Assembly (NCBI RefSeq): GCF_947495325.1
Contig: NZ_CANLYK010000002.1
Coordinates: 1,054,001 to 1,118,000, forward strand
DNA length: 64,000 nt
Reading direction: 5' to 3'
DNA from: an uncultured Allomuricauda sp.
GTDB taxonomy: Bacteria > Bacteroidota > Bacteroidia > Flavobacteriales > Flavobacteriaceae
The position numbers and the translations under genes are program-made. Position 1 is the stretch's first letter. The number at the start of each line of letters is the position of its first letter. The notes beneath the pieces were generated by a model. That model did not search any database. It was given only the letters and a program-made list of their open reading frames with translations, and was not told where the DNA came from. Below are positions 1 through 64,000 of the stretch, piece after piece.

Positions 1-140
1 AGTTGCAGGTCATTGGCTTTTGTTCGAATGAAATAATATTCAAAATAGAAACTTGATACTGAACCCTACCGAAGTGTATTTTGATTTAAATTCCCTATCG
101 ATGTGGTTCAGTTGTTTCAAAAATAAAACTGAAATACAAG

Positions 141-329
141 ATGGAAATAGGTTTGACGGCGAGTAAAATTATGCATGTCATTGTAGAAGCTTTGACCGTT
201 GAGGAAGTTGAAGCGATTTTGGTGCAAAAACAATCAAACACGTCTGCAAGGTATAAACTCACTGAAGAAGAGAAATTGAAGAATCATTACAGGGCACTTC
301 TGCTCAAGCAATCTTTTTCTTTACAATAG
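141..329 (+). CDS. small hypothetical protein of the left-hand element
   Basis: This is a 62-residue ORF with an ATG start and no recognisable domain. It looks mostly helical, with a charged middle (KLTEEEKLKNHYRALLLKQ) and a hydrophobic-acidic N-terminal helix (IMHVIVEALTVEEVEAIL). It ends about 100 bp from the end of the convergent integrase gene, so it probably belongs to the same element, whose body lies left of the window. No obvious ribosome-binding site precedes it. The amphipathic composition favours a real gene, but a chance ORF cannot be excluded. Confidence 0.45.
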   Translation: MEIGLTASKIMHVIVEALTVEEVEAILVQKQSNTSARYKLTEEEKLKNHYRALLLKQSFSLQ

Positions 330-429
330 CGCCTATTGGAGCGCATAAGATTTTATACTTCGACCCAAACAATCCAGTACCCTATTAAACCCACTCTTTG
401 TGAAAACTATTTGCAATGGAACAAAAACA

Positions 430-1713
430 TTAAATGTCAAGTGTCAGCAATCCGCTGTAATCCTCGGGAAGTTCTGCATCGATATCCTTCAAATAAGACT
501 TTAATGCGTCCAAGGTGGAATGACCTGTTATGAGCATTAATCTGTCACATGTTTCGGTATAGGCATATTCCTTCCGGAACTTTCTAAAGAGCAGTGTGAT
601 AAAAGTGTGCCTGAATGAATAGATGGTGTACTCACCACCCAGTTGAAGTGTTTCTCCTTTATCTATAAGGTATTTATTGTACTTTCCTTTTAATTTTTTG
701 AACCTATCGGTGAAATATCCGCGTCTATAGGTCTCTTTCGTATCCCAAGGACCCACACCGTTGGGGGTGAACAAAAAATTATCATGGATTGAAAAGTCCA
801 GGTGCTTTATTTCCTTGATTACTATATCGGGTATAATCTTGGTTTTTAGGGTTTTGTTCTTTGCCTTGAAATATATCTGTTTGTGCGTCAAGGAAACGTC
901 TTTTACCTTTAAACGACAGACCTCTATTGGGCGCAAAAAATTGTAAGAGACAAATTTGATGAACAATAATAACAATGGGTCATTTTCTTTCATGTATGCG
1001 AACAGGCCCTCCAATACTTCCAAGGGGTATGTTTGATATCTAATGGAATTGGTATCACTTACCTTTATGCCCTCTACAAAGTTTTTTGGAATGATCTCAT
1101 TGTGTTCCAACTCACTGAACAGGGAACTCAGGACAATTCGTGTATTGTTTCTGTTCCGGGCACTGGAAGCTTTGGTGATTTCGTTCAGGTATTCATTTAC
1201 CGTCTGTTTGCTGATACTAAGGATACTTTTTTTAAGTAGGTTCTTTGTCCCAAGATATTTCTTGAATCGGTTGAACCTACTGCGATAATCGGGGATCGAT
1301 GTCTCGGATAGGCCAGCTACTTTAAGTGAATATGCATAGTTGAGTGCGGCTTCCACGGTATATTCCGTTGATTCAGAGTTAAAGTCAAACTTATCCCTAT
1401 ATGGGGAATAGCCCTCCTTCAACATTTCATGGAGCACTTCTTTAACTACCCCAAGGTGGTGCAACCTTTCAGCCTTCGTATGATAGTTTTTATTTATGCT
1501 CATGTATGCTGGTGATTGCCGGACCATAACGGGATTACCGTGTTTATCCTTTAGGTCTGGACTGGCGAAGGAATAATAGACATACCACCGCTTGGAAAGG
1601 TCAAAATTCTTTCCCCCGTGGTATATCTTGGGTTCTGTGTAATTTTTTTTCTTCAATCCAATTTTGTATTCGGTGGCGTATTCGGCAAGTAGTTTTTCAT
1701 AAAAAAAGCCCAT
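430..1713 (-). CDS. tyrosine recombinase/integrase of a second, left-hand element
   Basis: This 427-residue phage-type integrase would catalyse site-specific recombination between an element and the tRNA-fMet attachment site. The order is an N-terminal arm-binding/SAM-like part (about 1-210) and a C-terminal catalytic domain (about 225-410). Visible catalytic residues are R261 (FLRPIEVCR), R368-H369 (YSFRHTF), H398 (ITGHSTLDAL) and nucleophile Y407 (KSYLKD). The usual first histidine of HxxR is Tyr here, which is my reading without an alignment. The gene starts 40 bp from the left attachment repeat but lies outside the 1753-24078 element, so it should belong to a neighbouring island. The ATG at 1713 sits inside a terminator-like hairpin; a TTG at 1656 (codon 20) is an alternative start. 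Confidence 0.93.
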   Translation of the reverse strand: MGFFYEKLLAEYATEYKIGLKKKNYTEPKIYHGGKNFDLSKRWYVYYSFASPDLKDKHGNPVMVRQSPAYMSINKNYHTKAERLHHLGVVKEVLHEMLKEGYSPYRDKFDFNSESTEYTVEAALNYAYSLKVAGLSETSIPDYRSRFNRFKKYLGTKNLLKKSILSISKQTVNEYLNEITKASSARNRNNTRIVLSSLFSELEHNEIIPKNFVEGIKVSDTNSIRYQTYPLEVLEGLFAYMKENDPLLLLFIKFVSYNFLRPIEVCRLKVKDVSLTHKQIYFKAKNKTLKTKIIPDIVIKEIKHLDFSIHDNFLFTPNGVGPWDTKETYRRGYFTDRFKKLKGKYNKYLIDKGETLQLGGEYTIYSFRHTFITLLFRKFRKEYAYTETCDRLMLITGHSTLDALKSYLKDIDAELPEDYSGLLTLDI

Positions 1714-1748
1714 TGATAAAGGATTATGTACCTGATAATCAATGGGCT
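1701..1748 (-). terminator. Rho-independent terminator downstream of the truncated tRNA-fMet copy
   Basis: Perfect 11-bp arms (1707-1717 and 1738-1748, AGCCCATTGAT and its complement) enclose a 20-nt loop. Read on the minus strand, the hairpin is followed by a run of seven T. It stands just after the tRNA 3' end and would end tRNA transcription. The start codon of the leftward integrase (1711-1713) lies in the distal arm and the T-run is codons 2-5 of that gene, so read-through and integrase translation are physically linked. Confidence 0.75.
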
Positions 1749-1752
1749 AACT

Positions 1753-1799
1753 TAGTAGCGGGAACTGGACTCGAACCAGTGACCTTCGGGTTATGAGCC
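1753..1799. repeat. left attachment repeat (truncated 3' part of tRNA-fMet)
   Basis: These 47 bp are identical to 24032-24078. They cover tRNA positions 30-73 plus 3 flanking bases. The identity stops at 1800, where the left copy continues into unrelated sequence, so the 5' half of the tRNA (acceptor 5' strand, D arm) is absent and this copy cannot make a tRNA. It marks the left boundary of the 22.3-kb element and is also the abutting end of the left-hand element. Confidence 0.95.
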
Positions 1800-1902
1800 T
1801 AACAGTTATTGGTTTCATATGGTTCAATATGATTTCATATATCTAATATTCAGTATTTTACGATTTATATAAAAATAGATAAAACCACGTAAAACCGCAA
1901 AA

Positions 1903-1922
1903 TGTTTTAGGTATGTTTTAGG
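1903..1922 (+). repeat. left copy of 20-bp end repeat (candidate integrase arm site)
   Basis: These 20 bp are identical to 23965-23984 and in the same orientation. Each copy consists of two TGTTTTAGG units 11 bp apart, about one helical turn. The left copy is 104 bp inside the attachment repeat and just upstream of the integrase promoter. Paired repeats near both ends fit arm-type integrase sites, and the position would also allow autoregulation. This role is inferred. Confidence 0.6.
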
Positions 1923-1941
1923 TAAGGTTTTTATATTTTCG

Positions 1942-1949
1942 TATCTTAG
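1942..1949 (+). promoter_or_regulatory. candidate integrase promoter -7 element
   Basis: TATCTTAG lies 20 bp before the integrase ATG and resembles the Bacteroidota -7 consensus TAnnTTTG with one change. The same octamer precedes the XRE gene at the other end of the element (23888-23895, minus strand). I see no clear -33 TTTG. Confidence 0.4.
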
Positions 1950-1969
1950 CCCAATAAAACCAGTACATT

Positions 1970-3313
1970 ATGGCATCGGTAAAGATAATACTTTGGAAGC
2001 ATGACCAAAAAAAAGACGGCACTTTTCCGTTAGCTATTCGCATTACTCATAATCGAAAAACACGTTATGTCTTTACTGGTAAGTATATTCTTGAAAATGA
2101 ATGGAACAAAACTCTAAGCAAAGTCAAAAAATCACATCCTAATTCTGTACGCCTAAATAATTATCTCTTAAAGAAGCTAACAGAAGCCGACAGTATTGCG
2201 CTTGATGCAGACGTATCTAAAGAAAACATTACAAGCAAGGATATAAAAAAGAAGGTTCAAAGAAAGGGCAAAAGCGTTTCATTTTTTCAGTTTGGAGCGC
2301 AAAGGGTAAAACAAAAATTCCAATCTGGAACGTATTCAGTAGCTAAACCCGAATTGTCCATTTTGTTCAATATCCGTGAGTTTTTAAACTGGAACAAGTT
2401 TGAAGAACGACAAATCATTATAGATAGAATTAAACAGAGTAGAAAAGCACGTATCGGAAAATCAAGAAAGGCAGGGTATTCTTTTTTGAACGAGGTAAAA
2501 AACGAGTTTGAAAAAGATACATCCCTTTATTTTGAAGATATAAACGAAGCTTTTTTAAGCAATTATAAAATTTTCTGTATTTCATATTTAGAACAAAAAA
2601 CAAGAACCGTAACCAATCAATTAATTTTCATTAGAACCCTTTTTAACGCAGCAATAAAAGAAGGCATTGTTGATTTTAAACACTATCCATTTGCGGGGGA
2701 GAAAGAACGCATACGGGTAAAATCAGGACATAAAATTGGTTTAACAAGGGATGAAATAGCCAGTATTGAAAATGCAGATTTAGAAGAAGGCGAAACCATT
2801 TGGCACACTAGGAATATTTGGCTATTCGCTTATTACTTCGCAGGAATACGGATATCCGATGTCTTAGAAATGAAATGGTCAGATTTTATGGATGGACGTT
2901 TGTTTTATACAATGAATAAGAATGAAAAACCCGTAAGTTTAAAAGTGCCTGACAAAGCAAAAGCTATCCTTGAATTTTATGAAAACGAAAAGCAGGATAA
3001 TTCAGATTATATTTTTCCTTACTTGAAAAAAGCAGACCCTAAGAACAAACGAGATATTTTCGTTAAAACACGAAACGCATCTACGTTACTTAATAAATAT
3101 TTGAAACGAATTGCTGCAATTTGTGAGATTGATAAAAACCTATCAAATCACATAGCAAGGCATTCTTTTGGGAACGTAGCAGGGGATTCAATATCGCCAA
3201 TAATGCTTCAAAAATTATATCGCCATAGCGATTTAAAAACGACAATTAATTATCAGGCTAACTTCATCCATAAAGATGCAGATGATGCCCTCGATGCAGT
3301 ACTAAATTCATAG
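1970..3313 (+). CDS. tyrosine recombinase/integrase of the 22.3-kb element
   Basis: This 447-residue Bacteroidota-type integrase should insert and excise the element at tRNA-fMet. The N-terminal arm-binding domain (about 1-95) carries the family's opening pattern of short beta strands (ILWKHDQKKDGTFPLAIRI). A SAM-like core-binding domain follows (about 105-225) and then the catalytic domain. The full catalytic set is visible: R294 (GIRISDVL), H394-x-x-R397 (HIARHSF), H419 (RHSDL) and nucleophile Y428. The gene begins 170 bp inside the left attachment repeat and is followed after 9 bp by an excisionase-like gene. It is only distantly similar to the 430-1713 integrase, although both sit at the same attachment site. 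Confidence 0.96.
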   Translation: MASVKIILWKHDQKKDGTFPLAIRITHNRKTRYVFTGKYILENEWNKTLSKVKKSHPNSVRLNNYLLKKLTEADSIALDADVSKENITSKDIKKKVQRKGKSVSFFQFGAQRVKQKFQSGTYSVAKPELSILFNIREFLNWNKFEERQIIIDRIKQSRKARIGKSRKAGYSFLNEVKNEFEKDTSLYFEDINEAFLSNYKIFCISYLEQKTRTVTNQLIFIRTLFNAAIKEGIVDFKHYPFAGEKERIRVKSGHKIGLTRDEIASIENADLEEGETIWHTRNIWLFAYYFAGIRISDVLEMKWSDFMDGRLFYTMNKNEKPVSLKVPDKAKAILEFYENEKQDNSDYIFPYLKKADPKNKRDIFVKTRNASTLLNKYLKRIAAICEIDKNLSNHIARHSFGNVAGDSISPIMLQKLYRHSDLKTTINYQANFIHKDADDALDAVLNS

Positions 3314-3322
3314 ATTAGCCAT

Positions 3323-3595
3323 ATGGAAGTAATATGTTTAGAAACCAAAGCCTTTTATGACCTTGTAGATAAGGTTGTGAAGCAGATGAAGGGAGTTGAA
3401 GGCAGTAACATACAAGATAAATGGGTATCTGAAAAAGAAGCCATGCGTTTACTTCGTGTAACTTCCAAAACTACAATTTCACAATTGAGGAATAACGGAG
3501 ATATACGATTTAGCCAACCCCGAAAAAAAATCATTTTGTATGATACGGATAGCATCAACGAGTATTTAGAGAAACACGCAAAAAACACTTTTTAA
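3323..3595 (+). CDS. helix-turn-helix protein, excisionase-like
   Basis: This 90-residue protein has a MerR/excisionase-type winged HTH (HTH_17 class) from about residue 33 to 85: WVSEKEAMRLLRVTSKTTIS, a recognition segment, then the wing RFSQPRKKIILYDTDSINEYLEKH. Such proteins on mobile elements act as recombination directionality factors or as transcriptional regulators. It lies 9 bp downstream of the integrase and is probably co-transcribed, which supports a role in excision control. The first 32 residues form a helical extension (FYDLVDKVVKQMK) common in Bacteroidota homologues. Confidence 0.8.
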   Translation: MEVICLETKAFYDLVDKVVKQMKGVEGSNIQDKWVSEKEAMRLLRVTSKTTISQLRNNGDIRFSQPRKKIILYDTDSINEYLEKHAKNTF

Positions 3596-3596
3596 A

Positions 3597-3842
3597 ATGG
3601 ACGGAATAATTGAACCATCAGAAGATTTCATGAAAGGCTTTAATCATGGCTATGAAATTAGTAGGGATAACCCTGAAATGAAAGACACAATTTTAAGTGC
3701 AAAAGATTTACCCGAAGATTATGTAATAGGATTTGGGGATGGAGAATTACAATATGACCGCGATAGAATTCGGGATGAATTTATACAAATAGAGCGAGAA
3801 AATGGATTGGACGAGGATGCGGATATGGGCATGGAATATTAG
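3597..3842 (+). CDS. small acidic hypothetical protein
   Basis: This 81-residue, strongly acidic protein (many D and E, for example GLDEDADMGMEY at the C terminus) has no recognisable domain. It starts one base after the stop codon of the HTH gene, so the two are translationally close and probably in one operon with the integrase. The acidity and small size recall DNA mimics or anti-restriction proteins, but no motif supports that and I assign no function. Confidence 0.65.
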   Translation: MDGIIEPSEDFMKGFNHGYEISRDNPEMKDTILSAKDLPEDYVIGFGDGELQYDRDRIRDEFIQIERENGLDEDADMGMEY

Positions 3843-3866
3843 TTTTTTCGATAAAAACTTTAGAGT

Positions 3867-4418
3867 ATGAGAAAAGACGAACAAGTACAGTTGTGTTTAT
3901 TGCTTGCTGATATGGTGGAGCAATGGGCAATTAAATACCCTAACCCCATTATCAAAAATCATTCATACCTTAATGAAGATACGAGCCAATTTTATACGAG
4001 TGAATCAGAATTAAAAGTTTTTAAAATTGACCCTAAGCAGTTACACAAATTACATACAGCATATTACACCTATCTTGGCTTTATAGATGTTATGGATAGT
4101 AGTGCGTTTTCAGAGGAATTATATAGCCTTTTAGTCAAAGCTCGTTCGGTCTGCCCTTCTCTTAAATTTTACGGTCAGGAATTCCCTTTTGAAACAGGAT
4201 ATGACGACCCGCAAATATTTACTTGGTATTGCAAAGAGTTCTTTAGCTTACCATTTCGTTCCAGTTCTGCATTTTGGCAAAAACAGAATTTCAATACATC
4301 TTACCTGATTAATTACGAAGATGAACAAAGCATAGAAATTTTACCACCTTTACGACAAGACGAACACCGTAATTCAGAACACCCGATTTTTAGCGATTGG
4401 GCAAAAGAACCCTTTTAA
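3867..4418 (+). CDS. hypothetical protein
   Basis: This 183-residue soluble protein has no motif I recognise. It is rich in aromatic residues (YYTYLGF, FTWYCKEFFSLPFR, AFWQKQNF) and has no signal peptide or membrane segment. It sits 24 bp after the acidic ORF and two bases before the next start, in the integrase-proximal operon. The intact frame and tight spacing support a real gene. Confidence 0.65.
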   Translation: MRKDEQVQLCLLLADMVEQWAIKYPNPIIKNHSYLNEDTSQFYTSESELKVFKIDPKQLHKLHTAYYTYLGFIDVMDSSAFSEELYSLLVKARSVCPSLKFYGQEFPFETGYDDPQIFTWYCKEFFSLPFRSSSAFWQKQNFNTSYLINYEDEQSIEILPPLRQDEHRNSEHPIFSDWAKEPF

Positions 4419-4420
4419 CT

Positions 4421-4768
4421 ATGACAGATAAAGAACTTTTAAATGAACTATGGAAGCGCGGAATCTATCCATATGAAAAAGAGGCGGAATATATTTTAGA
4501 TAACCCAGTTCAATTACTCATAACAATTGAAAAACGAGAATATGAGTTTTTAAAGGGACTTTGCGACCATTCAGATAACTTTTTCGGAAGTATTCAAACA
4601 TCTATTTCACATTTGATAAGAGGTTGCGCTAGAGACGGCATTGACCTTGAATTTATGCAGAGCATTGTAGATGTTATGATTAAAGATGAGCCTAATAAGG
4701 CTATGAAGAAAGACAAGCCATATGTTAAGCCTAAGAACCCAAATGATACAGACGATTTGCCTTTTTAA
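4421..4768 (+). CDS. hypothetical protein with SSB-like C-terminal tip
   Basis: This is a 115-residue protein if started at ATG 4421; the frame is open back to a TTG at 4397, but the ATG two bases after the previous stop is preferred. The body is helical (KELLNELWKRGIYPYEKEAEYIL and following) with no known fold. The tail PKNPNDTDDLPF ends like the conserved tip of bacterial single-stranded DNA-binding protein (DD[IL]PF), which docks replication and repair enzymes. There is no OB-fold sequence upstream, so this is not SSB itself. It is the last gene of the integrase-side operon. Confidence 0.65.
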   Translation: MTDKELLNELWKRGIYPYEKEAEYILDNPVQLLITIEKREYEFLKGLCDHSDNFFGSIQTSISHLIRGCARDGIDLEFMQSIVDVMIKDEPNKAMKKDKPYVKPKNPNDTDDLPF

Positions 4769-4821
4769 TTTTTCTTTTAGAAAGCAGCGATTTCTATTTT
4801 CAACCAGTACCTAGCTTTACC

Positions 4822-5052
4822 GTCCTTTCGGTAAATGAAAAGACCGCTAAAAAAATTACCACCTTTTTTTGATGAACACTAAATCCAAGCCGAAAAAAAA
4901 TAAACCCAAAAATTAGACGGAAAAATCCGATTGGCTTATAGTTGGGCAAGGGATGGAATATAAATTTTTAAGTTGATTTTTTTTAGTCCTGAATTTTTAA
5001 CGCTTTTCATCAAAGGCGGCAATTAAGCAGCCTTACCATTTACCGAAAGGAC
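4822..5052. repeat. 16-bp perfect inverted repeat spanning the intergenic region before DUF736
   Basis: The left arm 4822-4837 (GTCCTTTCGGTAAATG) and right arm 5037-5052 are exact reverse complements 199 bp apart. A second, imperfect pair just inside (GAAAAG..CGCTAAAAA near 4836 and its complement near 5010) nests in the first. The region (4769-5058) is AT-rich and has no ORF. The right arm ends 6 bp before the DUF736 start codon and contains its likely ribosome-binding site AAAGGA, so pairing could hide it. Origin or regulatory function is a guess. Confidence 0.6.
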
Positions 5053-5058
5053 TACAAC

Positions 5059-5388
5059 ATGAAAATAGGAACATTCACAAAGCATAAGGATAACACTTTC
5101 CAAGGCGATATATATACTTTGGGTATCGGGAGATTTCCAATTCTCTTAGAGCCAAATGATAGTTCAAATCAAAATGCACCAACGCATAGGGTATATGTCG
5201 AAACCGATGATACTGATAGATATGAAATTGGAGCAGCTTGGGAAAAGACATCCAAGAAGGATAACGTATATGTTCAATTGGTGCTAGATTGTCCTAGTTT
5301 TCCAAACCCCACATATATAAATCTATTTGAGGAATCCGTGAACTTTTACACGGCAAATTGGGAAAGACCAAAGCCAAGAACCGAATAA
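5059..5388 (+). CDS. DUF736 family protein
   Basis: This 109-residue protein matches the DUF736 pattern from memory of the family: an IGTFTKHKDNTFQGDIYTL opening, the middle HRVYVETDD..YEIGAAWEKTSK, and the closing LDCPSFPNPTYINLFEE..ANWERP. DUF736 genes are typical of conjugative plasmids and integrative elements, chiefly in Proteobacteria, and have no established biochemical role. It is monocistronic, with AAAGGA as likely ribosome-binding site and a strong terminator 35 bp after the stop. Confidence 0.85.
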   Translation: MKIGTFTKHKDNTFQGDIYTLGIGRFPILLEPNDSSNQNAPTHRVYVETDDTDRYEIGAAWEKTSKKDNVYVQLVLDCPSFPNPTYINLFEESVNFYTANWERPKPRTE

Positions 5389-5419
5389 TATAATCGAGTT
5401 CAAATCTTGAAATAGTTAA

Positions 5420-5453
5420 GTCTCGTTACATTGGTAACGGGGCTTTTTTTTAT
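5420..5453 (+). terminator. Rho-independent terminator after DUF736
   Basis: CTCGTTAC-ATTG-GTAACGGG forms a stem with two G-T pairs, followed by GC and a run of nine T. It separates DUF736 from the mobilisation region. Confidence 0.8.
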
Positions 5454-5479
5454 TCTTTTTTTAGATAGCAAGCAATCAA

Positions 5480-5690
5480 AAATGTTGCCCATAAGGGCAA
5501 TCCTATCGGGATGCCTGTGGATGAATAATGCTAATAAAATTGCTAGTGTTTGGGTAATTCAGTAATTTAGCAAAAGTGCAGCGTAGCAAGATGGGGAAAT
5601 GTAGCTACAAATTTGCAATTTTTGCTACTTATATTTCCCAATCTTGGCAAGGGGAGTAATCCCCGTTGCATCCCCTAAGAAGATAGCCGA
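5480..5690. other. candidate oriT region upstream of mobC
   Basis: There is no ORF here. Several dyads are packed ahead of the mobilisation genes: TTGCCC-ATAA-GGGCAA (5485-5500), a long imperfect hairpin with arms CAAGATGGGGAAAT (about 5587) and its near-complement ATTTCCCAATCTTG (about 5634-5647), and GGGGA-GTAA-TCCCC just beyond. Relaxases nick next to such inverted repeats and oriT often precedes mobC. The nick site itself cannot be located by eye. Confidence 0.55.
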
Positions 5691-5714
5691 AAGGCTTTAA
5701 AAAAAAGTAAAGAA

Positions 5715-6065
5715 ATGCCCAAACCCAAAGCGCAAAAAAAGATAGTTTTCGATGCACATTTGCCCCGTACCCGATGCACAAAATCGGAACGGGCTGCAAT
5801 CGATGCACGAGCAGCGCAAGCAGGTTTTACACTTTCGGAATATATGCGCCGTATGGGTACAAGGGGCAAAATAGTCGTGAAAGAAAGCAAAGCCGATACT
5901 GGTGTGGTTCGTCAGCTTTTGGGTATCGGAAATAACTTAAACCAATATGTTAAGCGCACCCATATCGGGGGGCTTACTGCCCAAGAGCATGACTTGCTTT
6001 TTGGCACTATCGAAAAATTAGAAACCGTTCTTAATAGATTGCTACATGATACCGAGGGTCAATAG
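5715..6065 (+). CDS. MobC-like relaxosome accessory protein
   Basis: This 116-residue basic protein would bind oriT and help the relaxase nick. It starts with a Lys-rich stretch (MPKPKAQKK), followed by a ribbon-helix-helix-like segment (TKSERAAIDARAAQAGFTLSEYMRRMGTRGK, about 23-53). The C-terminal half LLGIGNNLNQYVKRTHIGG..LLFGTIEKLETVLNRLL is the hallmark of the MobC family. Its last 20 bp overlap the relaxase gene, so the two are translationally coupled, the usual mobCA arrangement. Confidence 0.88.
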   Translation: MPKPKAQKKIVFDAHLPRTRCTKSERAAIDARAAQAGFTLSEYMRRMGTRGKIVVKESKADTGVVRQLLGIGNNLNQYVKRTHIGGLTAQEHDLLFGTIEKLETVLNRLLHDTEGQ

Positions 6066-7734
6066 TCAGGGATATAGCTTTAAAGGCGTTACGGATTATC
6101 TTATGCACGATAAGAAAGCCGATACGGACGAGCGCGTGGCATGGACTGAAACGGGCAATATGTACACCGATGATATTTTTAAAGCTGCGAAGGTTATGGC
6201 ATGGACAGACATGAACGCCCAGCAGCTTAAAATAGAAAATGGGAGCAGTACCGCAGGGCGAAAAACGGAAACGGGGAGCGTTTATCATTATTCGCTATCA
6301 TGGGCGCATCGGGAAACCCCAAATGAAGAACACCAAAGAGAAATGGCCTTGGCAACCTTGGGGCATTTGGGCTTATCTGAAAATGAATATTACTTGGTAG
6401 GTCATAATGATACTGAACATGCCCATGTTCATATTGTTGCCAATTTAACCAACCCTGAAACGGGTAAGCGTACCCATATAGGATTGGATAGAAAAGCCTT
6501 GCAAGCATGGGCTTTGGAATATGAACAAGAACACGGTATACATTGCGAAAATCGAGTATTGAATGCCCAATTAAGGGAACAGGATGGTTCACGTTATTAC
6601 ACCGAAACCCAAAAAGCACGACACGGTATTAAAGTAACACGTGCCTATAATGCTTCCGACGATGGAAAGAGTTTTAAGAATGCTTTGGAACTAGAAGGTT
6701 TACAGCTTGCCCGTGGTCGCCGTTTTCTTTTAGCGGTTGATGATAAAGGTAATATGGTCAATATCGCCAAAGTCATAGATGGTCATACCACTAGAGACAT
6801 GAAAAATAAATTTGCGGATATAGACCGTGATGCATTGCCAAATGTTGACGACCTTGCAGAACGTATTAAAAAGGAAAATGAACCTTTTGACCGTGATGCA
6901 GCAGAAGCCGAACAACAGCAAAAATTAGAAGAAGCTGCCAATATATCAGGAAGGCAAAAGGCGGAAAAAGAGGAGGCACTTGAAGCAAAACGCAAGCGTA
7001 TCGCTAAGCAGGAAAAGGCGAAAAGCTTCAATGATTATTTTGGCAAACGCATAAATGAAGCAAAAGAACGTCATGATATTGAAGGAAGTCGAGAACGTTT
7101 AAAAGATGCAAAAGAAGAATATGCGAAAGTTCACGGTGTTGGCTCTCGATTATTCAAACGTGAACTTTTTGAAGAAGCACACGACAATCTACAAAACCGC
7201 GAAAAGCAATTGGACGAGCAAATGCGTCGTTTCAAAATTGATATTGAAGCAATATATAAAGGGCGGGAATGGCAGATTAAAAAAGAGCTTGAAAAACAGG
7301 GCTTCGCTGAATTGGAAACCTTGGAAGGTAAGACCGACCAGAGCAAAGAAACCATCGAAGCAGCGCAGCAGAAAATGGAGGATGAAGGGGATATTATTAA
7401 AGAAGCGGAAGCAAGCCCCGAAGCAGCAGCACGTTTAGGAAATAGCGTAACTGGTAAAACACCAAGGCAGCGTAAAAAAGTCGGAAGAATTAAAAGGATT
7501 GCAGAAGATTTTAAAGCCAACGAAAAAGCTTTGGAACAGAAAGCTGAACAAGAGCGTATTGCACGAGAATTTGAAGCTTTGGAAAAACAAAAGTTAGATG
7601 AAGAATTGGCAACACCTGATAAAGAAATTCCTGAATTTAAAAATGAAGAAGAACGCCGAATATGGATGGAATTTAACGAAATTGAACAAGAGAACAACAA
7701 CGATATAGACCAAGACGAAGGATTGGACATTTAA
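6046..7734 (+). CDS. relaxase/mobilization nuclease (MobA/VirD2 type)
   Basis: This 562-residue relaxase should nick one strand at oriT and lead it into a recipient. The N-terminal relaxase domain (about 1-200) has the three-histidine metal motif H120-N-D-T-x-H125-x-H127-x-H129-I-V-A-N133. The nucleophilic tyrosine is probably one of the N-terminal tyrosines (Y10 or Y18). From about residue 280 the protein is a long, highly charged coiled coil rich in Glu, Lys, Gln and Ala, ending in a very acidic tail (DIDQDEGLDI). It overlaps mobC by 20 bp, and a small coiled-coil ORF with a similar acidic tail follows it. Confidence 0.95.
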   Translation: MIPRVNSQGYSFKGVTDYLMHDKKADTDERVAWTETGNMYTDDIFKAAKVMAWTDMNAQQLKIENGSSTAGRKTETGSVYHYSLSWAHRETPNEEHQREMALATLGHLGLSENEYYLVGHNDTEHAHVHIVANLTNPETGKRTHIGLDRKALQAWALEYEQEHGIHCENRVLNAQLREQDGSRYYTETQKARHGIKVTRAYNASDDGKSFKNALELEGLQLARGRRFLLAVDDKGNMVNIAKVIDGHTTRDMKNKFADIDRDALPNVDDLAERIKKENEPFDRDAAEAEQQQKLEEAANISGRQKAEKEEALEAKRKRIAKQEKAKSFNDYFGKRINEAKERHDIEGSRERLKDAKEEYAKVHGVGSRLFKRELFEEAHDNLQNREKQLDEQMRRFKIDIEAIYKGREWQIKKELEKQGFAELETLEGKTDQSKETIEAAQQKMEDEGDIIKEAEASPEAAARLGNSVTGKTPRQRKKVGRIKRIAEDFKANEKALEQKAEQERIAREFEALEKQKLDEELATPDKEIPEFKNEEERRIWMEFNEIEQENNNDIDQDEGLDI

Positions 7735-7751
7735 TCTTAAAACCAAAAAAT

Positions 7752-8000
7752 ATGGGCTGGTTATCAGAAGAAAATAGTAGTGAAGAACAAATTGAACACT
7801 ACACGGAGTTATTAAAAAGCAAGCAAGAACAGTTTGAAACGCTTAAAGATGTTACAGGCAGTCCAGAAGCAGAAGCACAGCGTAATCAGTTATTTGAACA
7901 GATTAAACAGATAGAAATTACAATTGCGGAAATAAAGCAAATGGATGGGCAAGAAAAAGCGGAAGACCAAGACGAGGGTTTAGACTTGTTTTTAGATTAA
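7752..8000 (+). CDS. small coiled-coil hypothetical protein
   Basis: This 82-residue protein is predicted to be one long helix (EEQIEHYTELLKSKQEQFETLKD..QRNQLFEQIKQIEITIAEIKQ). Its tail EDQDEGLDLFLD closely echoes the end of the relaxase (DQDEGLDI), which suggests that both carry the same docking or secretion tail, or arose by a local duplication. It lies 17 bp after the relaxase and 16 bp before the coupling protein, in the mobilisation operon. The function is unknown. Confidence 0.7.
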   Translation: MGWLSEENSSEEQIEHYTELLKSKQEQFETLKDVTGSPEAEAQRNQLFEQIKQIEITIAEIKQMDGQEKAEDQDEGLDLFLD

Positions 8001-8016
8001 TTAATACCAAATCAAT

Positions 8017-10152
8017 ATGAAAAAACAGCACGAACCCGCAGCAAATCGAAAAAATGGAATTACTGCACGTATTAATTACGCAATAGCACTCGTATTGATT
8101 GGTATATACGTTCTGATAGTAAGTCGAAATTTATGGAGAAATTTACCTAATTGGTCGGAATTTAATCGAAATACATTTACGTTCAAACGTTATGGCGTAA
8201 TAGATATATTGTTTAACAACGATGGCGAATTACTATTTTTTATTTTGTTAACAGGGGTGTTTCTAACCTCTATTTTATGGTTAATATTTGCATCTAAACT
8301 TGCCGTAATACGGTTACGTCTGTTTAAAAATATCAAGTATTTTATACCAATATTTTGTCTCTTTTATCTCTTTTGGTTTTACATTATCTATTTTAAAAGG
8401 TTTCAAGTTATTGAACAAATAGCCCTTGTTATTGCAGCTAGTGCAATCATTTTAATTCATTTAGTAAGTGTCTATCTTACAAGCATTAATAAACTACCTA
8501 GCAGAAAAATTTTCACCGTGAACGCTATAAACGTTTTCGTGTTATTTGCCGTAGTTCAATACCTTTATCCAAGTCCGTACTTTTGGAACATCATTTGGAT
8601 GTTTGTCGTTCCTGTAATCATTCTCTACTTCAAAAACCTCATTTTAATGACCATAGAGTACGTCAAGGAAACCCATTGGTATGCTCGCTTATTCATCATA
8701 GGGCGCAAAGGTGTATCTGCAAGGTGGGCAAGTATCTATGGCTATATCAAATATGATATCGGTTCGTGGTTTTTAAAAAACAGAAATGTCATATGGTTTT
8801 CTAAAAAAAGCACCATTTTTTACGGTAAAACATTTTGGGAAAATGATTTCCAATTAGGGGGGAGAAATATAGGTGCAACAAACGAATGGCATCATATCTT
8901 GGTTGCAGGAACAAGGGGCGGTAAATCCGTAGATGTTATTTATACCAATGTATTGAACTACGCAGGCGGTATAATTGCCTTAGACCCAAAAGGAGAAATA
9001 ACACAGGTCGTTTGGAAAAGAAGAAGTAAACAAAGACCATTTCACGTTATAGACCCTTTTAAAGTCGTAGTGGGAAAGCCCGAATCGGGAGTTAACTTAA
9101 AGAACTCACATTGGAATCCACTTGATGAAATTGATATAAACCATAGTGAAGCTAGAGAGCATATGCAGACCCTAGCGGAATCCTGTATTGAAAAATCGGA
9201 TAATGAAAAAGGGAACACGGCGCACTTTAGGGAAACGGCTGTAATAGTTTTACGTGGAGTGATTGCATATGTTTTATCTGACCCGTTTTTAACGGACGAC
9301 CAACGCCATTTAGGTACTGTATTTAATTTTTTAAAATATGGAGAGGCAGAAGTTACAGAATTTAGTCCTTTAAAGATTGATGCATTTGTAAAAACAGCTT
9401 TAACAACAAACAACGCTGCAAATGGTGCTGCAAAAGAAGCTGCAAGCGTTTTAGCCACGGCAGGGGTTAAAGGAGAAAGAGGGGCAATACTAACAACCCT
9501 GACGAGGGGAATCGACTGGATAAATTCGGAATCCATACAATCGGTTATCTGTCATAAAGGGGATTTTACATTGCAGGATGCCAAAGCAAAAGAAGCCAGT
9601 ATTTTTTTAATATTACCTGAAGAACACTTAGAGAAATTTAGCCGTCTTACTGCAAGCTTTTTTACTACTGGATTAAATAAATGCAGCAATCATGTTACGC
9701 CACAACCAAAGGGTTCAAAACGCCGTGTATTGTTTTTAATGGAAGAATTTAGCAAGCTAGGATATTTTGCGCCCGCAGCACAAAAAATAACAATTGCAGC
9801 AGGGAGTTACATAAAATTTTGGTTTATTTTACAAAACATTGAACAGCTAACAAAGAAGTATAATAATTCTGCTGATTTCTTAGGAAGTAGCGATTTGCAA
9901 GTTTTTTCTTTAGACAAGAAAGACAATCATACTGCCAATTTTATTTCGGAAATTCTTGGCAGCTATACAAGAAAAACCAATGAAGGAGAGAAAACATATA
10001 AACTTATGGAAGCCATAGAGGTAGCGACCTTTCTCGATATTGGTACTAAAAATCAAATAGTCATACCAAGAGAAGGGCATCCACTAAAACTAAGAACAGT
10101 ACCGTTTTTTAAATTATTTAAACGCAGCAAATACGGAAAGAACACTTATTAA
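8017..10152 (+). CDS. VirD4/TraG-type coupling protein (T4CP)
   Basis: This 711-residue inner-membrane ATPase would hand the relaxosome to a type IV secretion channel. Several hydrophobic segments fill the first 210 residues (for example IALVLIGIYVLIVS, LLFFILLTGVFLTSILWLIF, YFIPIFCLFYLFWFYIIYF), more than the usual two. Walker A is GTRGGKS at 298-304, followed by ALDPKGE. Walker B is LFLMEEF around 572-578, with two Glu where family members often have DE. It is the last large gene of the mobilisation operon. A coupling protein without pore genes is what an IME needs to use a helper's secretion system. Confidence 0.93.
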   Translation: MKKQHEPAANRKNGITARINYAIALVLIGIYVLIVSRNLWRNLPNWSEFNRNTFTFKRYGVIDILFNNDGELLFFILLTGVFLTSILWLIFASKLAVIRLRLFKNIKYFIPIFCLFYLFWFYIIYFKRFQVIEQIALVIAASAIILIHLVSVYLTSINKLPSRKIFTVNAINVFVLFAVVQYLYPSPYFWNIIWMFVVPVIILYFKNLILMTIEYVKETHWYARLFIIGRKGVSARWASIYGYIKYDIGSWFLKNRNVIWFSKKSTIFYGKTFWENDFQLGGRNIGATNEWHHILVAGTRGGKSVDVIYTNVLNYAGGIIALDPKGEITQVVWKRRSKQRPFHVIDPFKVVVGKPESGVNLKNSHWNPLDEIDINHSEAREHMQTLAESCIEKSDNEKGNTAHFRETAVIVLRGVIAYVLSDPFLTDDQRHLGTVFNFLKYGEAEVTEFSPLKIDAFVKTALTTNNAANGAAKEAASVLATAGVKGERGAILTTLTRGIDWINSESIQSVICHKGDFTLQDAKAKEASIFLILPEEHLEKFSRLTASFFTTGLNKCSNHVTPQPKGSKRRVLFLMEEFSKLGYFAPAAQKITIAAGSYIKFWFILQNIEQLTKKYNNSADFLGSSDLQVFSLDKKDNHTANFISEILGSYTRKTNEGEKTYKLMEAIEVATFLDIGTKNQIVIPREGHPLKLRTVPFFKLFKRSKYGKNTY

Positions 10153-10187
10153 TTAAATCTATAAATCTATGTAAAAACAAATCTGCT

Positions 10188-10658
10188 ATGGGGTATCTAT
10201 ATTATATTCAAGGAGTCCATTCGGTAAGGGTGGAACTTGACAGACAAGGCAAAACAAATGATGTAGAACGTTACGACATTGCGAAACAGGATTTTATTTC
10301 TGATTGGCGAATGCTAAAGTTTATGGAAAAAGAACATTTTAAAGAAGTAAACGCCATTCATTTTTGGGCAAATATTGCGACAAATAATTACGAACAGGTT
10401 AAGTTAAGTATTGACCCCTCATTAAATCGTAAAGATTTTCAATATTTCATAACTCAAGGGTTCGCAGTTCGTTTAAGGCACAACTACCGAGACAAACGGG
10501 TAACATGCGAACGCTATGACCCTTACGGAAAAGGATTTGTAAAAAATTGGGTTTTGCTTGCTGAAATATTTAACCCTGATTTAAGCACAGAAGTAACTTG
10601 TAAAAACTTTTGGGCATTTATAGCTAAAAGCAAATACAACGTTTTTAGTGCGAATTAA
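10188..10658 (+). CDS. hypothetical protein with two related halves
   Basis: This 156-residue soluble protein has no known domain. It looks internally duplicated: the segment YDIAKQDFISDWRMLKFMEKEHFKEVNAIHFWANIA (first half) resembles YDPYGKGFVKNWVLLAEIFNPDL..KNFWAFIA (second half), both running through RYD, a Trp, and a final FWA-IA. It starts 35 bp after the coupling protein and is followed by a terminator, so it closes the mobilisation operon. No function is assigned. Confidence 0.7.
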   Translation: MGYLYYIQGVHSVRVELDRQGKTNDVERYDIAKQDFISDWRMLKFMEKEHFKEVNAIHFWANIATNNYEQVKLSIDPSLNRKDFQYFITQGFAVRLRHNYRDKRVTCERYDPYGKGFVKNWVLLAEIFNPDLSTEVTCKNFWAFIAKSKYNVFSAN

Positions 10659-10747
10659 TTTTACATTACACTAAAATGAAAATTCTTTTCTTTTTACGAT
10701 TTAGTACTTATAGTAGTAATTAGTTTTCGCCACACATGAAAACGGGA

Positions 10748-10784
10748 AGCTGCATAACATAAAGTTATGTAGCTTTTTTATTTC
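10748..10784. terminator. bidirectional-looking terminator between convergent genes
   Basis: The stem GCTGCATAAC-ATAAA-GTTATGTAGC has one G-T pair and a T-run on the plus side. It ends the mobilisation operon, and the convergent 60-aa gene ends within the T-run. Confidence 0.8.
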
Positions 10785-10960
10785 AGAAAATAAGTGCCGT
10801 CATTCATTACTTCCAGACGAGACAATATATTTCTAATCGCAGCACGTTTTTTCAGAGAAGCACTAGGAGATAAAAACTTTTGCAACTCTTTCTTGGCATC
10901 CGACCCTTTTTCTTGAAATAGTTCTAAAATTTCGTTTTCAAGTTCTTTTAAAGGATTCAT
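10778..10960 (-). CDS. small hypothetical protein
   Basis: This 60-residue, mostly helical, charged protein (NPLKELENEILELFQEKGSDAKKELQKFL) has no known domain. It is the last gene of a leftward three-gene run (11497 to 10778) with very short spacing. Its stop lies in the T-run of the shared terminator. Confidence 0.6.
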   Translation of the reverse strand: MNPLKELENEILELFQEKGSDAKKELQKFLSPSASLKKRAAIRNILSRLEVMNDGTYFLK

Positions 10961-10976
10961 CTTTTTTCCTTAGTGG

Positions 10977-11303
10977 TTACTTTCTAAAATAAGGTAAGTA
11001 TAGCATATCATACAAAACCCTAGACCCTTTTTTCATGCATCCATTAATTTCTTTAAAATTAGATGCAATATTTTGGTCTTTAGGTAAAACGACATCGTAC
11101 AATAATACGCCTGTTTCAGTATTTAGAGTTGAAAGCCCTTTAGTTTCTATTTGCTCATTTCCAATATAGAAACGGCATTCAAATTTTGGTTCTTCAACAT
11201 GAATTAAACGTCCTTTACGTTCTTCTGAATTGGAAGTTTTTTCAGTACGGATATGCCAAGGTAACGGGCGTAATTCGGAATTGTTTGGGCTGTCCTGTTT
11301 CAT
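10977..11303 (-). CDS. hypothetical protein
   Basis: This 108-residue protein has no recognised domain, signal peptide or membrane segment. A short region (KFECRFYIGNEQIETKGLSTLNTETGVLLYDVVLPKDQN) reads like a small beta-rich fold. Its start overlaps the end of the upstream 65-aa ORF by 4 bp, the arrangement of coupled genes. No function is assigned. Confidence 0.6.
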   Translation of the reverse strand: MKQDSPNNSELRPLPWHIRTEKTSNSEERKGRLIHVEEPKFECRFYIGNEQIETKGLSTLNTETGVLLYDVVLPKDQNIASNFKEINGCMKKGSRVLYDMLYLPYFRK

Positions 11304-11497
11304 ACTTTCTTTTGATTTAATAATACTTTTGTAAAATCAAGACGTTCAGAATTAGGGATTTTGCTATGCTTTACACCAAAAGAGGATAAATCTAGTTTAT
11401 CAAGATTCCTTCCTGATATTGAAATAAAAAAACCGTCTTTTACCTTCATTCTAATCATAAAATAAATGTACGGATTCTTATTTAGGTAATATCTCAA
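11300..11497 (-). CDS. small hypothetical protein
   Basis: This 65-residue basic protein (MRYYLNKNPYIYFMIRMKVKDGFFISISGRNLDKL) has no known domain. It is the first gene of the leftward run, overlaps the next by 4 bp, and lies just downstream of the structured noncoding stretch at 11498-11692. No function is assigned. Confidence 0.5.
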   Translation of the reverse strand: MRYYLNKNPYIYFMIRMKVKDGFFISISGRNLDKLDLSSFGVKHSKIPNSERLDFTKVLLNQKKV

Positions 11498-11692
11498 AAA
11501 ATAGAAGAATTTACTAAGGGGCTTTGCCCCTCACGCCCACAATAAAAATAAGTATAGCCGTGTTGTGGCAAAATGCCCCTGCCCGCACCTAAACGATACA
11601 GATTTTCATTGCACTTGTTACCCCCATACTTCGCCAGTAAGTCAGGTTTTAAAGCAAAAGAGCTTAAAAAACACTTCTGAAAGGAAAAGAAA
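11498..11692. other. structured noncoding stretch between divergent gene runs
   Basis: It contains a perfect hairpin AGGGGC-TTT-GCCCCT (11517-11531), a dyad CCACAA/TTGTGG (11537-11542 and 11563-11568) and a GC-rich block much richer than its surroundings. A 71-aa ORF on the minus strand spans it (11494-11709), but its composition follows the hairpin sequence and it runs into the DUF3768 start, so I treat the stretch as regulatory or origin-like DNA. Confidence 0.4.
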
Positions 11693-12043
11693 ATGGAAGA
11701 TGAAAACAAATTAGTACAACAACAAAACGATACATTTAGAAAAAACGCATTTAGTGCGGGATTGGAAGGGATAAAAGGAAAAGCGGTTATGACTCAAGGT
11801 ATTGCTGCAATGTCATATCAAGACCAATTAGAGATTTATAAGAAGGTTCAGGATTTCAATATTTTTAACGAAAACAATGACCCTTATGGGGAGCATGATT
11901 TCGGAGCGTTTGAATATAACGGCCAGAAAATATTTTGGAAAATAGACCTTTACGATACGAACTACACCTATGGTTCTGAACAACCACATGACCTAAAACA
12001 AACAAGAAGGGTTTTAACTGTAATGTTGGCTAGTGAATATTAA
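11693..12043 (+). CDS. DUF3768 family protein
   Basis: This 116-residue protein fits DUF3768 closely: GKAVMTQGIAAMSYQDQLEIYKKV, then the diagnostic NNDPYGEHDFGAFEYNGQKIFWKIDLYD, then a C-terminal TRRVLTVMLASEY. The family is small, of unknown function, and known mostly from plasmids and integrative elements of Proteobacteria. A purine-rich AAAGGAAAAG precedes the ATG. The gene is followed by a long hairpin. Confidence 0.85.
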   Translation: MEDENKLVQQQNDTFRKNAFSAGLEGIKGKAVMTQGIAAMSYQDQLEIYKKVQDFNIFNENNDPYGEHDFGAFEYNGQKIFWKIDLYDTNYTYGSEQPHDLKQTRRVLTVMLASEY

Positions 12044-12060
12044 AGCCATTTTTTCATTCA

Positions 12061-12105
12061 GGATTGATTTAACCAGGCGCGAAAAAGCGCATGGTTAAAT
12101 CAACC
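12061..12105. other. long two-part hairpin after DUF3768
   Basis: Arms 12064-12075 (TTGATTTAACCA) and 12092-12103 pair perfectly. Inside them GCGC-GAAAAA-GCGC makes a second stem, and outside GG/CC pair across a single bulged A. No T-run follows, so it is not a plain terminator. A second, nearly perfect hairpin (AAGCGATTTTA arm, about 12133-12162) lies 30 bp on. The 12044-12402 stretch otherwise holds no convincing gene. Confidence 0.6.
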
Positions 12106-12373
12106 AAAATTCCAAACGCGCGCGAACAGATGAAAGCGATTTTAAGAAAAATAAAATCGTTTCAACAGTTCTTTTTTGCCACCGCACACCCTTTCGATAC
12201 GAACAGTATTCACAGGCTAAAAAACATAAATGAATATTATGATTTTGAAATAAAAAAATGGTCTGTATTAACAGCCCTCTTTTTATTGCTCTTAAATATT
12301 TAATGACTACTTCAAAACATTTTCCGTAATGGATATTATCATCATATCAAAATGACTTGTTCAGCCATTTTTG

Positions 12374-12381
12374 TACCTTTG
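12374..12381 (+). promoter_or_regulatory. candidate -7 element TACCTTTG
   Basis: This is an exact match to TAnnTTTG, 22 bp before ATG 12403. It lies inside the longer version of the downstream ORF (from 12352), which argues for the 12403 start. No good -33 TTTG is seen at the usual distance. Confidence 0.45.
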
Positions 12382-12402
12382 GAAGTACCAAAATTTAATG
12401 TT

Positions 12403-13236
12403 ATGGGTACAGAATCAAAACGAAAACTACAAAGCGCATTTCATATACTTGCCAATAGCGATACCATTTCTCTCGATGACCATGCGGCTTACATAGAGTT
12501 CAATATAATAGAATATCGAAAGATTTCTTTGAAATTCATGGGTTTTGAGGAAACTAGTGAACCCACAATTAAAGAACTACTGGAACGTTTTGACGCACTT
12601 CGTTCACAATTTGACATGAACAGCTTCGAGTATTCAGAAGTAGTAACAGCTTTTAACACTCTTATCGAACCAAGAAGTTTTAGCCTGACTAGTCCAACAA
12701 TTAAATGGTCAAAATATCACGAACAGCTTGCTAAACGCTTTTTGAACTTATCACTAAAAGAAAAGCTAACTATCGAAAAACTAGAAACTGCCTATGTTTC
12801 TATTATCAAAAGCATTCCTTTTAGTTCCACATATTATACAGCCAGATATGCATTCATGGCATTATGGACTGAATTAGATTTGGCACAAGGGCGCGAAAAA
12901 GAAGAACTTAAACATCTTCGTTCTCATAGACGTTTGGAAGAATTAGAAGAACCCTTTTCAAAGCTTATTATCCTTTCAGGTAAAAAGAATTTTCAAAGAC
13001 TTGTTTTGTTCGATGTAAAGAATAATAAAATTTTAGAGCAGTCCGAAGATGTCGCAAGCAATGCAAACCAAGAGGCTAAAGAAAATGCCTTGCAACAATT
13101 TGAACAGTATGGGCTAAAAAGTCCTTTTACTGTTAAAGACCTAGATGCAGCCTTTATCAAAGCTGATAACGACAACTTTGTTTTACCTAAAGGAATGAAA
13201 GAGAATTATAGAGTATTGGCTCTTACAATTGCTTAA
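12403..13236 (+). CDS. hypothetical protein
   Basis: This is a 277-residue protein from ATG 12403; the frame opens at 12352 but that start precedes the promoter-like motif. It is soluble and mostly helical, with a charged centre (ALWTELDLAQGREKEELKHLRSHRRLEELEEPF) and no domain I recognise. It overlaps the convergent 115-aa gene by 4 bp at the stops. Its place between DUF3768 and the nuclease gives no clear hint of function. Confidence 0.65.
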   Translation: MGTESKRKLQSAFHILANSDTISLDDHAAYIEFNIIEYRKISLKFMGFEETSEPTIKELLERFDALRSQFDMNSFEYSEVVTAFNTLIEPRSFSLTSPTIKWSKYHEQLAKRFLNLSLKEKLTIEKLETAYVSIIKSIPFSSTYYTARYAFMALWTELDLAQGREKEELKHLRSHRRLEELEEPFSKLIILSGKKNFQRLVLFDVKNNKILEQSEDVASNANQEAKENALQQFEQYGLKSPFTVKDLDAAFIKADNDNFVLPKGMKENYRVLALTIA

Positions 13237-13580
13237 AAATCAATATCAAGACTTTGAAGTGTTTCCACTAGTGCGGGAGCAGTTTCGTACTTAGGAGTGT
13301 CTAAAGGTATATTAGCACTAGCCTTAATACGTTGTACTTCACTAAGGGCATATTCTTCTTCAACAATTGATGCAACAGTTCGCACATGGTCAGCAGGATA
13401 TTTTTCAAGGTGTTCACGAAACTTACCTATGGAATTAGCTAAAGTTACTTCGCCTTCCAATGCTATATTACCATTGAATTCCATTTTAGCACATACAACG
13501 CCGTTACGGTCTTGCACCAAGTTTAAAAATTTAGATGATAATTTTAACTGTTCTTCATGTTTTCCCATAATTAGCAGCAT
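13233..13580 (-). CDS. hypothetical protein
   Basis: This 115-residue soluble, helical protein has no recognised domain (KLSSKFLNLVQDRNGVVCAKMEFNGNIALEGEVTLANSIGKF). ATG 13568 (MGKHEEQ) is an equally good start. It is convergent with, and overlaps by 4 bp, the 277-aa gene. A 158-bp gap with a hairpin separates it from the nuclease gene upstream, so it may have its own promoter. Confidence 0.6.
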   Translation of the reverse strand: MLLIMGKHEEQLKLSSKFLNLVQDRNGVVCAKMEFNGNIALEGEVTLANSIGKFREHLEKYPADHVRTVASIVEEEYALSEVQRIKASANIPLDTPKYETAPALVETLQSLDIDF

Positions 13581-13678
13581 AACCCGTACTAATGGGGTAT
13601 GTCAATTTTCAAGCTAATTACATTGTTTCATGGGTAAACCTTAATCGTTCTTATCTCATTCGGACTACGCAAAATTAC

Positions 13679-13703
13679 GTTAAGATCCCTTCGGGGGCTT
13701 AAC
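13679..13703. terminator. hairpin downstream of the nuclease gene
   Basis: GTTAAG and CTTAAC arms with an inner CCC/GGG stem around TTC form a strong hairpin in the 13581-13738 gap. It lies after the leftward nuclease gene, but the T-run is poor, so termination is only likely. Confidence 0.4.
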
Positions 13704-13738
13704 TTAAATCTTTGCTTGTCTCATTTCACTAAGCCCAA

Positions 13739-14071
13739 TTAAGGTTCGCAACTATCATAAAAGCCTTTTGAATATTTATTATACTGTTTTACAACACCCT
13801 GCCCTATCAGTATGCAATTGATTTCCTTACCGTCTGATAGAAATAAACGAGCAACAATACGCCCGTATTTATCGGTATCAATTGGGATATAGGATATTCT
13901 TTTTTCTTTAGATAGCTTTATTAGGGCATTGGTAGCAGCTTGTGCGCCTTTTTGCCCTACTTCTGGAGCATCTACACCCCACAAACGAATAGCGGGTTTT
14001 AAACCGTATAAATACAACGTATCGCCATCATGTACGTAGCGCACTTTTCCGTATTTTCTTTTTGGCTGCAA
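13739..14071 (-). CDS. thermonuclease (staphylococcal nuclease)-like protein
   Basis: This is a 110-residue SNase-like OB-fold nuclease, counting from TTG 14071. Family landmarks are VRYVHDGDTLYL, IRLWGVDAPE (the metal-site Asp and first active-site Arg region) and DTDKYGRIVARLFLSDGKEIN (second catalytic region). The frame stays open upstream to a stop at 14174-14176. That extra stretch encodes a classic membrane anchor (LFLIFWVTGIVVFTILVL) and a WFNPQPYP linker, yet contains no ATG, GTG or TTG. An ATT at 14167 preceded by a GATAGGA box is the best candidate start. So the natural product is probably an anchored or secreted nuclease of about 142 residues with an unusual or damaged start. Confidence 0.82.
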   Translation of the reverse strand: MQPKRKYGKVRYVHDGDTLYLYGLKPAIRLWGVDAPEVGQKGAQAATNALIKLSKEKRISYIPIDTDKYGRIVARLFLSDGKEINCILIGQGVVKQYNKYSKGFYDSCEP

Positions 14072-14230
14072 CGGGTACGGTTGCGGATTGAACCAATTTG
14101 TAAGTACTAAAATTGTGAAAACAACTATTCCTGTAACCCAAAATATAAGAAATAAGTTATGTGAAATTGTCTTTTATCCTATCTCAAAAAAAAATGTTAA
14201 ATTACACATCAATCTTAAAACCAATTAATT

Positions 14231-15601
14231 ATGTCTGAAAAATTATTTGAAAGAGCATGGGGTCATTACACAACGTTACTTCAAAACTTAATAGATAAAG
14301 GGACACCAAAAACAGGTGTTTTTCAACCTTTTAATTTTGCCAATTTGCTACCCTACAACGCAAATGCAAAAAATTATAACAACTTCTTGCTTTATAATCT
14401 TTCTAACTACATCGCACCTACAGAACCATCTTACAGTAATGAAAATGTTGATGAGCAAGTTTTAACACACCCTTCAAAACTTGAGGACGGTTATGCAAAT
14501 TTTTTGGATGAATTCAATGATTTGTTATTACGCTCGCTTAGTAGTGATTTAAGGAGAAATTACGATGTAATGCGGGATGAGTTGAAGATAGAACAAAATG
14601 AACTAAGAGATTATTTAGTTTATGTAAATGATGAATGGAATAAACATAGAACAAGAACAAATATTCCGCAAGATAGATGGGAATCTGAAAAAATTATTTT
14701 TGAAAGAGAATTTGGCTATTCTATGCAAGTAGATAGATATAAAGAAGAAATCAAGAGAATAAATGTTCGTATAAATGCATTTCTAAAATCAAACACATCT
14801 CGTTCTTTATGGCGGCTTGTAGATGCTAAAGCTTATTTTGACGATTCTAATTATTCGGTGCTTTTACCCCCTTCATCTGTGTTTGACAATAATTCAAGTA
14901 GGCAATATTGGAGGAAATTTAAAATGCAATTCCCAATACTAGATATAGATGAGTTTTTGACTAATTCTTCGAAAATAGAAAGAAGCTTTAAAACAGAATC
15001 AGAAGACTATTCACGAGTAGAAACAAAATGGAAAGTGAAAGGTAAAGCTAGATGGGGTTTGTTCTCTGGTGGCGGAAGTGTTGAAAAGAGAAAACTAGAA
15101 GAATTGACAGAAAAAGAACATTTTGAATTTAATGTTTCTTTTGAAAGATTCGAGGAGGTCGAAATTTATAGAGACCGTTGGTTTCAAGACTCACTTTTTT
15201 CAAGTATAGGAAAAGAATTTCCGCAATATTGGGGTCCAAATGGGATTTTAGGAGCAATTCCGTATTCTATGGTTATGGCTCGTGGAACTAAAATCACAGT
15301 AAAAACAAGTGAAGAATATAAAAAAGTGCTTGAGAAATTTATTAAAGGTGGAGGCTCTTTCGGTTTTGGTTCTTTTTTTGGAGGTAGTGCGGGTTATAGT
15401 AGAGATGAAAAATATATGAACTATCGAAAAGAAGAACAGGGGTTCAGTTTGGAAGATAGCAATACAACAATAAGAATTTTAGGAGCGAGAGTAAGAAGAT
15501 TTAATTGGGAAAATGATTTTAACAAAGATTATTATGCGCCCATGACTTCTGAAACTATTAACTCTGCATATGACAATTTTAAGAAGCAAAATAAAGGCTA
15601 A
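14231..15601 (+). CDS. 456-aa unknown protein, first gene of a two-gene cassette
   Basis: I do not recognise this protein. It has no signal peptide or classic membrane helix. Residues about 100-190 are a charged helical region, possibly coiled coil (YDVMRDELKIEQNELRDYLVYVNDEW). The C-terminal half has two glycine-rich patches, GLFSGGGSVE (about 280) and GGGSFGFGSFFGGSAGYS (about 380-400). These flank a repeated-looking plan: a charged beta segment, EVEIYRDRWF..SLF, then GAIPYSMVMARGTKITV. Such Gly/Phe patches can form membrane-active hairpins, but that is only a suggestion. Its stop overlaps the start of a lipoprotein gene (TAATG). Neighbours are the nuclease and replication-type genes. Confidence 0.75.
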   Translation: MSEKLFERAWGHYTTLLQNLIDKGTPKTGVFQPFNFANLLPYNANAKNYNNFLLYNLSNYIAPTEPSYSNENVDEQVLTHPSKLEDGYANFLDEFNDLLLRSLSSDLRRNYDVMRDELKIEQNELRDYLVYVNDEWNKHRTRTNIPQDRWESEKIIFEREFGYSMQVDRYKEEIKRINVRINAFLKSNTSRSLWRLVDAKAYFDDSNYSVLLPPSSVFDNNSSRQYWRKFKMQFPILDIDEFLTNSSKIERSFKTESEDYSRVETKWKVKGKARWGLFSGGGSVEKRKLEELTEKEHFEFNVSFERFEEVEIYRDRWFQDSLFSSIGKEFPQYWGPNGILGAIPYSMVMARGTKITVKTSEEYKKVLEKFIKGGGSFGFGSFFGGSAGYSRDEKYMNYRKEEQGFSLEDSNTTIRILGARVRRFNWENDFNKDYYAPMTSETINSAYDNFKKQNKG

Positions 15602-15924
15602 TGAAAATATATATTTCCTTAATCGTTCTTTTTTTATTTTTTACTAGTTGTGTGTCTATCAAATCCTATCAGCTTGGCAGAAATTATAGTGATGATTTAA
15701 ATGACCCAGACCGAATAGAACTGGAAAGAAAACTAGATGGATTAAAAGAGATTTTAAATAATAATTGTACGGAATCAAAATTGGTTTATGTAGTCAGCGG
15801 TCAACACCTTACAATCAAGATGAAAAATAGATGTAGCAAAAAGTTGGATTCAATAATCTACTATACTCTTTGCACCAAGTTTTCAGATAAGGGGTGTGGT
15901 TTGCTTGTAAAAGAACATTTATAA
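15601..15924 (+). CDS. small lipoprotein coupled to the 456-aa protein
   Basis: This 107-residue protein has a type II signal peptide: KIYISLIVLFLFFTSC, with Cys17 as lipidation site. The mature part is short, charged and contains four further Cys (NNNCTES, KNRCSKK, YTLCTKFSDKGCG), which could form two disulfides. The ATG overlaps the upstream stop by one base, so the two proteins are made together. A lipoprotein partner to a soluble protein with membrane-active-looking patches could be an immunity or anchoring factor. This is inference only. Confidence 0.75.
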   Translation: MKIYISLIVLFLFFTSCVSIKSYQLGRNYSDDLNDPDRIELERKLDGLKEILNNNCTESKLVYVVSGQHLTIKMKNRCSKKLDSIIYYTLCTKFSDKGCGLLVKEHL

Positions 15925-15948
15925 TTTTTTCAATAGCTAGTATATCAA

Positions 15949-16012
15949 CCGTTTTCCTGTCCATAACTAAGTTATCCCCATAATTTGTGATTGCTTTAGG
16001 GGATGAAAACGG
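15949..16012. other. nested inverted repeats upstream of the HTH gene
   Basis: CCGTTTTC (15949-15956) pairs with GAAAACGG (16005-16012), and ATCCCC (15974-15979) with GGGGAT (15999-16004); the right arms are contiguous. The spacer TAACTAAGTTATCCCCATAA is AT-rich. The position before a replication-type HTH gene would suit an origin or operator. The rest of 15925-16248 has one more hairpin and no ORF. Confidence 0.4.
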
Positions 16013-16067
16013 GAAAACTGAATAACGATTCAAATTTTTGGAGAAACACAACGAAATAACAGGCAAG

Positions 16068-16090
16068 AAAAAAACCGCCGAAGCGGTCTT
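16068..16090 (-). terminator. terminator-like hairpin ACCGC-CGAA-GCGGT
   Basis: A 5-bp stem with a tetraloop (16074-16087) is flanked on the minus-strand exit by seven T, and on the plus-strand exit by CTTT and an A-run. It fits best as a minus-strand terminator, although no leftward gene lies immediately upstream. Confidence 0.45.
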
Positions 16091-16248
16091 TAAAAAATCT
16101 TTATCTAGGCAATGCAACCTGAACTGAACACTCACAGCATCGCCTAATATAAAGAGCGATGCAAGAAAAAAATGATTTCTTGTAACAGTTTTTTGCGACC
16201 TTAATGCAACGGTGCAATTTTCTTCCCTTTTTGGAAAGGAAACACCCA

Positions 16249-16803
16249 ATGAAACACCTTGCGAACATCGGAAACATCCGATTACTAAATGCCCCCTACT
16301 CACAAAAACAAAAGCCTGATGCGCCAAAGCGAAAATCCTTGGAGCTGCAATCACCTAATTTTGGTTTTGTGAAACCCGTACAACAGGACTTTGTGCGAAA
16401 CCCCCGTTTAATGCCTATGACCCGTTGTATGGTGCTTATGCTTTTAGGATGGGCAGGACAAGAACAGCCTTTGGAAACCACTATGGGAATTATTGCCAAG
16501 AAGCTAGGGCGCAGCGTTCGCCAAGTACAACGCTATCTAAAGGATGCAATAGAGGAAGGTTATTTGTTTTATAGCCGCACTAAAAACCGTTGGGGCTATT
16601 ATACAGGAATTAAAATACACCTGAATTTCTTTGCCCTTAAACCTTCCAAGCCGAAAAAGCGCAAAAAACAGGGTAAGACATATAAGCCCGACACTAATAG
16701 TAATTATATATATAAAAGGGAAAACACGCCCCAAGAACAAGATTTTTTAGATAAACTGAATTTAATGGCGACTAGAAACGGTATTGTTTTACATCCTGAT
16801 TGA
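16249..16803 (+). CDS. HTH protein of plasmid replication-initiator type
   Basis: This is a 184-residue protein from ATG 16249; the frame opens at 16204, but AAAGGA 8 bp before 16249 decides the start. The core RNPRLMPMTRCMVLMLLGWAG..LETTMGIIAKKLGRSVRQVQRYLKDAIEEGYLFYSRTKNRWGYYTGIKIHLNF is a winged helix (HTH_36 class) found in proteobacterial plasmids and integrative elements, usually annotated as replication or helix-turn-helix protein. A basic tail follows (KPSKPKKRKKQGKTYK). With the primase nearby it may start autonomous replication of the excised circle. DNA binding is near certain; the replication role is inferred. Confidence 0.78.
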   Translation: MKHLANIGNIRLLNAPYSQKQKPDAPKRKSLELQSPNFGFVKPVQQDFVRNPRLMPMTRCMVLMLLGWAGQEQPLETTMGIIAKKLGRSVRQVQRYLKDAIEEGYLFYSRTKNRWGYYTGIKIHLNFFALKPSKPKKRKKQGKTYKPDTNSNYIYKRENTPQEQDFLDKLNLMATRNGIVLHPD

Positions 16804-16834
16804 ATAACTAGGTTCATTTTTAGCGTAAAATTGA

Positions 16835-16852
16835 CTTTCGCATAAGCGAAAG
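16835..16852. other. 7-bp perfect hairpin CTTTCGC-ATAA-GCGAAAG
   Basis: A compact dyad lies in the 199-bp gap between the two HTH genes. No T-run follows, so an operator or origin element is more likely than a terminator. The gap has no ORF. Confidence 0.35.
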
Positions 16853-17002
16853 AACTTTGTTTTGACTAGCTAAAAGAAAAAGAACAAGAATTTTGTGGAT
16901 GAAGCTTGAAGTATAGATGTATTTATCCTATTCGTTCGGTAAACTGTTTCATAAACGTTTTAAAGAACGATTGGCAACCCCCTAAAAGAACAGGAAAACC
17001 CC

Positions 17003-17416
17003 ATGTATTTTTCAATTGGACAGGCAGCCAAAGCAACAGGAAAAAGTAAATCTACCATATCCAAAGCCTTGAAATCAGGTAAAATATCGCATATCGGTAA
17101 AGAAGGTAATGCCTATAAGATAGACCCTGCCGAATTGTTTAGGGTGTACCCTAAAAGCGAACAACGAAACGTTGCAAACGAACAATCGGAAACCCCAAAA
17201 GGGAACATCGAAACACAACACAAAATCAAAGTGTTAGAGGTGCAACTTGAAGCAGCAAATGAAAAAGTAAATGCCTTAGAAGCGGATAAAGAAGATTATA
17301 AATCCCGATTGGATAAGGAAAGTGAAGAACGGTGGAAACTGTTCGCACAGCTTACACACGAACGAAAAGAAACCCCTGTTAAAAAGGGGTTTTTCGGACG
17401 GTTATTTGGTAAATAG
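17003..17416 (+). CDS. HTH/coiled-coil DNA-binding protein, plasmid type
   Basis: This 137-residue protein starts with a helix-turn-helix (FSIGQAAKATGKSKSTISKALKSGKISHIGKEGNAYKIDPAELFRVYP, 3-52). A linker and a coiled coil follow (HKIKVLEVQLEAANEKVNALEADKEDYKSRLDKESEERWKLFAQL, about 73-117). The C-terminal tail KKGFFGRLFGK is short, basic and amphipathic and could touch membrane. This architecture is common on broad-host proteobacterial plasmids, next to rep or par genes, where it is thought to act in replication or partition control. It is convergent with the primase, 7 bp apart. Confidence 0.75.
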   Translation: MYFSIGQAAKATGKSKSTISKALKSGKISHIGKEGNAYKIDPAELFRVYPKSEQRNVANEQSETPKGNIETQHKIKVLEVQLEAANEKVNALEADKEDYKSRLDKESEERWKLFAQLTHERKETPVKKGFFGRLFGK

Positions 17417-17423
17417 AATGGAA

Positions 17424-18404
17424 TTATAGTTCCATTTGTAAATTGTCGTTTTGGTCATGGTCGTGATATTTAATAGGGCGCATTTCGATACGGTGCATTT
17501 CTTTTGTAGCGACCCAAGAAGCGTTCAAATCCTCAAAACCATAAAAGGTATCACGAGCATCATACACGGCAAAGGGCAGGGCGGTAAAATGCGCCGTTGC
17601 TTGTTCTACCGCTTCGGAAGCCTTTGAACCTTCGGGTTCATTATCGAGCCACAAGACTACATTTTGAACCGTTATATCTTTTCGCAAGAAATCCGCAGCT
17701 TGCTTCGCCATTTTGGTTGAATTTAAGACAATGCAACGCATTCTGGCATCCGTTTGTTCGGTCATCATTAAGTAGCTTAGATAATCAAACATTCCTTCAA
17801 AAACGTTTACCGTGTTCGCCGCTTCACCGTTTCCTCGAACGTTAGCGAACCCATTGGGAGCGATAACCGTTTTCATGTATTTGTTACGAATTGACCAACC
17901 GCCCGAAACGTTTTGCATACCAAGCCCGAAAAATTCCTTTTCCGTTTCGGTATCAAAATAACGAACCTCTTTTAAATGTTTTCGTGCGACCTTTTGGGAA
18001 ATGCCACGTTGTTCAACATAGCTCATTAAAGCGGGGTTCATAATGACCCCTGATTTTCTAACTTCATAACGGGGTTTCTTTTGCTCATATTCACCCGTGG
18101 AATGCGTTCGTTCTATTTGGGGCAGGGAACTACCGCCAATATGGTCGGATAGCCATGTGAGCGCACCTGATACGCTTGTGTTGCCGTATTCCATTACAAG
18201 GTCTATGACCGAACCGCCTTTATCCGTACCAAGGTCTTGCCAAACATTCTTTTGATGATTAACGGAAAAACTAGGGGTGCGTTCCGTTCGCAAAGGGTTC
18301 TCAAACCATTGTTCCGAACCGCCCGAATGTTTACCTAAAGCCTTATAACCCATGCTTTTTAGCACCGTTTCTAAAGGTATTTTATTGGCTTGTTCGCAGT
18401 TCAC
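17424..18404 (-). CDS. toprim-domain primase of mobile elements
   Basis: This 326-residue protein should synthesise primers on transferred single-stranded DNA or at the element's origin. An N-terminal CHC2-like domain (about 15-90) is recognisable from ENPLRTERTPSFSVN and GGSVIDLVMEYGN, but the zinc-binding Cys/His are missing, as in other Bacteroidota mobile-element primases. The toprim domain (about 195-290) has E203 (FEGMFDYLSYL), D207 and D254 (VVLWLDNEPEGS). It ends 7 bp from the convergent coiled-coil gene and starts 12 bp after the end of res, so read-through from the R-M operon may express it. Confidence 0.88.
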   Translation of the reverse strand: MNCEQANKIPLETVLKSMGYKALGKHSGGSEQWFENPLRTERTPSFSVNHQKNVWQDLGTDKGGSVIDLVMEYGNTSVSGALTWLSDHIGGSSLPQIERTHSTGEYEQKKPRYEVRKSGVIMNPALMSYVEQRGISQKVARKHLKEVRYFDTETEKEFFGLGMQNVSGGWSIRNKYMKTVIAPNGFANVRGNGEAANTVNVFEGMFDYLSYLMMTEQTDARMRCIVLNSTKMAKQAADFLRKDITVQNVVLWLDNEPEGSKASEAVEQATAHFTALPFAVYDARDTFYGFEDLNASWVATKEMHRIEMRPIKYHDHDQNDNLQMEL

Positions 18405-18416
18405 TTCAACGTTTCC

Positions 18417-21077
18417 TTATTTTTCTACAAGCTGCCCAACCTTGTTTACTACTTTGTATTCCAGTTTTTCAAATTCTTTGAAATGGGCTTTACCACATTT
18501 GATTTTTAATTGTTCATCGCCACTAAGTTTTGATAAATCAACTTCGGGCGTTCCTGTATCTTTAGTTTCGGCAACGAAATAAATTTTATTGTCGTCCTGA
18601 AATACCAAAGCCCAATCTGGATTATAATTTCCAATAGGCGTAGGAATCTTAAACCAATTCGGCAATTTGAAATAGAACTTTATTTGGTCGCTTGTTTCAC
18701 AATCGGCTGCAAATCTACTTTCAACACCTGAATCCAAGGGGATAAATTCCTCATATATGGTTTTAGTCGTATCTGAAACATTAAACGTAAAATCATTCAA
18801 ATACACTTCTAATTCTTGTGCTTCAAACAACGCCATTTCATATTCAGAACTGCCAATATGTTCATATTTGATTCCGTCTATCATAATTGCATACAAGGCT
18901 CTTTTGATAGCCTGTGCAGCAAGGTCTAGGAATAATTGCGGGTTTACCAGTATATCGCCAATACGCCCCGACTTGCTCAAAATTTCCTGAATGGTAGAAC
19001 GTGTTAACTCTGTTTTACTTTGGATATAACCCAACACATCGGGAATCTGCCACGTATGCCCTTCATAGCTTTCTAAACGTTCGCCCTTGTACTGACCGCC
19101 AACGCCTTCGGTTTCATCCATTGTTACAGCCGTTTTTATGGAGCGCAGGGCAGGGGCTTTGATTTTAGGTAGTTCGCTGATAACTTTAGCAGCCGAAACA
19201 ATCAAATCACTTGTATTATAATCTACCCGATAGGTCGTTTTTTGTTTCAGCTTTTCCCATATTTCTAAAAATTTTGGGTCAGCTTCAAAGCCCTTCCGAT
19301 ATTTAATCGGCGTGCGTTCTCTTTTGTTTTTGATACGTCCTTGGAAAGAAACACCGCAATCATCTTCGATTTCTTTTTGTAATGTCTTAGCAAAATCATC
19401 ATAGGATTCATTAGCAATGACAGTTAAGCGGTTAATGTTTTGGTCATAGGTTCGTTTTCCTTTTTGGTCAACTGCCAAGCGCAAGCCCCTTCCTATTTCC
19501 TGACGTTTTTTAATTTCTGATTTCGTTTCGTTTAAGGTACAAATCTGAAATACATTAGGGTTATCCCAACCCTCACGAAGTGCAGAATGCGAAAAGATAA
19601 ATCGTAAAGGATTATCTATATTCAATAGCTTTTCCTTGTCCTTCATTATCAAGCTATATGTATCATCATCGGCTTTGGTAACACCGCTCGTATCTTTTAT
19701 TTTCCCTTTTTTATCTTGGGAGAAATAACCATTGTGTATTTTATCAATCGGGAATTTATCTAATTCTTTGAAGGCTTTTTGCGCCGCATATTCCGTATAG
19801 ATTTCCTCGAACCATTGGGCATATTTGCCGTCTAAAGGATTACCATTGCTATCGTATTGCCTGTAATTTGCAACCCTATCAATGAAAAATAAAGAGAGTA
19901 CTTTAATGCCTTTTTTACTAAGCCTTTTTTCTTTTTTTAGGTGTTCTTCTACAGTTTTTCGTATTTGAAATTTCATAATTTCATCGGAAAGACCACCTTG
20001 GCTATCCCCTTGGTATAAAACTGTACCATTAGAAAGAGATATACACTCGTTCGATGCATCTATTTCCTCAACAATATAACCATCCGCATATATTTCCCGT
20101 TCGTTTGATAGGGCGTATAAATCTTTACCAACTTCTACAGAAACTTTTTTCTTTTTCACACCGCCATTATCGTTGGCATTGATGAATAGTTTTGCAGTTA
20201 CTTTGGTTTTTGTCGCCGTAATACTGTCAACGGCTATAAAAGCATCATTAAAGGCGTTTTCCTCAACAATGGAATCCACTTCAATTTGTTTTACCAAACC
20301 TAAATCATAGGCTTTTACGGGGTTGAGGCTATAGGTTAAATTATACTGGTTTTTATGCGTGGCGGAATAGCGAAGCGTACAAAGCCCTTTTAGGTTTTCA
20401 ATGGCTGCGGTTCTTTTTTCCGTTTCCATGTTTTGCGGTTCATCTACTATAACAAAAGGGTTTACCGCTTGGATAAATTGCACAGGCTTGCGCCCGTTCA
20501 GTTTATCGTTTGGCTTATTGATGATATTTTCATCCTTGGCAAAGGAATCAATATTGATAACTAAAACCTCAATCGTATTGGTGGTAGCAAAGCCTCTTAA
20601 AGTAGAAGGTTTTCCACTATCATAGACCTGAAAATTGACAGGCACATTATCATATAGATTTTGAAAATGTTCATAGGTTATTTGCAGATTTTTCAAAACA
20701 CCCTCACGAATAGCAATTGAAGGTACAACGATGACAAACTTTTTAAAGCCGTAAAGCTTATTAAGTTCATAAATTGTTCGAAGGTAAACGTATGTTTTTC
20801 CCGTTCCCGTTTCCATTTCAATAGAGAAATTCATCCCATCTAATTCAGAAGACTTTTCAATTTCATTATCTTCTTGAATGCTTTGTAAATTGGATAATAT
20901 TTGACTTTCGGAAAGTATCAATTTATTGCCTACACCAACAATAGAATGTAGTTCACCATCAACATTTAAATCATATTCCATTAAAGAATCGTCAGAAGGT
21001 TGACCCTCAAATAAATCAGTTATTGATTTAATAGCATCTTGCTGAAATTTTAAGTTTGGTTCAAATTCAATCTTCAT
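18417..21077 (-). CDS. res: type III restriction enzyme, Res subunit
   Basis: This 886-residue ATP-dependent helicase-nuclease cuts DNA when two unmethylated sites signal to each other. The N-terminal superfamily 2 motor has Walker A METGTGKT (88-95), motif II VDEPQ (211-215) and a late motif EIGRGLRLA. The C-terminal PD-(D/E)XK nuclease is visible as PDWALVF..IYFVAETKDTG (about 840-860). The length is slightly short of the classical 970 or so residues. It is the last gene of the operon and overlaps the 252-aa gene by 11 bp, so the subunits are made in step. Confidence 0.93.
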   Translation of the reverse strand: MKIEFEPNLKFQQDAIKSITDLFEGQPSDDSLMEYDLNVDGELHSIVGVGNKLILSESQILSNLQSIQEDNEIEKSSELDGMNFSIEMETGTGKTYVYLRTIYELNKLYGFKKFVIVVPSIAIREGVLKNLQITYEHFQNLYDNVPVNFQVYDSGKPSTLRGFATTNTIEVLVINIDSFAKDENIINKPNDKLNGRKPVQFIQAVNPFVIVDEPQNMETEKRTAAIENLKGLCTLRYSATHKNQYNLTYSLNPVKAYDLGLVKQIEVDSIVEENAFNDAFIAVDSITATKTKVTAKLFINANDNGGVKKKKVSVEVGKDLYALSNEREIYADGYIVEEIDASNECISLSNGTVLYQGDSQGGLSDEIMKFQIRKTVEEHLKKEKRLSKKGIKVLSLFFIDRVANYRQYDSNGNPLDGKYAQWFEEIYTEYAAQKAFKELDKFPIDKIHNGYFSQDKKGKIKDTSGVTKADDDTYSLIMKDKEKLLNIDNPLRFIFSHSALREGWDNPNVFQICTLNETKSEIKKRQEIGRGLRLAVDQKGKRTYDQNINRLTVIANESYDDFAKTLQKEIEDDCGVSFQGRIKNKRERTPIKYRKGFEADPKFLEIWEKLKQKTTYRVDYNTSDLIVSAAKVISELPKIKAPALRSIKTAVTMDETEGVGGQYKGERLESYEGHTWQIPDVLGYIQSKTELTRSTIQEILSKSGRIGDILVNPQLFLDLAAQAIKRALYAIMIDGIKYEHIGSSEYEMALFEAQELEVYLNDFTFNVSDTTKTIYEEFIPLDSGVESRFAADCETSDQIKFYFKLPNWFKIPTPIGNYNPDWALVFQDDNKIYFVAETKDTGTPEVDLSKLSGDEQLKIKCGKAHFKEFEKLEYKVVNKVGQLVEK

Positions 21078-21825
21078 TATTGGCTTCTTTTATTTTCTTG
21101 AAAATTTCGATAGAATCTAAAGCATACTCAAAAGGAATTACTAAATAATCGGACTTGCTTGATAATCTTTCAATTGAAACTTCATCATCAGGTATAAATG
21201 ATTTTTCCTTCGTTATTTTATCATTCAAAAACATTTCTTTGGTTGCACCACCAGTTAGAAAAACTTCGAAATTATTTTTATCTATTCTTTGGTTAAATTC
21301 ATTAAAGTCAAAAGGGAATAGCGTTCTACAGTAAATGTCTTTCGTTTGTTCACCACTTTTATAATTATTGGAATATGGTCCAATAATATCAAACTGATAT
21401 TCAGGATTACAAATAGCAAAAACTAACCCATTTCTAGGAAATGAAGACCTAACCTCAATCGTTACTTCATTTTTGATAGTTTTTAAATCAATTTGATTAG
21501 CTAAATCATCAAGTTCTGTTTCAGTAACCAAATGGTCTATATTACTAAGGTTCAGGTATGTTTTCCATAGATATTCCGCTATCATTCCTGCAACAGAATT
21601 AGTCAGTACTCTAGTGTAATTTCGATTTTTAGCTGAATCATTTGCTGCGCCATGATTTACTAAATCTGCTAATTCTTTACCCTTTTTTTTCAATTCATTT
21701 AAAATGAACTTATCGTATTTATTTGTTTCAGGATTAAAAGAAAATTTACAGCAATAGAAGTCAGTTTTCCTTTTGGTAAGAGGAATATCCTTTTTGCAAT
21801 CTATTTTTAAAATATCAACATTCAT
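21067..21825 (-). CDS. unknown protein embedded in the type III R-M operon
   Basis: This 252-residue soluble protein lies between mod and res. It shares one base with mod (TAATG) and 11 bp with res, so it is part of the same translational unit. I do not recognise it as a named family. A stretch from E84 (GMIAEYLWKTYL) through D113 (NQIDLKTI) to E124-x-R126 (VTIEVRSSF) has the order of a PD-(D/E)XK-type core with Arg in place of the usual Lys. Later landmarks are FDIIGPYSNNYKS and FLTGGATKEMF. It could be an accessory nuclease, a specificity or assembly factor, or an inhibitor. The nuclease-fold reading is a hypothesis. Confidence 0.8.
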   Translation of the reverse strand: MNVDILKIDCKKDIPLTKRKTDFYCCKFSFNPETNKYDKFILNELKKKGKELADLVNHGAANDSAKNRNYTRVLTNSVAGMIAEYLWKTYLNLSNIDHLVTETELDDLANQIDLKTIKNEVTIEVRSSFPRNGLVFAICNPEYQFDIIGPYSNNYKSGEQTKDIYCRTLFPFDFNEFNQRIDKNNFEVFLTGGATKEMFLNDKITKEKSFIPDDEVSIERLSSKSDYLVIPFEYALDSIEIFKKIKEANNED

Positions 21826-23663
21826 TATATAGTACGTAATTCAATTTTTTGGTCTTTAAACTGCAAAACTGTGTTAGTTTTTAATTGGTCATTCCCCTTA
21901 AACAATTTATCCAAGGCTATAACTTTTCTTGGTTTCTCATTTAAAACTTTCCCAACAATAGATTCCGAAGCTTTTTCTAATATTAATATCAATTCATCCT
22001 TATTTATTGAAAAATAACCATCCTTATGCTGGACTTTGCTATTCAAGCTTTTTCCATTTTTCAATATAAACTCATATACCATATTTTGAATAATAGTTGA
22101 TGATTTAACGGGGTCTACGAATAATTTCATTTGTTCTTCCAAGGCTTTTGCATCCTTGTCTTTAACCTGCTGCCATTGTTTAAAATTTGTATCGGTAAGT
22201 TTAAAAGACTTAAAACCTAAATCGGCACCACTATTCATATTTTCTGCTACTTTTCTCAGTCGTAAACGAGAAATGTCTGCAATGGATTTATATCCTTTGC
22301 TATATGCTTCGCTATCTTCATCTGTTTTTTCCGCTAACTGAATACATATAAATTTCCTGTTAGATTTTTCTTCCTCATTCAGTTCAAAAACTGCGTGTCC
22401 CGTTGTTCCAGAACCACAGAAAAAATCTAAAATTATATCATCACTATCAGTAGATGATTTAATGAGTTCCTTTATTACTTCTACATTCTTTGGAAAATCG
22501 AATAACCCTTTGATTATTTCTTCATTTTTTGAAGCAAGTAAGTCAGTCCAATTACTATTTCTTAAAATCCCTTCTGACGGAGCAATCCAGTTTTCAACAC
22601 CCAAATTTTTCCCTTTACCATTTGGGTTTCTTCTTATAAATCTTAGTTTTTTGCCCGTTCTTTCCCAGTATTCTTCTAAAGTTTCCTTCTTCGAAAATTC
22701 ATTAATGTATGTTTCATAGTTTTTTACAGCTTCATCCGATACTTTTTGACTCCATTTCCATTGTCCACTTTCAGGAGTGAACCCCAAGATATCATATCGC
22801 ATGGTAGGTCTATCTGCATCATTCCAAAACCCTTTCCAATAACCTTTAGTTTTTCTTTCTGATGAACTTTCTTTATACAAAGCATTAAAACTAAATTCAT
22901 TGGATTTTGAATAACACAAAACATATTCAAAGCCGACATTAAAAGTCTTAAGACCTTTCTTAATAAATTGGGCATTTAGGTTTTTGTCATATCTTCTGAT
23001 AATAAAAGAATTTCTAAAATTTTCTTCACCAAAAATTTCGTTCATTATTAGTTTCAGGTTGGACACTTCTTCCTCACCAATAGAAACAAAAATAACCCCG
23101 TCATTCTTTAATAAATTCTTAGCTAGAAACAAGCGAGGGTATATCATATTCATCCAATTACTATGATATTGACCGTTTTCCTTGCTGTTTTTCTTAAACT
23201 TCGCATCTTTGGTCATGTTACCTTCTTCATCTTTATCACCCACGCGTTTAGCGTAGTCTTTTTTGCTTTCTGCAAACTTGTCAGGATAAATAAAAGAATC
23301 GTTACCTGTATTGTAAGGAGGGTCTATATAAATCATCTTTACTTTTCCGAAATAACTTCTTTGAAGCACCTTAAGCACTTCTAAGTTCTCACCCTCAATA
23401 AATATATTTTCGGTTTCATCAAATTTTATGGATTCATCTTTTTCAGGAACAAGAGTGCTAGAAGTAGGGGCTTGTAAAACTTTAAATGCTTCGCTTTTTC
23501 CTGCCCAATTCAGTACATAACGTTCATTTGTGAAATTTATATCTTCCCCAAGAGCAGCTTTTAATTTTTCCCAATCTATTTTTCCTTCTGCAAAAGCTTC
23601 GGGTAATACTTCACGCAGCGCATTAAGTTTTTGTTGTTGTGGTGTTAGGCTAGTTCCGTCCAT
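21825..23663 (-). CDS. mod: type III DNA methyltransferase, Mod subunit
   Basis: This 612-residue adenine-N6 methyltransferase recognises the target site and methylates one strand. The catalytic motif IV DPPYNTG (114-120) precedes the SAM-binding motif I DFFCGSGT (413-420), the beta-class order of type III Mod proteins. The roughly 270 residues between them (about 130-400) hold the target recognition domain, the part that varies between systems. It starts 4 bp after the XRE gene and overlaps the next gene by one base. No phase-variable simple repeat is seen in the frame. Confidence 0.95.
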   Translation of the reverse strand: MDGTSLTPQQQKLNALREVLPEAFAEGKIDWEKLKAALGEDINFTNERYVLNWAGKSEAFKVLQAPTSSTLVPEKDESIKFDETENIFIEGENLEVLKVLQRSYFGKVKMIYIDPPYNTGNDSFIYPDKFAESKKDYAKRVGDKDEEGNMTKDAKFKKNSKENGQYHSNWMNMIYPRLFLAKNLLKNDGVIFVSIGEEEVSNLKLIMNEIFGEENFRNSFIIRRYDKNLNAQFIKKGLKTFNVGFEYVLCYSKSNEFSFNALYKESSSERKTKGYWKGFWNDADRPTMRYDILGFTPESGQWKWSQKVSDEAVKNYETYINEFSKKETLEEYWERTGKKLRFIRRNPNGKGKNLGVENWIAPSEGILRNSNWTDLLASKNEEIIKGLFDFPKNVEVIKELIKSSTDSDDIILDFFCGSGTTGHAVFELNEEEKSNRKFICIQLAEKTDEDSEAYSKGYKSIADISRLRLRKVAENMNSGADLGFKSFKLTDTNFKQWQQVKDKDAKALEEQMKLFVDPVKSSTIIQNMVYEFILKNGKSLNSKVQHKDGYFSINKDELILILEKASESIVGKVLNEKPRKVIALDKLFKGNDQLKTNTVLQFKDQKIELRTI

Positions 23664-23667
23664 ATTT

Positions 23668-23865
23668 TTAGCAATCTTTTCTTTTAGTCAGTAATTCTTG
23701 CGCTTCTATATTTAGTATATCTGCAATCTTGTATAAATCCTCTAGGCTAGGTTGTCGCCTGTTTTGTGCATAAGAGTTTACCATGTTGTAACTCTTGCCA
23801 AGTTGTTCAGCCAACCATTTTTGTTTTATGCCTTTTTCTTCTAAAACCTCTTTAATACGGTTCAT
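23668..23865 (-). CDS. XRE-family regulator of the R-M operon
   Basis: This 65-residue lambda-repressor-type HTH (MNRIKEVLEEKGIKQKWLAEQLGKSYNMVNSYAQNRRQPSLEDLYKIADIL) stands at the head of the mod-X-res operon. Small XRE proteins in this place are controllers that delay restriction until methylation is established. The open frame reaches 23910, but only with a TTG start; ATG 23865 follows the promoter-like TATCTTAG and is preferred. A near-palindrome upstream (23909-23930) is a plausible operator. Confidence 0.88.
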   Translation of the reverse strand: MNRIKEVLEEKGIKQKWLAEQLGKSYNMVNSYAQNRRQPSLEDLYKIADILNIEAQELLTKRKDC

Positions 23866-23887
23866 TTTGCATATTATATTAAGCTGA

Positions 23888-23930
23888 CTAAGATATAAAA
23901 GTTCAATCAATATCTCATGAAGTGAGTATT
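23888..23930 (-). promoter_or_regulatory. candidate promoter and operator of the XRE-mod-X-res operon
   Basis: TATCTTAG on the minus strand (23895-23888) is the probable -7 element. Just upstream, AATA(T)CTCA-TGAAG-TGAGTATT (23909-23930) is a palindrome broken only by one extra T and lies where a repressor would meet RNA polymerase. This suggests autoregulation by the XRE protein. Confidence 0.5.
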
Positions 23931-23964
23931 AAAATAAAAACAGGATGTTTTTAAAACGACAATT

Positions 23965-23984
23965 TGTTTTAGGTATGTTTTAGG
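23965..23984 (+). repeat. right copy of 20-bp end repeat (candidate integrase arm site)
   Basis: Identical to 1903-1922, with two TGTTTTAGG units 11 bp apart. It stands 47 bp inside the right attachment repeat, between the XRE operon and the tRNA terminator. Confidence 0.6.
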
Positions 23985-23992
23985 AAGGATAT

Positions 23993-24023
23993 AAAAAAAG
24001 CCCTTACATTTCTGTAAAGGCTT
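23993..24023 (-). terminator. Rho-independent terminator of tRNA-fMet supplied by the element
   Basis: On the minus strand AAGCCTTTACA-GAAA-TGTAAGGGCTT (one G-T pair) is followed by a run of seven T. It begins 12 bp after the tRNA 3' end and lies inside the element, so insertion replaced the original terminator. Confidence 0.85.
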
Positions 24024-24031
24024 GTCTTTGC

Positions 24032-24107
<76 letters not shown>

Positions 24108-24117
24108 ATGTGGACGG

Positions 24118-24150
24118 CAAATATACAACCGTTTTCCTATTATTTCCAAA
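24118..24150 (-). promoter_or_regulatory. tRNA-fMet promoter
   Basis: The minus-strand -7 TATATTTG (24125-24118) and -33 TTTG (24150-24147) are separated by 21 bp. This is a textbook Bacteroidota sigma-factor site ending 11 bp before the tRNA. It lies outside the element, so the host keeps control of the tRNA. Confidence 0.8.
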
Positions 24151-24413
24151 TTAGAGAGACCTTGATTTGAAAAACGTAGTGAATTCAAATCAAATGGTCG
24201 AACTAATGCTGAGCCCGTTGAAGCATCTTTACTGGTTTACCTTGAATATCTTCTTGATTTGAAAAATGAAGCACATTCTATCAGATTCACTTGGAGCGTC
24301 CCTCGGTTTCATATCGTCCATAATTCACTGCTGAAATTGAGGATGTGATAAACAGGGGATGTAAATTTTCGTCTCAATGGTAAGTTTTAATCGAAATAGC
24401 TACCTTCGAAACC
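24151..24413. other. intergenic region before agcS with an 8-bp inverted repeat
   Basis: GATTTGAA (24164-24171) and TTCAAATC (24184-24191) form a short hairpin without a T-run. GATTTGAAAAA recurs near 24256. I see no gene; the remainder presumably holds the agcS promoter. Confidence 0.4.
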
Positions 24414-25778
24414 ATGGAGCAACTCAATGACTTTTTAGTAAAGGCAATTTCAGGTACGGAATGGCCTATGTTCATCTTACTTATAGGTGGAGGATTATTA
24501 CTGGTTTTGTATTCCAAATTTTTGCCTTATCGCTATTTTGGACACGCCATTTCTATAGCTAGGGGTAAATATGATGATAAGAATGCCAAAGGCGATGTCA
24601 GTTCGTTTCAGGCATTATCCGCTGCTGTTGCGGCAACCGTTGGCTTAGGAAACATTTCCGGGGTGGCAATTGCCATTCACGATGGAGGTCCCGGAGTTGT
24701 TTTTTGGATTTGGATGACGGCTCTTATAGGAATGGGCATTAAGTTCTATTCCTGTAGTTTGTCCATTATGTTTAGGGGACAGGATTCCGAAGGAAAATTA
24801 CAAGGAGGCCCCATGTTCTATATTACACAAGGTTTGGGAAAAAAGTACAAACCATTGGCAATTTTCTTTTGTGTCGCGGGAATATTTGGATTCTTGGGGG
24901 TTTTTACCGCCAATCAATTTACGGAGACTTTTATGAGTGTGATTCAACCTTCAGACTCTTTGTTTACCATGAGCGATTTTAATTGGAAATTAACTGTAGG
25001 TTTCTTGCTCGCCATCATTACCTCATTTGTCATTTTTGGCGGATTGTCCAAAATAGCCAAGGTGGCTACTACCATTGTCCCGTTTATGGTGATGGTGTAT
25101 TTGGTGGCTGTAATTGTGGTAATGGTTATGAATGCATCACAAGTATTACCCTCTTTAAAATTGATAATAGCCGAAGCATGGAATTTTAATACTGTGGTAA
25201 CTGGTGGATTTTGGGGATTGGTCATCATCGGTGTTCGCAGGGCCATGTTTTCAAACGAAGCGGGTTTAGGTAGCGCCCCTATGTACCATGGCCAGTCTAA
25301 AAACGAAGAACCCATTCGTGAAGGTTTAGTGGCGATGCTAGGTCCATTCATAGATACCATTTTGGTATGCACCTTTACGGCGGTGGTCTTAATTTTGAGC
25401 GGCGCTTATTTAGAGGATGGAAGTGGAATTGTAATGACCTTAAACGCATTTAATACATCTCTTGGAAATTGGGGTGGCGTATTATTGATGGTCATCGTTT
25501 CCGCGTTCGCTCTTTCTACTTTATTTACTTATTCGTATTACGGGGTAAAATGCCTTTCTTTTTTGACCAATGCCAAAATTGGGAAGTATTACAACCACTA
25601 TTTTGTTATTATGATCGTGTTCGCAGCAGTTGCATCCTTGGAATTGGTAAAAAATCTCATAGACCTTTCATACGCTTTAATGGTTATTCCAAATATGATA
25701 GCCGTACTTTTGCTTGCCCCTAAAGTAAATGCGGCGGCTAAAACGTATTTTTCAAAATTGAAGAATGAAAAAGCATAG
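24414..25778 (+). CDS. sodium:alanine/glycine symporter (AGCS family)
   Basis: This 454-residue inner-membrane protein imports small neutral amino acids with Na+. It has about 10-11 hydrophobic segments and the family signatures GDVSSFQALSAAVAATVGLGNISGVAIAI (near 60-90, the AxxGxGN-type substrate/ion site), GMGIKFYSCSLSIMFR and RRAMFSNEAGLGSAPMYH. The length is usual for AGCS. Its 3' end overlaps era by 14 bp, so the two are co-transcribed. The exact substrate cannot be read from sequence. Confidence 0.93.
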   Translation: MEQLNDFLVKAISGTEWPMFILLIGGGLLLVLYSKFLPYRYFGHAISIARGKYDDKNAKGDVSSFQALSAAVAATVGLGNISGVAIAIHDGGPGVVFWIWMTALIGMGIKFYSCSLSIMFRGQDSEGKLQGGPMFYITQGLGKKYKPLAIFFCVAGIFGFLGVFTANQFTETFMSVIQPSDSLFTMSDFNWKLTVGFLLAIITSFVIFGGLSKIAKVATTIVPFMVMVYLVAVIVVMVMNASQVLPSLKLIIAEAWNFNTVVTGGFWGLVIIGVRRAMFSNEAGLGSAPMYHGQSKNEEPIREGLVAMLGPFIDTILVCTFTAVVLILSGAYLEDGSGIVMTLNAFNTSLGNWGGVLLMVIVSAFALSTLFTYSYYGVKCLSFLTNAKIGKYYNHYFVIMIVFAAVASLELVKNLIDLSYALMVIPNMIAVLLLAPKVNAAAKTYFSKLKNEKA

Positions 25779-26649
25779 ATCAGGTTTTGTAAATATTATC
25801 GGAAACCCAAATGTGGGGAAATCCACTTTGATGAATGCTTTTGTGGGCGAAAAACTATCTATTATCACGTCCAAGGCACAAACCACAAGACATCGGATTT
25901 TGGGAATTGTCAATGGGGATGATTTTCAGGTAATTCTGTCCGATACCCCAGGAATCATCAAACCTGCCTATGAGCTACAAAGCTCCATGATGGACTTTGT
26001 GAAATCGGCCTTTGAAGATGCAGATGTTTTGTTGTACATGGTTGAAATTGGAGAAAAAGCATTAAAAGATGAGGCCTTCTTCAAAAAAATTCAAAACAGC
26101 AATATTCCGGTCTTGCTGCTTCTAAATAAAATAGACACTTCTGAACAATCGGTTTTGGAAGAGCAAATTCAGCACTGGCAAGATGTCCTTCCAAAGGCAG
26201 AACTGCATCCCATTTCCGCCCTAGAAAACTTTAATGTAAAGGAAGTTTTTGATAGGATTCTGCAATTGCTTCCAGAAGCACCGCCATACTATCCCAAGGA
26301 CCAATTAACAGATAAGCCAGAGCGTTTTTTTGTGAACGAAACCATTCGGGAGAAAATATTGATGCACTACAAAAAGGAAATTCCCTATGCCGTTGAGGTG
26401 GAAACGGAGGAATTTTTTGAAGATGAAAAAATCATTAGAATCCGTTCTGTAATAATGGTTGAACGTGATACACAAAAGGGCATAATTATAGGACATAAAG
26501 GTAGTGCGCTAAAAAGGGTAGGAGTGGAATCCAGAAAAGACCTTGAAAAATTCTTCGATAAGCAAGTTCATATAGAACTCTACGTTAAGGTGAATAAAAA
26601 CTGGCGCAGTAATTCAAGACAACTCAAACGTTTTGGCTACAATAGCTAG
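25765..26649 (+). CDS. era: GTPase Era
   Basis: This 294-residue protein is a GTPase that binds the 3' end of 16S rRNA and assists 30S maturation. G1 is GNPNVGKS (13-20), followed by switch I around TTRHR, G3 DTPG (near 61) and G4 NKID (near 124). The C-terminal KH domain includes IIGHKGSALKRVGVESRKDLEKFF. The length is normal. The start lies inside agcS (14-bp overlap). The gene converges with a membrane protein gene, overlapping by 4 bp at the stops. Confidence 0.97.
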   Translation: MKKHRSGFVNIIGNPNVGKSTLMNAFVGEKLSIITSKAQTTRHRILGIVNGDDFQVILSDTPGIIKPAYELQSSMMDFVKSAFEDADVLLYMVEIGEKALKDEAFFKKIQNSNIPVLLLLNKIDTSEQSVLEEQIQHWQDVLPKAELHPISALENFNVKEVFDRILQLLPEAPPYYPKDQLTDKPERFFVNETIREKILMHYKKEIPYAVEVETEEFFEDEKIIRIRSVIMVERDTQKGIIIGHKGSALKRVGVESRKDLEKFFDKQVHIELYVKVNKNWRSNSRQLKRFGYNS

Positions 26650-27152
26650 TCAGTCTTTTTTAAAGTTGAAATTAAATCCCTCATATAGCCTTTTAATTGT
26701 TCCATTTGAGGTTTTCCTTTTGATTTTCCCAATCGCCCAAAAGCGTATAAGCTAAACCAGATAAGTATCAAAAAGACCATTCCAACGGCCCAAAATGTAA
26801 TGTCATGGCCAAGAGAGTAGTTGGAGTATGCAAAAACTGCCAGAATAATAAAGAGGGTTCCAACCCCAAAATGTAAGAACATAAAAAAGCTCCATAGTGT
26901 TGGGTTGGGCCCAAAAACACCATGTATTTTACTTATTCCATCTTCAAACGATGTAAGTTCCAAATGAAGCTGTGGGGTCCAAAAGGTGGTAACCGACTTT
27001 TTAAACCTGATGTAAATGTGCTCATCCAATCGTTTTATCAAAAAAGGTTCCTTGGCACTTTTGTCAAAAAGTAACTTTAATTGTTCAATATCTTCTTTTA
27101 AAGAAACTTCAAAACGTGGACGTAAAACAATTTCACTGGCGAAATCACTCAT
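26646..27152 (-). CDS. two-helix membrane protein of unknown function
   Basis: This 168-residue protein has an N-terminal soluble part (1-95) containing a beta-rich segment (LIKRLDEHIYIRFKKSVTTFWTPQLHLELT). Two membrane helices follow (about 97-118 and 127-147) and then a short charged tail. I do not recognise a family name. It lies between era and der on the opposite strand and probably has its own promoter in the 70-bp gap before der. Confidence 0.75.
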   Translation of the reverse strand: MSDFASEIVLRPRFEVSLKEDIEQLKLLFDKSAKEPFLIKRLDEHIYIRFKKSVTTFWTPQLHLELTSFEDGISKIHGVFGPNPTLWSFFMFLHFGVGTLFIILAVFAYSNYSLGHDITFWAVGMVFLILIWFSLYAFGRLGKSKGKPQMEQLKGYMRDLISTLKKTD

Positions 27153-27228
27153 AACTAATTGAAATTGATTAAAAAAGGTATCATTTTTTCTTCATAAATA
27201 GTGGTATTTTTGCCAAAATTTAATGAGG

Positions 27229-28530
27229 ATGAGTGCTATTGTAGCCATTGTTGGAAGACCAAATGTTGGAAAGTCTACTTTATTTAATCGATTGATTCAA
27301 CGTCGCGAAGCTATCGTGGACGCCGTGAGTGGTGTTACGCGTGATCGTCACTATGGAAAAAGTGATTGGAACGGGAGAGAATTCTCAGTTATAGATACTG
27401 GTGGATATGTTGTTGGGAGTGATGATATCTTTGAGCAAGAAATTGACAAACAGGTAGAACTTGCTATTGATGAAGCCGATGCCATTATTTTTATGGTTGA
27501 TGTGGAGTCTGGGGTTACAGGGATGGATGAAGATGTATCCAAGTTGCTCCGTAGAGTGGATAAACCCATTTTCCTTGCTGTTAATAAGGTTGACAACGCC
27601 CAACGAGAGACGGATGCAGTGGAGTTTTACGCTCTGGGACTTGGGGATTACTATACTTTATCCAGTATAAATGGAAGCGGAACAGGGGAGTTGTTGGACG
27701 CACTGGTCAAAGAACTTCCAGAAGTTGAAGAAAAAGAAAGCGACCTGCCAAGGTTTGCAGTTGTGGGAAGACCCAATGCTGGAAAATCATCATTTATAAA
27801 TGCCTTGATAGGAGAGGATAGATACATTGTTACTGATATTGCGGGAACAACTCGCGATAGTATCGATACAAAATACAACAGGTTTGGATTTGAGTTCAAT
27901 CTAGTGGATACCGCGGGAATCCGAAGAAAGGCCAAGGTAAAGGAAGATTTAGAGTTTTACTCCGTGATGCGGTCCGTAAGAGCAATTGAGCACTGCGACG
28001 TCTGTATATTATTGGTTGATGCCACTCGTGGGTTTGATGGACAAGTACAGAACATCTTTTGGTTGGCACAGCGGAATCACAAGGGAGTGGTAATTTTGGT
28101 GAACAAATGGGATTTGGTTGAAAAAGAAACCAATTCCGTTAAGGAATACACCCAAAAAATTAAAAAGGCCATAGAACCTTTTGATGATGTGCCGATTCTT
28201 TTCATTTCCGTGTTGACAAAACAGCGCATTTTTAAAGCCATTGAGACCGCTGTGGATGTCTATAAAAATCGTTCAAAAAAAGTGGTTACCCGAAAATTGA
28301 ACGACATCATGTTGCCCATAATTGAGAAAACATCACCACCTGCATACAAAGGAAAATTTGTAAAAATAAAGTTCTGTACCCAACTGCCAACACCTTATCC
28401 GCAATTTGCTTTTTTCTGTAATCTACCGCAGTACGTTCGAGAACCTTACAAACGTTTTTTAGAAAACCAATTGCGTGAGAACTTTGACTTTAGTGGAGTG
28501 CCCATTACTGTTTTTATGCGTAAGAAATAG
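27229..28530 (+). CDS. der: ribosome-assembly GTPase Der (EngA)
   Basis: This protein of 433 residues from ATG 27229 acts in 50S assembly; an ATG two codons earlier (27223) is also possible. Two tandem GTPase domains are clear. The first has [13 protein letters not shown] and NKVD. The second has [13 protein letters not shown] and NKWD. A C-terminal KH-like domain ends in [11 protein letters not shown]. Length and domain order are normal for Der. It ends 4 bp from the convergent pbpC gene. Confidence 0.97.
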
Positions 28531-28534
28531 AGAC

Positions 28535-30907
28535 CTAGTTCTCCGAAGCTAATTTTACAGCTAACTTTTGTTGAATGCGATTGCCTTCATCGTCAACTAC
28601 GGTCAATACATATTCTCCAGGTTTAATTTGATAAATCAGTTCATGAAAATTTTCGGTAGTGCCGATGTAAGTCTCATCCAAATACCAATACACACTACTT
28701 TCTCCTTGTTGATGAGCCAGTTTGAATATGATTTCAGTTGTGTTGTTGCCCAAGTCTTTTGGAAGTAAAACTTCCTCATTTTTCTTGGGATAGATAAATT
28801 CCATGAACTGTACTTCTGAAATGGAACATCCTTGCAGATAAGTAGGCAAGGGTCTGTAATTTGGATTTGAAGTAGCATAATAATATTCAATTACAGGAGG
28901 AAGGGTAAACCAATTTTTTGCTATCATATCCTCTAGTGGATAACACTCAGAATTTACCCTAAACGCTTTTGAAGCATCCAAAAAAACTTGTTTATGGTAA
29001 GGACATTGCTTGCTTTTTGTTCCATTATTTGGGAGCAGCTCTTTCTTGATATTATCGCAGAAAGTGGAAGCGAGATGTCCACTTTGCGCGCAGATTTCCA
29101 TTTCAGTCAGATCATCAAACGGTTGCTGAAACCAACCGCTATTGGGTAATACATCCAGTATATCAAAAAGAATGGGTGCAGCGGCAGTAATTCCTGTTAA
29201 TCCAGGTCTTCCTTCACCGTCTGCATTTCCTGCCCAAACACCAATGGCATATTTTGGAGTCACTCCAACGGCCCAAGCATCTTTAAAACCAAAACTAGTT
29301 CCCGTTTTCCATGCAATACGTTTTGAAGAATCAAAAAATTGCCAATTTTCATCACCTTCTGGTCTATTTACTTCTTGTAGTGATTTGAAGGTATGGTAAA
29401 TCGCTCCTGCATTTATAACAGGAGCTTCAAATTGCTGCTCCCCAAAATCGATTTTAGTGTTCAGCAAGTAACTAGGCTCCACAAATTCATTGGTACGATA
29501 CGTACTGGAATTGGATTCAAAATAGTTTAATGTTGAAGCAACTGATGCATACGTTTTGGTAAGATCCCAGAGTGAGCTTTCAGCTCCACCCAAAATTAAG
29601 GCCAGCCCATAATGTCCAGCTGGTTTATTTATGGATTTCAAGTTCATTTTATGAAGTTTGTTATAAAACTTTTGCAGCCCGTACTGTCGCAATAACCGAA
29701 CTGCGGGCACATTTAAGGAACGGGAAAGAGCTCTGCCCGCAGGTACGGCCCCTGAGTGCTTTTTATTGAAATTTTTTGGATTGTAACCATTGATCACCGT
29801 TGGAATATCTTTTACCAAAGTATTTGGCAATAATTGACCTTCATGCATAAGTGAAGCAAAAAGAAAAGGTTTTAATGTGCTACCAGTGCTTCGATTTTTA
29901 GTAATAATATCTACATAGTTACCATGAGTTTTTCCAGAAGGGGAATTACCCACATAACTTAAAACTTTCCGGGTTTCCACATCCAATATTAAAATGGCAA
30001 GGTTATGGATTTCGTTACTTTTTAATCGCTGGTAATGATGTTCTGCCACAATATTTGCTTGATATTGTAAATGTCTGTCAATAGAAGTTTGTATTCGTTT
30101 ACCCTGGTGCTCTTTTTTAATGCGCTCCGTAAGATGAGGCGTTATATTGGGAAGAGCAATTGGCTTTTGTGGTAAAGGTTCGGAAATGGCCAGTTCATAG
30201 GTAGTTTCATCGATATGATTTTCTTCCCATAATTTTTTAAGGAGGCGATTGCGTTTCTTTAAGAGCAATTGTTCGTTTCTACCTGGAAAAATAAGCGATG
30301 GTGCATTGGGCAAGACGGCTAGGGTAGCTGATTGTCCCCAACTTAATTCTTGTGCGGGAATTCCAAAATAACGCCATGAAGCAGTTTCTAAACCAACTAC
30401 ATTGCCGCCATATGGAGTATATGTGGCGTACAATTTTAAAATATCTTCTTTGGAATAGCGTAACTCCAACCGAGTGGCCATGAAGATTTCAATGCATTTT
30501 TCAAAATAAGTACGCCTCTTATTTTTTCTGCTCATACGAATGACCTGTTGGGTTATCGTACTTCCTCCTCTGCGTGTATCCTTGGTAAGATTGTGTTTTA
30601 TGGCATTAAAAATAGAGATTGGATTAAAACCGGGGTGTTTGTAGAAATATTCATCTTCAAATAAGAGTACGCTTTGTTTAAAACGCTCTGGAATGGAATC
30701 AATCTGGGGAAAACGCCACTGTCCATCATGAGCAATTCGAGCACCAATCAATACATTATCAGAACTGGTGACCACAGTTGAGGTTGGGTCCTTAAAAAGC
30801 TGTTTGGGTAAGCAGAAAAACCAAAACAAGAAAAGTGTAAGAACAACCAAAAGTTTAATTCGGTGCTTCAACACAATTCTCTTTAAAGCCAATAAAAAAG
30901 CCTTCAT
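28535..30907 (-). CDS. pbpC: penicillin-binding protein 1C
   Basis: This 790-residue bifunctional peptidoglycan synthase is anchored by one N-terminal helix (LLVVLTLFLFWFFCL, about 19-33). The glycosyltransferase domain has EDEYFYKHPGFNP and RRGGSTITQQVIRM. The transpeptidase domain has the Ser motif STLKPF, SLN (RSLNVPAV) and KTGTS. A C-terminal PBP1C-specific domain (about 700-790) follows. It lies 8 bp downstream of a giant alpha-2-macroglobulin gene; this pairing is conserved and suggests that PBP1C repairs the wall where macroglobulin traps invading proteases. Confidence 0.95.
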   Translation of the reverse strand: MKAFLLALKRIVLKHRIKLLVVLTLFLFWFFCLPKQLFKDPTSTVVTSSDNVLIGARIAHDGQWRFPQIDSIPERFKQSVLLFEDEYFYKHPGFNPISIFNAIKHNLTKDTRRGGSTITQQVIRMSRKNKRRTYFEKCIEIFMATRLELRYSKEDILKLYATYTPYGGNVVGLETASWRYFGIPAQELSWGQSATLAVLPNAPSLIFPGRNEQLLLKKRNRLLKKLWEENHIDETTYELAISEPLPQKPIALPNITPHLTERIKKEHQGKRIQTSIDRHLQYQANIVAEHHYQRLKSNEIHNLAILILDVETRKVLSYVGNSPSGKTHGNYVDIITKNRSTGSTLKPFLFASLMHEGQLLPNTLVKDIPTVINGYNPKNFNKKHSGAVPAGRALSRSLNVPAVRLLRQYGLQKFYNKLHKMNLKSINKPAGHYGLALILGGAESSLWDLTKTYASVASTLNYFESNSSTYRTNEFVEPSYLLNTKIDFGEQQFEAPVINAGAIYHTFKSLQEVNRPEGDENWQFFDSSKRIAWKTGTSFGFKDAWAVGVTPKYAIGVWAGNADGEGRPGLTGITAAAPILFDILDVLPNSGWFQQPFDDLTEMEICAQSGHLASTFCDNIKKELLPNNGTKSKQCPYHKQVFLDASKAFRVNSECYPLEDMIAKNWFTLPPVIEYYYATSNPNYRPLPTYLQGCSISEVQFMEFIYPKKNEEVLLPKDLGNNTTEIIFKLAHQQGESSVYWYLDETYIGTTENFHELIYQIKPGEYVLTVVDDEGNRIQQKLAVKLASEN

Positions 30908-30915
30908 TTACAACA

Positions 30916-33900
30916 TCATCGTGATACTTTAATCCATTTGCCCTTATTCCGAGCATAAGCGGTATTGTCGTACATAGCTTCAACCTGGGAGCCAGGTAAA
31001 TAATAGTCACCCAAAAAGGAAGCATTCAGTTTTATGGTAAAAGTTTTGGCCTTCTTTGCACCTAAATCAAAATAGAAGTTAGTCCTATCATCACGAGTAT
31101 CAATATAATCGGCCTTGCTAGAATTTGGGTCACCTCCACCTGCATAGGATGTATTCACAATTTCCCATCCGCTTGGAACAATCTGTGTCAATGCCAAGTT
31201 ATCATAATAATCATTGGTGGAGTTGAAAACGGTCAACTGTGCTTGTAACTCAGTTCCTTGACGAAGCTCAGTTACATTAATAGAATTTCCAACAGCATCA
31301 AGATACTTTACAGATAACGTTAGATTTTGCTGTTGCGCCAATTCTTGACCCACGGGTAGTTTTCCAGTTTGGGTAAGCGTAGCATAAATGGTATTGCCTT
31401 GATTATTTTTGATAAGTATTTCACCTTTTGCTGAGGAGATTGAAATACTTCGTTGCGCAATAGCCCTATCTGTTTTTACCGCTACTTCTTTTCCATTATT
31501 TGTGAAAGTCAAATCAAGGGATTTACCCCCATTTTTTGCAACCATTTTGGACATGGACAATAAAGCAAATGCGGTCTCTTGCGTGCTATACCATCTTTGT
31601 GAGGATAGGTTTTTTGCCAATGAAACAGCCAATTCCCGTTGTTGGGAGTCTCCAAGTATGACCATAGTTTCCAAAGCCATCGCCCTATTCCTGAATACTG
31701 AACCATAAGTTCGGTAATTATAAGAATTAGGTGTAAAATTGATGTTTGCAGTTTGGGCAAGTTCTTTGGCAACATCTTTTTTACCCACCAATGCATAAGC
31801 AGCTGCTAATCTCCATTTAGCTTCATTACTTAGATTTTTGGATTCACGCAATCTGTTCATAGCTGCCAATTCTGGCTGCTGTGCTAAAGCCAAGGTGTAC
31901 AGACGATATGCTTGGGCAATATCATTATTGTAACGAGTACTTTGATTGCTCCATTGACGGGCCGTATTTTTTTGATAGCGTAGCCAATTGCTCAAAAATG
32001 TCAACGGTAGCTGATACCCTTTTTGTTTGGCCTCCAACATAAAATGACCTGCATAGGATGTTCCCCAATCATCTGCACTTCCATAACCGGACCAATAGCT
32101 CAAACCACCATTTGGTACTTGAAAATCGTTAAGCCTCTTAATGGCAGCTTTTACATTTTTTTCAATTTCCTTTTTCTTGTCAAAAGTGATATCAAGTACT
32201 TCTGCTAAAAACAATTGTGGGAAAGCTGCAGATGTAGTTTGTTCTACACAACCATGGGGGTACTGAAGCAAGTACTCCATTCTTTTTGAAAAGTCCATAG
32301 GTGGAAGGGTTGAAAATTCAACAAATGCTGTATTGGTTCCTGACGTTCCAAAGGTTTCAAAAGAAATGGTCTTTGATTGATTTTCGGCTATCGTGTACAA
32401 TGTACTTTTAGTAGTTATTGGATTAGGATTTTCTACGTCGATTTCAGTTTCGTTGCTTGCGCTTTCTCCATTCCCAGATGCTGTGACTTTTATGGTTTGA
32501 AATGATTTTGTTGGATTTACCTTAAAATCAAAATTTACAATTTGCTCGCCAACTGAATTGAAGGTGATATTTTTTGATGTAGGCCCGATTGCTTCCAGAG
32601 CTTTTCCTGCATCAATTGAAACCTTTACATTTTTGACCTTTTTTTCCATCGCGAAAACGGTAACGGGAATGGTCACTTTTTCTCCAGGAGATAATTTTCG
32701 AGGTATTGAGGTCAATACCATTAACGGTTTCCGCACTGGAGTAGTCTTTTCCGTATTGCCATAGGCACTGTTCTTATTTCCTGCAACAACCATTGTTCGT
32801 ACAGAGCCTACATAATTGGGCATTTCAACAGTGTGAGACGCTTTTTCACCTGCTTTTAAGGTGAACGGCCCTAGATAGGTAACAACAGGCTTAAACCGTT
32901 GTGCTTTTCTATTTTTAGCTCCCTCACCAATTCCACCACCACCGATGGCATAAATATTATCTACACTGATGGAGTAGGCACCCATGACATCGTCAAAAAT
33001 ATCAAAAGTCTTTACGCCTAAAGCTTGTCTGGCATAGAATGAAGCATGAATATCTGGGGTTTTAAATCGGGTTAAATCCAATAGACCTTCATCAACAACT
33101 GCCAAGGAATAGGTCATTGACTTTTCATTGGCCTCCGAGACGGTCACCTTAAAGGATTTTTTCGGTTCCAAAACTTCTGGCATTTTGAGTTCTGGTTTTA
33201 GAAAGGTGGCTGGATTTTCAACGAGTAAAGGAACCACGCCATACAAACGAATGGGCAGATCGTTTGCTACTTGTCCATGAGGTTGTAGCAAGGATATGTT
33301 GATGTAGGCATTGGGAGCCATATCAGCTGTGATTGGAATGGTAGCTTTTGTCTCTTTTGCAGAGGTTTCAATCCATTGTTGTGATAAAACTTCAGAACCG
33401 TTTTCAATACTTACCAAAGCCCTGCTCCCTAAATCTGATGGAAAAGTTACCACAGCTTGATCTCCAAGCGTATACTTTTCCTTGTCAGCTGAAAAAATTA
33501 AAATTTTCGAACTTTCAGTATCACCAGACGCCGGTCTTCTCCACCAGTTTCTATAAAAATAAGCTGTCCGCCCAGTGGCATGTCCAGAATCTTCATCAAT
33601 AACCCGAATCAGAAAACGCCCGCCATCGTCATCAGGAATGTTTACTTTAAAATTCGCTTTTCCATCGGCTCCAGTTGTTACCGACATTTCCTTAAATGAA
33701 CGATGCACTGTTGCATTTTCATAACGGGAAAGATTGTCATAACCACGGTTCCACCACCAACGCCATTCTATTTTATATACTTTGACTTTGAGCTTTCTAT
33801 TACCAGCTTGTTTTCCATCTGCATTAACCGAAACTACATCAAACGTTGTGTCTTCATCGGTTAAAAACGAACCGTATTGCCTTGCTTTTGGGGAACGTAA

Positions 33901-36489
33901 CCCAACAAAATGTGAAAAAGGCGCTAATTTTTTGGAGAAAACATCGATGGAAAAATCTCCTCCGCCTTCAAATACTTTTGTGGTAAAAGTGGCTTGCAAC
34001 ATGCCTGGAGCATTATTGTTGGCATTGATTTTTTTATCAATATTGAGTAGCCCCTCTCCATCCAATTTTGAAGAAATAAATTGAAGCTCAGTCTCATTAA
34101 AGGTTCGAACAGGATCTTGAAAAACATATCCCTTATGGCCAGGAAAAGCATTGGAAGCTTGCTGTAATTTAGCGTTGATATCAATTTTTAAATTTCTAGC
34201 AGGTGCTCCATGTAGCCACTGTACTATAGCTTTCCCTTTGTTATTTTGGTTAGCTTTTAAAACTTCATCTTCAAAAGCAAAATCAACCTTCAACCTATTG
34301 GGTTTAACGGTAGCAATTTTTAGGCTTTTGTTGAATTGTGCTCCACCAACAATGATTTTGGCGTTCCAAGTTCCTGTGGGCGAAGTAGCTTTTGTAGGGA
34401 TGGGGAAGTAATAAAAATCACCTTCTTTTTTGGCATACAATCCATCAGCAACAGGTATGGTACCATCTTTAAGTACATTTCGTTGCACTAATTTTCCTCG
34501 GGCATCATTAACTTCTATGGTTACGGGGTGGCTTGCAGGTAATGGATTTGCTTTATCATCAAGGACAAAGGTAAGATGGACAGGGTCGCCAGGTCGGTGC
34601 ACACCTCTTTCCGTATAGATAAAACCTTGCAGTCCACTTTGTAATTCTTCTCCGGAAACATCAAACTTACTTAATGAAAGTGCATTGCCGTCCGCAAGTT
34701 TTGCATAGGCAAAATTGTTGTTCTTTTCGGCAACCGCAAAAGCAATAGATGCTTCTCCATCGTAAACTCCAAATCCAGAAGCATCTGTTGTTACTTCAGC
34801 CAGAAGTTGCTGCTGAAAATTATATAATTTGATATTTGTATTTGCTTCGGGGTTTGTGGTCAAAAGATTCGTTGTAGCAAAATGGTAAGAACGATTATTT
34901 CCTTTTTTTACAATAAACCCCAAATCACTTCCTAAAAGATTTGTTGTTGCAATTCTGTTTGCATTATAATAAGCTTGGTGGCAAGGGTTATCTTCTTCTT
35001 CCCAGTTATAATTGTAGTTTCTCCAATAATAAATCTCATTGTCCCAATAGCGTTCTTCTAAAGCTTCATCACTTAGATCTTGGGAATCAGTATTATTTGA
35101 TGCATAATTTTCTGTTTCATCTTCGGAACTTTCTGAAGCTGCACATTCATAGGAAGTATGTTCTTTTTTAAAACTGAACTCTATTCGATATAAAGACCCG
35201 GGATTGACTTTCATTAATTCTGATAAATCAAGAGCATGCGCCTTCCAAAAACTCGTGTCATCATCCTTGGTTTCTTTAAGAGGAATTACTTTGTAAGCTA
35301 CTCTGCGTCCCACAGGTCTAAGGTCTGAGCTGTATTCTTGCGTTAGATTGTTGTTTTGAAGGTATTGCAGCATATTGTTCTCAAAAACCTGTATCACCCG
35401 TACTTCGACAGCAGAAAGGTTAACGGTTTCAAAATAGATGGGTGTTGATGTGGCATTGGGTAAAATGGTTCCTTTGGAAATTAGCCGTATGTTTGGTTTT
35501 AACTGTTCAAAAGAGACCAATTCTGAAAATGATTTTTTAAGTGCGTAACCATATTCACTTTTAATGCCTTCAAATGCATTAACACGTACTTGACCCATTA
35601 TTCGGTTTGAAGGGTAGACCTTCAAAACATTTCCGTTGATTTCATATCGTAAACTTTGGGCATTTTCAATGGTGACCAACCCATTCAGGTTTTGATTCTG
35701 TTTCAAGGGATCTGAAAAATTAAGGGTCAAAGCAGCGTTGGGAGCCGTTGAGGTTTTGGCATCTATGACAATAAATTTGTTTAATCCAGGGATTACATAT
35801 TTTTCAGAGCCATTATTATCTGCACCAATATCTTTTCCGTTCCAATTAATGATTAGCTCAGTATCATCTGTTTTACGCGGAATACTATCAATTTTGAAGG
35901 TGAAATACCTAGCGTCTTCGCTACTATTGTCCCATTTTACAGGAATTTTTTTATCGTTTTGAATAGCGGAAAGCACATGGTCTATTTTTTCAGCACTCAG
36001 AATATCAGAGGCTTCTAAAGTACCTGTTAGGTATTGCCAATTTTTACTATAGGACTGTAGATTCCCTAAATTGATTTTAAAATTTGGAGTAATCGTTTTA
36101 AAACTAAACGTATAGTTTTTGAAATCACTTTTAATATTCTCAAAAAGCTTACCCAGTGAAAGATCAATAACGTATTCCGTATTCGGTTTTAAATATTCTG
36201 AAGGTTGAAAAGTTAGTTCTCTTCCGTTTTCAATAGCCAATTTCCCTTCAACTTTTGGTGTTATTTTCAAGTATTCTGATGGGAGTTCTTGAGCAAGCTC
36301 AAACTGATCCAGTTGTTGGGCTAAGACAATAGTGATGGTGGTTGAAATACTTTGATTTCCATTGGTGTGATAACTAATATAATCCTTGAATTTAAATAGG
36401 TTATCCGTATCAGCAGAGTCTTTCTTTTTTTTACAGGAAACGGATAGAATAAGTGCGGAAATCAAAAAAAAACGAAAAAAGCGTACCAT
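30916..36489 (-). CDS. bacterial alpha-2-macroglobulin lipoprotein
   Basis: This 1857-residue secreted protease trap is anchored as a lipoprotein (FFLISALILSVSC, Cys19, then a Lys run). The thioester motif GCVEQ is intact at 1413-1417, so the protein can bind attackers covalently. Earlier domains include the MG repeats, an A2M_N region around LQGFIYTERGVHRPGDPV and a bait/ANA segment. After the thioester comes an alpha-toroid of helical pairs, then a C-terminal MG-like domain. An unusual acidic, Asn/Trp/Tyr-rich insert lies near 455-510. It is the first gene of the operon with pbpC. Confidence 0.94.
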   Translation of the reverse strand: MVRFFRFFLISALILSVSCKKKKDSADTDNLFKFKDYISYHTNGNQSISTTITIVLAQQLDQFELAQELPSEYLKITPKVEGKLAIENGRELTFQPSEYLKPNTEYVIDLSLGKLFENIKSDFKNYTFSFKTITPNFKINLGNLQSYSKNWQYLTGTLEASDILSAEKIDHVLSAIQNDKKIPVKWDNSSEDARYFTFKIDSIPRKTDDTELIINWNGKDIGADNNGSEKYVIPGLNKFIVIDAKTSTAPNAALTLNFSDPLKQNQNLNGLVTIENAQSLRYEINGNVLKVYPSNRIMGQVRVNAFEGIKSEYGYALKKSFSELVSFEQLKPNIRLISKGTILPNATSTPIYFETVNLSAVEVRVIQVFENNMLQYLQNNNLTQEYSSDLRPVGRRVAYKVIPLKETKDDDTSFWKAHALDLSELMKVNPGSLYRIEFSFKKEHTSYECAASESSEDETENYASNNTDSQDLSDEALEERYWDNEIYYWRNYNYNWEEEDNPCHQAYYNANRIATTNLLGSDLGFIVKKGNNRSYHFATTNLLTTNPEANTNIKLYNFQQQLLAEVTTDASGFGVYDGEASIAFAVAEKNNNFAYAKLADGNALSLSKFDVSGEELQSGLQGFIYTERGVHRPGDPVHLTFVLDDKANPLPASHPVTIEVNDARGKLVQRNVLKDGTIPVADGLYAKKEGDFYYFPIPTKATSPTGTWNAKIIVGGAQFNKSLKIATVKPNRLKVDFAFEDEVLKANQNNKGKAIVQWLHGAPARNLKIDINAKLQQASNAFPGHKGYVFQDPVRTFNETELQFISSKLDGEGLLNIDKKINANNNAPGMLQATFTTKVFEGGGDFSIDVFSKKLAPFSHFVGLRSPKARQYGSFLTDEDTTFDVVSVNADGKQAGNRKLKVKVYKIEWRWWWNRGYDNLSRYENATVHRSFKEMSVTTGADGKANFKVNIPDDDGGRFLIRVIDEDSGHATGRTAYFYRNWWRRPASGDTESSKILIFSADKEKYTLGDQAVVTFPSDLGSRALVSIENGSEVLSQQWIETSAKETKATIPITADMAPNAYINISLLQPHGQVANDLPIRLYGVVPLLVENPATFLKPELKMPEVLEPKKSFKVTVSEANEKSMTYSLAVVDEGLLDLTRFKTPDIHASFYARQALGVKTFDIFDDVMGAYSISVDNIYAIGGGGIGEGAKNRKAQRFKPVVTYLGPFTLKAGEKASHTVEMPNYVGSVRTMVVAGNKNSAYGNTEKTTPVRKPLMVLTSIPRKLSPGEKVTIPVTVFAMEKKVKNVKVSIDAGKALEAIGPTSKNITFNSVGEQIVNFDFKVNPTKSFQTIKVTASGNGESASNETEIDVENPNPITTKSTLYTIAENQSKTISFETFGTSGTNTAFVEFSTLPPMDFSKRMEYLLQYPHGCVEQTTSAAFPQLFLAEVLDITFDKKKEIEKNVKAAIKRLNDFQVPNGGLSYWSGYGSADDWGTSYAGHFMLEAKQKGYQLPLTFLSNWLRYQKNTARQWSNQSTRYNNDIAQAYRLYTLALAQQPELAAMNRLRESKNLSNEAKWRLAAAYALVGKKDVAKELAQTANINFTPNSYNYRTYGSVFRNRAMALETMVILGDSQQRELAVSLAKNLSSQRWYSTQETAFALLSMSKMVAKNGGKSLDLTFTNNGKEVAVKTDRAIAQRSISISSAKGEILIKNNQGNTIYATLTQTGKLPVGQELAQQQNLTLSVKYLDAVGNSINVTELRQGTELQAQLTVFNSTNDYYDNLALTQIVPSGWEIVNTSYAGGGDPNSSKADYIDTRDDRTNFYFDLGAKKAKTFTIKLNASFLGDYYLPGSQVEAMYDNTAYARNKGKWIKVSR

Positions 36490-36749
36490 CTAAAAAGGAA
36501 TTAATTACACAATGTGTTTAGCCAAAGACAAGATAGCTCAAAAATAGATAGAGGGGCTTTAAAGTTTATAGGTGGTGCGTTAGTATTTACGGATGGCTGT
36601 TATGGGATGGATTGAGCGTTAGGAAAGATTTATGATTTTAACCAAGAGGACTATTGCTCAAAAATAACTTGAGTGATATGAGGATGGTGTTGGTTTTGGG
36701 GCCAGTACTTCTTTATCTAGTTACAGATTGACTGTATTCATGTTAGAAT

Positions 36750-37208
36750 CTAAAGGTTAACCGTAAATACTCCTCCGCTTACTTCTCCCAGATTGATTTC
36801 TACATCATTTATTTCAATTGCGGTTAGAAAAGGAATGCCGCCACAGCACTCGCTCTCATCGGAAAGCTCAAAAATTGTGCGTATTGTGAATGAGTCATCA
36901 TCTCCAAGCGCTACAACATAATTATAATTGCCTGCAGTCCAATCTGAATCCTGAATCAAAAGAGCTGGACGGTCATTTATGCTTGATAGGAATTCAACAG
37001 CGGTTTGCGCATTGTCATCATCTATAACCACATCATCTCCATTGTAAGAGCCAAAATCAAAAACATTTTCTCCATCCTGTAGTACCTCAAAACCCAAAAC
37101 GGGGAGTCCGGCGCACAATACATTGGAACAGCTATCGGTTGTTGTATCCAAACAGGAAATAAATAAACATAGTGGTAAACAAAGTAATAGAAGTCGTTTA
37201 AGGATCAT
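36750..37208 (-). CDS. small lipoprotein with C-terminal SECCGG motif
   Basis: This 152-residue protein has a lipoprotein signal (LLLLCLPLCLFISC, Cys19). The mature part is acidic and beta-rich, with paired cysteines early (CSNVLC) and a vicinal pair late (ESECCGG). The next gene upstream encodes a protein of the same plan, so the two are paralogues. The domain is unnamed. It may bind an extracellular ligand or stabilise itself by disulfides; nothing in the neighbours decides. Confidence 0.75.
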   Translation of the reverse strand: MILKRLLLLCLPLCLFISCLDTTTDSCSNVLCAGLPVLGFEVLQDGENVFDFGSYNGDDVVIDDDNAQTAVEFLSSINDRPALLIQDSDWTAGNYNYVVALGDDDSFTIRTIFELSDESECCGGIPFLTAIEINDVEINLGEVSGGVFTVNL

Positions 37209-37270
37209 GAGTGATTTATTTTGAATTATAGAATAACAAAACAGTAATTAAAAATAAAGTTTTTAACCTT

Positions 37271-37753
37271 TTAATCTGAAATAAATATAGTGAGTCTTAA
37301 TGGTAAAGTACCATACTGGCTAAACTCATTGACAACATTATGTACGGATACACCATCAATGTTTGTGTATGGGCCACAGCATTCACTACCTTCTCCATAG
37401 GAAGTGTTTAGAGTGAAATTAAAAACAACTCCGTCGGTAATCCTAACTTCATATCCAATTTCACCAAAACTTTGGTTTTCTAAATCCAGTACCAAAACAT
37501 CCTCATCCTCAAAATCTTTTTGAATTTTAAAATTCGTTGCGGTATCCTGCAAGTCAGTAATTGTAATTTGGGAAGGAGAATAGACCCCATTGGAAATTAA
37601 GTTGTCATCTGTTTCCTGATCAATGAATTTTATCGATATTGAATTATCAACGCTTAGGCAGGTTACTGCAGCACAATTTATTTCAATTTCTTCATCACTA
37701 CATAATGTGGCCGCCAAGAGCATTGAGGCAAAAAAACATTTCTTTAGAAACAT
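37271..37753 (-). CDS. secreted paralogue of the SECCGG lipoprotein
   Basis: This 160-residue protein has the same layout as the 152-aa neighbour: signal peptide (KKCFFASMLLAATLC), early Cys pair (INCAAVTC), a beta-rich acidic centre and a late GSECCGPY. The putative lipobox has Leu just before Cys, which is atypical, so lipidation is less sure than in the neighbour. The two genes lie 62 bp apart on the same strand and probably arose by tandem duplication. Confidence 0.75.
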   Translation of the reverse strand: MFLKKCFFASMLLAATLCSDEEIEINCAAVTCLSVDNSISIKFIDQETDDNLISNGVYSPSQITITDLQDTATNFKIQKDFEDEDVLVLDLENQSFGEIGYEVRITDGVVFNFTLNTSYGEGSECCGPYTNIDGVSVHNVVNEFSQYGTLPLRLTIFISD

Positions 37754-37835
37754 TTACTTGATTTGTTTGAAGATGTTTGGTAAAGTGAAAGGTTGCGCTG
37801 GAAGTTTATAACCGTTCTTATGAATCCAATACATA

Positions 37836-38624
37836 TCACCAACCACCTGAAGCACCACCGCCTCCAAAACCGCCTCCACCGAAGCCTCCACCAAATCCAC
37901 CAGAACCGAAACCACCCCCTCCAAATCCTCCTCCAGAAGATCTTGAACTACGGCCCATATTACTTAAGATAATCATATCCCAGATGTCCATTCCTGTTTT
38001 TCGACCTCCGCCGCGACCTCCACGATTGTTTTTGTTTCTTCTGGAAAGAATAATGATGATAATAATGAAGATGATAAACGGAAGCAATGATTCAAATTTA
38101 AACCCTTGATCATTGCCAAAAGAGCGTTCTTCCTTGAATTCGCCGTTCAATACTTGGAAAATAGCATCCGAACCCTTATCCAATCCACCATAATAATCAC
38201 CTTTTTTAAATTCTGGGATAATAATGGATTCTATAATCCGCTTGGACATAAAATCTGTTAGGGCGCCTTCTACCCCATACCCGGTATTAATGGCTATTTT
38301 TCTATCATCTTTGGCCAACAGAACAAGTATGCCATTGTCTTTTTCCGCTTGCCCAATTCCCCATTTTTGACCCCATTGTGCGCCTAAATAATTAATATTT
38401 TCTCCTTCAGTAGAACTTATTATTGCAACAACAATTTGTGTAGAGGTACTATCGGAATATCGAATTAATTTTTGTTCCAAGGCCTTGCTTTGAGAAGCGG
38501 GCAGTAGATTTACATAATCATAAATACTTGTTTGTTTTTTTGGCTTTTCCGGGATGGCAAACTGTCCCCATCCTATGGAAATACAGCATAAGGCAATAAG
38601 AAGATTAACCTTTGGATATGGCAT
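37836..38624 (-). CDS. TPM-domain membrane protein, YgcG type
   Basis: This 262-residue protein has a signal peptide (NLLIALCCISIGWGQF) and a TPM domain (about 28-165) with YDYVNLLPASQSKALEQKL, IVVAIISSTEGE and the conserved NGILVLLAKDDRKIAINTGYGVEG. One membrane helix follows (LLPFIIFIIIIIIL). The long C-terminal tail is made almost only of Gly, Phe and Ser. TPM proteins are tied to membrane-complex quality control, with weak phosphatase reports; the precise role is unknown. It overlaps the next TPM gene by 20 bp and forms an operon with lemA. Confidence 0.9.
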   Translation of the reverse strand: MPYPKVNLLIALCCISIGWGQFAIPEKPKKQTSIYDYVNLLPASQSKALEQKLIRYSDSTSTQIVVAIISSTEGENINYLGAQWGQKWGIGQAEKDNGILVLLAKDDRKIAINTGYGVEGALTDFMSKRIIESIIIPEFKKGDYYGGLDKGSDAIFQVLNGEFKEERSFGNDQGFKFESLLPFIIFIIIIIILSRRNKNNRGGRGGGRKTGMDIWDMIILSNMGRSSRSSGGGFGGGGFGSGGFGGGFGGGGFGGGGASGGW

Positions 38625-39042
38625 CGCTCAATTCATTGGTGTCATTGTGGTTCCATGGAAAATGAGCCTCTAGTTCCTTTCCAGTTTTTAATACGCCCTC
38701 AACAATACCTTGTTTAAAAGCACCATTTTTAAAATACGATGAAATCAGGTCTTTTGTAGTATCCCAAAAACCCTTTGGAACGGCCCTGTCAATGCCGCTA
38801 TCTCCATAAATGACAAATTTTTTGTCATCAACGGCCACATATAGCAAAACACCATTTTCCTCTTTGGTATTATCCATTTTAAGAAAATGAAATAGTTGTT
38901 GGGCCCTGCTAAAGTGATCTATTTTGGCTGTAGCTTCAATATGGACCCTAATTTCTCCTGAAGTGTTTTTTTCGGCTTCGAGAATGGCTTCAACAATCTC
39001 CTGTTCCTCTTCAGCAGTTAAAAATTTCTCTACGTGCGACAT
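38605..39042 (-). CDS. soluble TPM-domain protein
   Basis: This 145-residue protein is a second TPM domain without signal peptide or membrane helix. It matches the family at LTAEEEQEIVEAILEAEKNTSGEIRVHIEA, NGVLLYVAVDDKKFVIYGDSGID and GFWDTTKDLISSYFKNGAFKQGI. It lies between lemA (2 bp) and the membrane TPM gene (20-bp overlap). The lemA-TPM-TPM order is widespread in Bacteroidota, suggesting that the three act together at the membrane. Confidence 0.9.
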   Translation of the reverse strand: MSHVEKFLTAEEEQEIVEAILEAEKNTSGEIRVHIEATAKIDHFSRAQQLFHFLKMDNTKEENGVLLYVAVDDKKFVIYGDSGIDRAVPKGFWDTTKDLISSYFKNGAFKQGIVEGVLKTGKELEAHFPWNHNDTNELSDAISKG

Positions 39043-39044
39043 AC

Positions 39045-39644
39045 TTAATTAAAATCGAAGTTCACATCTGGTGCATTTTCAGAACCTGGATTGGAGCTAA
39101 ATAATGCAACTGGGTCAAAATTGGCAATGCTGGCAATTATATTGGTTGGGATTTTCTCAATCGTAATATTGTATTCTCCAGCTATATCATTGAACCTGTT
39201 GCGCTCTACATTAATTCTATTTTCCGTACCCTCTAACTGTGACTGTAATTCCAGGAAGTTTTGATTGGATTTAAGATCTGGGTAGCGTTCCACAGTGACC
39301 AAAAGCCTTGAAAGTGCCGAAGAAAGCCCGGTTTGGGCCTGTTGAAATTGCGACAATTGTTCTGGGGTAATATTATTGGCATCTATGGTCGTGGAAGTTG
39401 CGTTGGCACGAGCTTCAATGACATCTTTTAAGGTGCCTCTTTCAAAATCTGCAGCTCCTTGTACTGTTTTTACCAAGTTGCCTATTAAATCGCTCCTTCT
39501 TTGATAGGAACTTTCAACATTGGCCCATTGTTTTGTGGCCTGCCCCTTCATATCAACCAAAGTGTTGTTGGTTTTTACGTACCAGCCCCCAAGTAAAATG
39601 GCTAGCACAACAAGTGCGATTATGGCAAGAATACCCTTTTTCAT
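39045..39644 (-). CDS. LemA family protein
   Basis: This 199-residue protein has one N-terminal membrane helix (ILAIIALVVLAILLGGWYV) and then the long helical LemA domain. Conserved parts are VDMKGQATKQWANVESSYQRRSDLIGNLVKTVQG and the block YPDLKSNQNFLELQSQLEGTENRINVERNRFNDI. It heads the lemA-TPM-TPM operon. The molecular function of LemA is not established. Confidence 0.94.
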   Translation of the reverse strand: MKKGILAIIALVVLAILLGGWYVKTNNTLVDMKGQATKQWANVESSYQRRSDLIGNLVKTVQGAADFERGTLKDVIEARANATSTTIDANNITPEQLSQFQQAQTGLSSALSRLLVTVERYPDLKSNQNFLELQSQLEGTENRINVERNRFNDIAGEYNITIEKIPTNIIASIANFDPVALFSSNPGSENAPDVNFDFN

Positions 39645-39672
39645 GTTCTCGGTTTTAGTGTTTATAGTGTTA

Positions 39673-40002
39673 TTATAATTGTTCTTTTATTTTCAGAAGT
39701 TCAGCACGTACTTTTTGTAGTTTTTGTACTACCTCAAAAGTTGAGAGGGTTTTTTGCTTTTCTTCCTTTAGATGTGTTTTGGCCCCTTCCAAGGTAAACC
39801 CACGTTCTTTTACCAAGTGGTAGATCAGTTGCAGGTTTGTTATATCCTGTGGGGTAAATTTTCGATTTCCCTTTGCATTTTTTTTTGGTTGAAGTACATC
39901 GAACTCCCTTTCCCAAAATCGAATTAAAGATGTGTTTACGCCAAATGCCTTGGCTACTTCTCCTATGCCGTAATATCGTTTTTCAGGAAGATCTACGTGC
40001 AT
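39673..40002 (-). CDS. MerR-family transcriptional regulator
   Basis: This 109-residue protein has an N-terminal MerR winged helix (YYGIGEVAKAFGVNTSLIRFWEREFDVLQPKKNAKGNRKFTPQDITNLQLIYHLVKERGFTLEGAKTHL) and a short C-terminal coiled coil. There is no effector domain or metal-binding cysteine. Such short MerR proteins are standard in Flavobacteria, next to an M23 peptidase. Its start shares one base with the stop of the peptidase gene (TAATG). Confidence 0.92.
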   Translation of the reverse strand: MHVDLPEKRYYGIGEVAKAFGVNTSLIRFWEREFDVLQPKKNAKGNRKFTPQDITNLQLIYHLVKERGFTLEGAKTHLKEEKQKTLSTFEVVQKLQKVRAELLKIKEQL

Positions 40003-40979
40003 TAATCCAGGGATTGGTTTTCTTGGTTGGCGAATTTGAGCATATTTTCAAACTCTTCCGCCGTCAAACTTCCATAATAGAAGTTAATGGGGTTGATGCG
40101 TTCTTCGTCCTTAAAGACTTCATAATGAAGATGAGGAGCTTCAGAACGACCAGTGTTTCCCACAAAGCCAATCAAATCGCCACGTTTTACCTTTTGGCCT
40201 TTGCTAACGTTGTACTTGCTTAAATGTGCATACAGGGACATATAGCCATAACCATGGTCTATTCTAATGTGTTTGCCATAACCGGATGATCGGTTATCGG
40301 CTCTTTTAACAGTTCCATCTCCAGTAGCATAAATGGGAACGCCTCTTGGTGCTGTAAAATCCATGCCCCAATGCATCTTCCGAGCCTTCGTAAAAGGATC
40401 GGAGCGCCACCCATAACCTGATGCCATTCTTGTTAGATCTTCATTTCTAACGGGTTGTATGGCAGGGATGGCCGCTAAAAGCTTTTCTTTTTCTTCAGCC
40501 AATTTGGCAATCTCATCCAATGATTTTGATTGGATTACCATTTGTTTCTGAATGATGTCCAAACGTTGCGTAGCATTGATAATGATTTCTGAATTGTTGA
40601 AACCTTCTAAAGATTTATATCGATTTACACCACCAAAACCAGCTTTACGTTGCTCTTCTGGAATTGGGTTTGCTTCAAAATATAGTCTGTAAATATTATT
40701 GTCACGGTCTTCAATGTTACCGAGAACCTGTTCTATTTGCTCCATCTTCTTTCCAAGAATCTCATATTGAAGTTCATAATTACGCACCTCACGTTCCAAA
40801 GAAAGTTCCTTGGGAGTGTTCAACAAGTTGGTGTTCAATAATACAATAAGACCTAGAAATCCGAACAATGCGGCACCAACAATGAAAAAGAAGAGATTCC
40901 GATACCTTTTGGATTTCTTAGGTTCAATCTTTCGATATGAAAGTGTATCAGGATCGTAATAGTACTTAACTTTAGACAT
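40002..40979 (-). CDS. M23-family zinc peptidase (LytM domain)
   Basis: This 325-residue envelope protein has a short cytoplasmic N terminus and a membrane helix (LFFFIVGAALFGFLGLIVLL, about 29-48). A coiled coil follows (about 60-180) and then the LytM domain. The zinc site shows as MHWGMDFTAPRG (H-x3-D) and APHLHYEVF (HxH). It cleaves peptidoglycan cross-bridges or regulates amidases. It is divergent from alaS and coupled to the MerR gene downstream. Confidence 0.94.
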   Translation of the reverse strand: MSKVKYYYDPDTLSYRKIEPKKSKRYRNLFFFIVGAALFGFLGLIVLLNTNLLNTPKELSLEREVRNYELQYEILGKKMEQIEQVLGNIEDRDNNIYRLYFEANPIPEEQRKAGFGGVNRYKSLEGFNNSEIIINATQRLDIIQKQMVIQSKSLDEIAKLAEEKEKLLAAIPAIQPVRNEDLTRMASGYGWRSDPFTKARKMHWGMDFTAPRGVPIYATGDGTVKRADNRSSGYGKHIRIDHGYGYMSLYAHLSKYNVSKGQKVKRGDLIGFVGNTGRSEAPHLHYEVFKDEERINPINFYYGSLTAEEFENMLKFANQENQSLD

Positions 40980-40994
40980 GAAGGGATTTTATCC

Positions 40995-41002
40995 TATTTT
41001 TG
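40995..41002 (+). promoter_or_regulatory. alaS -7 element TATTTTTG
   Basis: This is an exact TAnnTTTG match, 82 bp before ATG 41084. It overlaps the longest alaS frame (from 41000), which therefore cannot be the real start. Confidence 0.55.
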
Positions 41003-41083
41003 CGCATTCTTTTAAAGAAAACAAACAAATATAAAAATTGTTTTGCTTTAAATGTTAAATTTAATAAAACCCTAGCAATTCCA

Positions 41084-43699
41084 ATGACATCCCAAGAGGT
41101 TAGAGCCCAGTTTTTAGACTTTTTTAAAGGGAAAAAGCATAAAATAGTTCCTTCGGCGCCAATAGTCATGAAAGATGACCCCACTTTGATGTTCACCAAT
41201 GCAGGAATGAACCAATTCAAGGAATTCTTTTTGGGGAATTCCATCCCAAAATCGGAACGGATTTCCGATACCCAGAAATGTCTTAGAGTTAGCGGCAAGC
41301 ATAATGATTTGGAGGAAGTTGGTAAGGACACTTATCACCATACCATGTTTGAGATGTTGGGGAACTGGAGTTTTGGGGATTATTTTAAAAAGGAGGCTAT
41401 TCAATGGGCTTGGGAATTGTTGACCGATGTCTACAAAATTGATAAGGATAGTCTTTATGTTTCTGTTTTTGAAGGTAGCGATGATACGGATAATTTGAAA
41501 ATGGATAAGGAGGCCTTTGATTTATGGAAAGCCATTGTTCCTGAAGATCGAATTATCATGGGGGACAAAAAGGATAATTTTTGGGAGATGGGAGATCAAG
41601 GTCCTTGTGGGCCATGTTCTGAGATTCATGTGGATATTAGATCAAAGGAAGAAAAGGCTAAAGTAACTGGAGCTTCGTTGGTAAACCAAGATCATCCGCA
41701 AGTTGTGGAGATTTGGAACTTGGTTTTTATGCAGTACAATAGAAAAGCCAATGGACAGCTTGAAAACCTACCTGAAAAACATGTTGATACTGGAATGGGC
41801 TTTGAGCGTTTGTGTATGGTTTTACAGGACGTAAAATCCAACTATGACACGGATGTATTTACCCCATTGATTCGCGAAATAGAAACCATCACCGGCCGTA
41901 AATATGGTAAAGATGAGGAGACGGACATTGCCATACGGGTTGTTTCTGATCATATTAGAGCCGTTGCATTTTCCATAGCAGATGGACAATTGCCAAGTAA
42001 TACAGGAGCTGGTTATGTAATCCGTAGGATTTTGAGACGTGCCATCCGTTATGGATTTACGTTTTTAGGAACCAATAAACCATTTATCTATAGATTGGTA
42101 AAGGTCCTGGGCGAGACCATGGGGAAAGCATTTCCCGAACTTCGTGAGCAGTATCAATTGATAGAAAATGTGGTCAAAGAAGAGGAAAATTCATTTTTGA
42201 GCACTTTAGAGCAAGGATTGGTATTGTTGGATTCCGTGATTAAATCGTCAAAAAATAAAACCATTGATGGGCAAAAAGCTTTTGAACTCTACGATACTTT
42301 TGGGTTTCCTATTGACCTTACTACTTTAATACTAGAGGAAAAAGGATATAATCTTGACGTGGAAGGGTTTGAAAAGGCGTTAAAAGCTCAAAAGGACCGT
42401 TCTAGGGCTGCTTCCGAAGTATCTAAAGAAGATTGGATAGTTTTACTTGAAGATGCGGAGCAAGAATTTATAGGTTACGATACTTTGGAAGCTAATGTAA
42501 AATTGGTAAAATATCGAAAAGTAACCAGTAAAAAAGGAGGAGATCAGTATCATCTGGTCTTTAACCTTACCCCGTTTTATGCAGAAGGTGGTGGTCAAGT
42601 AGGCGATAAAGGATATTTAGAGGCTACAAATGGAGATGTAATCTACATTATTGATACCAAGAAGGAGAACAATGAAATAGTTCATTTTTCTGAGAATTTA
42701 CCGAAAGACACCTCAGGCACATTCAAAGCTGTTGTAGACAAAAAACAACGCTGGCGAACCGCTAGCAACCACACGGCAACGCATTTATTACATCAGGCAT
42801 TACGGGAAATTTTGGGCACCCATGTAGAACAGAAGGGTTCGGCAGTACATTCCAAATACCTCCGTTTTGATTTTTCACACTTTTCCAAGTTGAGTGTTGA
42901 GGAATTAAGGGATGTAGAGAACTTCGTGAATGCCCGTATTGAAGGTCAGCTACCGTTTGAGGAAAGTAGAAACATCCCCATCAAAGAGGCAATGGACCAA
43001 GGTGCAATGGCGCTGTTTGGAGAAAAATATGGTGATACAGTGCGCACGGTTCGTTTTGGACAATCCATTGAACTTTGCGGAGGGACACACGTGAAAAATA
43101 CGGCGGATATTTGGCATTTTAAGATTGTATCCGAAGGTGCGGTTGCAGCAGGAATTCGAAGAATTGAGGCTATTACCTCAGATGCAGTCAAAGAATTCTA
43201 CTTCAAAAACAATAGAATGCTTTTTGAAATCAAGGATCTGTTGAACAATGCGCAGGATCCGGTAAAGGCAGTTGTTGGATTACAAGAAGAAAATTCAACC
43301 TTAAAAAAGCAGGTGGAACAGCTGCTTAAGGATAAGGCGAAGGGACTTAAAAATGAGTTGATATCCGAGCTTGAAGAAATCAACGGGGTGCGGTTTTTAT
43401 CCAAAAAAGTGGATTTAGATGCAGCTGGAATCAAAGATTTGGCGTTTGAGATAGGAGGACAGTATTCAAACTTATTTTTATTGCTTGCCGCCGAAAAGGA
43501 TGGAAAGGCCTTGCTGTCTTGTTATATTTCCAAAGAACTTGTTTCAGAAAAGGACTTGAATGCGGGAACAATTGTTCGCGAATTGGGAAAACATATTCAA
43601 GGTGGGGGTGGTGGACAACCATTTTTCGCTACTGCAGGGGGTAAAAATCCATCAGGTATTCAGGATGCGCTAGCTGCGGTTAGAACATATATTGAATAG
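41084..43699 (+). CDS. alaS: alanyl-tRNA synthetase
   Basis: This 871-residue enzyme charges tRNA-Ala and hydrolyses mischarged Ser-tRNA and Gly-tRNA. The class II catalytic core (1-240) includes [13 protein letters not shown] and [15 protein letters not shown]. The editing domain carries the zinc motif [13 protein letters not shown] and [11 protein letters not shown]. The C-terminal DHHA1 domain ends with [14 protein letters not shown]. The frame is open upstream to 41000, but [10 protein letters not shown] (41084) is the conserved N terminus and the upstream part overlaps the promoter. Confidence 0.98.
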
Positions 43700-43705
43700 T
43701 GCTTT

Positions 43706-43775
43706 TTGTCACATCGAGCGCAGTCGAGATGTTTAATGTAATAATCTTAGGGAGTTCTCGACTGCGCTCGAACTG
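43706..43775. repeat. REP-like palindromic intergenic element, complete copy
   Basis: The 16-bp perfect arms TCGAGCGCAGTCGAGA (43714-43729) and its complement (43756-43771) are extended by GTCA/TGAC after a 2-bp mismatch. They enclose a 26-bp AT-rich loop. The same unit recurs, truncated, at 52687-52736. It sits after alaS and may also end transcription. Confidence 0.8.
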
Positions 43776-43799
43776 ACATATCAATTCTTTAAAAAAGAG

Positions 43800-44747
43800 A
43801 TGAAACTTCAAACCAAAATCCCTATTGAAAAAGCAGATAATCCAATTGATTATCAAAGCAAACTTTTGCTTTTGGGATCCTGTTTTGTTGAAAATATAGG
43901 AGATAAGCTTGGGTACTATAAGTTTCAGCAAGTACAAAATCCTTTTGGAATATTGTTTCATCCTTTGGCTATTGAAAATTTGGTGGAACGTGCTATTGAA
44001 GGCCATTTTTATCAGGAAAATGAGGTTTTTGAACAAAATGGAAGATGGCATTGCTTTGATGCTCATTCAGATTTAAGTGCCAATACTTCAGAAGAATTGC
44101 TCCAGAATCTGAACAATGCACTTAAAGAAACCACACAACAAATAGAACAAGCTACTCACCTTATTATAACATTGGGCACAGCTTGGGGGTATCGCCACAC
44201 AGATACAAAAGCGATAGTTGCCAATTGTCATAAAGTCCCTCAAAAAGAATTTGCCAAAGAGTTATTGTCAGCAGAATTGATTCAGGCAAGTTTGAAAAGG
44301 CTGATCGGTTTGTTTGAATCAATCAATCCAAAAGCACAACTTGTTTTTACAATTTCCCCAGTGCGCCATCTAAAAGATGGTTTTGTCGAAAATCAAAGAA
44401 GCAAAGCAAACCTCATTACTGCAGTCCATCAATTGAAAAAGGAAGATGATGTATCCTATTTTCCATCGTATGAAATTATGATGGATGAATTACGGGACTA
44501 TCGTTTTTATGGAACAGATATGGTGCATCCCAATGCATTGGCCATAGATTACATTTGGGAGAAATTCAAATGGGTTTGGATTGCCCCTGAATCTAATGTT
44601 AGCATGGAAAAAGTTGAGGCAATACAAAAAGGATTACAGCATCGACCCTTCAATCCAGACTCCGAAGAACATCAAAAGTTTAAGAAGTCGCTCCAGACGA
44701 AAATTGCGTATCTTAAGGAAAGGTATCCTTTTATGAAATTTGACTAA
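43800..44747 (+). CDS. GSCFA-domain protein
   Basis: This 315-residue protein has the name-giving motif GSCFVENIG (26-34) at its N terminus, then QNPFGILFHP, LIITLGTAWGYRH and TISPVRHLKDG, the pattern of the SGNH/GDSL-like GSCFA family. A C-terminal D-x-VHPN block (YGTDMVHPN) supplies the probable Asp-His pair, with the GSCF serine as likely nucleophile. An esterase or acyltransferase role is expected from the fold; the substrate is unknown. It is directly followed (TAAATG) by the DUF4230 gene. Confidence 0.92.
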   Translation: MKLQTKIPIEKADNPIDYQSKLLLLGSCFVENIGDKLGYYKFQQVQNPFGILFHPLAIENLVERAIEGHFYQENEVFEQNGRWHCFDAHSDLSANTSEELLQNLNNALKETTQQIEQATHLIITLGTAWGYRHTDTKAIVANCHKVPQKEFAKELLSAELIQASLKRLIGLFESINPKAQLVFTISPVRHLKDGFVENQRSKANLITAVHQLKKEDDVSYFPSYEIMMDELRDYRFYGTDMVHPNALAIDYIWEKFKWVWIAPESNVSMEKVEAIQKGLQHRPFNPDSEEHQKFKKSLQTKIAYLKERYPFMKFD

Positions 44748-45362
44748 ATGAAAAAAGTACTTGTTGGAGCAATCATTGCCTTGGCATCAGTTTTGATTTA
44801 TAAATCTTGTGCAGATGATAGGGAGCAGCAGTCCATTTTAAAAGAAAATTCATTACTCATTCAGCAAGAATTGCAAAATGTGTCCAAACTCATTGTGACC
44901 GAAGGACATTTTGTTGAGGTATACAATTATGCCGATTCAAAAGAATTGTTTGGCACATTGGTCACAGCGGATAAGAAAGCCTTGGTTGTTGTAAATGCAG
45001 AGGCCACAATTGCCTATGACCTTTCTAAGGTTGTTTATGAAATGGATGAGGAGCAAAAAATAATCCATATCAACGCTATTCCGGAAGCTGAAATCAAGAT
45101 TAATCCAGATTTTGAATATTATGATGTTACGGCAGATTATTTTAATCCATTTAAAGCGGAAGATTACAATACCATAAAACAAGAAGTAACCACTTCACTA
45201 TTGAAAAAGGTGAAAGCTTCATCCTTAAAATCCAATGCGGAAAATCGTTTGATCAGTGAACTTTCCAAGATATTTGTTGTTACAAAGACACTGGGTTGGA
45301 CTTTGCTTTATGAAGGGAATTCTATTGATGATTCTAAAAATTTGAAAGAAATTCTGCCTTAA
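44748..45362 (+). CDS. DUF4230 family membrane-anchored protein
   Basis: This 204-residue protein has an N-terminal signal-anchor (VLVGAIIALASVLIYKSC). The DUF4230 body includes LQNVSKLIVTEGHFVEVYNYAD, KALVVVNAEATIAYDLSKV and IPEAEIKINPDFEYYDV. It follows the GSCFA gene without a gap, so the two form an operon. The family occurs in many bacteria and has no known function; a periplasmic location is likely. Confidence 0.9.
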   Translation: MKKVLVGAIIALASVLIYKSCADDREQQSILKENSLLIQQELQNVSKLIVTEGHFVEVYNYADSKELFGTLVTADKKALVVVNAEATIAYDLSKVVYEMDEEQKIIHINAIPEAEIKINPDFEYYDVTADYFNPFKAEDYNTIKQEVTTSLLKKVKASSLKSNAENRLISELSKIFVVTKTLGWTLLYEGNSIDDSKNLKEILP

Positions 45363-45415
45363 ATCTGTCACATTTTATCTTTCTTTTCGTCTGTTAGATG
45401 ATTAATTCATGTGCC

Positions 45416-47095
45416 ATGTTTAAAAGAACAGTTTTACTTTTTGCTATAATTTTGGCTTTCTCCTGCCAAGAAAAATCACAGTCCAACATTGTTTTTTCGA
45501 TATCCCATGTAACTGAGGATAGTCTTTCACTACTTAAAATAAGCATGAAATTTCCTGCAGATTCATCAGGAACGACAATATTGGAATTCAACAATGAAGC
45601 TTGGGGCCAAAAAGACCTTTTTAATACCCTTCACAATGTACAATTGATAGATGTTGTTGGTCATATTGAAAAGGATTTGGACAGTGGTTGGATAATTCTA
45701 AAGCACTCCAAAAATCTTAAAATGCTGGAATTTGAGTATGACTTAAAGCAGGATTTTGGTGCTAATTTAACAACGGGCAAGGCCTATCGGCCTGTTATAA
45801 CGGAGGATTACTTTCATGTGTTTTCCCATAATTTGTTCATGCTTCCTAAAACTTCAAAAACCAATTTTGACATCACTCTGGATTGGATTGATTTTCCAGA
45901 GCAGTATACGATTCACAATAGTTTTGGAAGTGAAAAAAGACATCAATTTCTAGAGAATATGGATGTGGAGTTATTTGAGAGTGCCATTTTTGTTGGAGGG
46001 GATTTTAGGATATTGGAAGATGAGATTAATGGAAATGCAATAAGCTTGGCCACTAGGGGAGAATGGGTTCCGTTTGAAGAAAAAGAGGTAATGCAAGTTT
46101 TAAAACAGACCTTAATGTGTCAGCGCGATTTTTGGGAGGATCATTCACAAGAATATTTTACCGTCACGATGCAGCCTTTTTTCCAAGAAACAGGGAGCAG
46201 CTTTCAAGGAACGGGATTGACCAACTCATTCGCGACCTCAGTTTCCAATAATGATTTTACCGATATTGATCAGATGGTGTACTTGTTCAATCATGAATTG
46301 ATGCACAATTGGATTGGCAACACTATTGAAAATGAAAATGAGGAAGAACAATATTGGTTTAGTGAGGGTTTTACGGAATATTACACCTATAAAAATGTAG
46401 CCAAAAATGAAATTAAGGAGCTAGATGGAGCTTTTTTCATAAACTCTATAAATGAAAATGCTAAGAATTTGCATTCACTTTCAATAAAAGAAGTGCCAAA
46501 TTCAGAAATGAACTATGAAAACTTTTGGTCCGACTATGAGTATCGAAAATTGCCCTATTATAGAGGGACCTTGTTTGCGTTTTACTTGGATTATTCAATT
46601 CAAAAGGATTCAAATGGAAAGTATAGTTTGGATAATGTCATGAAGGATTTGTTGAAAGTGGCAACGGATGAAAATGAAAAGTTGGACCATACCGTGTTTA
46701 AAAGGGTATTGAAAAAGTATTTTCCCGATCGAACCGATACGGTTTTTAAAGAATTTATTCTGGAAGGGAAATTACTTCCTTTAGCAGATTTTTATAATGA
46801 AATGAAATTGGAATACGAACCAACCACCCAGCTTTTTGAACTTGGTTTTGAACTTTCTGAAGATGGAACGCAGATAAATAGTGTTAATAAGGATAGTAAA
46901 GCATGGAAAGCTGGCCTTAGAAGTGGTGATAGATTATATTCAAGAAGTATATGGTATGGCAATGTTTCTAAAAAAGTAGAATTAGGAGTGCTCAAAGAAG
47001 GAAACAAAGTTGCTATTGACTTTTATCCTGTAAAAATGGCTGAAGTGCCCCAAATACTAGTGTCCGATGCAAATATGCAAAGACTTGGATTTTAA
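45416..47095 (+). CDS. M61-like gluzincin aminopeptidase, lipoprotein
   Basis: This protein has 559 residues from ATG 45416; an ATG six codons upstream is less likely because MFKRTVLLFAIILAFSC gives a proper lipoprotein signal. The zinc site is HELMH at 293-297, with the third ligand in WFSEGFTEYY (E317), the M61/M1 gluzincin arrangement. A C-terminal PDZ-like domain (about 465-555: SVNKDSKAWKAGLRSGDRLYS) is typical of M61 glycyl aminopeptidases. It is convergent with the hydroxylase gene, overlapping by 4 bp. Confidence 0.9.
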   Translation: MFKRTVLLFAIILAFSCQEKSQSNIVFSISHVTEDSLSLLKISMKFPADSSGTTILEFNNEAWGQKDLFNTLHNVQLIDVVGHIEKDLDSGWIILKHSKNLKMLEFEYDLKQDFGANLTTGKAYRPVITEDYFHVFSHNLFMLPKTSKTNFDITLDWIDFPEQYTIHNSFGSEKRHQFLENMDVELFESAIFVGGDFRILEDEINGNAISLATRGEWVPFEEKEVMQVLKQTLMCQRDFWEDHSQEYFTVTMQPFFQETGSSFQGTGLTNSFATSVSNNDFTDIDQMVYLFNHELMHNWIGNTIENENEEEQYWFSEGFTEYYTYKNVAKNEIKELDGAFFINSINENAKNLHSLSIKEVPNSEMNYENFWSDYEYRKLPYYRGTLFAFYLDYSIQKDSNGKYSLDNVMKDLLKVATDENEKLDHTVFKRVLKKYFPDRTDTVFKEFILEGKLLPLADFYNEMKLEYEPTTQLFELGFELSEDGTQINSVNKDSKAWKAGLRSGDRLYSRSIWYGNVSKKVELGVLKEGNKVAIDFYPVKMAEVPQILVSDANMQRLGF

Positions 47096-48852
47096 TCAAC
47101 TAAAGTGGCATCCACCAATGAAATTCCATCGTCAATAAGATGTCCTACTTTTGGATTATTCAACTTAACAGTTTCCAAATGCTTTAGAATATCGGTTTGA
47201 AAATCTTGGTCATTACTCACCTTGGCCAGTTCGTAAAGCTCTGTGGGCAATAACCAATCGTCTGGATAATCCTTTTTGAGTTCTTGGAAAACCTTGTTCC
47301 TGGAAATGGTTGTATTTATACCAGCTCTAAAATCTCTAATTTGTGCATAATACAATTCCAATTGCTTTTTTTTGCCGTCTGTTTTTGGTTTAATTGTAGT
47401 TTCCGTAATCTCGTGCGAGATAAGATCAAAACTGTTCAGGTCGGCCGGGCCATTGAATGCTGAAACCACTTTTTGACCCACAGCCATATGATACAGTCCC
47501 CAATTGGGCAGAAATAAAATTGTACCGTCGTGGGTAACCTTACAATCTTTAAACGTAATCAAAATGATTTTACCTTGTAAGTTTCGGGTTCCGGTAACAA
47601 TGGTGCCCTCTATTTTCACTCCTCCTTCAAATTCTAAAGAAACCTGTTCCCCTTCAAAAATTTTATAGGCCATTAAATCACGAGGTCCCATATCCTCAAT
47701 AGCCAAGTTAATGCCTTTTAGTTTACCAATTGGAGAACCAAAACCTTCAGAATGGTCCAAAGTACTATGCCCAACGAGCTCTTTTTCACGATAGGCCAAT
47801 GCCGTAGGACCAACTGTTCGCATATAAATGGGTTTGCCGTCATGGTCAATTATAGTATGAAAATGTCCAGATATTTGAATTCCTGTACTTAGCTCAATAC
47901 TTCCAAGAGCCTTGGAATCTATCAATTTTTGTATGCCAGATAGGCCTCCTGTTCGTAACGCCATGGTATTTGCAAAATCTTCCAAAACTTGACTCAAATG
48001 GGCAAAATTTGGAGTTACAAAAAGTTGCGGTTGCGGTTTGGTAATATCAAATGCTTTTTGCGCGGCATCGATGGTATACTGCTCTTTAACAACATCGCTT
48101 TGCATGCACCATTTGCTTTCCCCAATAGATGAAAGCAACCCCGCTCCATAAATTTTTGGATTATCCAGAGTGCCAATCAAACCATATTCCACAGTCCACC
48201 AATGTAAGTTGCGAATAAGTGCCATTTCACTGGGAATTCCCATATTTTTCTGTAGTTCTTCTATTTGTTTTTCGGCTTTGTCAATTTCCTCTTTTGGGGT
48301 TTCTGTGGCCTCTTTTATAATGGAAAGGTGTCTTACGGCCTGGTACAGTTCATAGTCTTTGGCACTGGAAATAGCCTTACTTCCAATTTCCCCAAATCGT
48401 CTTAAATATTCGGCATACTCTGGATTTGCAATTATGGGAGCGTGTCCCGCTCCTTCATGAATAATGTCCGGTGCAGGGGTGTATTCAATATTTTCAAGTT
48501 GTCTAATATCTGATGCGATAACCAACACATTGTAAGCTTGAAACTCCATAAATGCCGATGGTGGAATAAAACCATCTACGGCAACCGCAGCCCATCCAAT
48601 CTCTTTTAGAATACGGTTCATCCCATACATATTGGGGATATGGTCAATTGAAATCCCTGTTTTTAATAAGCCATCTACATATGATTTGTGTGCTACCCTA
48701 CTTAAATAATCCACATTTTTTCGCATTACATAGCGCCATACCGCTTGGTCTATTGCTGAATAGTCATCATAATTTTGCGGTTTTATAAACTGCTTTAAAT
48801 GTATGGGCAGTTTATCTAAAATAGGATTGCTTTCGTATTTGGGATTAATCAC
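47092..48852 (-). CDS. phhA: phenylalanine 4-monooxygenase, long Bacteroidota form
   Basis: This 586-residue, iron- and pterin-dependent aromatic amino acid hydroxylase converts Phe to Tyr. The catalytic domain (about 20-340) holds the iron ligands H132 and H137 in DIIHEGAGHAP, with the third (Glu) expected about 40 residues on. It is about twice as long as proteobacterial PhhA; residues 340-586 form an extra C-terminal domain of unknown role, common in Flavobacteria. It is divergent from an Lrp/AsnC gene across an AT-rich region full of palindromes, so regulation by that protein is likely. Confidence 0.93.
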   Translation of the reverse strand: MINPKYESNPILDKLPIHLKQFIKPQNYDDYSAIDQAVWRYVMRKNVDYLSRVAHKSYVDGLLKTGISIDHIPNMYGMNRILKEIGWAAVAVDGFIPPSAFMEFQAYNVLVIASDIRQLENIEYTPAPDIIHEGAGHAPIIANPEYAEYLRRFGEIGSKAISSAKDYELYQAVRHLSIIKEATETPKEEIDKAEKQIEELQKNMGIPSEMALIRNLHWWTVEYGLIGTLDNPKIYGAGLLSSIGESKWCMQSDVVKEQYTIDAAQKAFDITKPQPQLFVTPNFAHLSQVLEDFANTMALRTGGLSGIQKLIDSKALGSIELSTGIQISGHFHTIIDHDGKPIYMRTVGPTALAYREKELVGHSTLDHSEGFGSPIGKLKGINLAIEDMGPRDLMAYKIFEGEQVSLEFEGGVKIEGTIVTGTRNLQGKIILITFKDCKVTHDGTILFLPNWGLYHMAVGQKVVSAFNGPADLNSFDLISHEITETTIKPKTDGKKKQLELYYAQIRDFRAGINTTISRNKVFQELKKDYPDDWLLPTELYELAKVSNDQDFQTDILKHLETVKLNNPKVGHLIDDGISLVDATLVD

Positions 48853-48878
48853 TTAAGTGGTATTAGAGTTCATGGGAT

Positions 48879-48976
48879 AATACTATATAATTCCCTATAA
48901 ATATAGTATTAAAAGAATTAAAAGTTGATTATATATATTTTATAAGGAAAAAACACTGTTATTATAATATATTATA
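48879..48976. promoter_or_regulatory. candidate Lrp/AsnC operators between phhA and its regulator
   Basis: AATACTATA (48879-48887) and TATAGTATT (48902-48910) form a perfect dyad 27-58 bp before phhA. A perfect palindrome TATAATATATTATA (48963-48976) lies 50 bp before the regulator gene. Paired AT-rich dyads suit an Lrp-type octamer and suggest that it controls both genes. Confidence 0.5.
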
Positions 48977-49026
48977 GTAATAAATACTATTTTTAATATA
49001 TCAATCTTGATCAAACAGGAAAAAGT

Positions 49027-49494
49027 ATGCAGCAACAACTGGACAGCATTGACCGTGAAATTTTAAAAATATTGGAAAAGGATGCCAAAACCGTGGCAAA
49101 AACTATTGCGGAAAAACTAGGTTTAACCAAGACGCCGGTGTATGAACGGATTAGAAGGTTGGAAAATGAGGGTTTTATTCGAAACTATACGGCCGTTATC
49201 AACAAAGAAAAAATTGAAAGTAGCATTACAGTATTTAGTTTTGTTTCCCTTGAAGCCCAAAAGGGTCATCTGATGGATGATTTTTTGAATCAGGTAAAAC
49301 AATTTTCAGAGATAACGGAGTGCTTTGTAGTGGGGGGTGAATTTGATTTTCTGTTGAAGGTAATTGTTAAAAACCTAGATGCTTACTACGATTTTGCCAA
49401 GACCAAAATTGCATCGCTGCCCAATATAGGGGCAGTGAAAAGTGCTTTTGTTTTAAAGGAAGCAAAGAACGAAAATACTTTCCCGCTATTGTAG
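49027..49494 (+). CDS. Lrp/AsnC-family transcriptional regulator
   Basis: This 155-residue protein has the canonical N-terminal HTH (LDSIDREILKILEKDAKTVAKTIAEKLGLTKTPVYERIRRLENEGFI, 5-51) and a C-terminal RAM ligand-binding domain (ITECFVVGGEFDFLLKVIVKNLDAY, about 97-121). The length is standard. Its divergence from phenylalanine hydroxylase makes aromatic amino acids the likely signal. It probably represses itself. Confidence 0.93.
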   Translation: MQQQLDSIDREILKILEKDAKTVAKTIAEKLGLTKTPVYERIRRLENEGFIRNYTAVINKEKIESSITVFSFVSLEAQKGHLMDDFLNQVKQFSEITECFVVGGEFDFLLKVIVKNLDAYYDFAKTKIASLPNIGAVKSAFVLKEAKNENTFPLL

Positions 49495-49602
49495 AACTTT
49501 AAATTAAAATAGAACGAAGAATCTAACTTATTTTTCCAACTAGGATAAACACTTCCATTTTGGTTGTTGTAGATTCTTCGCTCAATTTTGAATAGGAATA
49601 TT

Positions 49603-50181
49603 TTAATTGACGGCAACAGCTATTGTCGGTGGATATTCTTGTAGAATTTGCGCGACGAATTCTCTAATTCGTTCCTCTTTCTTTTCAATATTTTTAGTAT
49701 TGTTCAAAGTGCCAACTCCGCGCCCTTGCCATACGAGTTCCCTGTTTTGGGTGTCTATAAGGTCAATATATAAGGAACCTTCAGTTCTGGTACTGACGTT
49801 GTTGCCACCCCAGCCACCACCCCAGCCTGGACCCCAAAGCCATGGATTGTAGAAGCCTCCCCAACCCCAGCCCCAGCCAAAGTTGTTGTTGTAGACATCA
49901 ACACGTTCACGTTCTTTGGTGAAGATGCTTACCAAAACATCGGGTTGTTCGGATTTTACAAAGCCTCGCGAACTCATTTCAGCATCAATTGCCTTCAAAA
50001 TTCGTTTTTTATCCAAATCAGAGATTTGGGCCTTGTCAATTCCGGTTTTATAAAAGGCGTACGTTTTATAGGTTTTAAAATTAGCTTCTTTATCATAGTC
50101 CGCAATAACCCTAACGGAACTGCAAGACGTCAAGAAAACAACTGCCAGGGCAGTCAAGGAAAATAGTTTTAAATTCTTCAT
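49603..50181 (-). CDS. DUF4136 lipoprotein
   Basis: This 192-residue protein has a lipoprotein signal (LFSLTALAVVFLTSC, Cys20). The DUF4136 domain is recognisable at VRVIADYDKEANFKTYKTYAFYKTG, AIDAEMSSRGFVKSEQPDVLVSI and LYIDLIDTQNRELVWQGRGVG. A Trp/Gly/Asn-rich insert (about 100-130, with WGWGWGG and WGPGWGGGWGG) interrupts it, as is usual in this family. The function is unknown. It is monocistronic. Confidence 0.9.
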   Translation of the reverse strand: MKNLKLFSLTALAVVFLTSCSSVRVIADYDKEANFKTYKTYAFYKTGIDKAQISDLDKKRILKAIDAEMSSRGFVKSEQPDVLVSIFTKERERVDVYNNNFGWGWGWGGFYNPWLWGPGWGGGWGGNNVSTRTEGSLYIDLIDTQNRELVWQGRGVGTLNNTKNIEKKEERIREFVAQILQEYPPTIAVAVN

Positions 50182-50251
50182 AGTAATCTTTTTTTTGAGT
50201 TCATTAAAATGACTATTTTTTAGTCACAAATATTATGCCGAACATTTGCTT

Positions 50252-50416
<165 letters not shown>

Positions 50417-50559
50417 CTACGAAACCAATTTCGTTTCCCCTAAAATTAAGATATTCCCATGAATACCGCTAGAATTTTATGATTTGTAAGAACCTAAGTA
50501 GTTCAACGAAATTGTTAATGGTATTATCGAAACAATCAAATTTGTATTTCCCTAGCCAT

Positions 50560-50567
50560 TATATTTG
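50560..50567 (+). promoter_or_regulatory. candidate -7 element TATATTTG
   Basis: This is an exact TAnnTTTG match, with TTTG 15 bp upstream (50541-50544, closer than ideal). It stands 23 bp before the TTG start of the HExxH protein and supports that short form. The rest of 50414-50590 has no gene. Confidence 0.45.
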
Positions 50568-50590
50568 TAGGAATCTTATTATATTTTAGT

Positions 50591-50920
50591 TTGATATTAG
50601 TTTTTAAACATTTCTTTTATCGAAATTATGTAGGTCTATCTTTATGGCCGTTCATCTTTTTAAAAGAGGGATCACTCAAAAAAGATGAGGTTCTGATCAA
50701 CCATGAACGTATACACCTAAAACAACAACAAGAATTGTTGATTGTTCCTTTTTATATCCTTTACATTTTGGAATGGATTTTAAGAACGATACTGTACTTG
50801 AACAGTTATCGGGCCTATCAAAACATTAGTTTTGAAAGAGAGGCATATGCAAATGAGAATAATATGGGTTATCTTTCGCATCGAAAAACCTTTGGTTTTT
50901 TGGACTATTTGACGCGATAA
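50591..50920 (+). CDS. small membrane protein with HExxH motif (M56-like remnant)
   Basis: This 109-residue protein carries INHERIHLKQQQELL, a perfect HExxH zinc-peptidase motif (HERIH), between two hydrophobic stretches (YVGLSLWPFIFL; LLIVPFYILYILEWILRTILYL). A later SFEREAYANE could supply the third ligand, as in BlaR1/M56-type peptidases, but the protein is far shorter than those. The start is a TTG. The frame is open further upstream through a hydrophobic stretch without ATG, so the N terminus is uncertain. It is followed 9 bp on by the ACC deaminase-like gene. Confidence 0.75.
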   Translation: MILVFKHFFYRNYVGLSLWPFIFLKEGSLKKDEVLINHERIHLKQQQELLIVPFYILYILEWILRTILYLNSYRAYQNISFEREAYANENNMGYLSHRKTFGFLDYLTR

Positions 50921-50929
50921 ATTCAAAAT

Positions 50930-51835
50930 TTGTTAATCCCCAATCAAAAAGTACACTTAGCTCTTCTTGAGGAAAAAGATGTAACTCTTTACATCAAAAG
51001 AGAAGATACCATTCACCCTTTTATTTCAGGAAATAAATACCGAAAACTAAAGTATAATCTACTGGAAGTCAAAAAGGAAAACCAGACCAAACTCCTCACC
51101 TTTGGAGGTGCTTTTTCCAATCATATTGCTGCAACGGCCTATGCGGGCAAGAAATCTGGTATAAAAACAATTGGGGTTATCCGTGGAGAAGAATTAAAAG
51201 AAAACTGGAGAGAAAATCCCACTTTGCTGTTGGCAGCAGAACATGGAATGGAATTCCATTTTGTATCGCGAAGCGTTTATAAGCAAAAAGATAGCTTGGC
51301 TTTCAATAAAAAAATGAAGACTCTTTTTGGTGATTTTTATGAATTGCCAGAAGGAGGAACAAATGCGCTGGCCGTAAAGGGGTGTGAAGAAATTTTAACA
51401 GATTCAGATGTTGAATTCAATTTTATTTGCAGTTGTGTGGGAACGGGTGGTACAGTCGCGGGACTCATCAATTCGGCAAAGCCGCATCAAACCGTTTTGG
51501 GATTCCCGGCGTTAAAAGGTGATTTTCTAAAGCAAGATATTCTTAAATTTGCCCGTAATGAAAATTGGGAGCTTGTTCCCGATTACCATTTTGGAGGATA
51601 TGCCAAGGTCGATGAAAGTCTGATAGATTTCATCAACATCTTTAAAAAAGAGACAGAGATTCCATTGGATCCTATTTATACAGGGAAAATGCTTTTTGGG
51701 ATATTGGAAAAAGTAAAACAAGGCTTTTTTAAACCAGGCACTCGTATTTTGGCAATCCATAGTGGAGGATTGCAAGGCATAAAAGGCATGAACCTTGTAT
51801 TGAAAAAGAAAAAATTACCGTTATTGGACATATGA
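50930..51835 (+). CDS. 1-aminocyclopropane-1-carboxylate deaminase/D-cysteine desulfhydrase-like enzyme
   Basis: This 301-residue, fold-type II PLP enzyme has the PLP lysine K36 in FISGNKYRKLKYNL. The phosphate/substrate loop is FGGAFSNHIAATAYAG, and the C-terminal glycine loop lies near CSCVGTGGTVAGL. True ACC deaminases and D-cysteine desulfhydrases cannot be separated by eye. It starts with TTG, preceded by no ATG in frame, and overlaps the glucosaminidase gene by 4 bp (ATGA). It acts in the cytoplasm. Confidence 0.9.
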   Translation: MLIPNQKVHLALLEEKDVTLYIKREDTIHPFISGNKYRKLKYNLLEVKKENQTKLLTFGGAFSNHIAATAYAGKKSGIKTIGVIRGEELKENWRENPTLLLAAEHGMEFHFVSRSVYKQKDSLAFNKKMKTLFGDFYELPEGGTNALAVKGCEEILTDSDVEFNFICSCVGTGGTVAGLINSAKPHQTVLGFPALKGDFLKQDILKFARNENWELVPDYHFGGYAKVDESLIDFINIFKKETEIPLDPIYTGKMLFGILEKVKQGFFKPGTRILAIHSGGLQGIKGMNLVLKKKKLPLLDI

Positions 51836-52686
51836 TCAGGCGAATAGGATGTATTGTGATGCTAACATTGATGTTGGTTAGCTGTGGGGCAAAAAAAAGA
51901 ACAGTAACCAAAGAACAAAAAGCTGTAACCGAAGCTAGGAAACATAGGAATCCGAATGCTGGAATTCCCACAGACGGCCCCAAGGAATCTGAATTATATC
52001 CCTTGCCTGTCAATCCCGGCAGATTTGTGAAATTTCCCATCACCAATACCCAAGAATATATAGAAACCTTTGCGCAGATGGCACAATACGAAATGCGGGC
52101 TTTTGGTATTCCGGCCAGCATTACCTTGGCACAGGGTATTTTAGAGAGTGGGTCGGGCAAAGGGGAACTTACACAGAAAACCAACAATCACTTCGGAATT
52201 AAATGTCATACCGGTTGGGATGGCGAGTTCGATTTTCATGATGATGACGCCAAAGGTGAATGCTTTAGAAAATACAATCACCCCATGTACTCATTCCGGG
52301 ACCATAGTATTTTTCTTTCTTCCCGTTCCCGTTATAAATTCCTGTTCAATTATCGGCGAAACGACTTCAAAAAATGGGCCTACGGATTAAGACAAGCTGG
52401 ATATGCCACCGATAAGAAATATCCGCAGAAACTCATTGCCCTAATTGAACGCTACAGTTTGGATGATTTTGATGAAGAAGTAGTTCGTGGTGGATTGGAT
52501 ACGGTTCGTGAACCCAAAAACTATGATGTGTTTACCCACGAAGTTGAAAAAGGAGATACCTTATACGGCATTTCAAGAAAATATTCCATCTCGGTAGATG
52601 AAATAATGCGCATTAATAATTTGGAGGGTACTACTTTATCTATTGGACAGGTCATTAACATCCGAAAGGAAAGAATTGTAAAATAA
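51832..52686 (+). CDS. LysM glucosaminidase, peptidoglycan hydrolase lipoprotein
   Basis: This 284-residue protein has a lipoprotein signal (CIVMLTLMLVSC, Cys16). The FlgJ/endo-beta-N-acetylglucosaminidase domain (about 65-205) shows QYEMRAFGIPASITLAQGILESGSGKGELTQKTNNHFGIKCH, with E103 as likely catalytic acid. A C-terminal LysM (about 235-281, HEVEKGDTLYGISRKYSISVDEIMRINNL) binds glycan. It would trim peptidoglycan during growth. It is translationally coupled to the PLP enzyme gene and followed by a REP-like repeat. Confidence 0.93.
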   Translation: MIRRIGCIVMLTLMLVSCGAKKRTVTKEQKAVTEARKHRNPNAGIPTDGPKESELYPLPVNPGRFVKFPITNTQEYIETFAQMAQYEMRAFGIPASITLAQGILESGSGKGELTQKTNNHFGIKCHTGWDGEFDFHDDDAKGECFRKYNHPMYSFRDHSIFLSSRSRYKFLFNYRRNDFKKWAYGLRQAGYATDKKYPQKLIALIERYSLDDFDEEVVRGGLDTVREPKNYDVFTHEVEKGDTLYGISRKYSISVDEIMRINNLEGTTLSIGQVINIRKERIVK

Positions 52687-52736
52687 TCGAGATGTCTTAC
52701 ATTATTAAATCGTTCTCGACTGCGCTCGAACTGACA
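52687..52736. repeat. REP-like element, truncated copy
   Basis: It keeps the right arm TTCTCGACTGCGCTCGAACT and the following GACA, identical to 43755-43775, but only the inner TCGAGATGT of the left arm. The 26-bp hairpin potential is therefore largely lost. It lies between the glucosaminidase gene and hemL. Confidence 0.7.
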
Positions 52737-52755
52737 ATTAAACACCAAATAGTAC

Positions 52756-54033
52756 ATGCTATACCAACGAAGCAGTGCCTTATTTGCTGAGGCAAAAAAA
52801 TACATTCCCGGAGGGGTAAATTCACCTGTACGAGCTTTTAAGGCGGTAGGAGGAGACCCCATTTTTGTAAAAGAGGCAAAAGGTGCTTATCTCTATGATG
52901 AAGATGGAAATCGATTTATAGACTACATCGCTTCGTGGGGTCCCTTGATTTTGGGTCATGCCTACGAACCTGTAATCAATGCTGTGGTGGAAAAGGCCAA
53001 AAAAGGAACTTCCTTTGGAATGCCCACTGAAATTGAGACGGAACTGGCAAAATTGGCCGTTTCCATGGTTCCCAATATAGATAAGATTCGCTTTGTAAAT
53101 AGTGGTACCGAAGCTTGCATGAGTGCGGTTCGATTGGCCCGGGGCTATACAGGAAAAGATAAGATCATCAAATTTGCCGGATGTTATCACGGTCATTCAG
53201 ATTCTTTTTTGATACAAGCTGGGAGTGGTGCGGTAACCTTTGGAAGCCCAAATAGTCCTGGGGTGACCCAAGGCACGGCTAAGGATACCCTTTTGGCCGA
53301 TTATAACGATTTGGAAGGTGTAAAAGCACTTGCAACAGCCAATAAAGGTGAAATTGCGGCGATAATTTTAGAGCCCGTGGCAGGAAACATGGGTTGCATA
53401 ATTCCTTCGGATGAATTTATCCACGGATTACGAAAATTGTGTACTGAAGAAGGTATTTTGTTGTTGTTTGATGAAGTGATGACCGGTTTTCGTTTGGGGA
53501 AAGGGGGCGCACAGGAATCCTTAGGAATAGATGCTGATATTGTGATGTTTGGAAAGGTGATTGGAGGTGGACTTCCCGTAGGTGCGTTTGCCGCAAAAGC
53601 TGAAATTATGGGTTATTTGGCTCCCGATGGGCCCGTTTATCAAGCAGGAACCTTAAGTGGGAACCCTTTGGCCATGAGCGCTGGACTTGCTATGCTTACA
53701 GAACTTAATAATAAGCAGGAAGTTTTTACCAGCTTGGCCAAGAAAACCGAATACTTGCACAAAGGCATCGCCGGAGTATTGACAGAAAAGAGTATAGCAC
53801 ATCAAATTAACCGATACGGCAGTATGATTTCAGTACATTTTTGCGAGGAACCCGTAGTTGATTTTGCTTCCTCTGCAAAAGGGAACAATGATACCTTTAA
53901 AAAGTATTTTCATGGAATGTTGGATCAAGGCGTTTATTTACCCCCTTCGGCCTTTGAAAGCTATTTTTTAAACGATGCCATCAGCTATGCCGATTTGGAT
54001 AAGACCGTAGAAGCGGTTAAAACAATATTCTAA
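52756..54033 (+). CDS. hemL: glutamate-1-semialdehyde 2,1-aminomutase
   Basis: This 425-residue PLP enzyme makes 5-aminolevulinate, the first dedicated haem precursor of the C5 pathway. Signatures are [51 protein letters not shown], the PLP Asp in [11 protein letters not shown] and the PLP lysine K267 in [15 protein letters not shown], followed by [13 protein letters not shown]. Length and N terminus are standard. It is separated by 69 bp with a repeat from the upstream gene, so it probably has its own promoter. Confidence 0.97.
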
Positions 54034-54091
54034 ACACATATTTGCTCCTTCTCTTGGAAAGGGAAAGTGTCCAAAGGGCTAGATAGTTGAA

Positions 54092-55255
54092 TTATTTCCT
54101 AAACAATCCCAATAACCCTAAAATGGGTCCAATAACCAAAATCAAATACAAATAATTGAATTGTAGAACTGGTTGAAGTGCTGTAACCAACTGAAGACTT
54201 AGTATAGTAATGGCAAAACCAATGCAGTTGACAATCGTCAATGCAGTACCCTTAATCTCTACTGGGGCATTTTGGGCAACCAGGGTGGAAAAAAGCGGGG
54301 AATCTGCGACAACAACCATACCCCAAAAAACTAGGAAACCAAGAAATACGACTTCAGAAGATGCCATAAAAAATAGGGGTGATGCAAAACAACAAATTCC
54401 CGATAGCAATAATGCGGTAGCCGCTGTTTTTTTTACTCCTATTTTCTGGGAAACATATCCCCCAATCACACAGGCCAAACCTCCCAAGGCAATAATTATA
54501 AATGATAAAATCGGGATGTTTAGGCCTATATTTCCGTGGACAAGGGAATGGGTTTGAAGCATCACCGGGACAAAGGCCCAAAAAACATATAATTCCCACA
54601 TATGGCCAAAATACCCCAATGCCGCGGCCCTGAAACTTGGTTTTCTGAAGATGGTAAAACAGGCTGTAAAGTTTAGATGCGCGCTGGCTTTTCTATAGGG
54701 ACCATTAGGTACTAGGGCTACGATCAATACACCACCTAAAACGGCAAGGGTAGAAGTAGTCAATAAAACGGATTGCCATGAAAAAATGGTTGTGAACCCT
54801 TTTAAAAGATGAGGCAGAGCCGTCCCTAACACTAAAGCTCCCACCAAATAGCTCAGGGATTTGCCCAAACCCTTATCATAATAGTCTGCTGCTATTTTCA
54901 TACCTACGGGGTAAATCCCTGCTAAAAAGAACCCAGTTAAAAAGCGAAGCCCTAAAATACTGATTAATGTATTGCCTTGCCAAATAACCCCAGCATTGCA
55001 CAAAGCTCCAAGCAAAGCACTCACTAAAAAAACTTTGGAAGGAGAATAGCGATCTGTGAGAGTAAAAACAGCAAAAAGCAGTGTGCCGGCAATAAACCCA
55101 AATTGTACAGCTGAGGTAAGATGCCCCAAGGCATTTGGTTTTAGCCCAAAATTGATTATCAAATCTACCATAACCCCGTTGCCTGCAAACCATAAGGATG
55201 TGCAAAAAAATTGTGCAATTACAATACTTGGAAGAATATGTTTTGGTGGATTCAC
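54092..55255 (-). CDS. MFS transporter
   Basis: This 387-residue protein with about 12 membrane helices belongs to the major facilitator superfamily. Short charged loops are visible at the expected place after helix 2 (TDRYSPSKVFLVSAL) and in the second half (SQKIGVKKTAATALLLSG). The N terminus (AQFFCTSLWFAGNGVMVDL) resembles a subgroup of uncharacterised bacterial MFS. The substrate cannot be told. It lies alone, convergent with hemL. Confidence 0.88.
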   Translation of the reverse strand: MNPPKHILPSIVIAQFFCTSLWFAGNGVMVDLIINFGLKPNALGHLTSAVQFGFIAGTLLFAVFTLTDRYSPSKVFLVSALLGALCNAGVIWQGNTLISILGLRFLTGFFLAGIYPVGMKIAADYYDKGLGKSLSYLVGALVLGTALPHLLKGFTTIFSWQSVLLTTSTLAVLGGVLIVALVPNGPYRKASAHLNFTACFTIFRKPSFRAAALGYFGHMWELYVFWAFVPVMLQTHSLVHGNIGLNIPILSFIIIALGGLACVIGGYVSQKIGVKKTAATALLLSGICCFASPLFFMASSEVVFLGFLVFWGMVVVADSPLFSTLVAQNAPVEIKGTALTIVNCIGFAITILSLQLVTALQPVLQFNYLYLILVIGPILGLLGLFRK

Positions 55256-55373
55256 ACTATAATTTCAAGTTGAAAAATAGTCATTTTGAGGTGAGCAGGG
55301 AAATGATATTTAGAAATCTCTGACAGGAAAATTTTGTTTCCATTTTTTCTCCAGAAAGTCTCGACGGATAGTG

Positions 55374-56441
55374 TTATTCTGTTAGTTGAGAAACCGCACA
55401 AACCGCCACATTATCTTTTTTCCCTTTAAGGGGAATACTTCCCATGGTGTTATACGTAAAATTAGAAGAGGACAATTGGTTTTTAAGGCTTTCAGATATC
55501 AATAACTCACTCTTTAAACTATTGCATTGGCCTTGAATTCTTGCAGCAGTATTTATGGTATCGCCATGGTAGGCGATTTCCTTTTTGTATTTCCCCACTT
55601 CTGTAACGGTGACTGTTCCTGCATGCAGGCCTGCCTTAAAAAAAGGCATACAATTGTATTTTTTTTGATAGTGATCTCGTTTTTTCAGGAGCAATTGAGC
55701 AAAGTTATAGTAGGCCTTAAGGCAATTTTCATTTTGGAGTCCTTCTTTTAATTTCCAGGTGAGTACGGCTTCATCACCTACGTATTGGTATATTTCAGCA
55801 TCATTTTCAACAACAATACCTAAATCATTAAAACAATCTTGTACCAACATGCTATAATTTACATGCCCAAGACGTTCTGCCAATTCTGTGGAAGATTGTA
55901 AGTCCAAAAACATAAAAATTCGAGCTTCTTCCCGCGGAGTATAGAATTTACCACGTATCAATTTTAAAAGGTTCCCCTCTCCCAACATTAGGTTTACTTG
56001 TCGGAGTATGGTCAGAAAAAAGTCAGTTATCCATATGTAGAAGTATATGGCACCACTGCCGGCATCAAAAGCAAAGGTGAGCAGGCTTATTTCCGTACCA
56101 AAATAAAACTGGTACACCCCATATGCTACAAAAGTCATCGCAATGATGAATAGGAAGGCATATATGGTCCTAAGCAACAATAGTCTACCAATACTAAGCT
56201 TTCGATATATATTTTTCTCTACCCAAATGGAAGCGATTCCTGAAATAACCCCTAAGATTGGTCCCATTGTAAGACCAATGATCATGCTTGATTTGAAATC
56301 GAATTTTAACTGACCCTGTTCTTCAGTACCGACACCGCGAACAATTGCCAAAAAAACAAAGGCCAAGGACCATCCAACAATATAAAATCGGATGATGCGC
56401 CACCTACGTTTATTAAGTAATTTGGATACGAAAGTAATCAC
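55374..56441 (-). CDS. membrane-bound class III adenylate/guanylate cyclase
   Basis: This 355-residue protein has four N-terminal membrane helices (about 15-150) and then a class III cyclase catalytic domain. Metal-binding Asp is in IFMFLDLQSSTELAERLG, and the central YQYVGDEAVLTW and AYHGDTINTAARIQGQCN carry the second Asp and the transition-state Asn/Arg. The substrate-selecting residues do not let me choose between ATP and GTP. Four-helix cyclases of this type are common in Bacteroidota. No partner gene is adjacent. Confidence 0.93.
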   Translation of the reverse strand: MITFVSKLLNKRRWRIIRFYIVGWSLAFVFLAIVRGVGTEEQGQLKFDFKSSMIIGLTMGPILGVISGIASIWVEKNIYRKLSIGRLLLLRTIYAFLFIIAMTFVAYGVYQFYFGTEISLLTFAFDAGSGAIYFYIWITDFFLTILRQVNLMLGEGNLLKLIRGKFYTPREEARIFMFLDLQSSTELAERLGHVNYSMLVQDCFNDLGIVVENDAEIYQYVGDEAVLTWKLKEGLQNENCLKAYYNFAQLLLKKRDHYQKKYNCMPFFKAGLHAGTVTVTEVGKYKKEIAYHGDTINTAARIQGQCNSLKSELLISESLKNQLSSSNFTYNTMGSIPLKGKKDNVAVCAVSQLTE

Positions 56442-56485
56442 TCTTTAAAGGTATCCTTTTTGAAGAAATTAGGCTAAAAAAATAG

Positions 56486-56508
56486 AAATCGGGGCAATGC
56501 CCCGATTT
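56486..56508 (-). terminator. Rho-independent terminator of the TonB receptor-HmuY-DoxX operon
   Basis: The perfect 10-bp stem AAATCGGGGC/GCCCCGATTT with an ATT loop is followed on the minus strand by a T-rich run. It ends the leftward operon and also separates it from the cyclase gene. Confidence 0.85.
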
Positions 56509-56537
56509 CCTACCAAACTAACTGCAACTAAACCAAA

Positions 56538-56984
56538 CTAAATCGGTTTTATCCAAAGCAAGTGTTTCCACTTGGATTTTTCTTTTAGTACTAAGGCGAT
56601 GTTAGTAATAAATAAACCTCCCGTTTGAATAAGCTCACCAAGTTCATCAGCCTCTAAAAACAGATGGAACAAAAAAATGTGAAGGGTTATGGGCAACAAG
56701 AAAACCGCCCCAACAAAACTGCTTCCCTGTAGTAATATCAGCAATCCGAAAAGCAGTTCGCAAATACCCAACAATTGCCAAAAATACCCGGTCTGTTTTG
56801 CTCCACTTATGTACAAAATCTTCTGGAGCGTGCTTTCCTTTTCAGGTGCCTTGAACTTCTCCGCTTTTTCAACCACTTCAATGGGAGCTGGAATTGGTTT
56901 TTGGAATTTTTGGATTCCACCATAAATCATAAAACCGCCCAAAAAAAGTCGAAGGGCAATCCATAGAATAGAGATAGGCTTCAT
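56538..56984 (-). CDS. DoxX-like membrane protein
   Basis: This 148-residue protein has four hydrophobic segments, the first in ISILWIALRLFLGGFMIYGGIQKF and later ones at YFWQLLGICELLFGLLILL, FVGAVFLLPITLHIFLFHLFL and GGLFITNIALVL. This is the DoxX/DoxD-like four-helix layout. Its ATG directly follows the hmuY stop (TAAATG), so it belongs to the haem-uptake operon. The function is unknown; it may serve electron or redox chemistry at the membrane. Confidence 0.85.
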   Translation of the reverse strand: MKPISILWIALRLFLGGFMIYGGIQKFQKPIPAPIEVVEKAEKFKAPEKESTLQKILYISGAKQTGYFWQLLGICELLFGLLILLQGSSFVGAVFLLPITLHIFLFHLFLEADELGELIQTGGLFITNIALVLKEKSKWKHLLWIKPI

Positions 56985-57629
56985 TTATTCTGTTGTTAAT
57001 GTGGTTTCGCCCTCGTTGGGATTGTATACATAGTTAAAGGTATAGTACCTAAAATCGTTGCTTGCTATTTCTTCGGTAATCTCTGAAGGAGCATCTTTAT
57101 AATAGCTCAAGATTTCCATTTTTGCGTATTTGCCATCATGGGTGCGGACAACAAAAATTTTACCTGGAATTGGGGTGACGGTAAATGTTGCGGGGTTGTA
57201 GTTGTACCAGCCATTATCACTTCCTCCTGGAATGGCAAGCGCACCGTCAGCGTCTTGGTCAAACGCAAGACCGTCCGCGCTAGTAACACTGGTAAAAGTA
57301 CCCGTTTCAATCGCGACACCCCCATTACCATTGCGAGTAGGTTCTTCGGCTGTTCCTGTAACTGCGCCTCCGTTAACTAGTATTGTCAATCCTCTAAAGG
57401 CAATGTCCCAATCAGTTTCACTATCGGTCACTGCGCCGGTTTCAAAGCTGAATTTGGTAAAGGGTCCGCCTACGGGCTCACCTTGTCCGCCAGTTTGCGG
57501 AGCTTCAATATTACTTGCGGTGCTGCTTTCAACAGCAGCAAGGTCTGGAGTGTCATCTTCATCATCGCTACATGCTACAAAGGCAACTAACATAAATAGT
57601 AAACTAAAAAGTTTAAAAGTGGTTTTCAT
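56985..57629 (-). CDS. hmuY: HmuY-family haem-binding lipoprotein
   Basis: This 214-residue protein has a lipoprotein signal (LFSLLFMLVAFVAC, Cys20) and an acidic linker. The HmuY domain follows: GEPVGGPFTKFSFETGAVTDSETDWDIAFRGLTILVNGG, ending in ASNDFRYYTFNYVYNPNEG. HmuY proteins are surface haemophores that pass haem to a TonB receptor. The receptor gene lies 13 bp upstream in the same operon. The haem-ligand histidines of Porphyromonas HmuY are not evident, so another ligand mode is possible. Confidence 0.88.
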   Translation of the reverse strand: MKTTFKLFSLLFMLVAFVACSDDEDDTPDLAAVESSTASNIEAPQTGGQGEPVGGPFTKFSFETGAVTDSETDWDIAFRGLTILVNGGAVTGTAEEPTRNGNGGVAIETGTFTSVTSADGLAFDQDADGALAIPGGSDNGWYNYNPATFTVTPIPGKIFVVRTHDGKYAKMEILSYYKDAPSEITEEIASNDFRYYTFNYVYNPNEGETTLTTE

Positions 57630-57642
57630 ACGTATCTAAATA

Positions 57643-59742
57643 TTAAAATTGAATGTTAAGTTTTGTGAATAATTGAATTCCCGGATTAATAAGCACCTCG
57701 CTATCTTGTGCTGCAAGGGGGTTATTCCCTTTAAAATCGAGCAGGTTGTTTACCCCCAGTTGCAGACTGTAATGTTTAAAAAAAGTTTTTCCAAAAGTCA
57801 AATTGACAAGGGCATAGCCGCTTACAAAGGAGTCCTCAAAATTATCTAGGAGGTCGTTTCCGTTTCTATCTGCTAAACCAAATTTACTGCGGTAGACGAC
57901 CCTTAAATTGCCATTGGCTTTCCATTTAGGGATTTCATAAAAGGCTTTGAAATTTAGGGTATGCCTCGAGCGGTTTTCCAATCCAAAATAATCCGATTGC
58001 TCAAGTACAAAGGTCTGGAGTGTTTCGGGGTCGCGAGCAAAGACCTCTCCATTTTCAATGGCTTCTTTTTTGTCTTTGTCAAAAGCGTATAGCAACTGAT
58101 AACCCGTTGAAAGATTCAAGTTTTCCATCGCCTTGTAATTTAGATTCAACTCAAGGCCTTGAGTATAGACAGATTCTCTGTTGATATAGCCGAATACATT
58201 TTGACCATTGGTCTTTGATGCTAAAATTCGGGTATCAATCAGGTTTTTGAAATCATTGCGAAAAAAGTTGATATCTGTATGTATTTTTCCCTTGATAAAG
58301 CCCAAGCCTAGATTATAACCTATGGAACTTTCCGCGTCCAGTGTTTCTCCAAGTTCCGTAGAATTAACCTGAAGTGTTGCAATCTCATTGTTTTCCTGTA
58401 ACCGTTCTATACCTGCTGCTTCAACTTCCTTCCCAAAAACCGAATACCCTCCTCCTGAGGCATTCGTAAAATCAAGATACAACTGTCTAAAATCTGGAGC
58501 CTTAAAACCACTTCCAACAGAACCTTTTAGAGCTAGATACTCTGTGAGTTGATAGCGCGCCGATATCTTTGGACTCAATTGAGAGTTATATTCGCTATGA
58601 TTGTCAAAGCGTGCACCTACTATGACATTAAGTTTTTCGACTGGAGCGAAATCGTATTGGACATATGCGTATTGTGAATCAAAAGTTACTTTATCAGCAA
58701 AGAGCGAACGGGTCAGGTTCTCAAAGTTGTATCCTGCACCTACGGTTAAAGTGTTTTGTGGTTTAATATTATAATTAAACCGTATTTCGGGTCGAAACAG
58801 ATTCTGGTCAAAATCATTCTCAAACAAGGTATCACCAGTTGTGGCATCTATGGTCTGCTCGTTGGTGTTATAATTGGTAAAATATACTTCATATTCAAAC
58901 TGTGCTTTTTTGGTGATTTTATGGTCAATCCGTAGGTGGGCATTGGCATCTTTTTCTTCGCTTGTTCCTGATGGCACATCAAATTCCTGAAAAAAGTAGC
59001 GTCCTGAACCAAATATGCTAAGGTTGTCTGATGCATCATAAAAAACACGACCATTAAAAGTATAATTGTAGAATGGGTTGATGGTCTGCCCATCATCTTG
59101 CGGCGTTAAATCGTACCCATCCGTGCTTAACCTGTCCGCAAAGACCGAGTATCCAATTTTATTGACTCTTTGGTTAAGACTAATATTCGAATTTTGGTTA
59201 TTAAATGTTGCCGCGCGGTGTGATATCTGACCACTTATGTTGTCTGATGTTGGTTTTTCGGTTATAATATTGATTACGCCTCCTAGAGCTTCTGAGCCAA
59301 ATAAACTTGAGGAAGGCCCTTTAACAACTTCTATTTGCTTGATATTTCCAATGGCAAATCGACTTAAGTCCAAATTTCCCGAGCTTCGCCCAACAACTGG
59401 AACGCCATCAATTAAAACCAACACGTAATCTGAGGAGATACCTTGAATCTGAACACCTTCCCCTCCACCAATGGTACCATCGGGAGTCATTACAATACCG
59501 GTTTGTTCATTCAATATTTCATTTAAGCGTGTTACCCCAGTACGTTGCAACTGTTTTTTTGGAATTAAGGTGACAGGTAATGGTAAGGAAGAAAGTTGGC
59601 GTATGGTTCGCGTTGCAGTCACTACAACTTCATCCAAGTTTTCAACAAGAATAGAGTCTTTACTTTCCATATGCTGGCCTTTCATGGAGAAGCAGAAAAA
59701 AATAAGAAAAAAAGTTCTCAAATAATTTTTATTTAGACTCAT
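57643..59742 (-). CDS. TonB-dependent outer-membrane receptor, probably haem
   Basis: This 699-residue protein has a signal peptide (TFFLIFFCFSMKGQ), a TonB box-like LDEVVVTATR (34-43), a plug (about 45-165: LNEILNEQTGIVMTPDG..GIQGISSDYVLVLIDGVPV..IKQIEVVKGPSSSLFGSEALGGVINIIT) and a 22-strand barrel ending in LFTKLNIQF. The length suits a haem or siderophore receptor without carboxypeptidase repeats. Haem is favoured because hmuY follows directly. A -7 box and iron-box-like dyad precede it. Confidence 0.92.
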   Translation of the reverse strand: MSLNKNYLRTFFLIFFCFSMKGQHMESKDSILVENLDEVVVTATRTIRQLSSLPLPVTLIPKKQLQRTGVTRLNEILNEQTGIVMTPDGTIGGGEGVQIQGISSDYVLVLIDGVPVVGRSSGNLDLSRFAIGNIKQIEVVKGPSSSLFGSEALGGVINIITEKPTSDNISGQISHRAATFNNQNSNISLNQRVNKIGYSVFADRLSTDGYDLTPQDDGQTINPFYNYTFNGRVFYDASDNLSIFGSGRYFFQEFDVPSGTSEEKDANAHLRIDHKITKKAQFEYEVYFTNYNTNEQTIDATTGDTLFENDFDQNLFRPEIRFNYNIKPQNTLTVGAGYNFENLTRSLFADKVTFDSQYAYVQYDFAPVEKLNVIVGARFDNHSEYNSQLSPKISARYQLTEYLALKGSVGSGFKAPDFRQLYLDFTNASGGGYSVFGKEVEAAGIERLQENNEIATLQVNSTELGETLDAESSIGYNLGLGFIKGKIHTDINFFRNDFKNLIDTRILASKTNGQNVFGYINRESVYTQGLELNLNYKAMENLNLSTGYQLLYAFDKDKKEAIENGEVFARDPETLQTFVLEQSDYFGLENRSRHTLNFKAFYEIPKWKANGNLRVVYRSKFGLADRNGNDLLDNFEDSFVSGYALVNLTFGKTFFKHYSLQLGVNNLLDFKGNNPLAAQDSEVLINPGIQLFTKLNIQF

Positions 59743-59759
59743 TCCAATTAAATTTGTCG

Positions 59760-59794
59760 CAAATATATATCTTATTTTAAATCAGTCTAAATAA
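59760..59794 (-). promoter_or_regulatory. TonB-receptor promoter with overlapping candidate iron (Fur-type) operator
   Basis: TATATTTG on the minus strand (59767-59760) lies 18 bp before the receptor ATG. Directly upstream, 59772-59794 is an imperfect palindrome with TTATTT/AAATAA outer arms and TCTAAA/TTTAAA-like inner parts, the look of an iron box. It covers the -33 to -7 spacer and also faces the divergent DUF6607 gene. Confidence 0.5.
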
Positions 59795-59845
59795 TAATAA
59801 GTAATTTTTTAATTTTTTTAAATCCAGAAAACAATACTTTTTAAA

Positions 59846-60769
59846 ATGAAGAACGTAGCACTTTTAATCTCCTTTAGTTTTGTATTTGCCTTGTTGGGCG
59901 CGCAAGAAAAAAAAGAACTTGACAGACAGGCCATAAAAGATATGTGTGGCTGTTATGACATTACATTTAAGTACACTGAGACCTTTGCTCCTGAAATTGA
60001 TTACGAAAAAAAGATGGATTATACAGCGGGTGCTCTAGAATTGGCTTTACCAATAATAGATGAAGAGAATAAAATTTCTATTCAACATTTGTTGGTGGTC
60101 AATGATAGTATGGTGATTAAGCATTGGCGGCAGGACTGGGAATATGAAAACCAAAAAGTGTTTCATTATGACAAAGACAATAATTGGGTATTTAAAACTT
60201 TACCGGCAGAAGAAGTAAAGGGCCAATGGACCCAGAAGGTGTTTCAAGTAGATGATAGTCCGCGTTATTCCGGTTCTGCAACTTGGATTCATGCTGATGG
60301 GAAACATTACTGGGAGAACAAAACGGATTCACCCCTACCGCGAAGGGAATATACCAAGAGAAAGGACTACAATGTTATGCTTCGTGGTAATCGTCAGGAA
60401 ATTACGGAATACGGCTGGCTCCATGAGCAGGATAATGATAAAGTAGTTCGCGCAGATGGAGAAGAAGATATTCTTTTAGCTCAAGAAAAAGGGATGAACA
60501 CGTATACAAAAGTAGCTGATGAAAAATGTAAATTGGCTAAAGATTGGTGGGCATCCCATAATGATTTTTGGGCAAATGTTAGAACTGCATGGGATGAGGT
60601 ATATAATCGTGAAGGGGATTTGACACTTGCCAAAAAAGTGGATGAAAAACCATTATTCATGCATTTTTATCCGTTAGAGAAAGCGGGTGCCGATAATGCC
60701 AAAATAAACGAGGTTATTTCAAAGTTTGTATTAACCAAAGAAACTTCCGATGCTTCAGAAGGAAAGTAA
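59846..60769 (+). CDS. DUF6607 family secreted protein
   Basis: This 307-residue protein has a signal peptide (VALLISFSFVFALLGAQ). The DUF6607 pattern is CGCYDITFKYTETFAPE..HLLVVNDSMVIKHWRQDWEYE, then SGSATWIHADGKHYWENKTDSPLPRREYTKRKDYNV and EYGWLHEQDN. It is divergent from the TonB receptor and overlaps the FMN-binding protein gene by 20 bp. Its partner genes point to periplasmic iron or haem handling. The function is not established. Confidence 0.9.
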   Translation: MKNVALLISFSFVFALLGAQEKKELDRQAIKDMCGCYDITFKYTETFAPEIDYEKKMDYTAGALELALPIIDEENKISIQHLLVVNDSMVIKHWRQDWEYENQKVFHYDKDNNWVFKTLPAEEVKGQWTQKVFQVDDSPRYSGSATWIHADGKHYWENKTDSPLPRREYTKRKDYNVMLRGNRQEITEYGWLHEQDNDKVVRADGEEDILLAQEKGMNTYTKVADEKCKLAKDWWASHNDFWANVRTAWDEVYNREGDLTLAKKVDEKPLFMHFYPLEKAGADNAKINEVISKFVLTKETSDASEGK

Positions 60770-61307
60770 AAATGGAATTTACATTGGGGCTGTGTGTTGC
60801 ATGGCCCTTTTGTTTTTTAGTTTTTCCGTAAATAAGATTTCTCCGCGCCTTCAGGAGAAACTAAATGCGGCGGTTCAAACCACCTTTGAAGTTGAAGAAT
60901 TTTCGTTGGATTTAGTTTCCATTAGTTCTAGCTTGAACAGCAAAACTGCTATTGAACTTGGTAATGAGAATTTTTTTAAGGTCGTTCAAAATGAAAAGCT
61001 AATCGGTTACGCCTATCTGGGAGAGGCTCCTAGTATGAAAGATGTTTTTGATTATGTGGTGCTGTTCAATACAGATTTAAGCATAAAGAAATCCAAAGTA
61101 TTGATATATCGTGAAAACCATGGTAGACAAATAGGAAGTCAGCGATGGTTAAAGCAGTTTATTGGTATGGGGGTTGATAAGGTAATACGCTATGGAGAGG
61201 ATGTTGATGCCATTGCTGGGGCAACAATTTCCGCCAAATCAATGACCAAGGCGGTGAATGATGTGCTCAAAAGTGTTGGAATATTGCAGTCTGAAGGAAT
61301 TTTGTAA
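60750..61307 (+). CDS. FMN-binding domain protein
   Basis: This 185-residue protein has an N-terminal anchor or signal (IYIGAVCCMALLFFSFSV). The FMN_bind domain follows, with the covalent-FMN motif DAIAGATISAKSM near the C terminus, where the Ser/Thr after GAT receives FMN. It resembles the periplasmic flavin domains of RnfG/NqrC-type systems but stands alone. Its overlap (20 bp) with DUF6607 and the divergent haem receptor suggests reduction of iron or haem in the periplasm. Confidence 0.9.
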   Translation: MLQKESKNGIYIGAVCCMALLFFSFSVNKISPRLQEKLNAAVQTTFEVEEFSLDLVSISSSLNSKTAIELGNENFFKVVQNEKLIGYAYLGEAPSMKDVFDYVVLFNTDLSIKKSKVLIYRENHGRQIGSQRWLKQFIGMGVDKVIRYGEDVDAIAGATISAKSMTKAVNDVLKSVGILQSEGIL

Positions 61308-61349
61308 AATAGAGTCCTTAAAAGCAATCAAAGAACGGGAAAATTTTAA

Positions 61350-61766
61350 TTAGTCCTTGTATCCTTTTTCTAGCAATCGTTTTGAAATCCACCAATAATT
61401 TCCCGCAGGGTCGGTAATACCACCTTGACGATCTTCATAATCCATGTCTGCAGGTTCAAAAACACTGATTGCTCCATATTTCAAAGCATTTTGATAGATT
61501 GTATCAACATCTTCAACATAAAGATAAAAAGCGGTTCGCATGTTTTCGAACTCACCTCTGGCCTGACTGATCATAAAACAACTATCTCCAATTTTTAGAA
61601 TAACATTTCCAATGTCTCCGGTCTCTTCATCTATAGAGCGGTTTTGTTCTTCGGCATAGAAAGCCTTTTGTAAAAAATCGATTAGCTTCTGAGGTTCGGA
61701 TACAAACAAGTAGGCATTTACTGTATGAAATCCGTCTGGTTTATAGGTGTTGAATGGTGGTTTCAT
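61350..61766 (-). CDS. VOC/glyoxalase-like protein (PhnB type)
   Basis: This 138-residue protein has the beta-alpha-beta-beta-beta layout of the vicinal oxygen chelate superfamily: VNAYLFVSEPQKLIDFLQKAFYAEE, GNVILKIGDSCFMISQARGE, FYLYVEDVDTIYQNALKYGA and FEPADMDYEDRQGGITDPAGNYWWIS. The last block is typical of PhnB-like members. The usual metal ligands are not all evident. It is divergent from the AraC regulator, so it may share its regulation. The substrate is unknown. Confidence 0.88.
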   Translation of the reverse strand: MKPPFNTYKPDGFHTVNAYLFVSEPQKLIDFLQKAFYAEEQNRSIDEETGDIGNVILKIGDSCFMISQARGEFENMRTAFYLYVEDVDTIYQNALKYGAISVFEPADMDYEDRQGGITDPAGNYWWISKRLLEKGYKD

Positions 61767-61834
61767 GAGCTACAATTGAAAACATAAAGAATTAGCACAA
61801 AATAAGTACTTTTATTCATATCGATAAGATACAT

Positions 61835-62692
61835 ATGGTTAGGGATATATTGGACATTAATGATTTTACCATTTTGGTAGAGGAAGCAAATTCAAAGACT
61901 GTCATTGTTGATTCGTGCAGTTTTGATGAGCCATTGATTGCGGTAGCACTATATGGTTCCGGCAATGTCCATTTAGCTATGAAGTATGCGGGCAAAAAGA
62001 AGGAATATGAAAATACGAAGGGACTCGCGCTTTCTTTTTACGCCGATGAAACCGTTGAATGCGTACATACCGTTTCCTCAAAAAAACCTTTGCAATGTAT
62101 AGTGATTGCCACTTCTCCAAAGAACTTGCAAAAATTACCAAATGATGAGGGAGAACTTTTTACTGAACTGCTGGAGCAACTGGTGAACCCTTCCGACCAT
62201 TATGTGGAAGGCCCCCGATTTTTTATGACACCGGAGATGCAACATATTGTCGATGGCATTTTTAACAATTCCTATGAAGGGAAGGCGAAAATGATGTTTT
62301 TTCGAAGTCAAATAACAGCATTGTTATCTCATTTTTTTTGGCAATTATCCACGTTGAAAGATCAAGGAATCAAAAGTGTTGAACGGGAAAAATTGTATAA
62401 AGCCAAAGAAATACTTTCCCAGAATCTGGACACACCTCCTTCACTCACAGAGCTTTCCCGTAAAATTGGACTTAATACCTTTAAACTCAAAAAGGATTTC
62501 AAAGAGCTCTTTGGGGTGCCAGTTTTCAAATACTTACAAAATGAGCGTATGACAATGGCCCATAATCTCATTCGGAATAAAGATGCCACCGTACAAGAAG
62601 CGGCATGGCATGTTGGATACGATAGTTTGAGCTCTTTTTCCAATGCTTTCGCCAAAAAATTTGGTTTTCGCCCCAGCGAAATCAAATCATAA
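61835..62692 (+). CDS. AraC-family transcriptional regulator
   Basis: This 285-residue protein has an N-terminal sensor part (1-175) without a recognised ligand fold. The C-terminal double HTH (about 185-283) shows AKEILSQNLDTPPSLTELSRKIGLNTFKLKKDFKELFGVPVFKYLQNERM and VQEAAWHVGYDSLSSFSNAFAKKFGFRPSEIK, the AraC signature. It probably controls the operon beginning 89 bp downstream, which is preceded by two 13-bp direct repeats. Confidence 0.93.
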   Translation: MVRDILDINDFTILVEEANSKTVIVDSCSFDEPLIAVALYGSGNVHLAMKYAGKKKEYENTKGLALSFYADETVECVHTVSSKKPLQCIVIATSPKNLQKLPNDEGELFTELLEQLVNPSDHYVEGPRFFMTPEMQHIVDGIFNNSYEGKAKMMFFRSQITALLSHFFWQLSTLKDQGIKSVEREKLYKAKEILSQNLDTPPSLTELSRKIGLNTFKLKKDFKELFGVPVFKYLQNERMTMAHNLIRNKDATVQEAAWHVGYDSLSSFSNAFAKKFGFRPSEIKS

Positions 62693-62700
62693 TACTTTTC

Positions 62701-62756
62701 GAACAAATTTTCCTCCTTCTTGAACAAATCTTCCCATACGGGCTGTTCTAGTTTTG
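62701..62756 (+). promoter_or_regulatory. candidate AraC operator repeats and promoter of the 62781 operon
   Basis: GAACAAATTTTCC (62701-62713) and GAACAAATCTTCC (62722-62734) are direct repeats 21 bp apart, two helical turns, as bound by AraC-type proteins. TAGTTTTG (62749-62756) matches the -7 box, 25 bp before the ATG. A CTGTTC/GAACAG dyad (62743-62748, 62773-62778) flanks it. Confidence 0.6.
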
Positions 62757-62780
62757 CTCTGTAATTAAAAACGAACAGTC

Positions 62781-63173
62781 ATGAAAATTTTTAGGGTAAT
62801 TATTATTGGCACATTGATTTGGATTCTAGGGGTAAGTCTATATACCCTGTCATTTTATGTTCCGATTATAGAAGATCCGGAACAACAAGCCAATATGGTT
62901 TTATTCATAGCGGTACTACCGCTGGTCTGGGCAGGGTGTCGGCTATACTATAAAGAGGATAGGAATACCAATGGATATAGTGTTGGACTAGCACTGTTTT
63001 TAACCAGTGCAGTTTTAGATGCTATTATCACTGTTCCTTTTCTGATTATACCAAATGGAGGCAGCTACTATGGCTTTTACACTGATATGGGGTTCTGGGC
63101 GATAGCCTTTGAGTTCATTGCTGTGGCCATATTGTATTGGTACGTCAAGGTCTACGTAAAAAACAAAAAATAG
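62781..63173 (+). CDS. four-helix membrane protein, DUF5367-like
   Basis: This 130-residue protein has four membrane helices (FRVIIIGTLIWILGVSLYTL; NMVLFIAVLPLVWAGCRLYY; VGLALFLTSAVLDAIITVPFLII; AIAFEFIAVAILYWYV). The second-helix motif WAGCRLYYKED fits DUF5367-type proteins as I remember them, though the assignment is tentative. It is the first gene of an operon with DUF1772 and an NAD(P)-binding protein. The function is unknown. Confidence 0.75.
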   Translation: MKIFRVIIIGTLIWILGVSLYTLSFYVPIIEDPEQQANMVLFIAVLPLVWAGCRLYYKEDRNTNGYSVGLALFLTSAVLDAIITVPFLIIPNGGSYYGFYTDMGFWAIAFEFIAVAILYWYVKVYVKNKK

Positions 63174-63197
63174 TATAACCGATTAAAACTATACACC

Positions 63198-63689
63198 ATG
63201 GAAATTTCAATGGGCAATCTTACACTTTTCGCTACCACCTTTTGTTTTGGGTTGGTTGCAGGACTATGTTTTACATGGGGAAACGCTGTAACTCCTGGCA
63301 TTGGACAATTGGATAATCTTGGCTATTTACAATCTTTTCAGAAAATGAATCGTAGCATAGAAAACCCTTTGTTTTTTGTGATTTTCATCGGGTCATTTTT
63401 TATAGGAATCGCTAGCATAGTTACAAATAGAGCTATTTCGCCTGCTCATTTTTGGCTGGTCTTGATAGCAGTTAGCATCTACTTTTTTGGTGTGATTCTG
63501 GTAACTATAATAGGAAATATACCTCTCAATCAGTTATTGGACAAAACAGATTTGGTGGGAAGTAGTCTTGAGGAATTGAAAATACTCCGCAGAAGATTTG
63601 AAAACCCTTGGAATCGTTTTCATACAATTCGAATTATAAGTGCGATTATCTCATTTGCGATGTTGATCATCGCTGGAATAAACAAGTAA
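63198..63689 (+). CDS. DUF1772 (anthrone oxygenase-like) membrane protein
   Basis: This 163-residue protein has four membrane helices. The N-terminal GLVAGLCFTWGNAVTPGIGQL and YLQSFQKMNRSIENPLFFVIFIGSF, followed by TIIGNIPLNQLLDK and a late FENPWNRFHTIRIISAI, match the DUF1772 family. This family includes fungal anthrone oxygenases, but bacterial members are uncharacterised. It follows the DUF5367-like gene by 24 bp. A role in redox stress or aromatic detoxification under AraC control is plausible. Confidence 0.87.
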   Translation: MEISMGNLTLFATTFCFGLVAGLCFTWGNAVTPGIGQLDNLGYLQSFQKMNRSIENPLFFVIFIGSFFIGIASIVTNRAISPAHFWLVLIAVSIYFFGVILVTIIGNIPLNQLLDKTDLVGSSLEELKILRRRFENPWNRFHTIRIISAIISFAMLIIAGINK

Positions 63690-63719
63690 ACAATAATATA
63701 AATATCAAAAATAAGCATT

Positions 63720-64000
63720 ATGAAAAAAAACATTTTAGTATTGGGTGGAAAAGGAAAAACGGGAAGACGTGTTGTGGAACGATTGACTCAAAAAGGGCAC
63801 AATGTACGCATTGGTTCACGATCGGAAAACCCATCCTTTGATTGGGACAAACCAGCAGGTTGGCCTGCAGTATTAGAGGGTATTGAAAGGGTGTACATTA
63901 CCTATCAACCAGATTTGGCGGTCCCCGGAGCCAAAGAAGCCGTTGAAGCATTTGTAAAAGTTGCCAAAGAGCAGGGAATTCAAAAATTGGTCCTTCTGTC
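63720..64000 (+). CDS. NAD(P)-binding protein, NmrA/SDR type, partial
   Basis: The first 93 residues are visible and the gene runs off the window. It begins MKKNILVLGGKGKTGRRVVERL, a Rossmann-fold GxxGxxG dinucleotide loop (GGKGKTG). Then come VRIGSRSENPSFDWDKPAGWPAVLEGIERVYITYQPDL and VAKEQGIQKLVLLS, the atypical SDR pattern of NmrA-like and NAD(P)H azoreductase-like proteins. It is the third gene of the AraC-associated operon, 30 bp after DUF1772. Confidence 0.88.
   Translation, partial: MKKNILVLGGKGKTGRRVVERLTQKGHNVRIGSRSENPSFDWDKPAGWPAVLEGIERVYITYQPDLAVPGAKEAVEAFVKVAKEQGIQKLVLL

Follow-up and report, generated by a model that had tools for sequence, protein, structure and literature searches.

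A type III restriction-modification operon in the window analysed here, a 64,000-nucleotide stretch of DNA from an uncultured Allomuricauda sp., carries between mod and res a third gene, X, whose 252-residue product is a candidate PD-(D/E)XK-like nuclease. Judging from sequence comparisons and structural models, we give about even chances to the view that X is a further restriction nuclease, one that Mod keeps in check. All three genes lie on the minus strand, in the order mod (21825..23663; 612 residues; PF01555, E 1.3e-35; PADLOC MTase_III, 528 bits), X (21067..21825; recognized from its open reading frame, its homologues and a model) and res (18417..21077; 886 residues with an SF2 helicase and a C-terminal endonuclease domain; PF04851, E 1.2e-14; PF19778, E 2.9e-34; PADLOC REase_III, 1012 bits), and the open reading frame listing and the Pfam and PADLOC matches bear out the type III operon with an extra gene proposed in the sequence-only reading. 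The two overlaps described there are also present: the mod stop and the X start have one base in common (TAATG), and X and res overlap by 11 bp (ATGAAGATTGA). Overlap lengths vary among the mod-X-res relatives, with gaps of 9–18 bp on either side of X in loci L010, L017 and L018; in L097 there is a gap of 6 bp, and X again shares 11 bp with res. The motifs of both enzymes are intact, comprising DPPY (aa 114) and FCGSG (aa 415) in the beta-class order in Mod, and GTGKT (Walker A), DEPQ, QEIGRGLR (motif VI) and PDWA...ETK in Res. An 80-residue XRE/Cro-type regulator (23668..23910, minus strand; PF01381, E 4e-12), ending 4 bp before mod, is the probable control gene of the operon; an XRE-like gene also lies 5' of mod in L074 (by its phmmer label) and in L018 and L060 (by eye). 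The gene that follows res after 12 bp encodes a 326-residue DnaG-like zinc/Toprim protein (17424..18404, minus strand; PF13155 and PF01807) and is probably part of a surrounding mobilizable element, outside the restriction system. A promoter scan gave promoter-like sites no better than those in shuffled sequences.

X is a real gene, because homologues with 26–46% identity occur in distant taxa; these and the conserved core rule out a chance open reading frame. The family as collected has 15 members, from Bacteroidota to archaea, and the frame is open over at least 230 residues at 14 of the 15 loci, the fifteenth (L022) starting at a contig end and having a stop within the matched region. The residues singled out earlier as a possible PD-(D/E)XK-like core, namely E84 (21574-21576), D113 (21487-21489), E124 (21454-21456) and R126 (21448-21450), all on the minus strand, are indeed found at those positions and are conserved across the alignment: E124-x-R126-S-S is kept in 15/15 members, E84 in all 14 that reach that position and D113 in 13/15, the exceptions being two hyperthermophile archaeal proteins with E and K there, both of which have an aspartate two residues earlier. 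Y151, K156, E159 and K162 are likewise invariant. Searches with X alone of genome contigs and viral sequences, and a tblastn search of phages, gave nothing useful, and viral scans with X subfamilies gave nothing new. X is rare: four samples contain it in 1/395, 1/296, 1/320 and 3/279 genomes, with the genome of the query among the positives each time. Three weak matches (L002–L004, E 0.002–0.009) were judged to be chance and set aside, and a tree of 12 rows was poorly resolved and is the basis of no conclusion. X could not be placed in any listed family, the matches to Pfam, NCBIfam and PADLOC being absent or weak for the window protein and, in part, for other members. The window X has no match in these three collections at E up to 1 and a single one, at E 0.035, in PHROG. 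Five plasmid members gave weak, single-member Pfam matches (best E 0.0026, a poxvirus family), the proteins of L096 and L097 a best Pfam E of 0.027, and seven members a best NCBIfam E of 0.0058, all of which were judged to be chance; four members had no PADLOC match at E 0.001.

The nuclease reading rests on the conserved core and on the predicted fold. The model of the window X (pLDDT 83.6, pTM 0.85) was aligned best by VIA-align with I-Ssp6803I (Z 8.4, rmsd 2.8, 121 residues aligned), with D212 (Z 7.6), SPARDA (7.1), NhoI (7.1), Hjc (6.5), DpnI (6.0), EcoRV (5.4) and HincII (5.1) among the further rows. The model of a second member, from L020 (pLDDT 75.5), again placed I-Ssp6803I first (Z 7.9), followed by D212, SPARDA, DpnI, SwaI and EcoRV, with unrelated proteins from rank 11 on (Z 4.2). 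These scores are moderate, as a VIA-align Z near 8 is within reach of unrelated models. For either model, nine of the ten top-ranked rows are PD-(D/E)XK enzymes, and the tenth, an N-terminal domain from NhoI or Eco15I, is of less certain class. EcoRI and Cfr10I were not among the rows for X, although enzymes that the aligner does not list are not thereby excluded. A Foldseek search of the PDB with the X model had a best E of 0.17, sequence searches of the PDB a best E of 0.1, and two profile searches no match. X has the acidic core residues, plus helix E, of a PD-(D/E)XK enzyme, and an arginine, invariant in 15/15 members, at the place of the lysine. Substitutions at the lysine position are known in this superfamily. 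Because of this arginine, X is filed here as PD-(D/E)XK-like and not as a certain member; the proposed core thus gains from conservation in 15 relatives and from the fold matches of two models, and loses by the missing lysine and the moderate fold scores. Of the three roles suggested for X beforehand, extra nuclease, control subunit or second defence activity, sequence and models favour the extra nuclease.

The surroundings of X point the same way. A DNA methyltransferase gene lies directly upstream of X on the same strand at 11 of the 15 loci (the window, L005, L008, L009, L010, L017, L018, L019, L020, L021 and L097), and in L006 mod lies directly downstream. At the other three, X begins at the contig end (L022), follows a gene for a 187-residue protein (L096), or adjoins an IS element and no methyltransferase gene (L007). 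The partner methyltransferases belong to PF01555, PF13651 or PF02086 or are annotated as large N-6 DNA methylases; the X proteins of L005 and L021 are 61% identical, with an EcoRI-family methyltransferase upstream of the former and a PF01555 enzyme upstream of the latter. Compared with the Mod recognition segment, the small methyltransferases gave a best E of 0.35. Four further mod-X-res operons exist beside that of the window (L010, L017, L018 and L097), and L097 has two mod genes with a gene for a small protein behind each, the second of these proteins being X. No res gene is in view at three of the 11 methyltransferase-X loci (L005, L020 and L021). Since X stands behind methyltransferases of several families, three times with no res nearby, it looks like a portable restriction nuclease.

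Type III systems do not carry X as a constant third subunit: among 24 related mod-to-res operons collected through Res, with those found through X left out of the count, none has X between the two genes, the slot being empty in 13 and occupied by other genes in 11. Absence from most related operons, which had been named in advance as evidence against a role for X, is therefore literally the case. However, it is no proof of an accident, since the slot is a site of variable cargo and X turns up again in four more operons of mod-X-res order as well as behind methyltransferases of other kinds. GmrSD homologues (DUF262/GmrSD_N domain) fill the slot in L052 and L054, and a YhcG/DUF1016 nuclease (PF06250; PADLOC PDC-S02) fills it in L051, the nearest Res relative of the window operon (80% identity). 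At the DNA level the operon and L051 match in three blocks (operon positions 1-648, 1441-1811 and 2583-5232), between which lie, as two separate segments, the Mod recognition segment (aa 217-400; 22464..23015, minus strand; delimited by protein and DNA comparison with relatives) and X. In the window operon, res and the ends of mod resemble the operon with YhcG, whereas X and the recognition segment match, at the protein level, the mod-X-res operons L010, L017 and L018; over aa 226-386 the segment is 54–60% identical to the Mods of these three loci and 10% to that of L051, and the exchange in Mod may extend to about aa 440. The comparison indicates that the operon is a mosaic in which X and the recognition segment changed jointly, and because the two resemble other operons than the remainder does, X may belong with the specificity of Mod. 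Chance values for the joint change range from 0.003 to 0.04 on rough lineage counts with self-chosen inputs, the change being effectively one event and three of the four matching operons having been found through X itself. Strict one-to-one coupling is ruled out, because the segment of the window Mod was also found, in searches starting from it, in operons that lack X (L080, L083, L084 and L090), and X occurs with other recognition segments in L006 and L097. The segment search also returned a weak phage match (H65). Exchanged and kept parts cannot be told apart by base composition, the G+C content being 28.6% in X, 31.7% in the recognition segment, 30.8% in the kept C part of mod, 34.9% in the N part of mod and 36.3% in res.

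In its two enzymes the operon resembles the type III systems EcoP1I, EcoP15I and HinfIII, with a Mod in which methyltransferase motifs accompany a variable recognition segment and a Res that combines an SF2 helicase and a C-terminal endonuclease domain; unlike them, it has a third gene, for a nuclease-like protein, between the two. Systems of this type are marked by methylation of one strand at an asymmetric site and by ATP-dependent cleavage that requires two inverted sites. Passages of PMC8259958 describe type III systems with a linked third gene, an ATPase gene 5' of mod; there, however, the extra protein is a helicase encoded before mod, and not a nuclease-like protein encoded between mod and res. 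Helicase genes upstream of mod, which we do not equate with that family, are annotated or seen in L006, L054, L055, L062, L075, L077 and L079. The position of X directly behind one methyltransferase gene, at three loci at least with no res in view, and its adjacency to such a gene at 11/15 loci upstream and one downstream (L006), recall the type II pairs of endonuclease and methyltransferase; unlike in these pairs, a type III Mod that already has Res as its partner fills the methyltransferase role in the window, and cleavage by X at a shared site is putative. The YhcG/DUF1016 protein that takes the place of X in L051 is a PDDEXK nuclease, yet it belongs to PF06250 and accompanies another recognition segment. 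Extra defence genes within multi-gene restriction operons appear in passages of PMC11411939 (TgvAB within a type I cluster and BrxU within BREX; a 2024 preprint by Payne et al. is also mentioned and cited there) and of PMC12707154 (PrrC in EcoPrrI); X, however, has no match to the families so described and seems to move together with the specificity of methyltransferases. The literature covered (titles, abstract openings and some passages, with no preprints and few subscription papers) showed no description of a nuclease gene between mod and res.

Embedded genes of this kind suggest that X might instead act alone, as a type IV-like nuclease aimed at phage DNA that bears modifications or is special in some other way, a second defence layer that Mod would neither guide nor restrain. 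The GmrSD homologues in the slot of L052 and L054, the GmrSD gene upstream in L097, the embedded type IV genes TgvAB and BrxU (published, in the passages concerned, in PMC11411939), and the presence of DpnI and NhoI, which act on methylated DNA, among the fold matches all agree with this. Yet such enzymes need no partner methyltransferase, whereas X stands directly behind one at 11/15 loci and changed jointly with the recognition segment in the window operon; the Pfam scan of X, moreover, contains no DUF262/GmrSD_N domain of the kind that marks GmrSD and BrxU. We regard this alternative as improbable, though the least so of the four weighed here.

X could also be a guard, silenced by the Mod-Res complex and freed once a phage inhibitor disables it, in the manner of PrrC in its type IC system, and the overlap of X with both neighbours in the window would suit such a role. 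PrrC, however, has an ATPase domain and X has none, the ATPase and nuclease domains of PrrC and RloC being absent from X in the Pfam, NCBIfam and PADLOC scans at E up to 1. Although passages of PMC12707154 describe PrrC as embedded in a type I operon and released when Stp inhibits EcoPrrI, X also accompanies single methyltransferases with no res in view (L005, L020 and L021), and the several partner families would make one conserved binding surface unlikely; a guard function is accordingly less probable still. Lower again stands the idea that X assists the methyltransferase in a non-catalytic or regulatory role, for instance as a specificity or stability subunit, for which speak its usual place, the arginine in the nuclease motif and the additional invariant residues Y151, K156, E159 and K162. 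E84, E124 and mostly D113 are nevertheless kept as catalytic residues would be, related mod-res operons do without X, and its partners come from several families. Least probable of all is that X sits as a neutral passenger in a slot prone to recombination: the slot does change often, and X is rare in the four genome samples, but a core invariant over bacteria and archaea, frames of at least 230 residues at 14/15 loci and the shared place behind methyltransferases argue against mere carriage.

If X is a second nuclease under the restraint of Mod, it would cut or nick DNA, read the site of Mod and be blocked by Mod methylation, so that one methyltransferase would be common to Res, which requires two sites in opposite orientation, and to X, for which a single site might suffice. 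Methylation by type III Mods is confined to one strand, a problem described in passages of PMC3874151, and replication leaves a bare daughter site; X should therefore either nick, act on two sites or depend on Mod or Res for its activity. Such a nuclease would be useful in striking phages that have all their sites in one direction and escape Res. The fullest version of this proposal is a hybrid type II/III system, in which Mod would guard the host against both the ATP-driven Res at two inverted sites and X at single copies of the same site, phages with one-directional sites would no longer escape, X and the recognition segment would be exchanged as a specificity cassette, and X would found a new family of restriction nucleases with an E-x-R active site; taken as a whole it is doubtful, though better placed than any of the alternatives above. 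Should restraint of X by Mod prove true, type III Mods would be shown capable of serving an additional nuclease of a simpler kind, and the old question of how a second nuclease avoids suicide after replication under one-strand methylation would become testable. The gap between mod and res would also be worth searching for new defence genes, and X, as an unnamed nuclease-like family, could supply new enzymes.

The window encodes all of a type III operon plus an additional gene lying between mod and res. All on the reverse strand, an XRE-type regulator (23668-23910) is followed by mod (21825-23663), by X, which encodes a 252-aa protein (21067-21825), and by res (18417-21077); Mod and Res have the families and motifs expected for type III. 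The sequence-only reading had described an extra gene overlapping mod by one base and res by eleven, and both overlaps are seen in the ORF listing and in the sequence itself. The operon adjoins a mobilizable element, since genes for a MobC/NikA-like protein, a relaxase and a TraG-type coupling protein lie at 5715-10152. On the same strand as res and 12 bp after it, a DnaG-like zinc-finger/Toprim protein (17424-18404) is probably part of a mobile element and possibly co-transcribed with the operon. At 14231-15924, a 456-aa protein with no Pfam match at E ≤1 is followed, with a one-base overlap, by a 107-aa protein that by eye is a probable lipoprotein.

X is rare and, as far as profile searches tell, belongs to an unnamed family: it had no Pfam, NCBIfam or PADLOC match at E up to 1, and a single PHROG match (E 0.035). 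Using tblastn, relatives were found in 5 of 72,556 plasmids, from Campylobacter coli, Methanomethylovorans hollandica, Lactococcus lactis, Methanocaldococcus jannaschii and Thermococcus barophilus, all annotated as 'hypothetical protein'; none turned up among 50,697 phage records. A pattern scan added one viral contig (L010) and six loci on genome contigs (L017-L022, six of the nine stretches matching the pattern), and a genus search two more (L096 and L097; 3 of 279 genomes, including the query's own), giving 15 members with the window included. The query's own genome was the only carrier among 395 genomes of the phylum (where three further matches, E 0.002-0.009, were judged to be chance), 296 of the order and 320 of the family of L018's genome.

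The E84...D113...E124-x-R126 pattern, proposed earlier as a possible PD-(D/E)XK-like core, stands in the 15-member alignment, with arginine where lysine is usual. Residues E124, R126, S127, S128, Y151, K156, E159 and K162 are kept in all 15, E84 in all 14 that reach this position, and D113 in 13; the exceptions are the two members from hyperthermophilic archaea (L008 and L009), which have E or K there and the D displaced to two residues before. In an AlphaFold model of X built from seven sequences (pLDDT 83.6, pTM 0.85), E84 lies in a long helix, a strand starts just past D113, and another strand bears E124 and R126. Foldseek against the PDB gave nothing better than E 0.17, and against viral models 17 matches at E ≤0.001, mostly uncharacterized, one of them labelled restriction endonuclease. 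With VIA-align, the top match was I-Ssp6803I (Z 8.4, rmsd 2.8, 121 residues), followed by D212, the SPARDA nuclease, NhoI, Hjc and DpnI, and lower down by EcoRV and HincII. A model of the L020 member, for which those seven sequences were reordered (pLDDT 75.5), again had I-Ssp6803I first (Z 7.9), with D212, SPARDA, DpnI, SwaI and EcoRV also present and unrelated proteins from rank 11 onward. Most of these VIA-align matches for both models, leaving out the NhoI/Eco15I N-terminal domain, we take to be PD-(D/E)XK enzymes. Such a fold is predicted as likely, not proven, since unrelated models can just about attain a Z of around 8.

A DNA methyltransferase gene lies directly upstream of X, on the same strand, in 11 of the 15 loci. 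The order is type III mod, X, res in the window, L010, L017, L018 and L097; the upstream enzyme is of the EcoRI family (PF13651) in L005, of the D12 family (PF02086) in L020, and a PF01555 methyltransferase in L021 and in L019, whose contig ends 50 bp past X. On the two archaeal plasmids (L008, 3332-7708; L009, 3243-7606), X directly follows an annotated N-6 DNA methylase of about 1,180-1,200 aa. No res gene was found in the fetched stretches of L005, L020 and L021. Of the remaining loci, L006 has the order X-mod-res; in L096, X faces another res-mod pair of type III tail to tail; in L007, no methyltransferase gene adjoins X and an IS element lies upstream; and L022 starts at a contig end, with a stop inside the X match and res downstream. 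Although X of L005 and L021 are 61% identical, their methyltransferases are of different families, as would be expected of a nuclease that retained its site through a change of methyltransferase. To judge from these gene orders, the placement of X is the habit of a restriction nuclease.

Several neighbours deserve mention. In L096, a 187-aa protein without a Pfam match (6547-7110) directly precedes X, where the methyltransferase would be, and by eye contains a PD...E-A-K-like stretch. L097, from the genus sample of L017's genome, encodes on one strand (1-12000) a helicase, GmrSD, mod1, Y, mod2, X and res, so that each mod has its own small protein behind it; Y (260 aa, no Pfam match) has a D...E-L-K stretch of PD-(D/E)XK-like look by eye. 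A very large ATPase/helicase-like protein of about 1,610-1,620 aa lies directly behind res in three type III operons (L010, 10145-14995; L018, 11510-16369; L082, 10151-12495, cut).

When relatives were collected via Res rather than X, the content of the mod-res gap proved variable. Beyond the window's own, 24 genomes had a Res match; 16 of them were surveyed, together with 11 of 141 plasmid and 2 of 17 phage records. The M. hollandica plasmid (L006, X before mod) was left out because it had already been found through X. Mod-then-res order with a readable gap was present in 24 of the 29 loci, with X in none of them, other genes in 11 and an empty gap in 13 (L053, L055, L057, L058, L061, L066, L069 and L074-L079; an annotated 171-bp reading frame apart in L057). 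The occupants were a YhcG nuclease (L051), GmrSD (L052, L054), RhuM (L056), Schlafen/AlbA_2 with a ParA-like gene (L059), an SMC-like protein with AlbA_2 (L060, L065; a PHP part is suggested by reading the sequences, and PADLOC called Ppl for L060), KilA-N (L062), HipA_C with a second ORF of no assigned family (L063), AlbA_2 (L067), and a DndB-like protein with a 244-aa protein (L068). A second mod occurs in L057 and L066. In the other five, res precedes mod (L070, L072 and L073, the last with a BRO-N gene between) or the stretch holds no mod (L064, L071). The eight remaining genomes with a Res match were covered by a quick scan of 1.5-kb flanks, in whose 27 rows X appeared solely at the window's own locus.

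The nearest Res is that of L051, at 80% identity; the tree places it and the window's as sisters (support 100/100) within a supported group that also includes L059, L060 and L061. Next outside branches a group made up of the Res of X-bearing L010, L017 and L018 (54-55% identity). Mod resembles L051 over residues 1-216 (identity up to 98% in 40-residue windows) and again from about 441 on (50-72%), whereas over residues 226-386 its identity to L010, L017 and L018 is 54-60%, against 10% for L051. Residues 401-440 are nearer the X operons (42-50% versus 38%), so that the exchanged part may extend to near residue 440. A DNA comparison of the operon with L051 gives three matching blocks (1-648, 1441-1811 and 2583-5232) and nothing between them, the unmatched parts being the recognition segment (Mod residues 217-400) and X. 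By these alignments the two jointly differ from the nearest relative, but an L051-like stretch lies between them, so that the exchange is not simply one tract. The window was likely the recipient, since L051, L059, L060 and L061 share 19-34% in that segment mutually and 10-14% with the window. Base composition is no help in separating exchanged from kept parts, since G+C is 28.6% in X, 31.7% in the segment and also 30.8% in the kept C part of mod.

The coupling of X to this segment has limits. Four of the five mod-X-res operons (window, L010, L017, L018) have the window type, L097 does not, and L006 combines X with a quite different Mod segment; near X in L096 is a distantly similar one (25-30%, versus 17-18% in the rest of Mod). 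The converse search, with the segment as query, found it without X on Enterococcus plasmids (L080, L083; 51%), a viral contig (L084; 65%) and, in res-mod order, in one genome of the class (L090); more distant segments, again without X, occur in L081, L082 (with another small protein in the gap), L091 and L092. Rough lineage counts put the chance of coincidence at 0.003-0.04, values that flatter coupling because the inputs (2/25 and 6/29) were estimated by us and because it was the X search that had yielded three of the four matching operons.

Type III systems with a third gene, a helicase before mod, are described in more than 500 genomes (PMC8259958), and defence genes embedded in type I or BREX operons are also reported (PMC11411939; PMC12707154). 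In the literature searched, a nuclease gene placed between mod and res was not described. A preprint by Payne et al. (2024), reportedly on embedded genes, may cover part of the finding on gap content, and PADLOC already lists the YhcG family as a candidate (PDC-S02).

Conservation, context and mosaic together suggest, with about an even chance of being right, that the operon encodes a second restriction nuclease in X: the protein would cleave DNA at a site in common with Mod, and methylation by Mod would restrain it. Competing explanations are that X is a type IV-like enzyme, a guard resembling PrrC, a non-catalytic partner or a passenger.

A Mod-restrained nuclease would have to cope with replication. 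Type III Mods are described as marking one strand only, so that replication leaves a daughter site bare; Res can cope with this, as its action requires two inverted sites (PMC3874151). Simple cutting of the bare site by X would kill the host, and X is therefore expected to nick, to depend on two sites or to require licensing by Mod or Res. That source also notes that T7, with all its EcoP15 sites in one orientation, escapes restriction (PMC3874151); if X acts at single sites, it would close this one-orientation gap.
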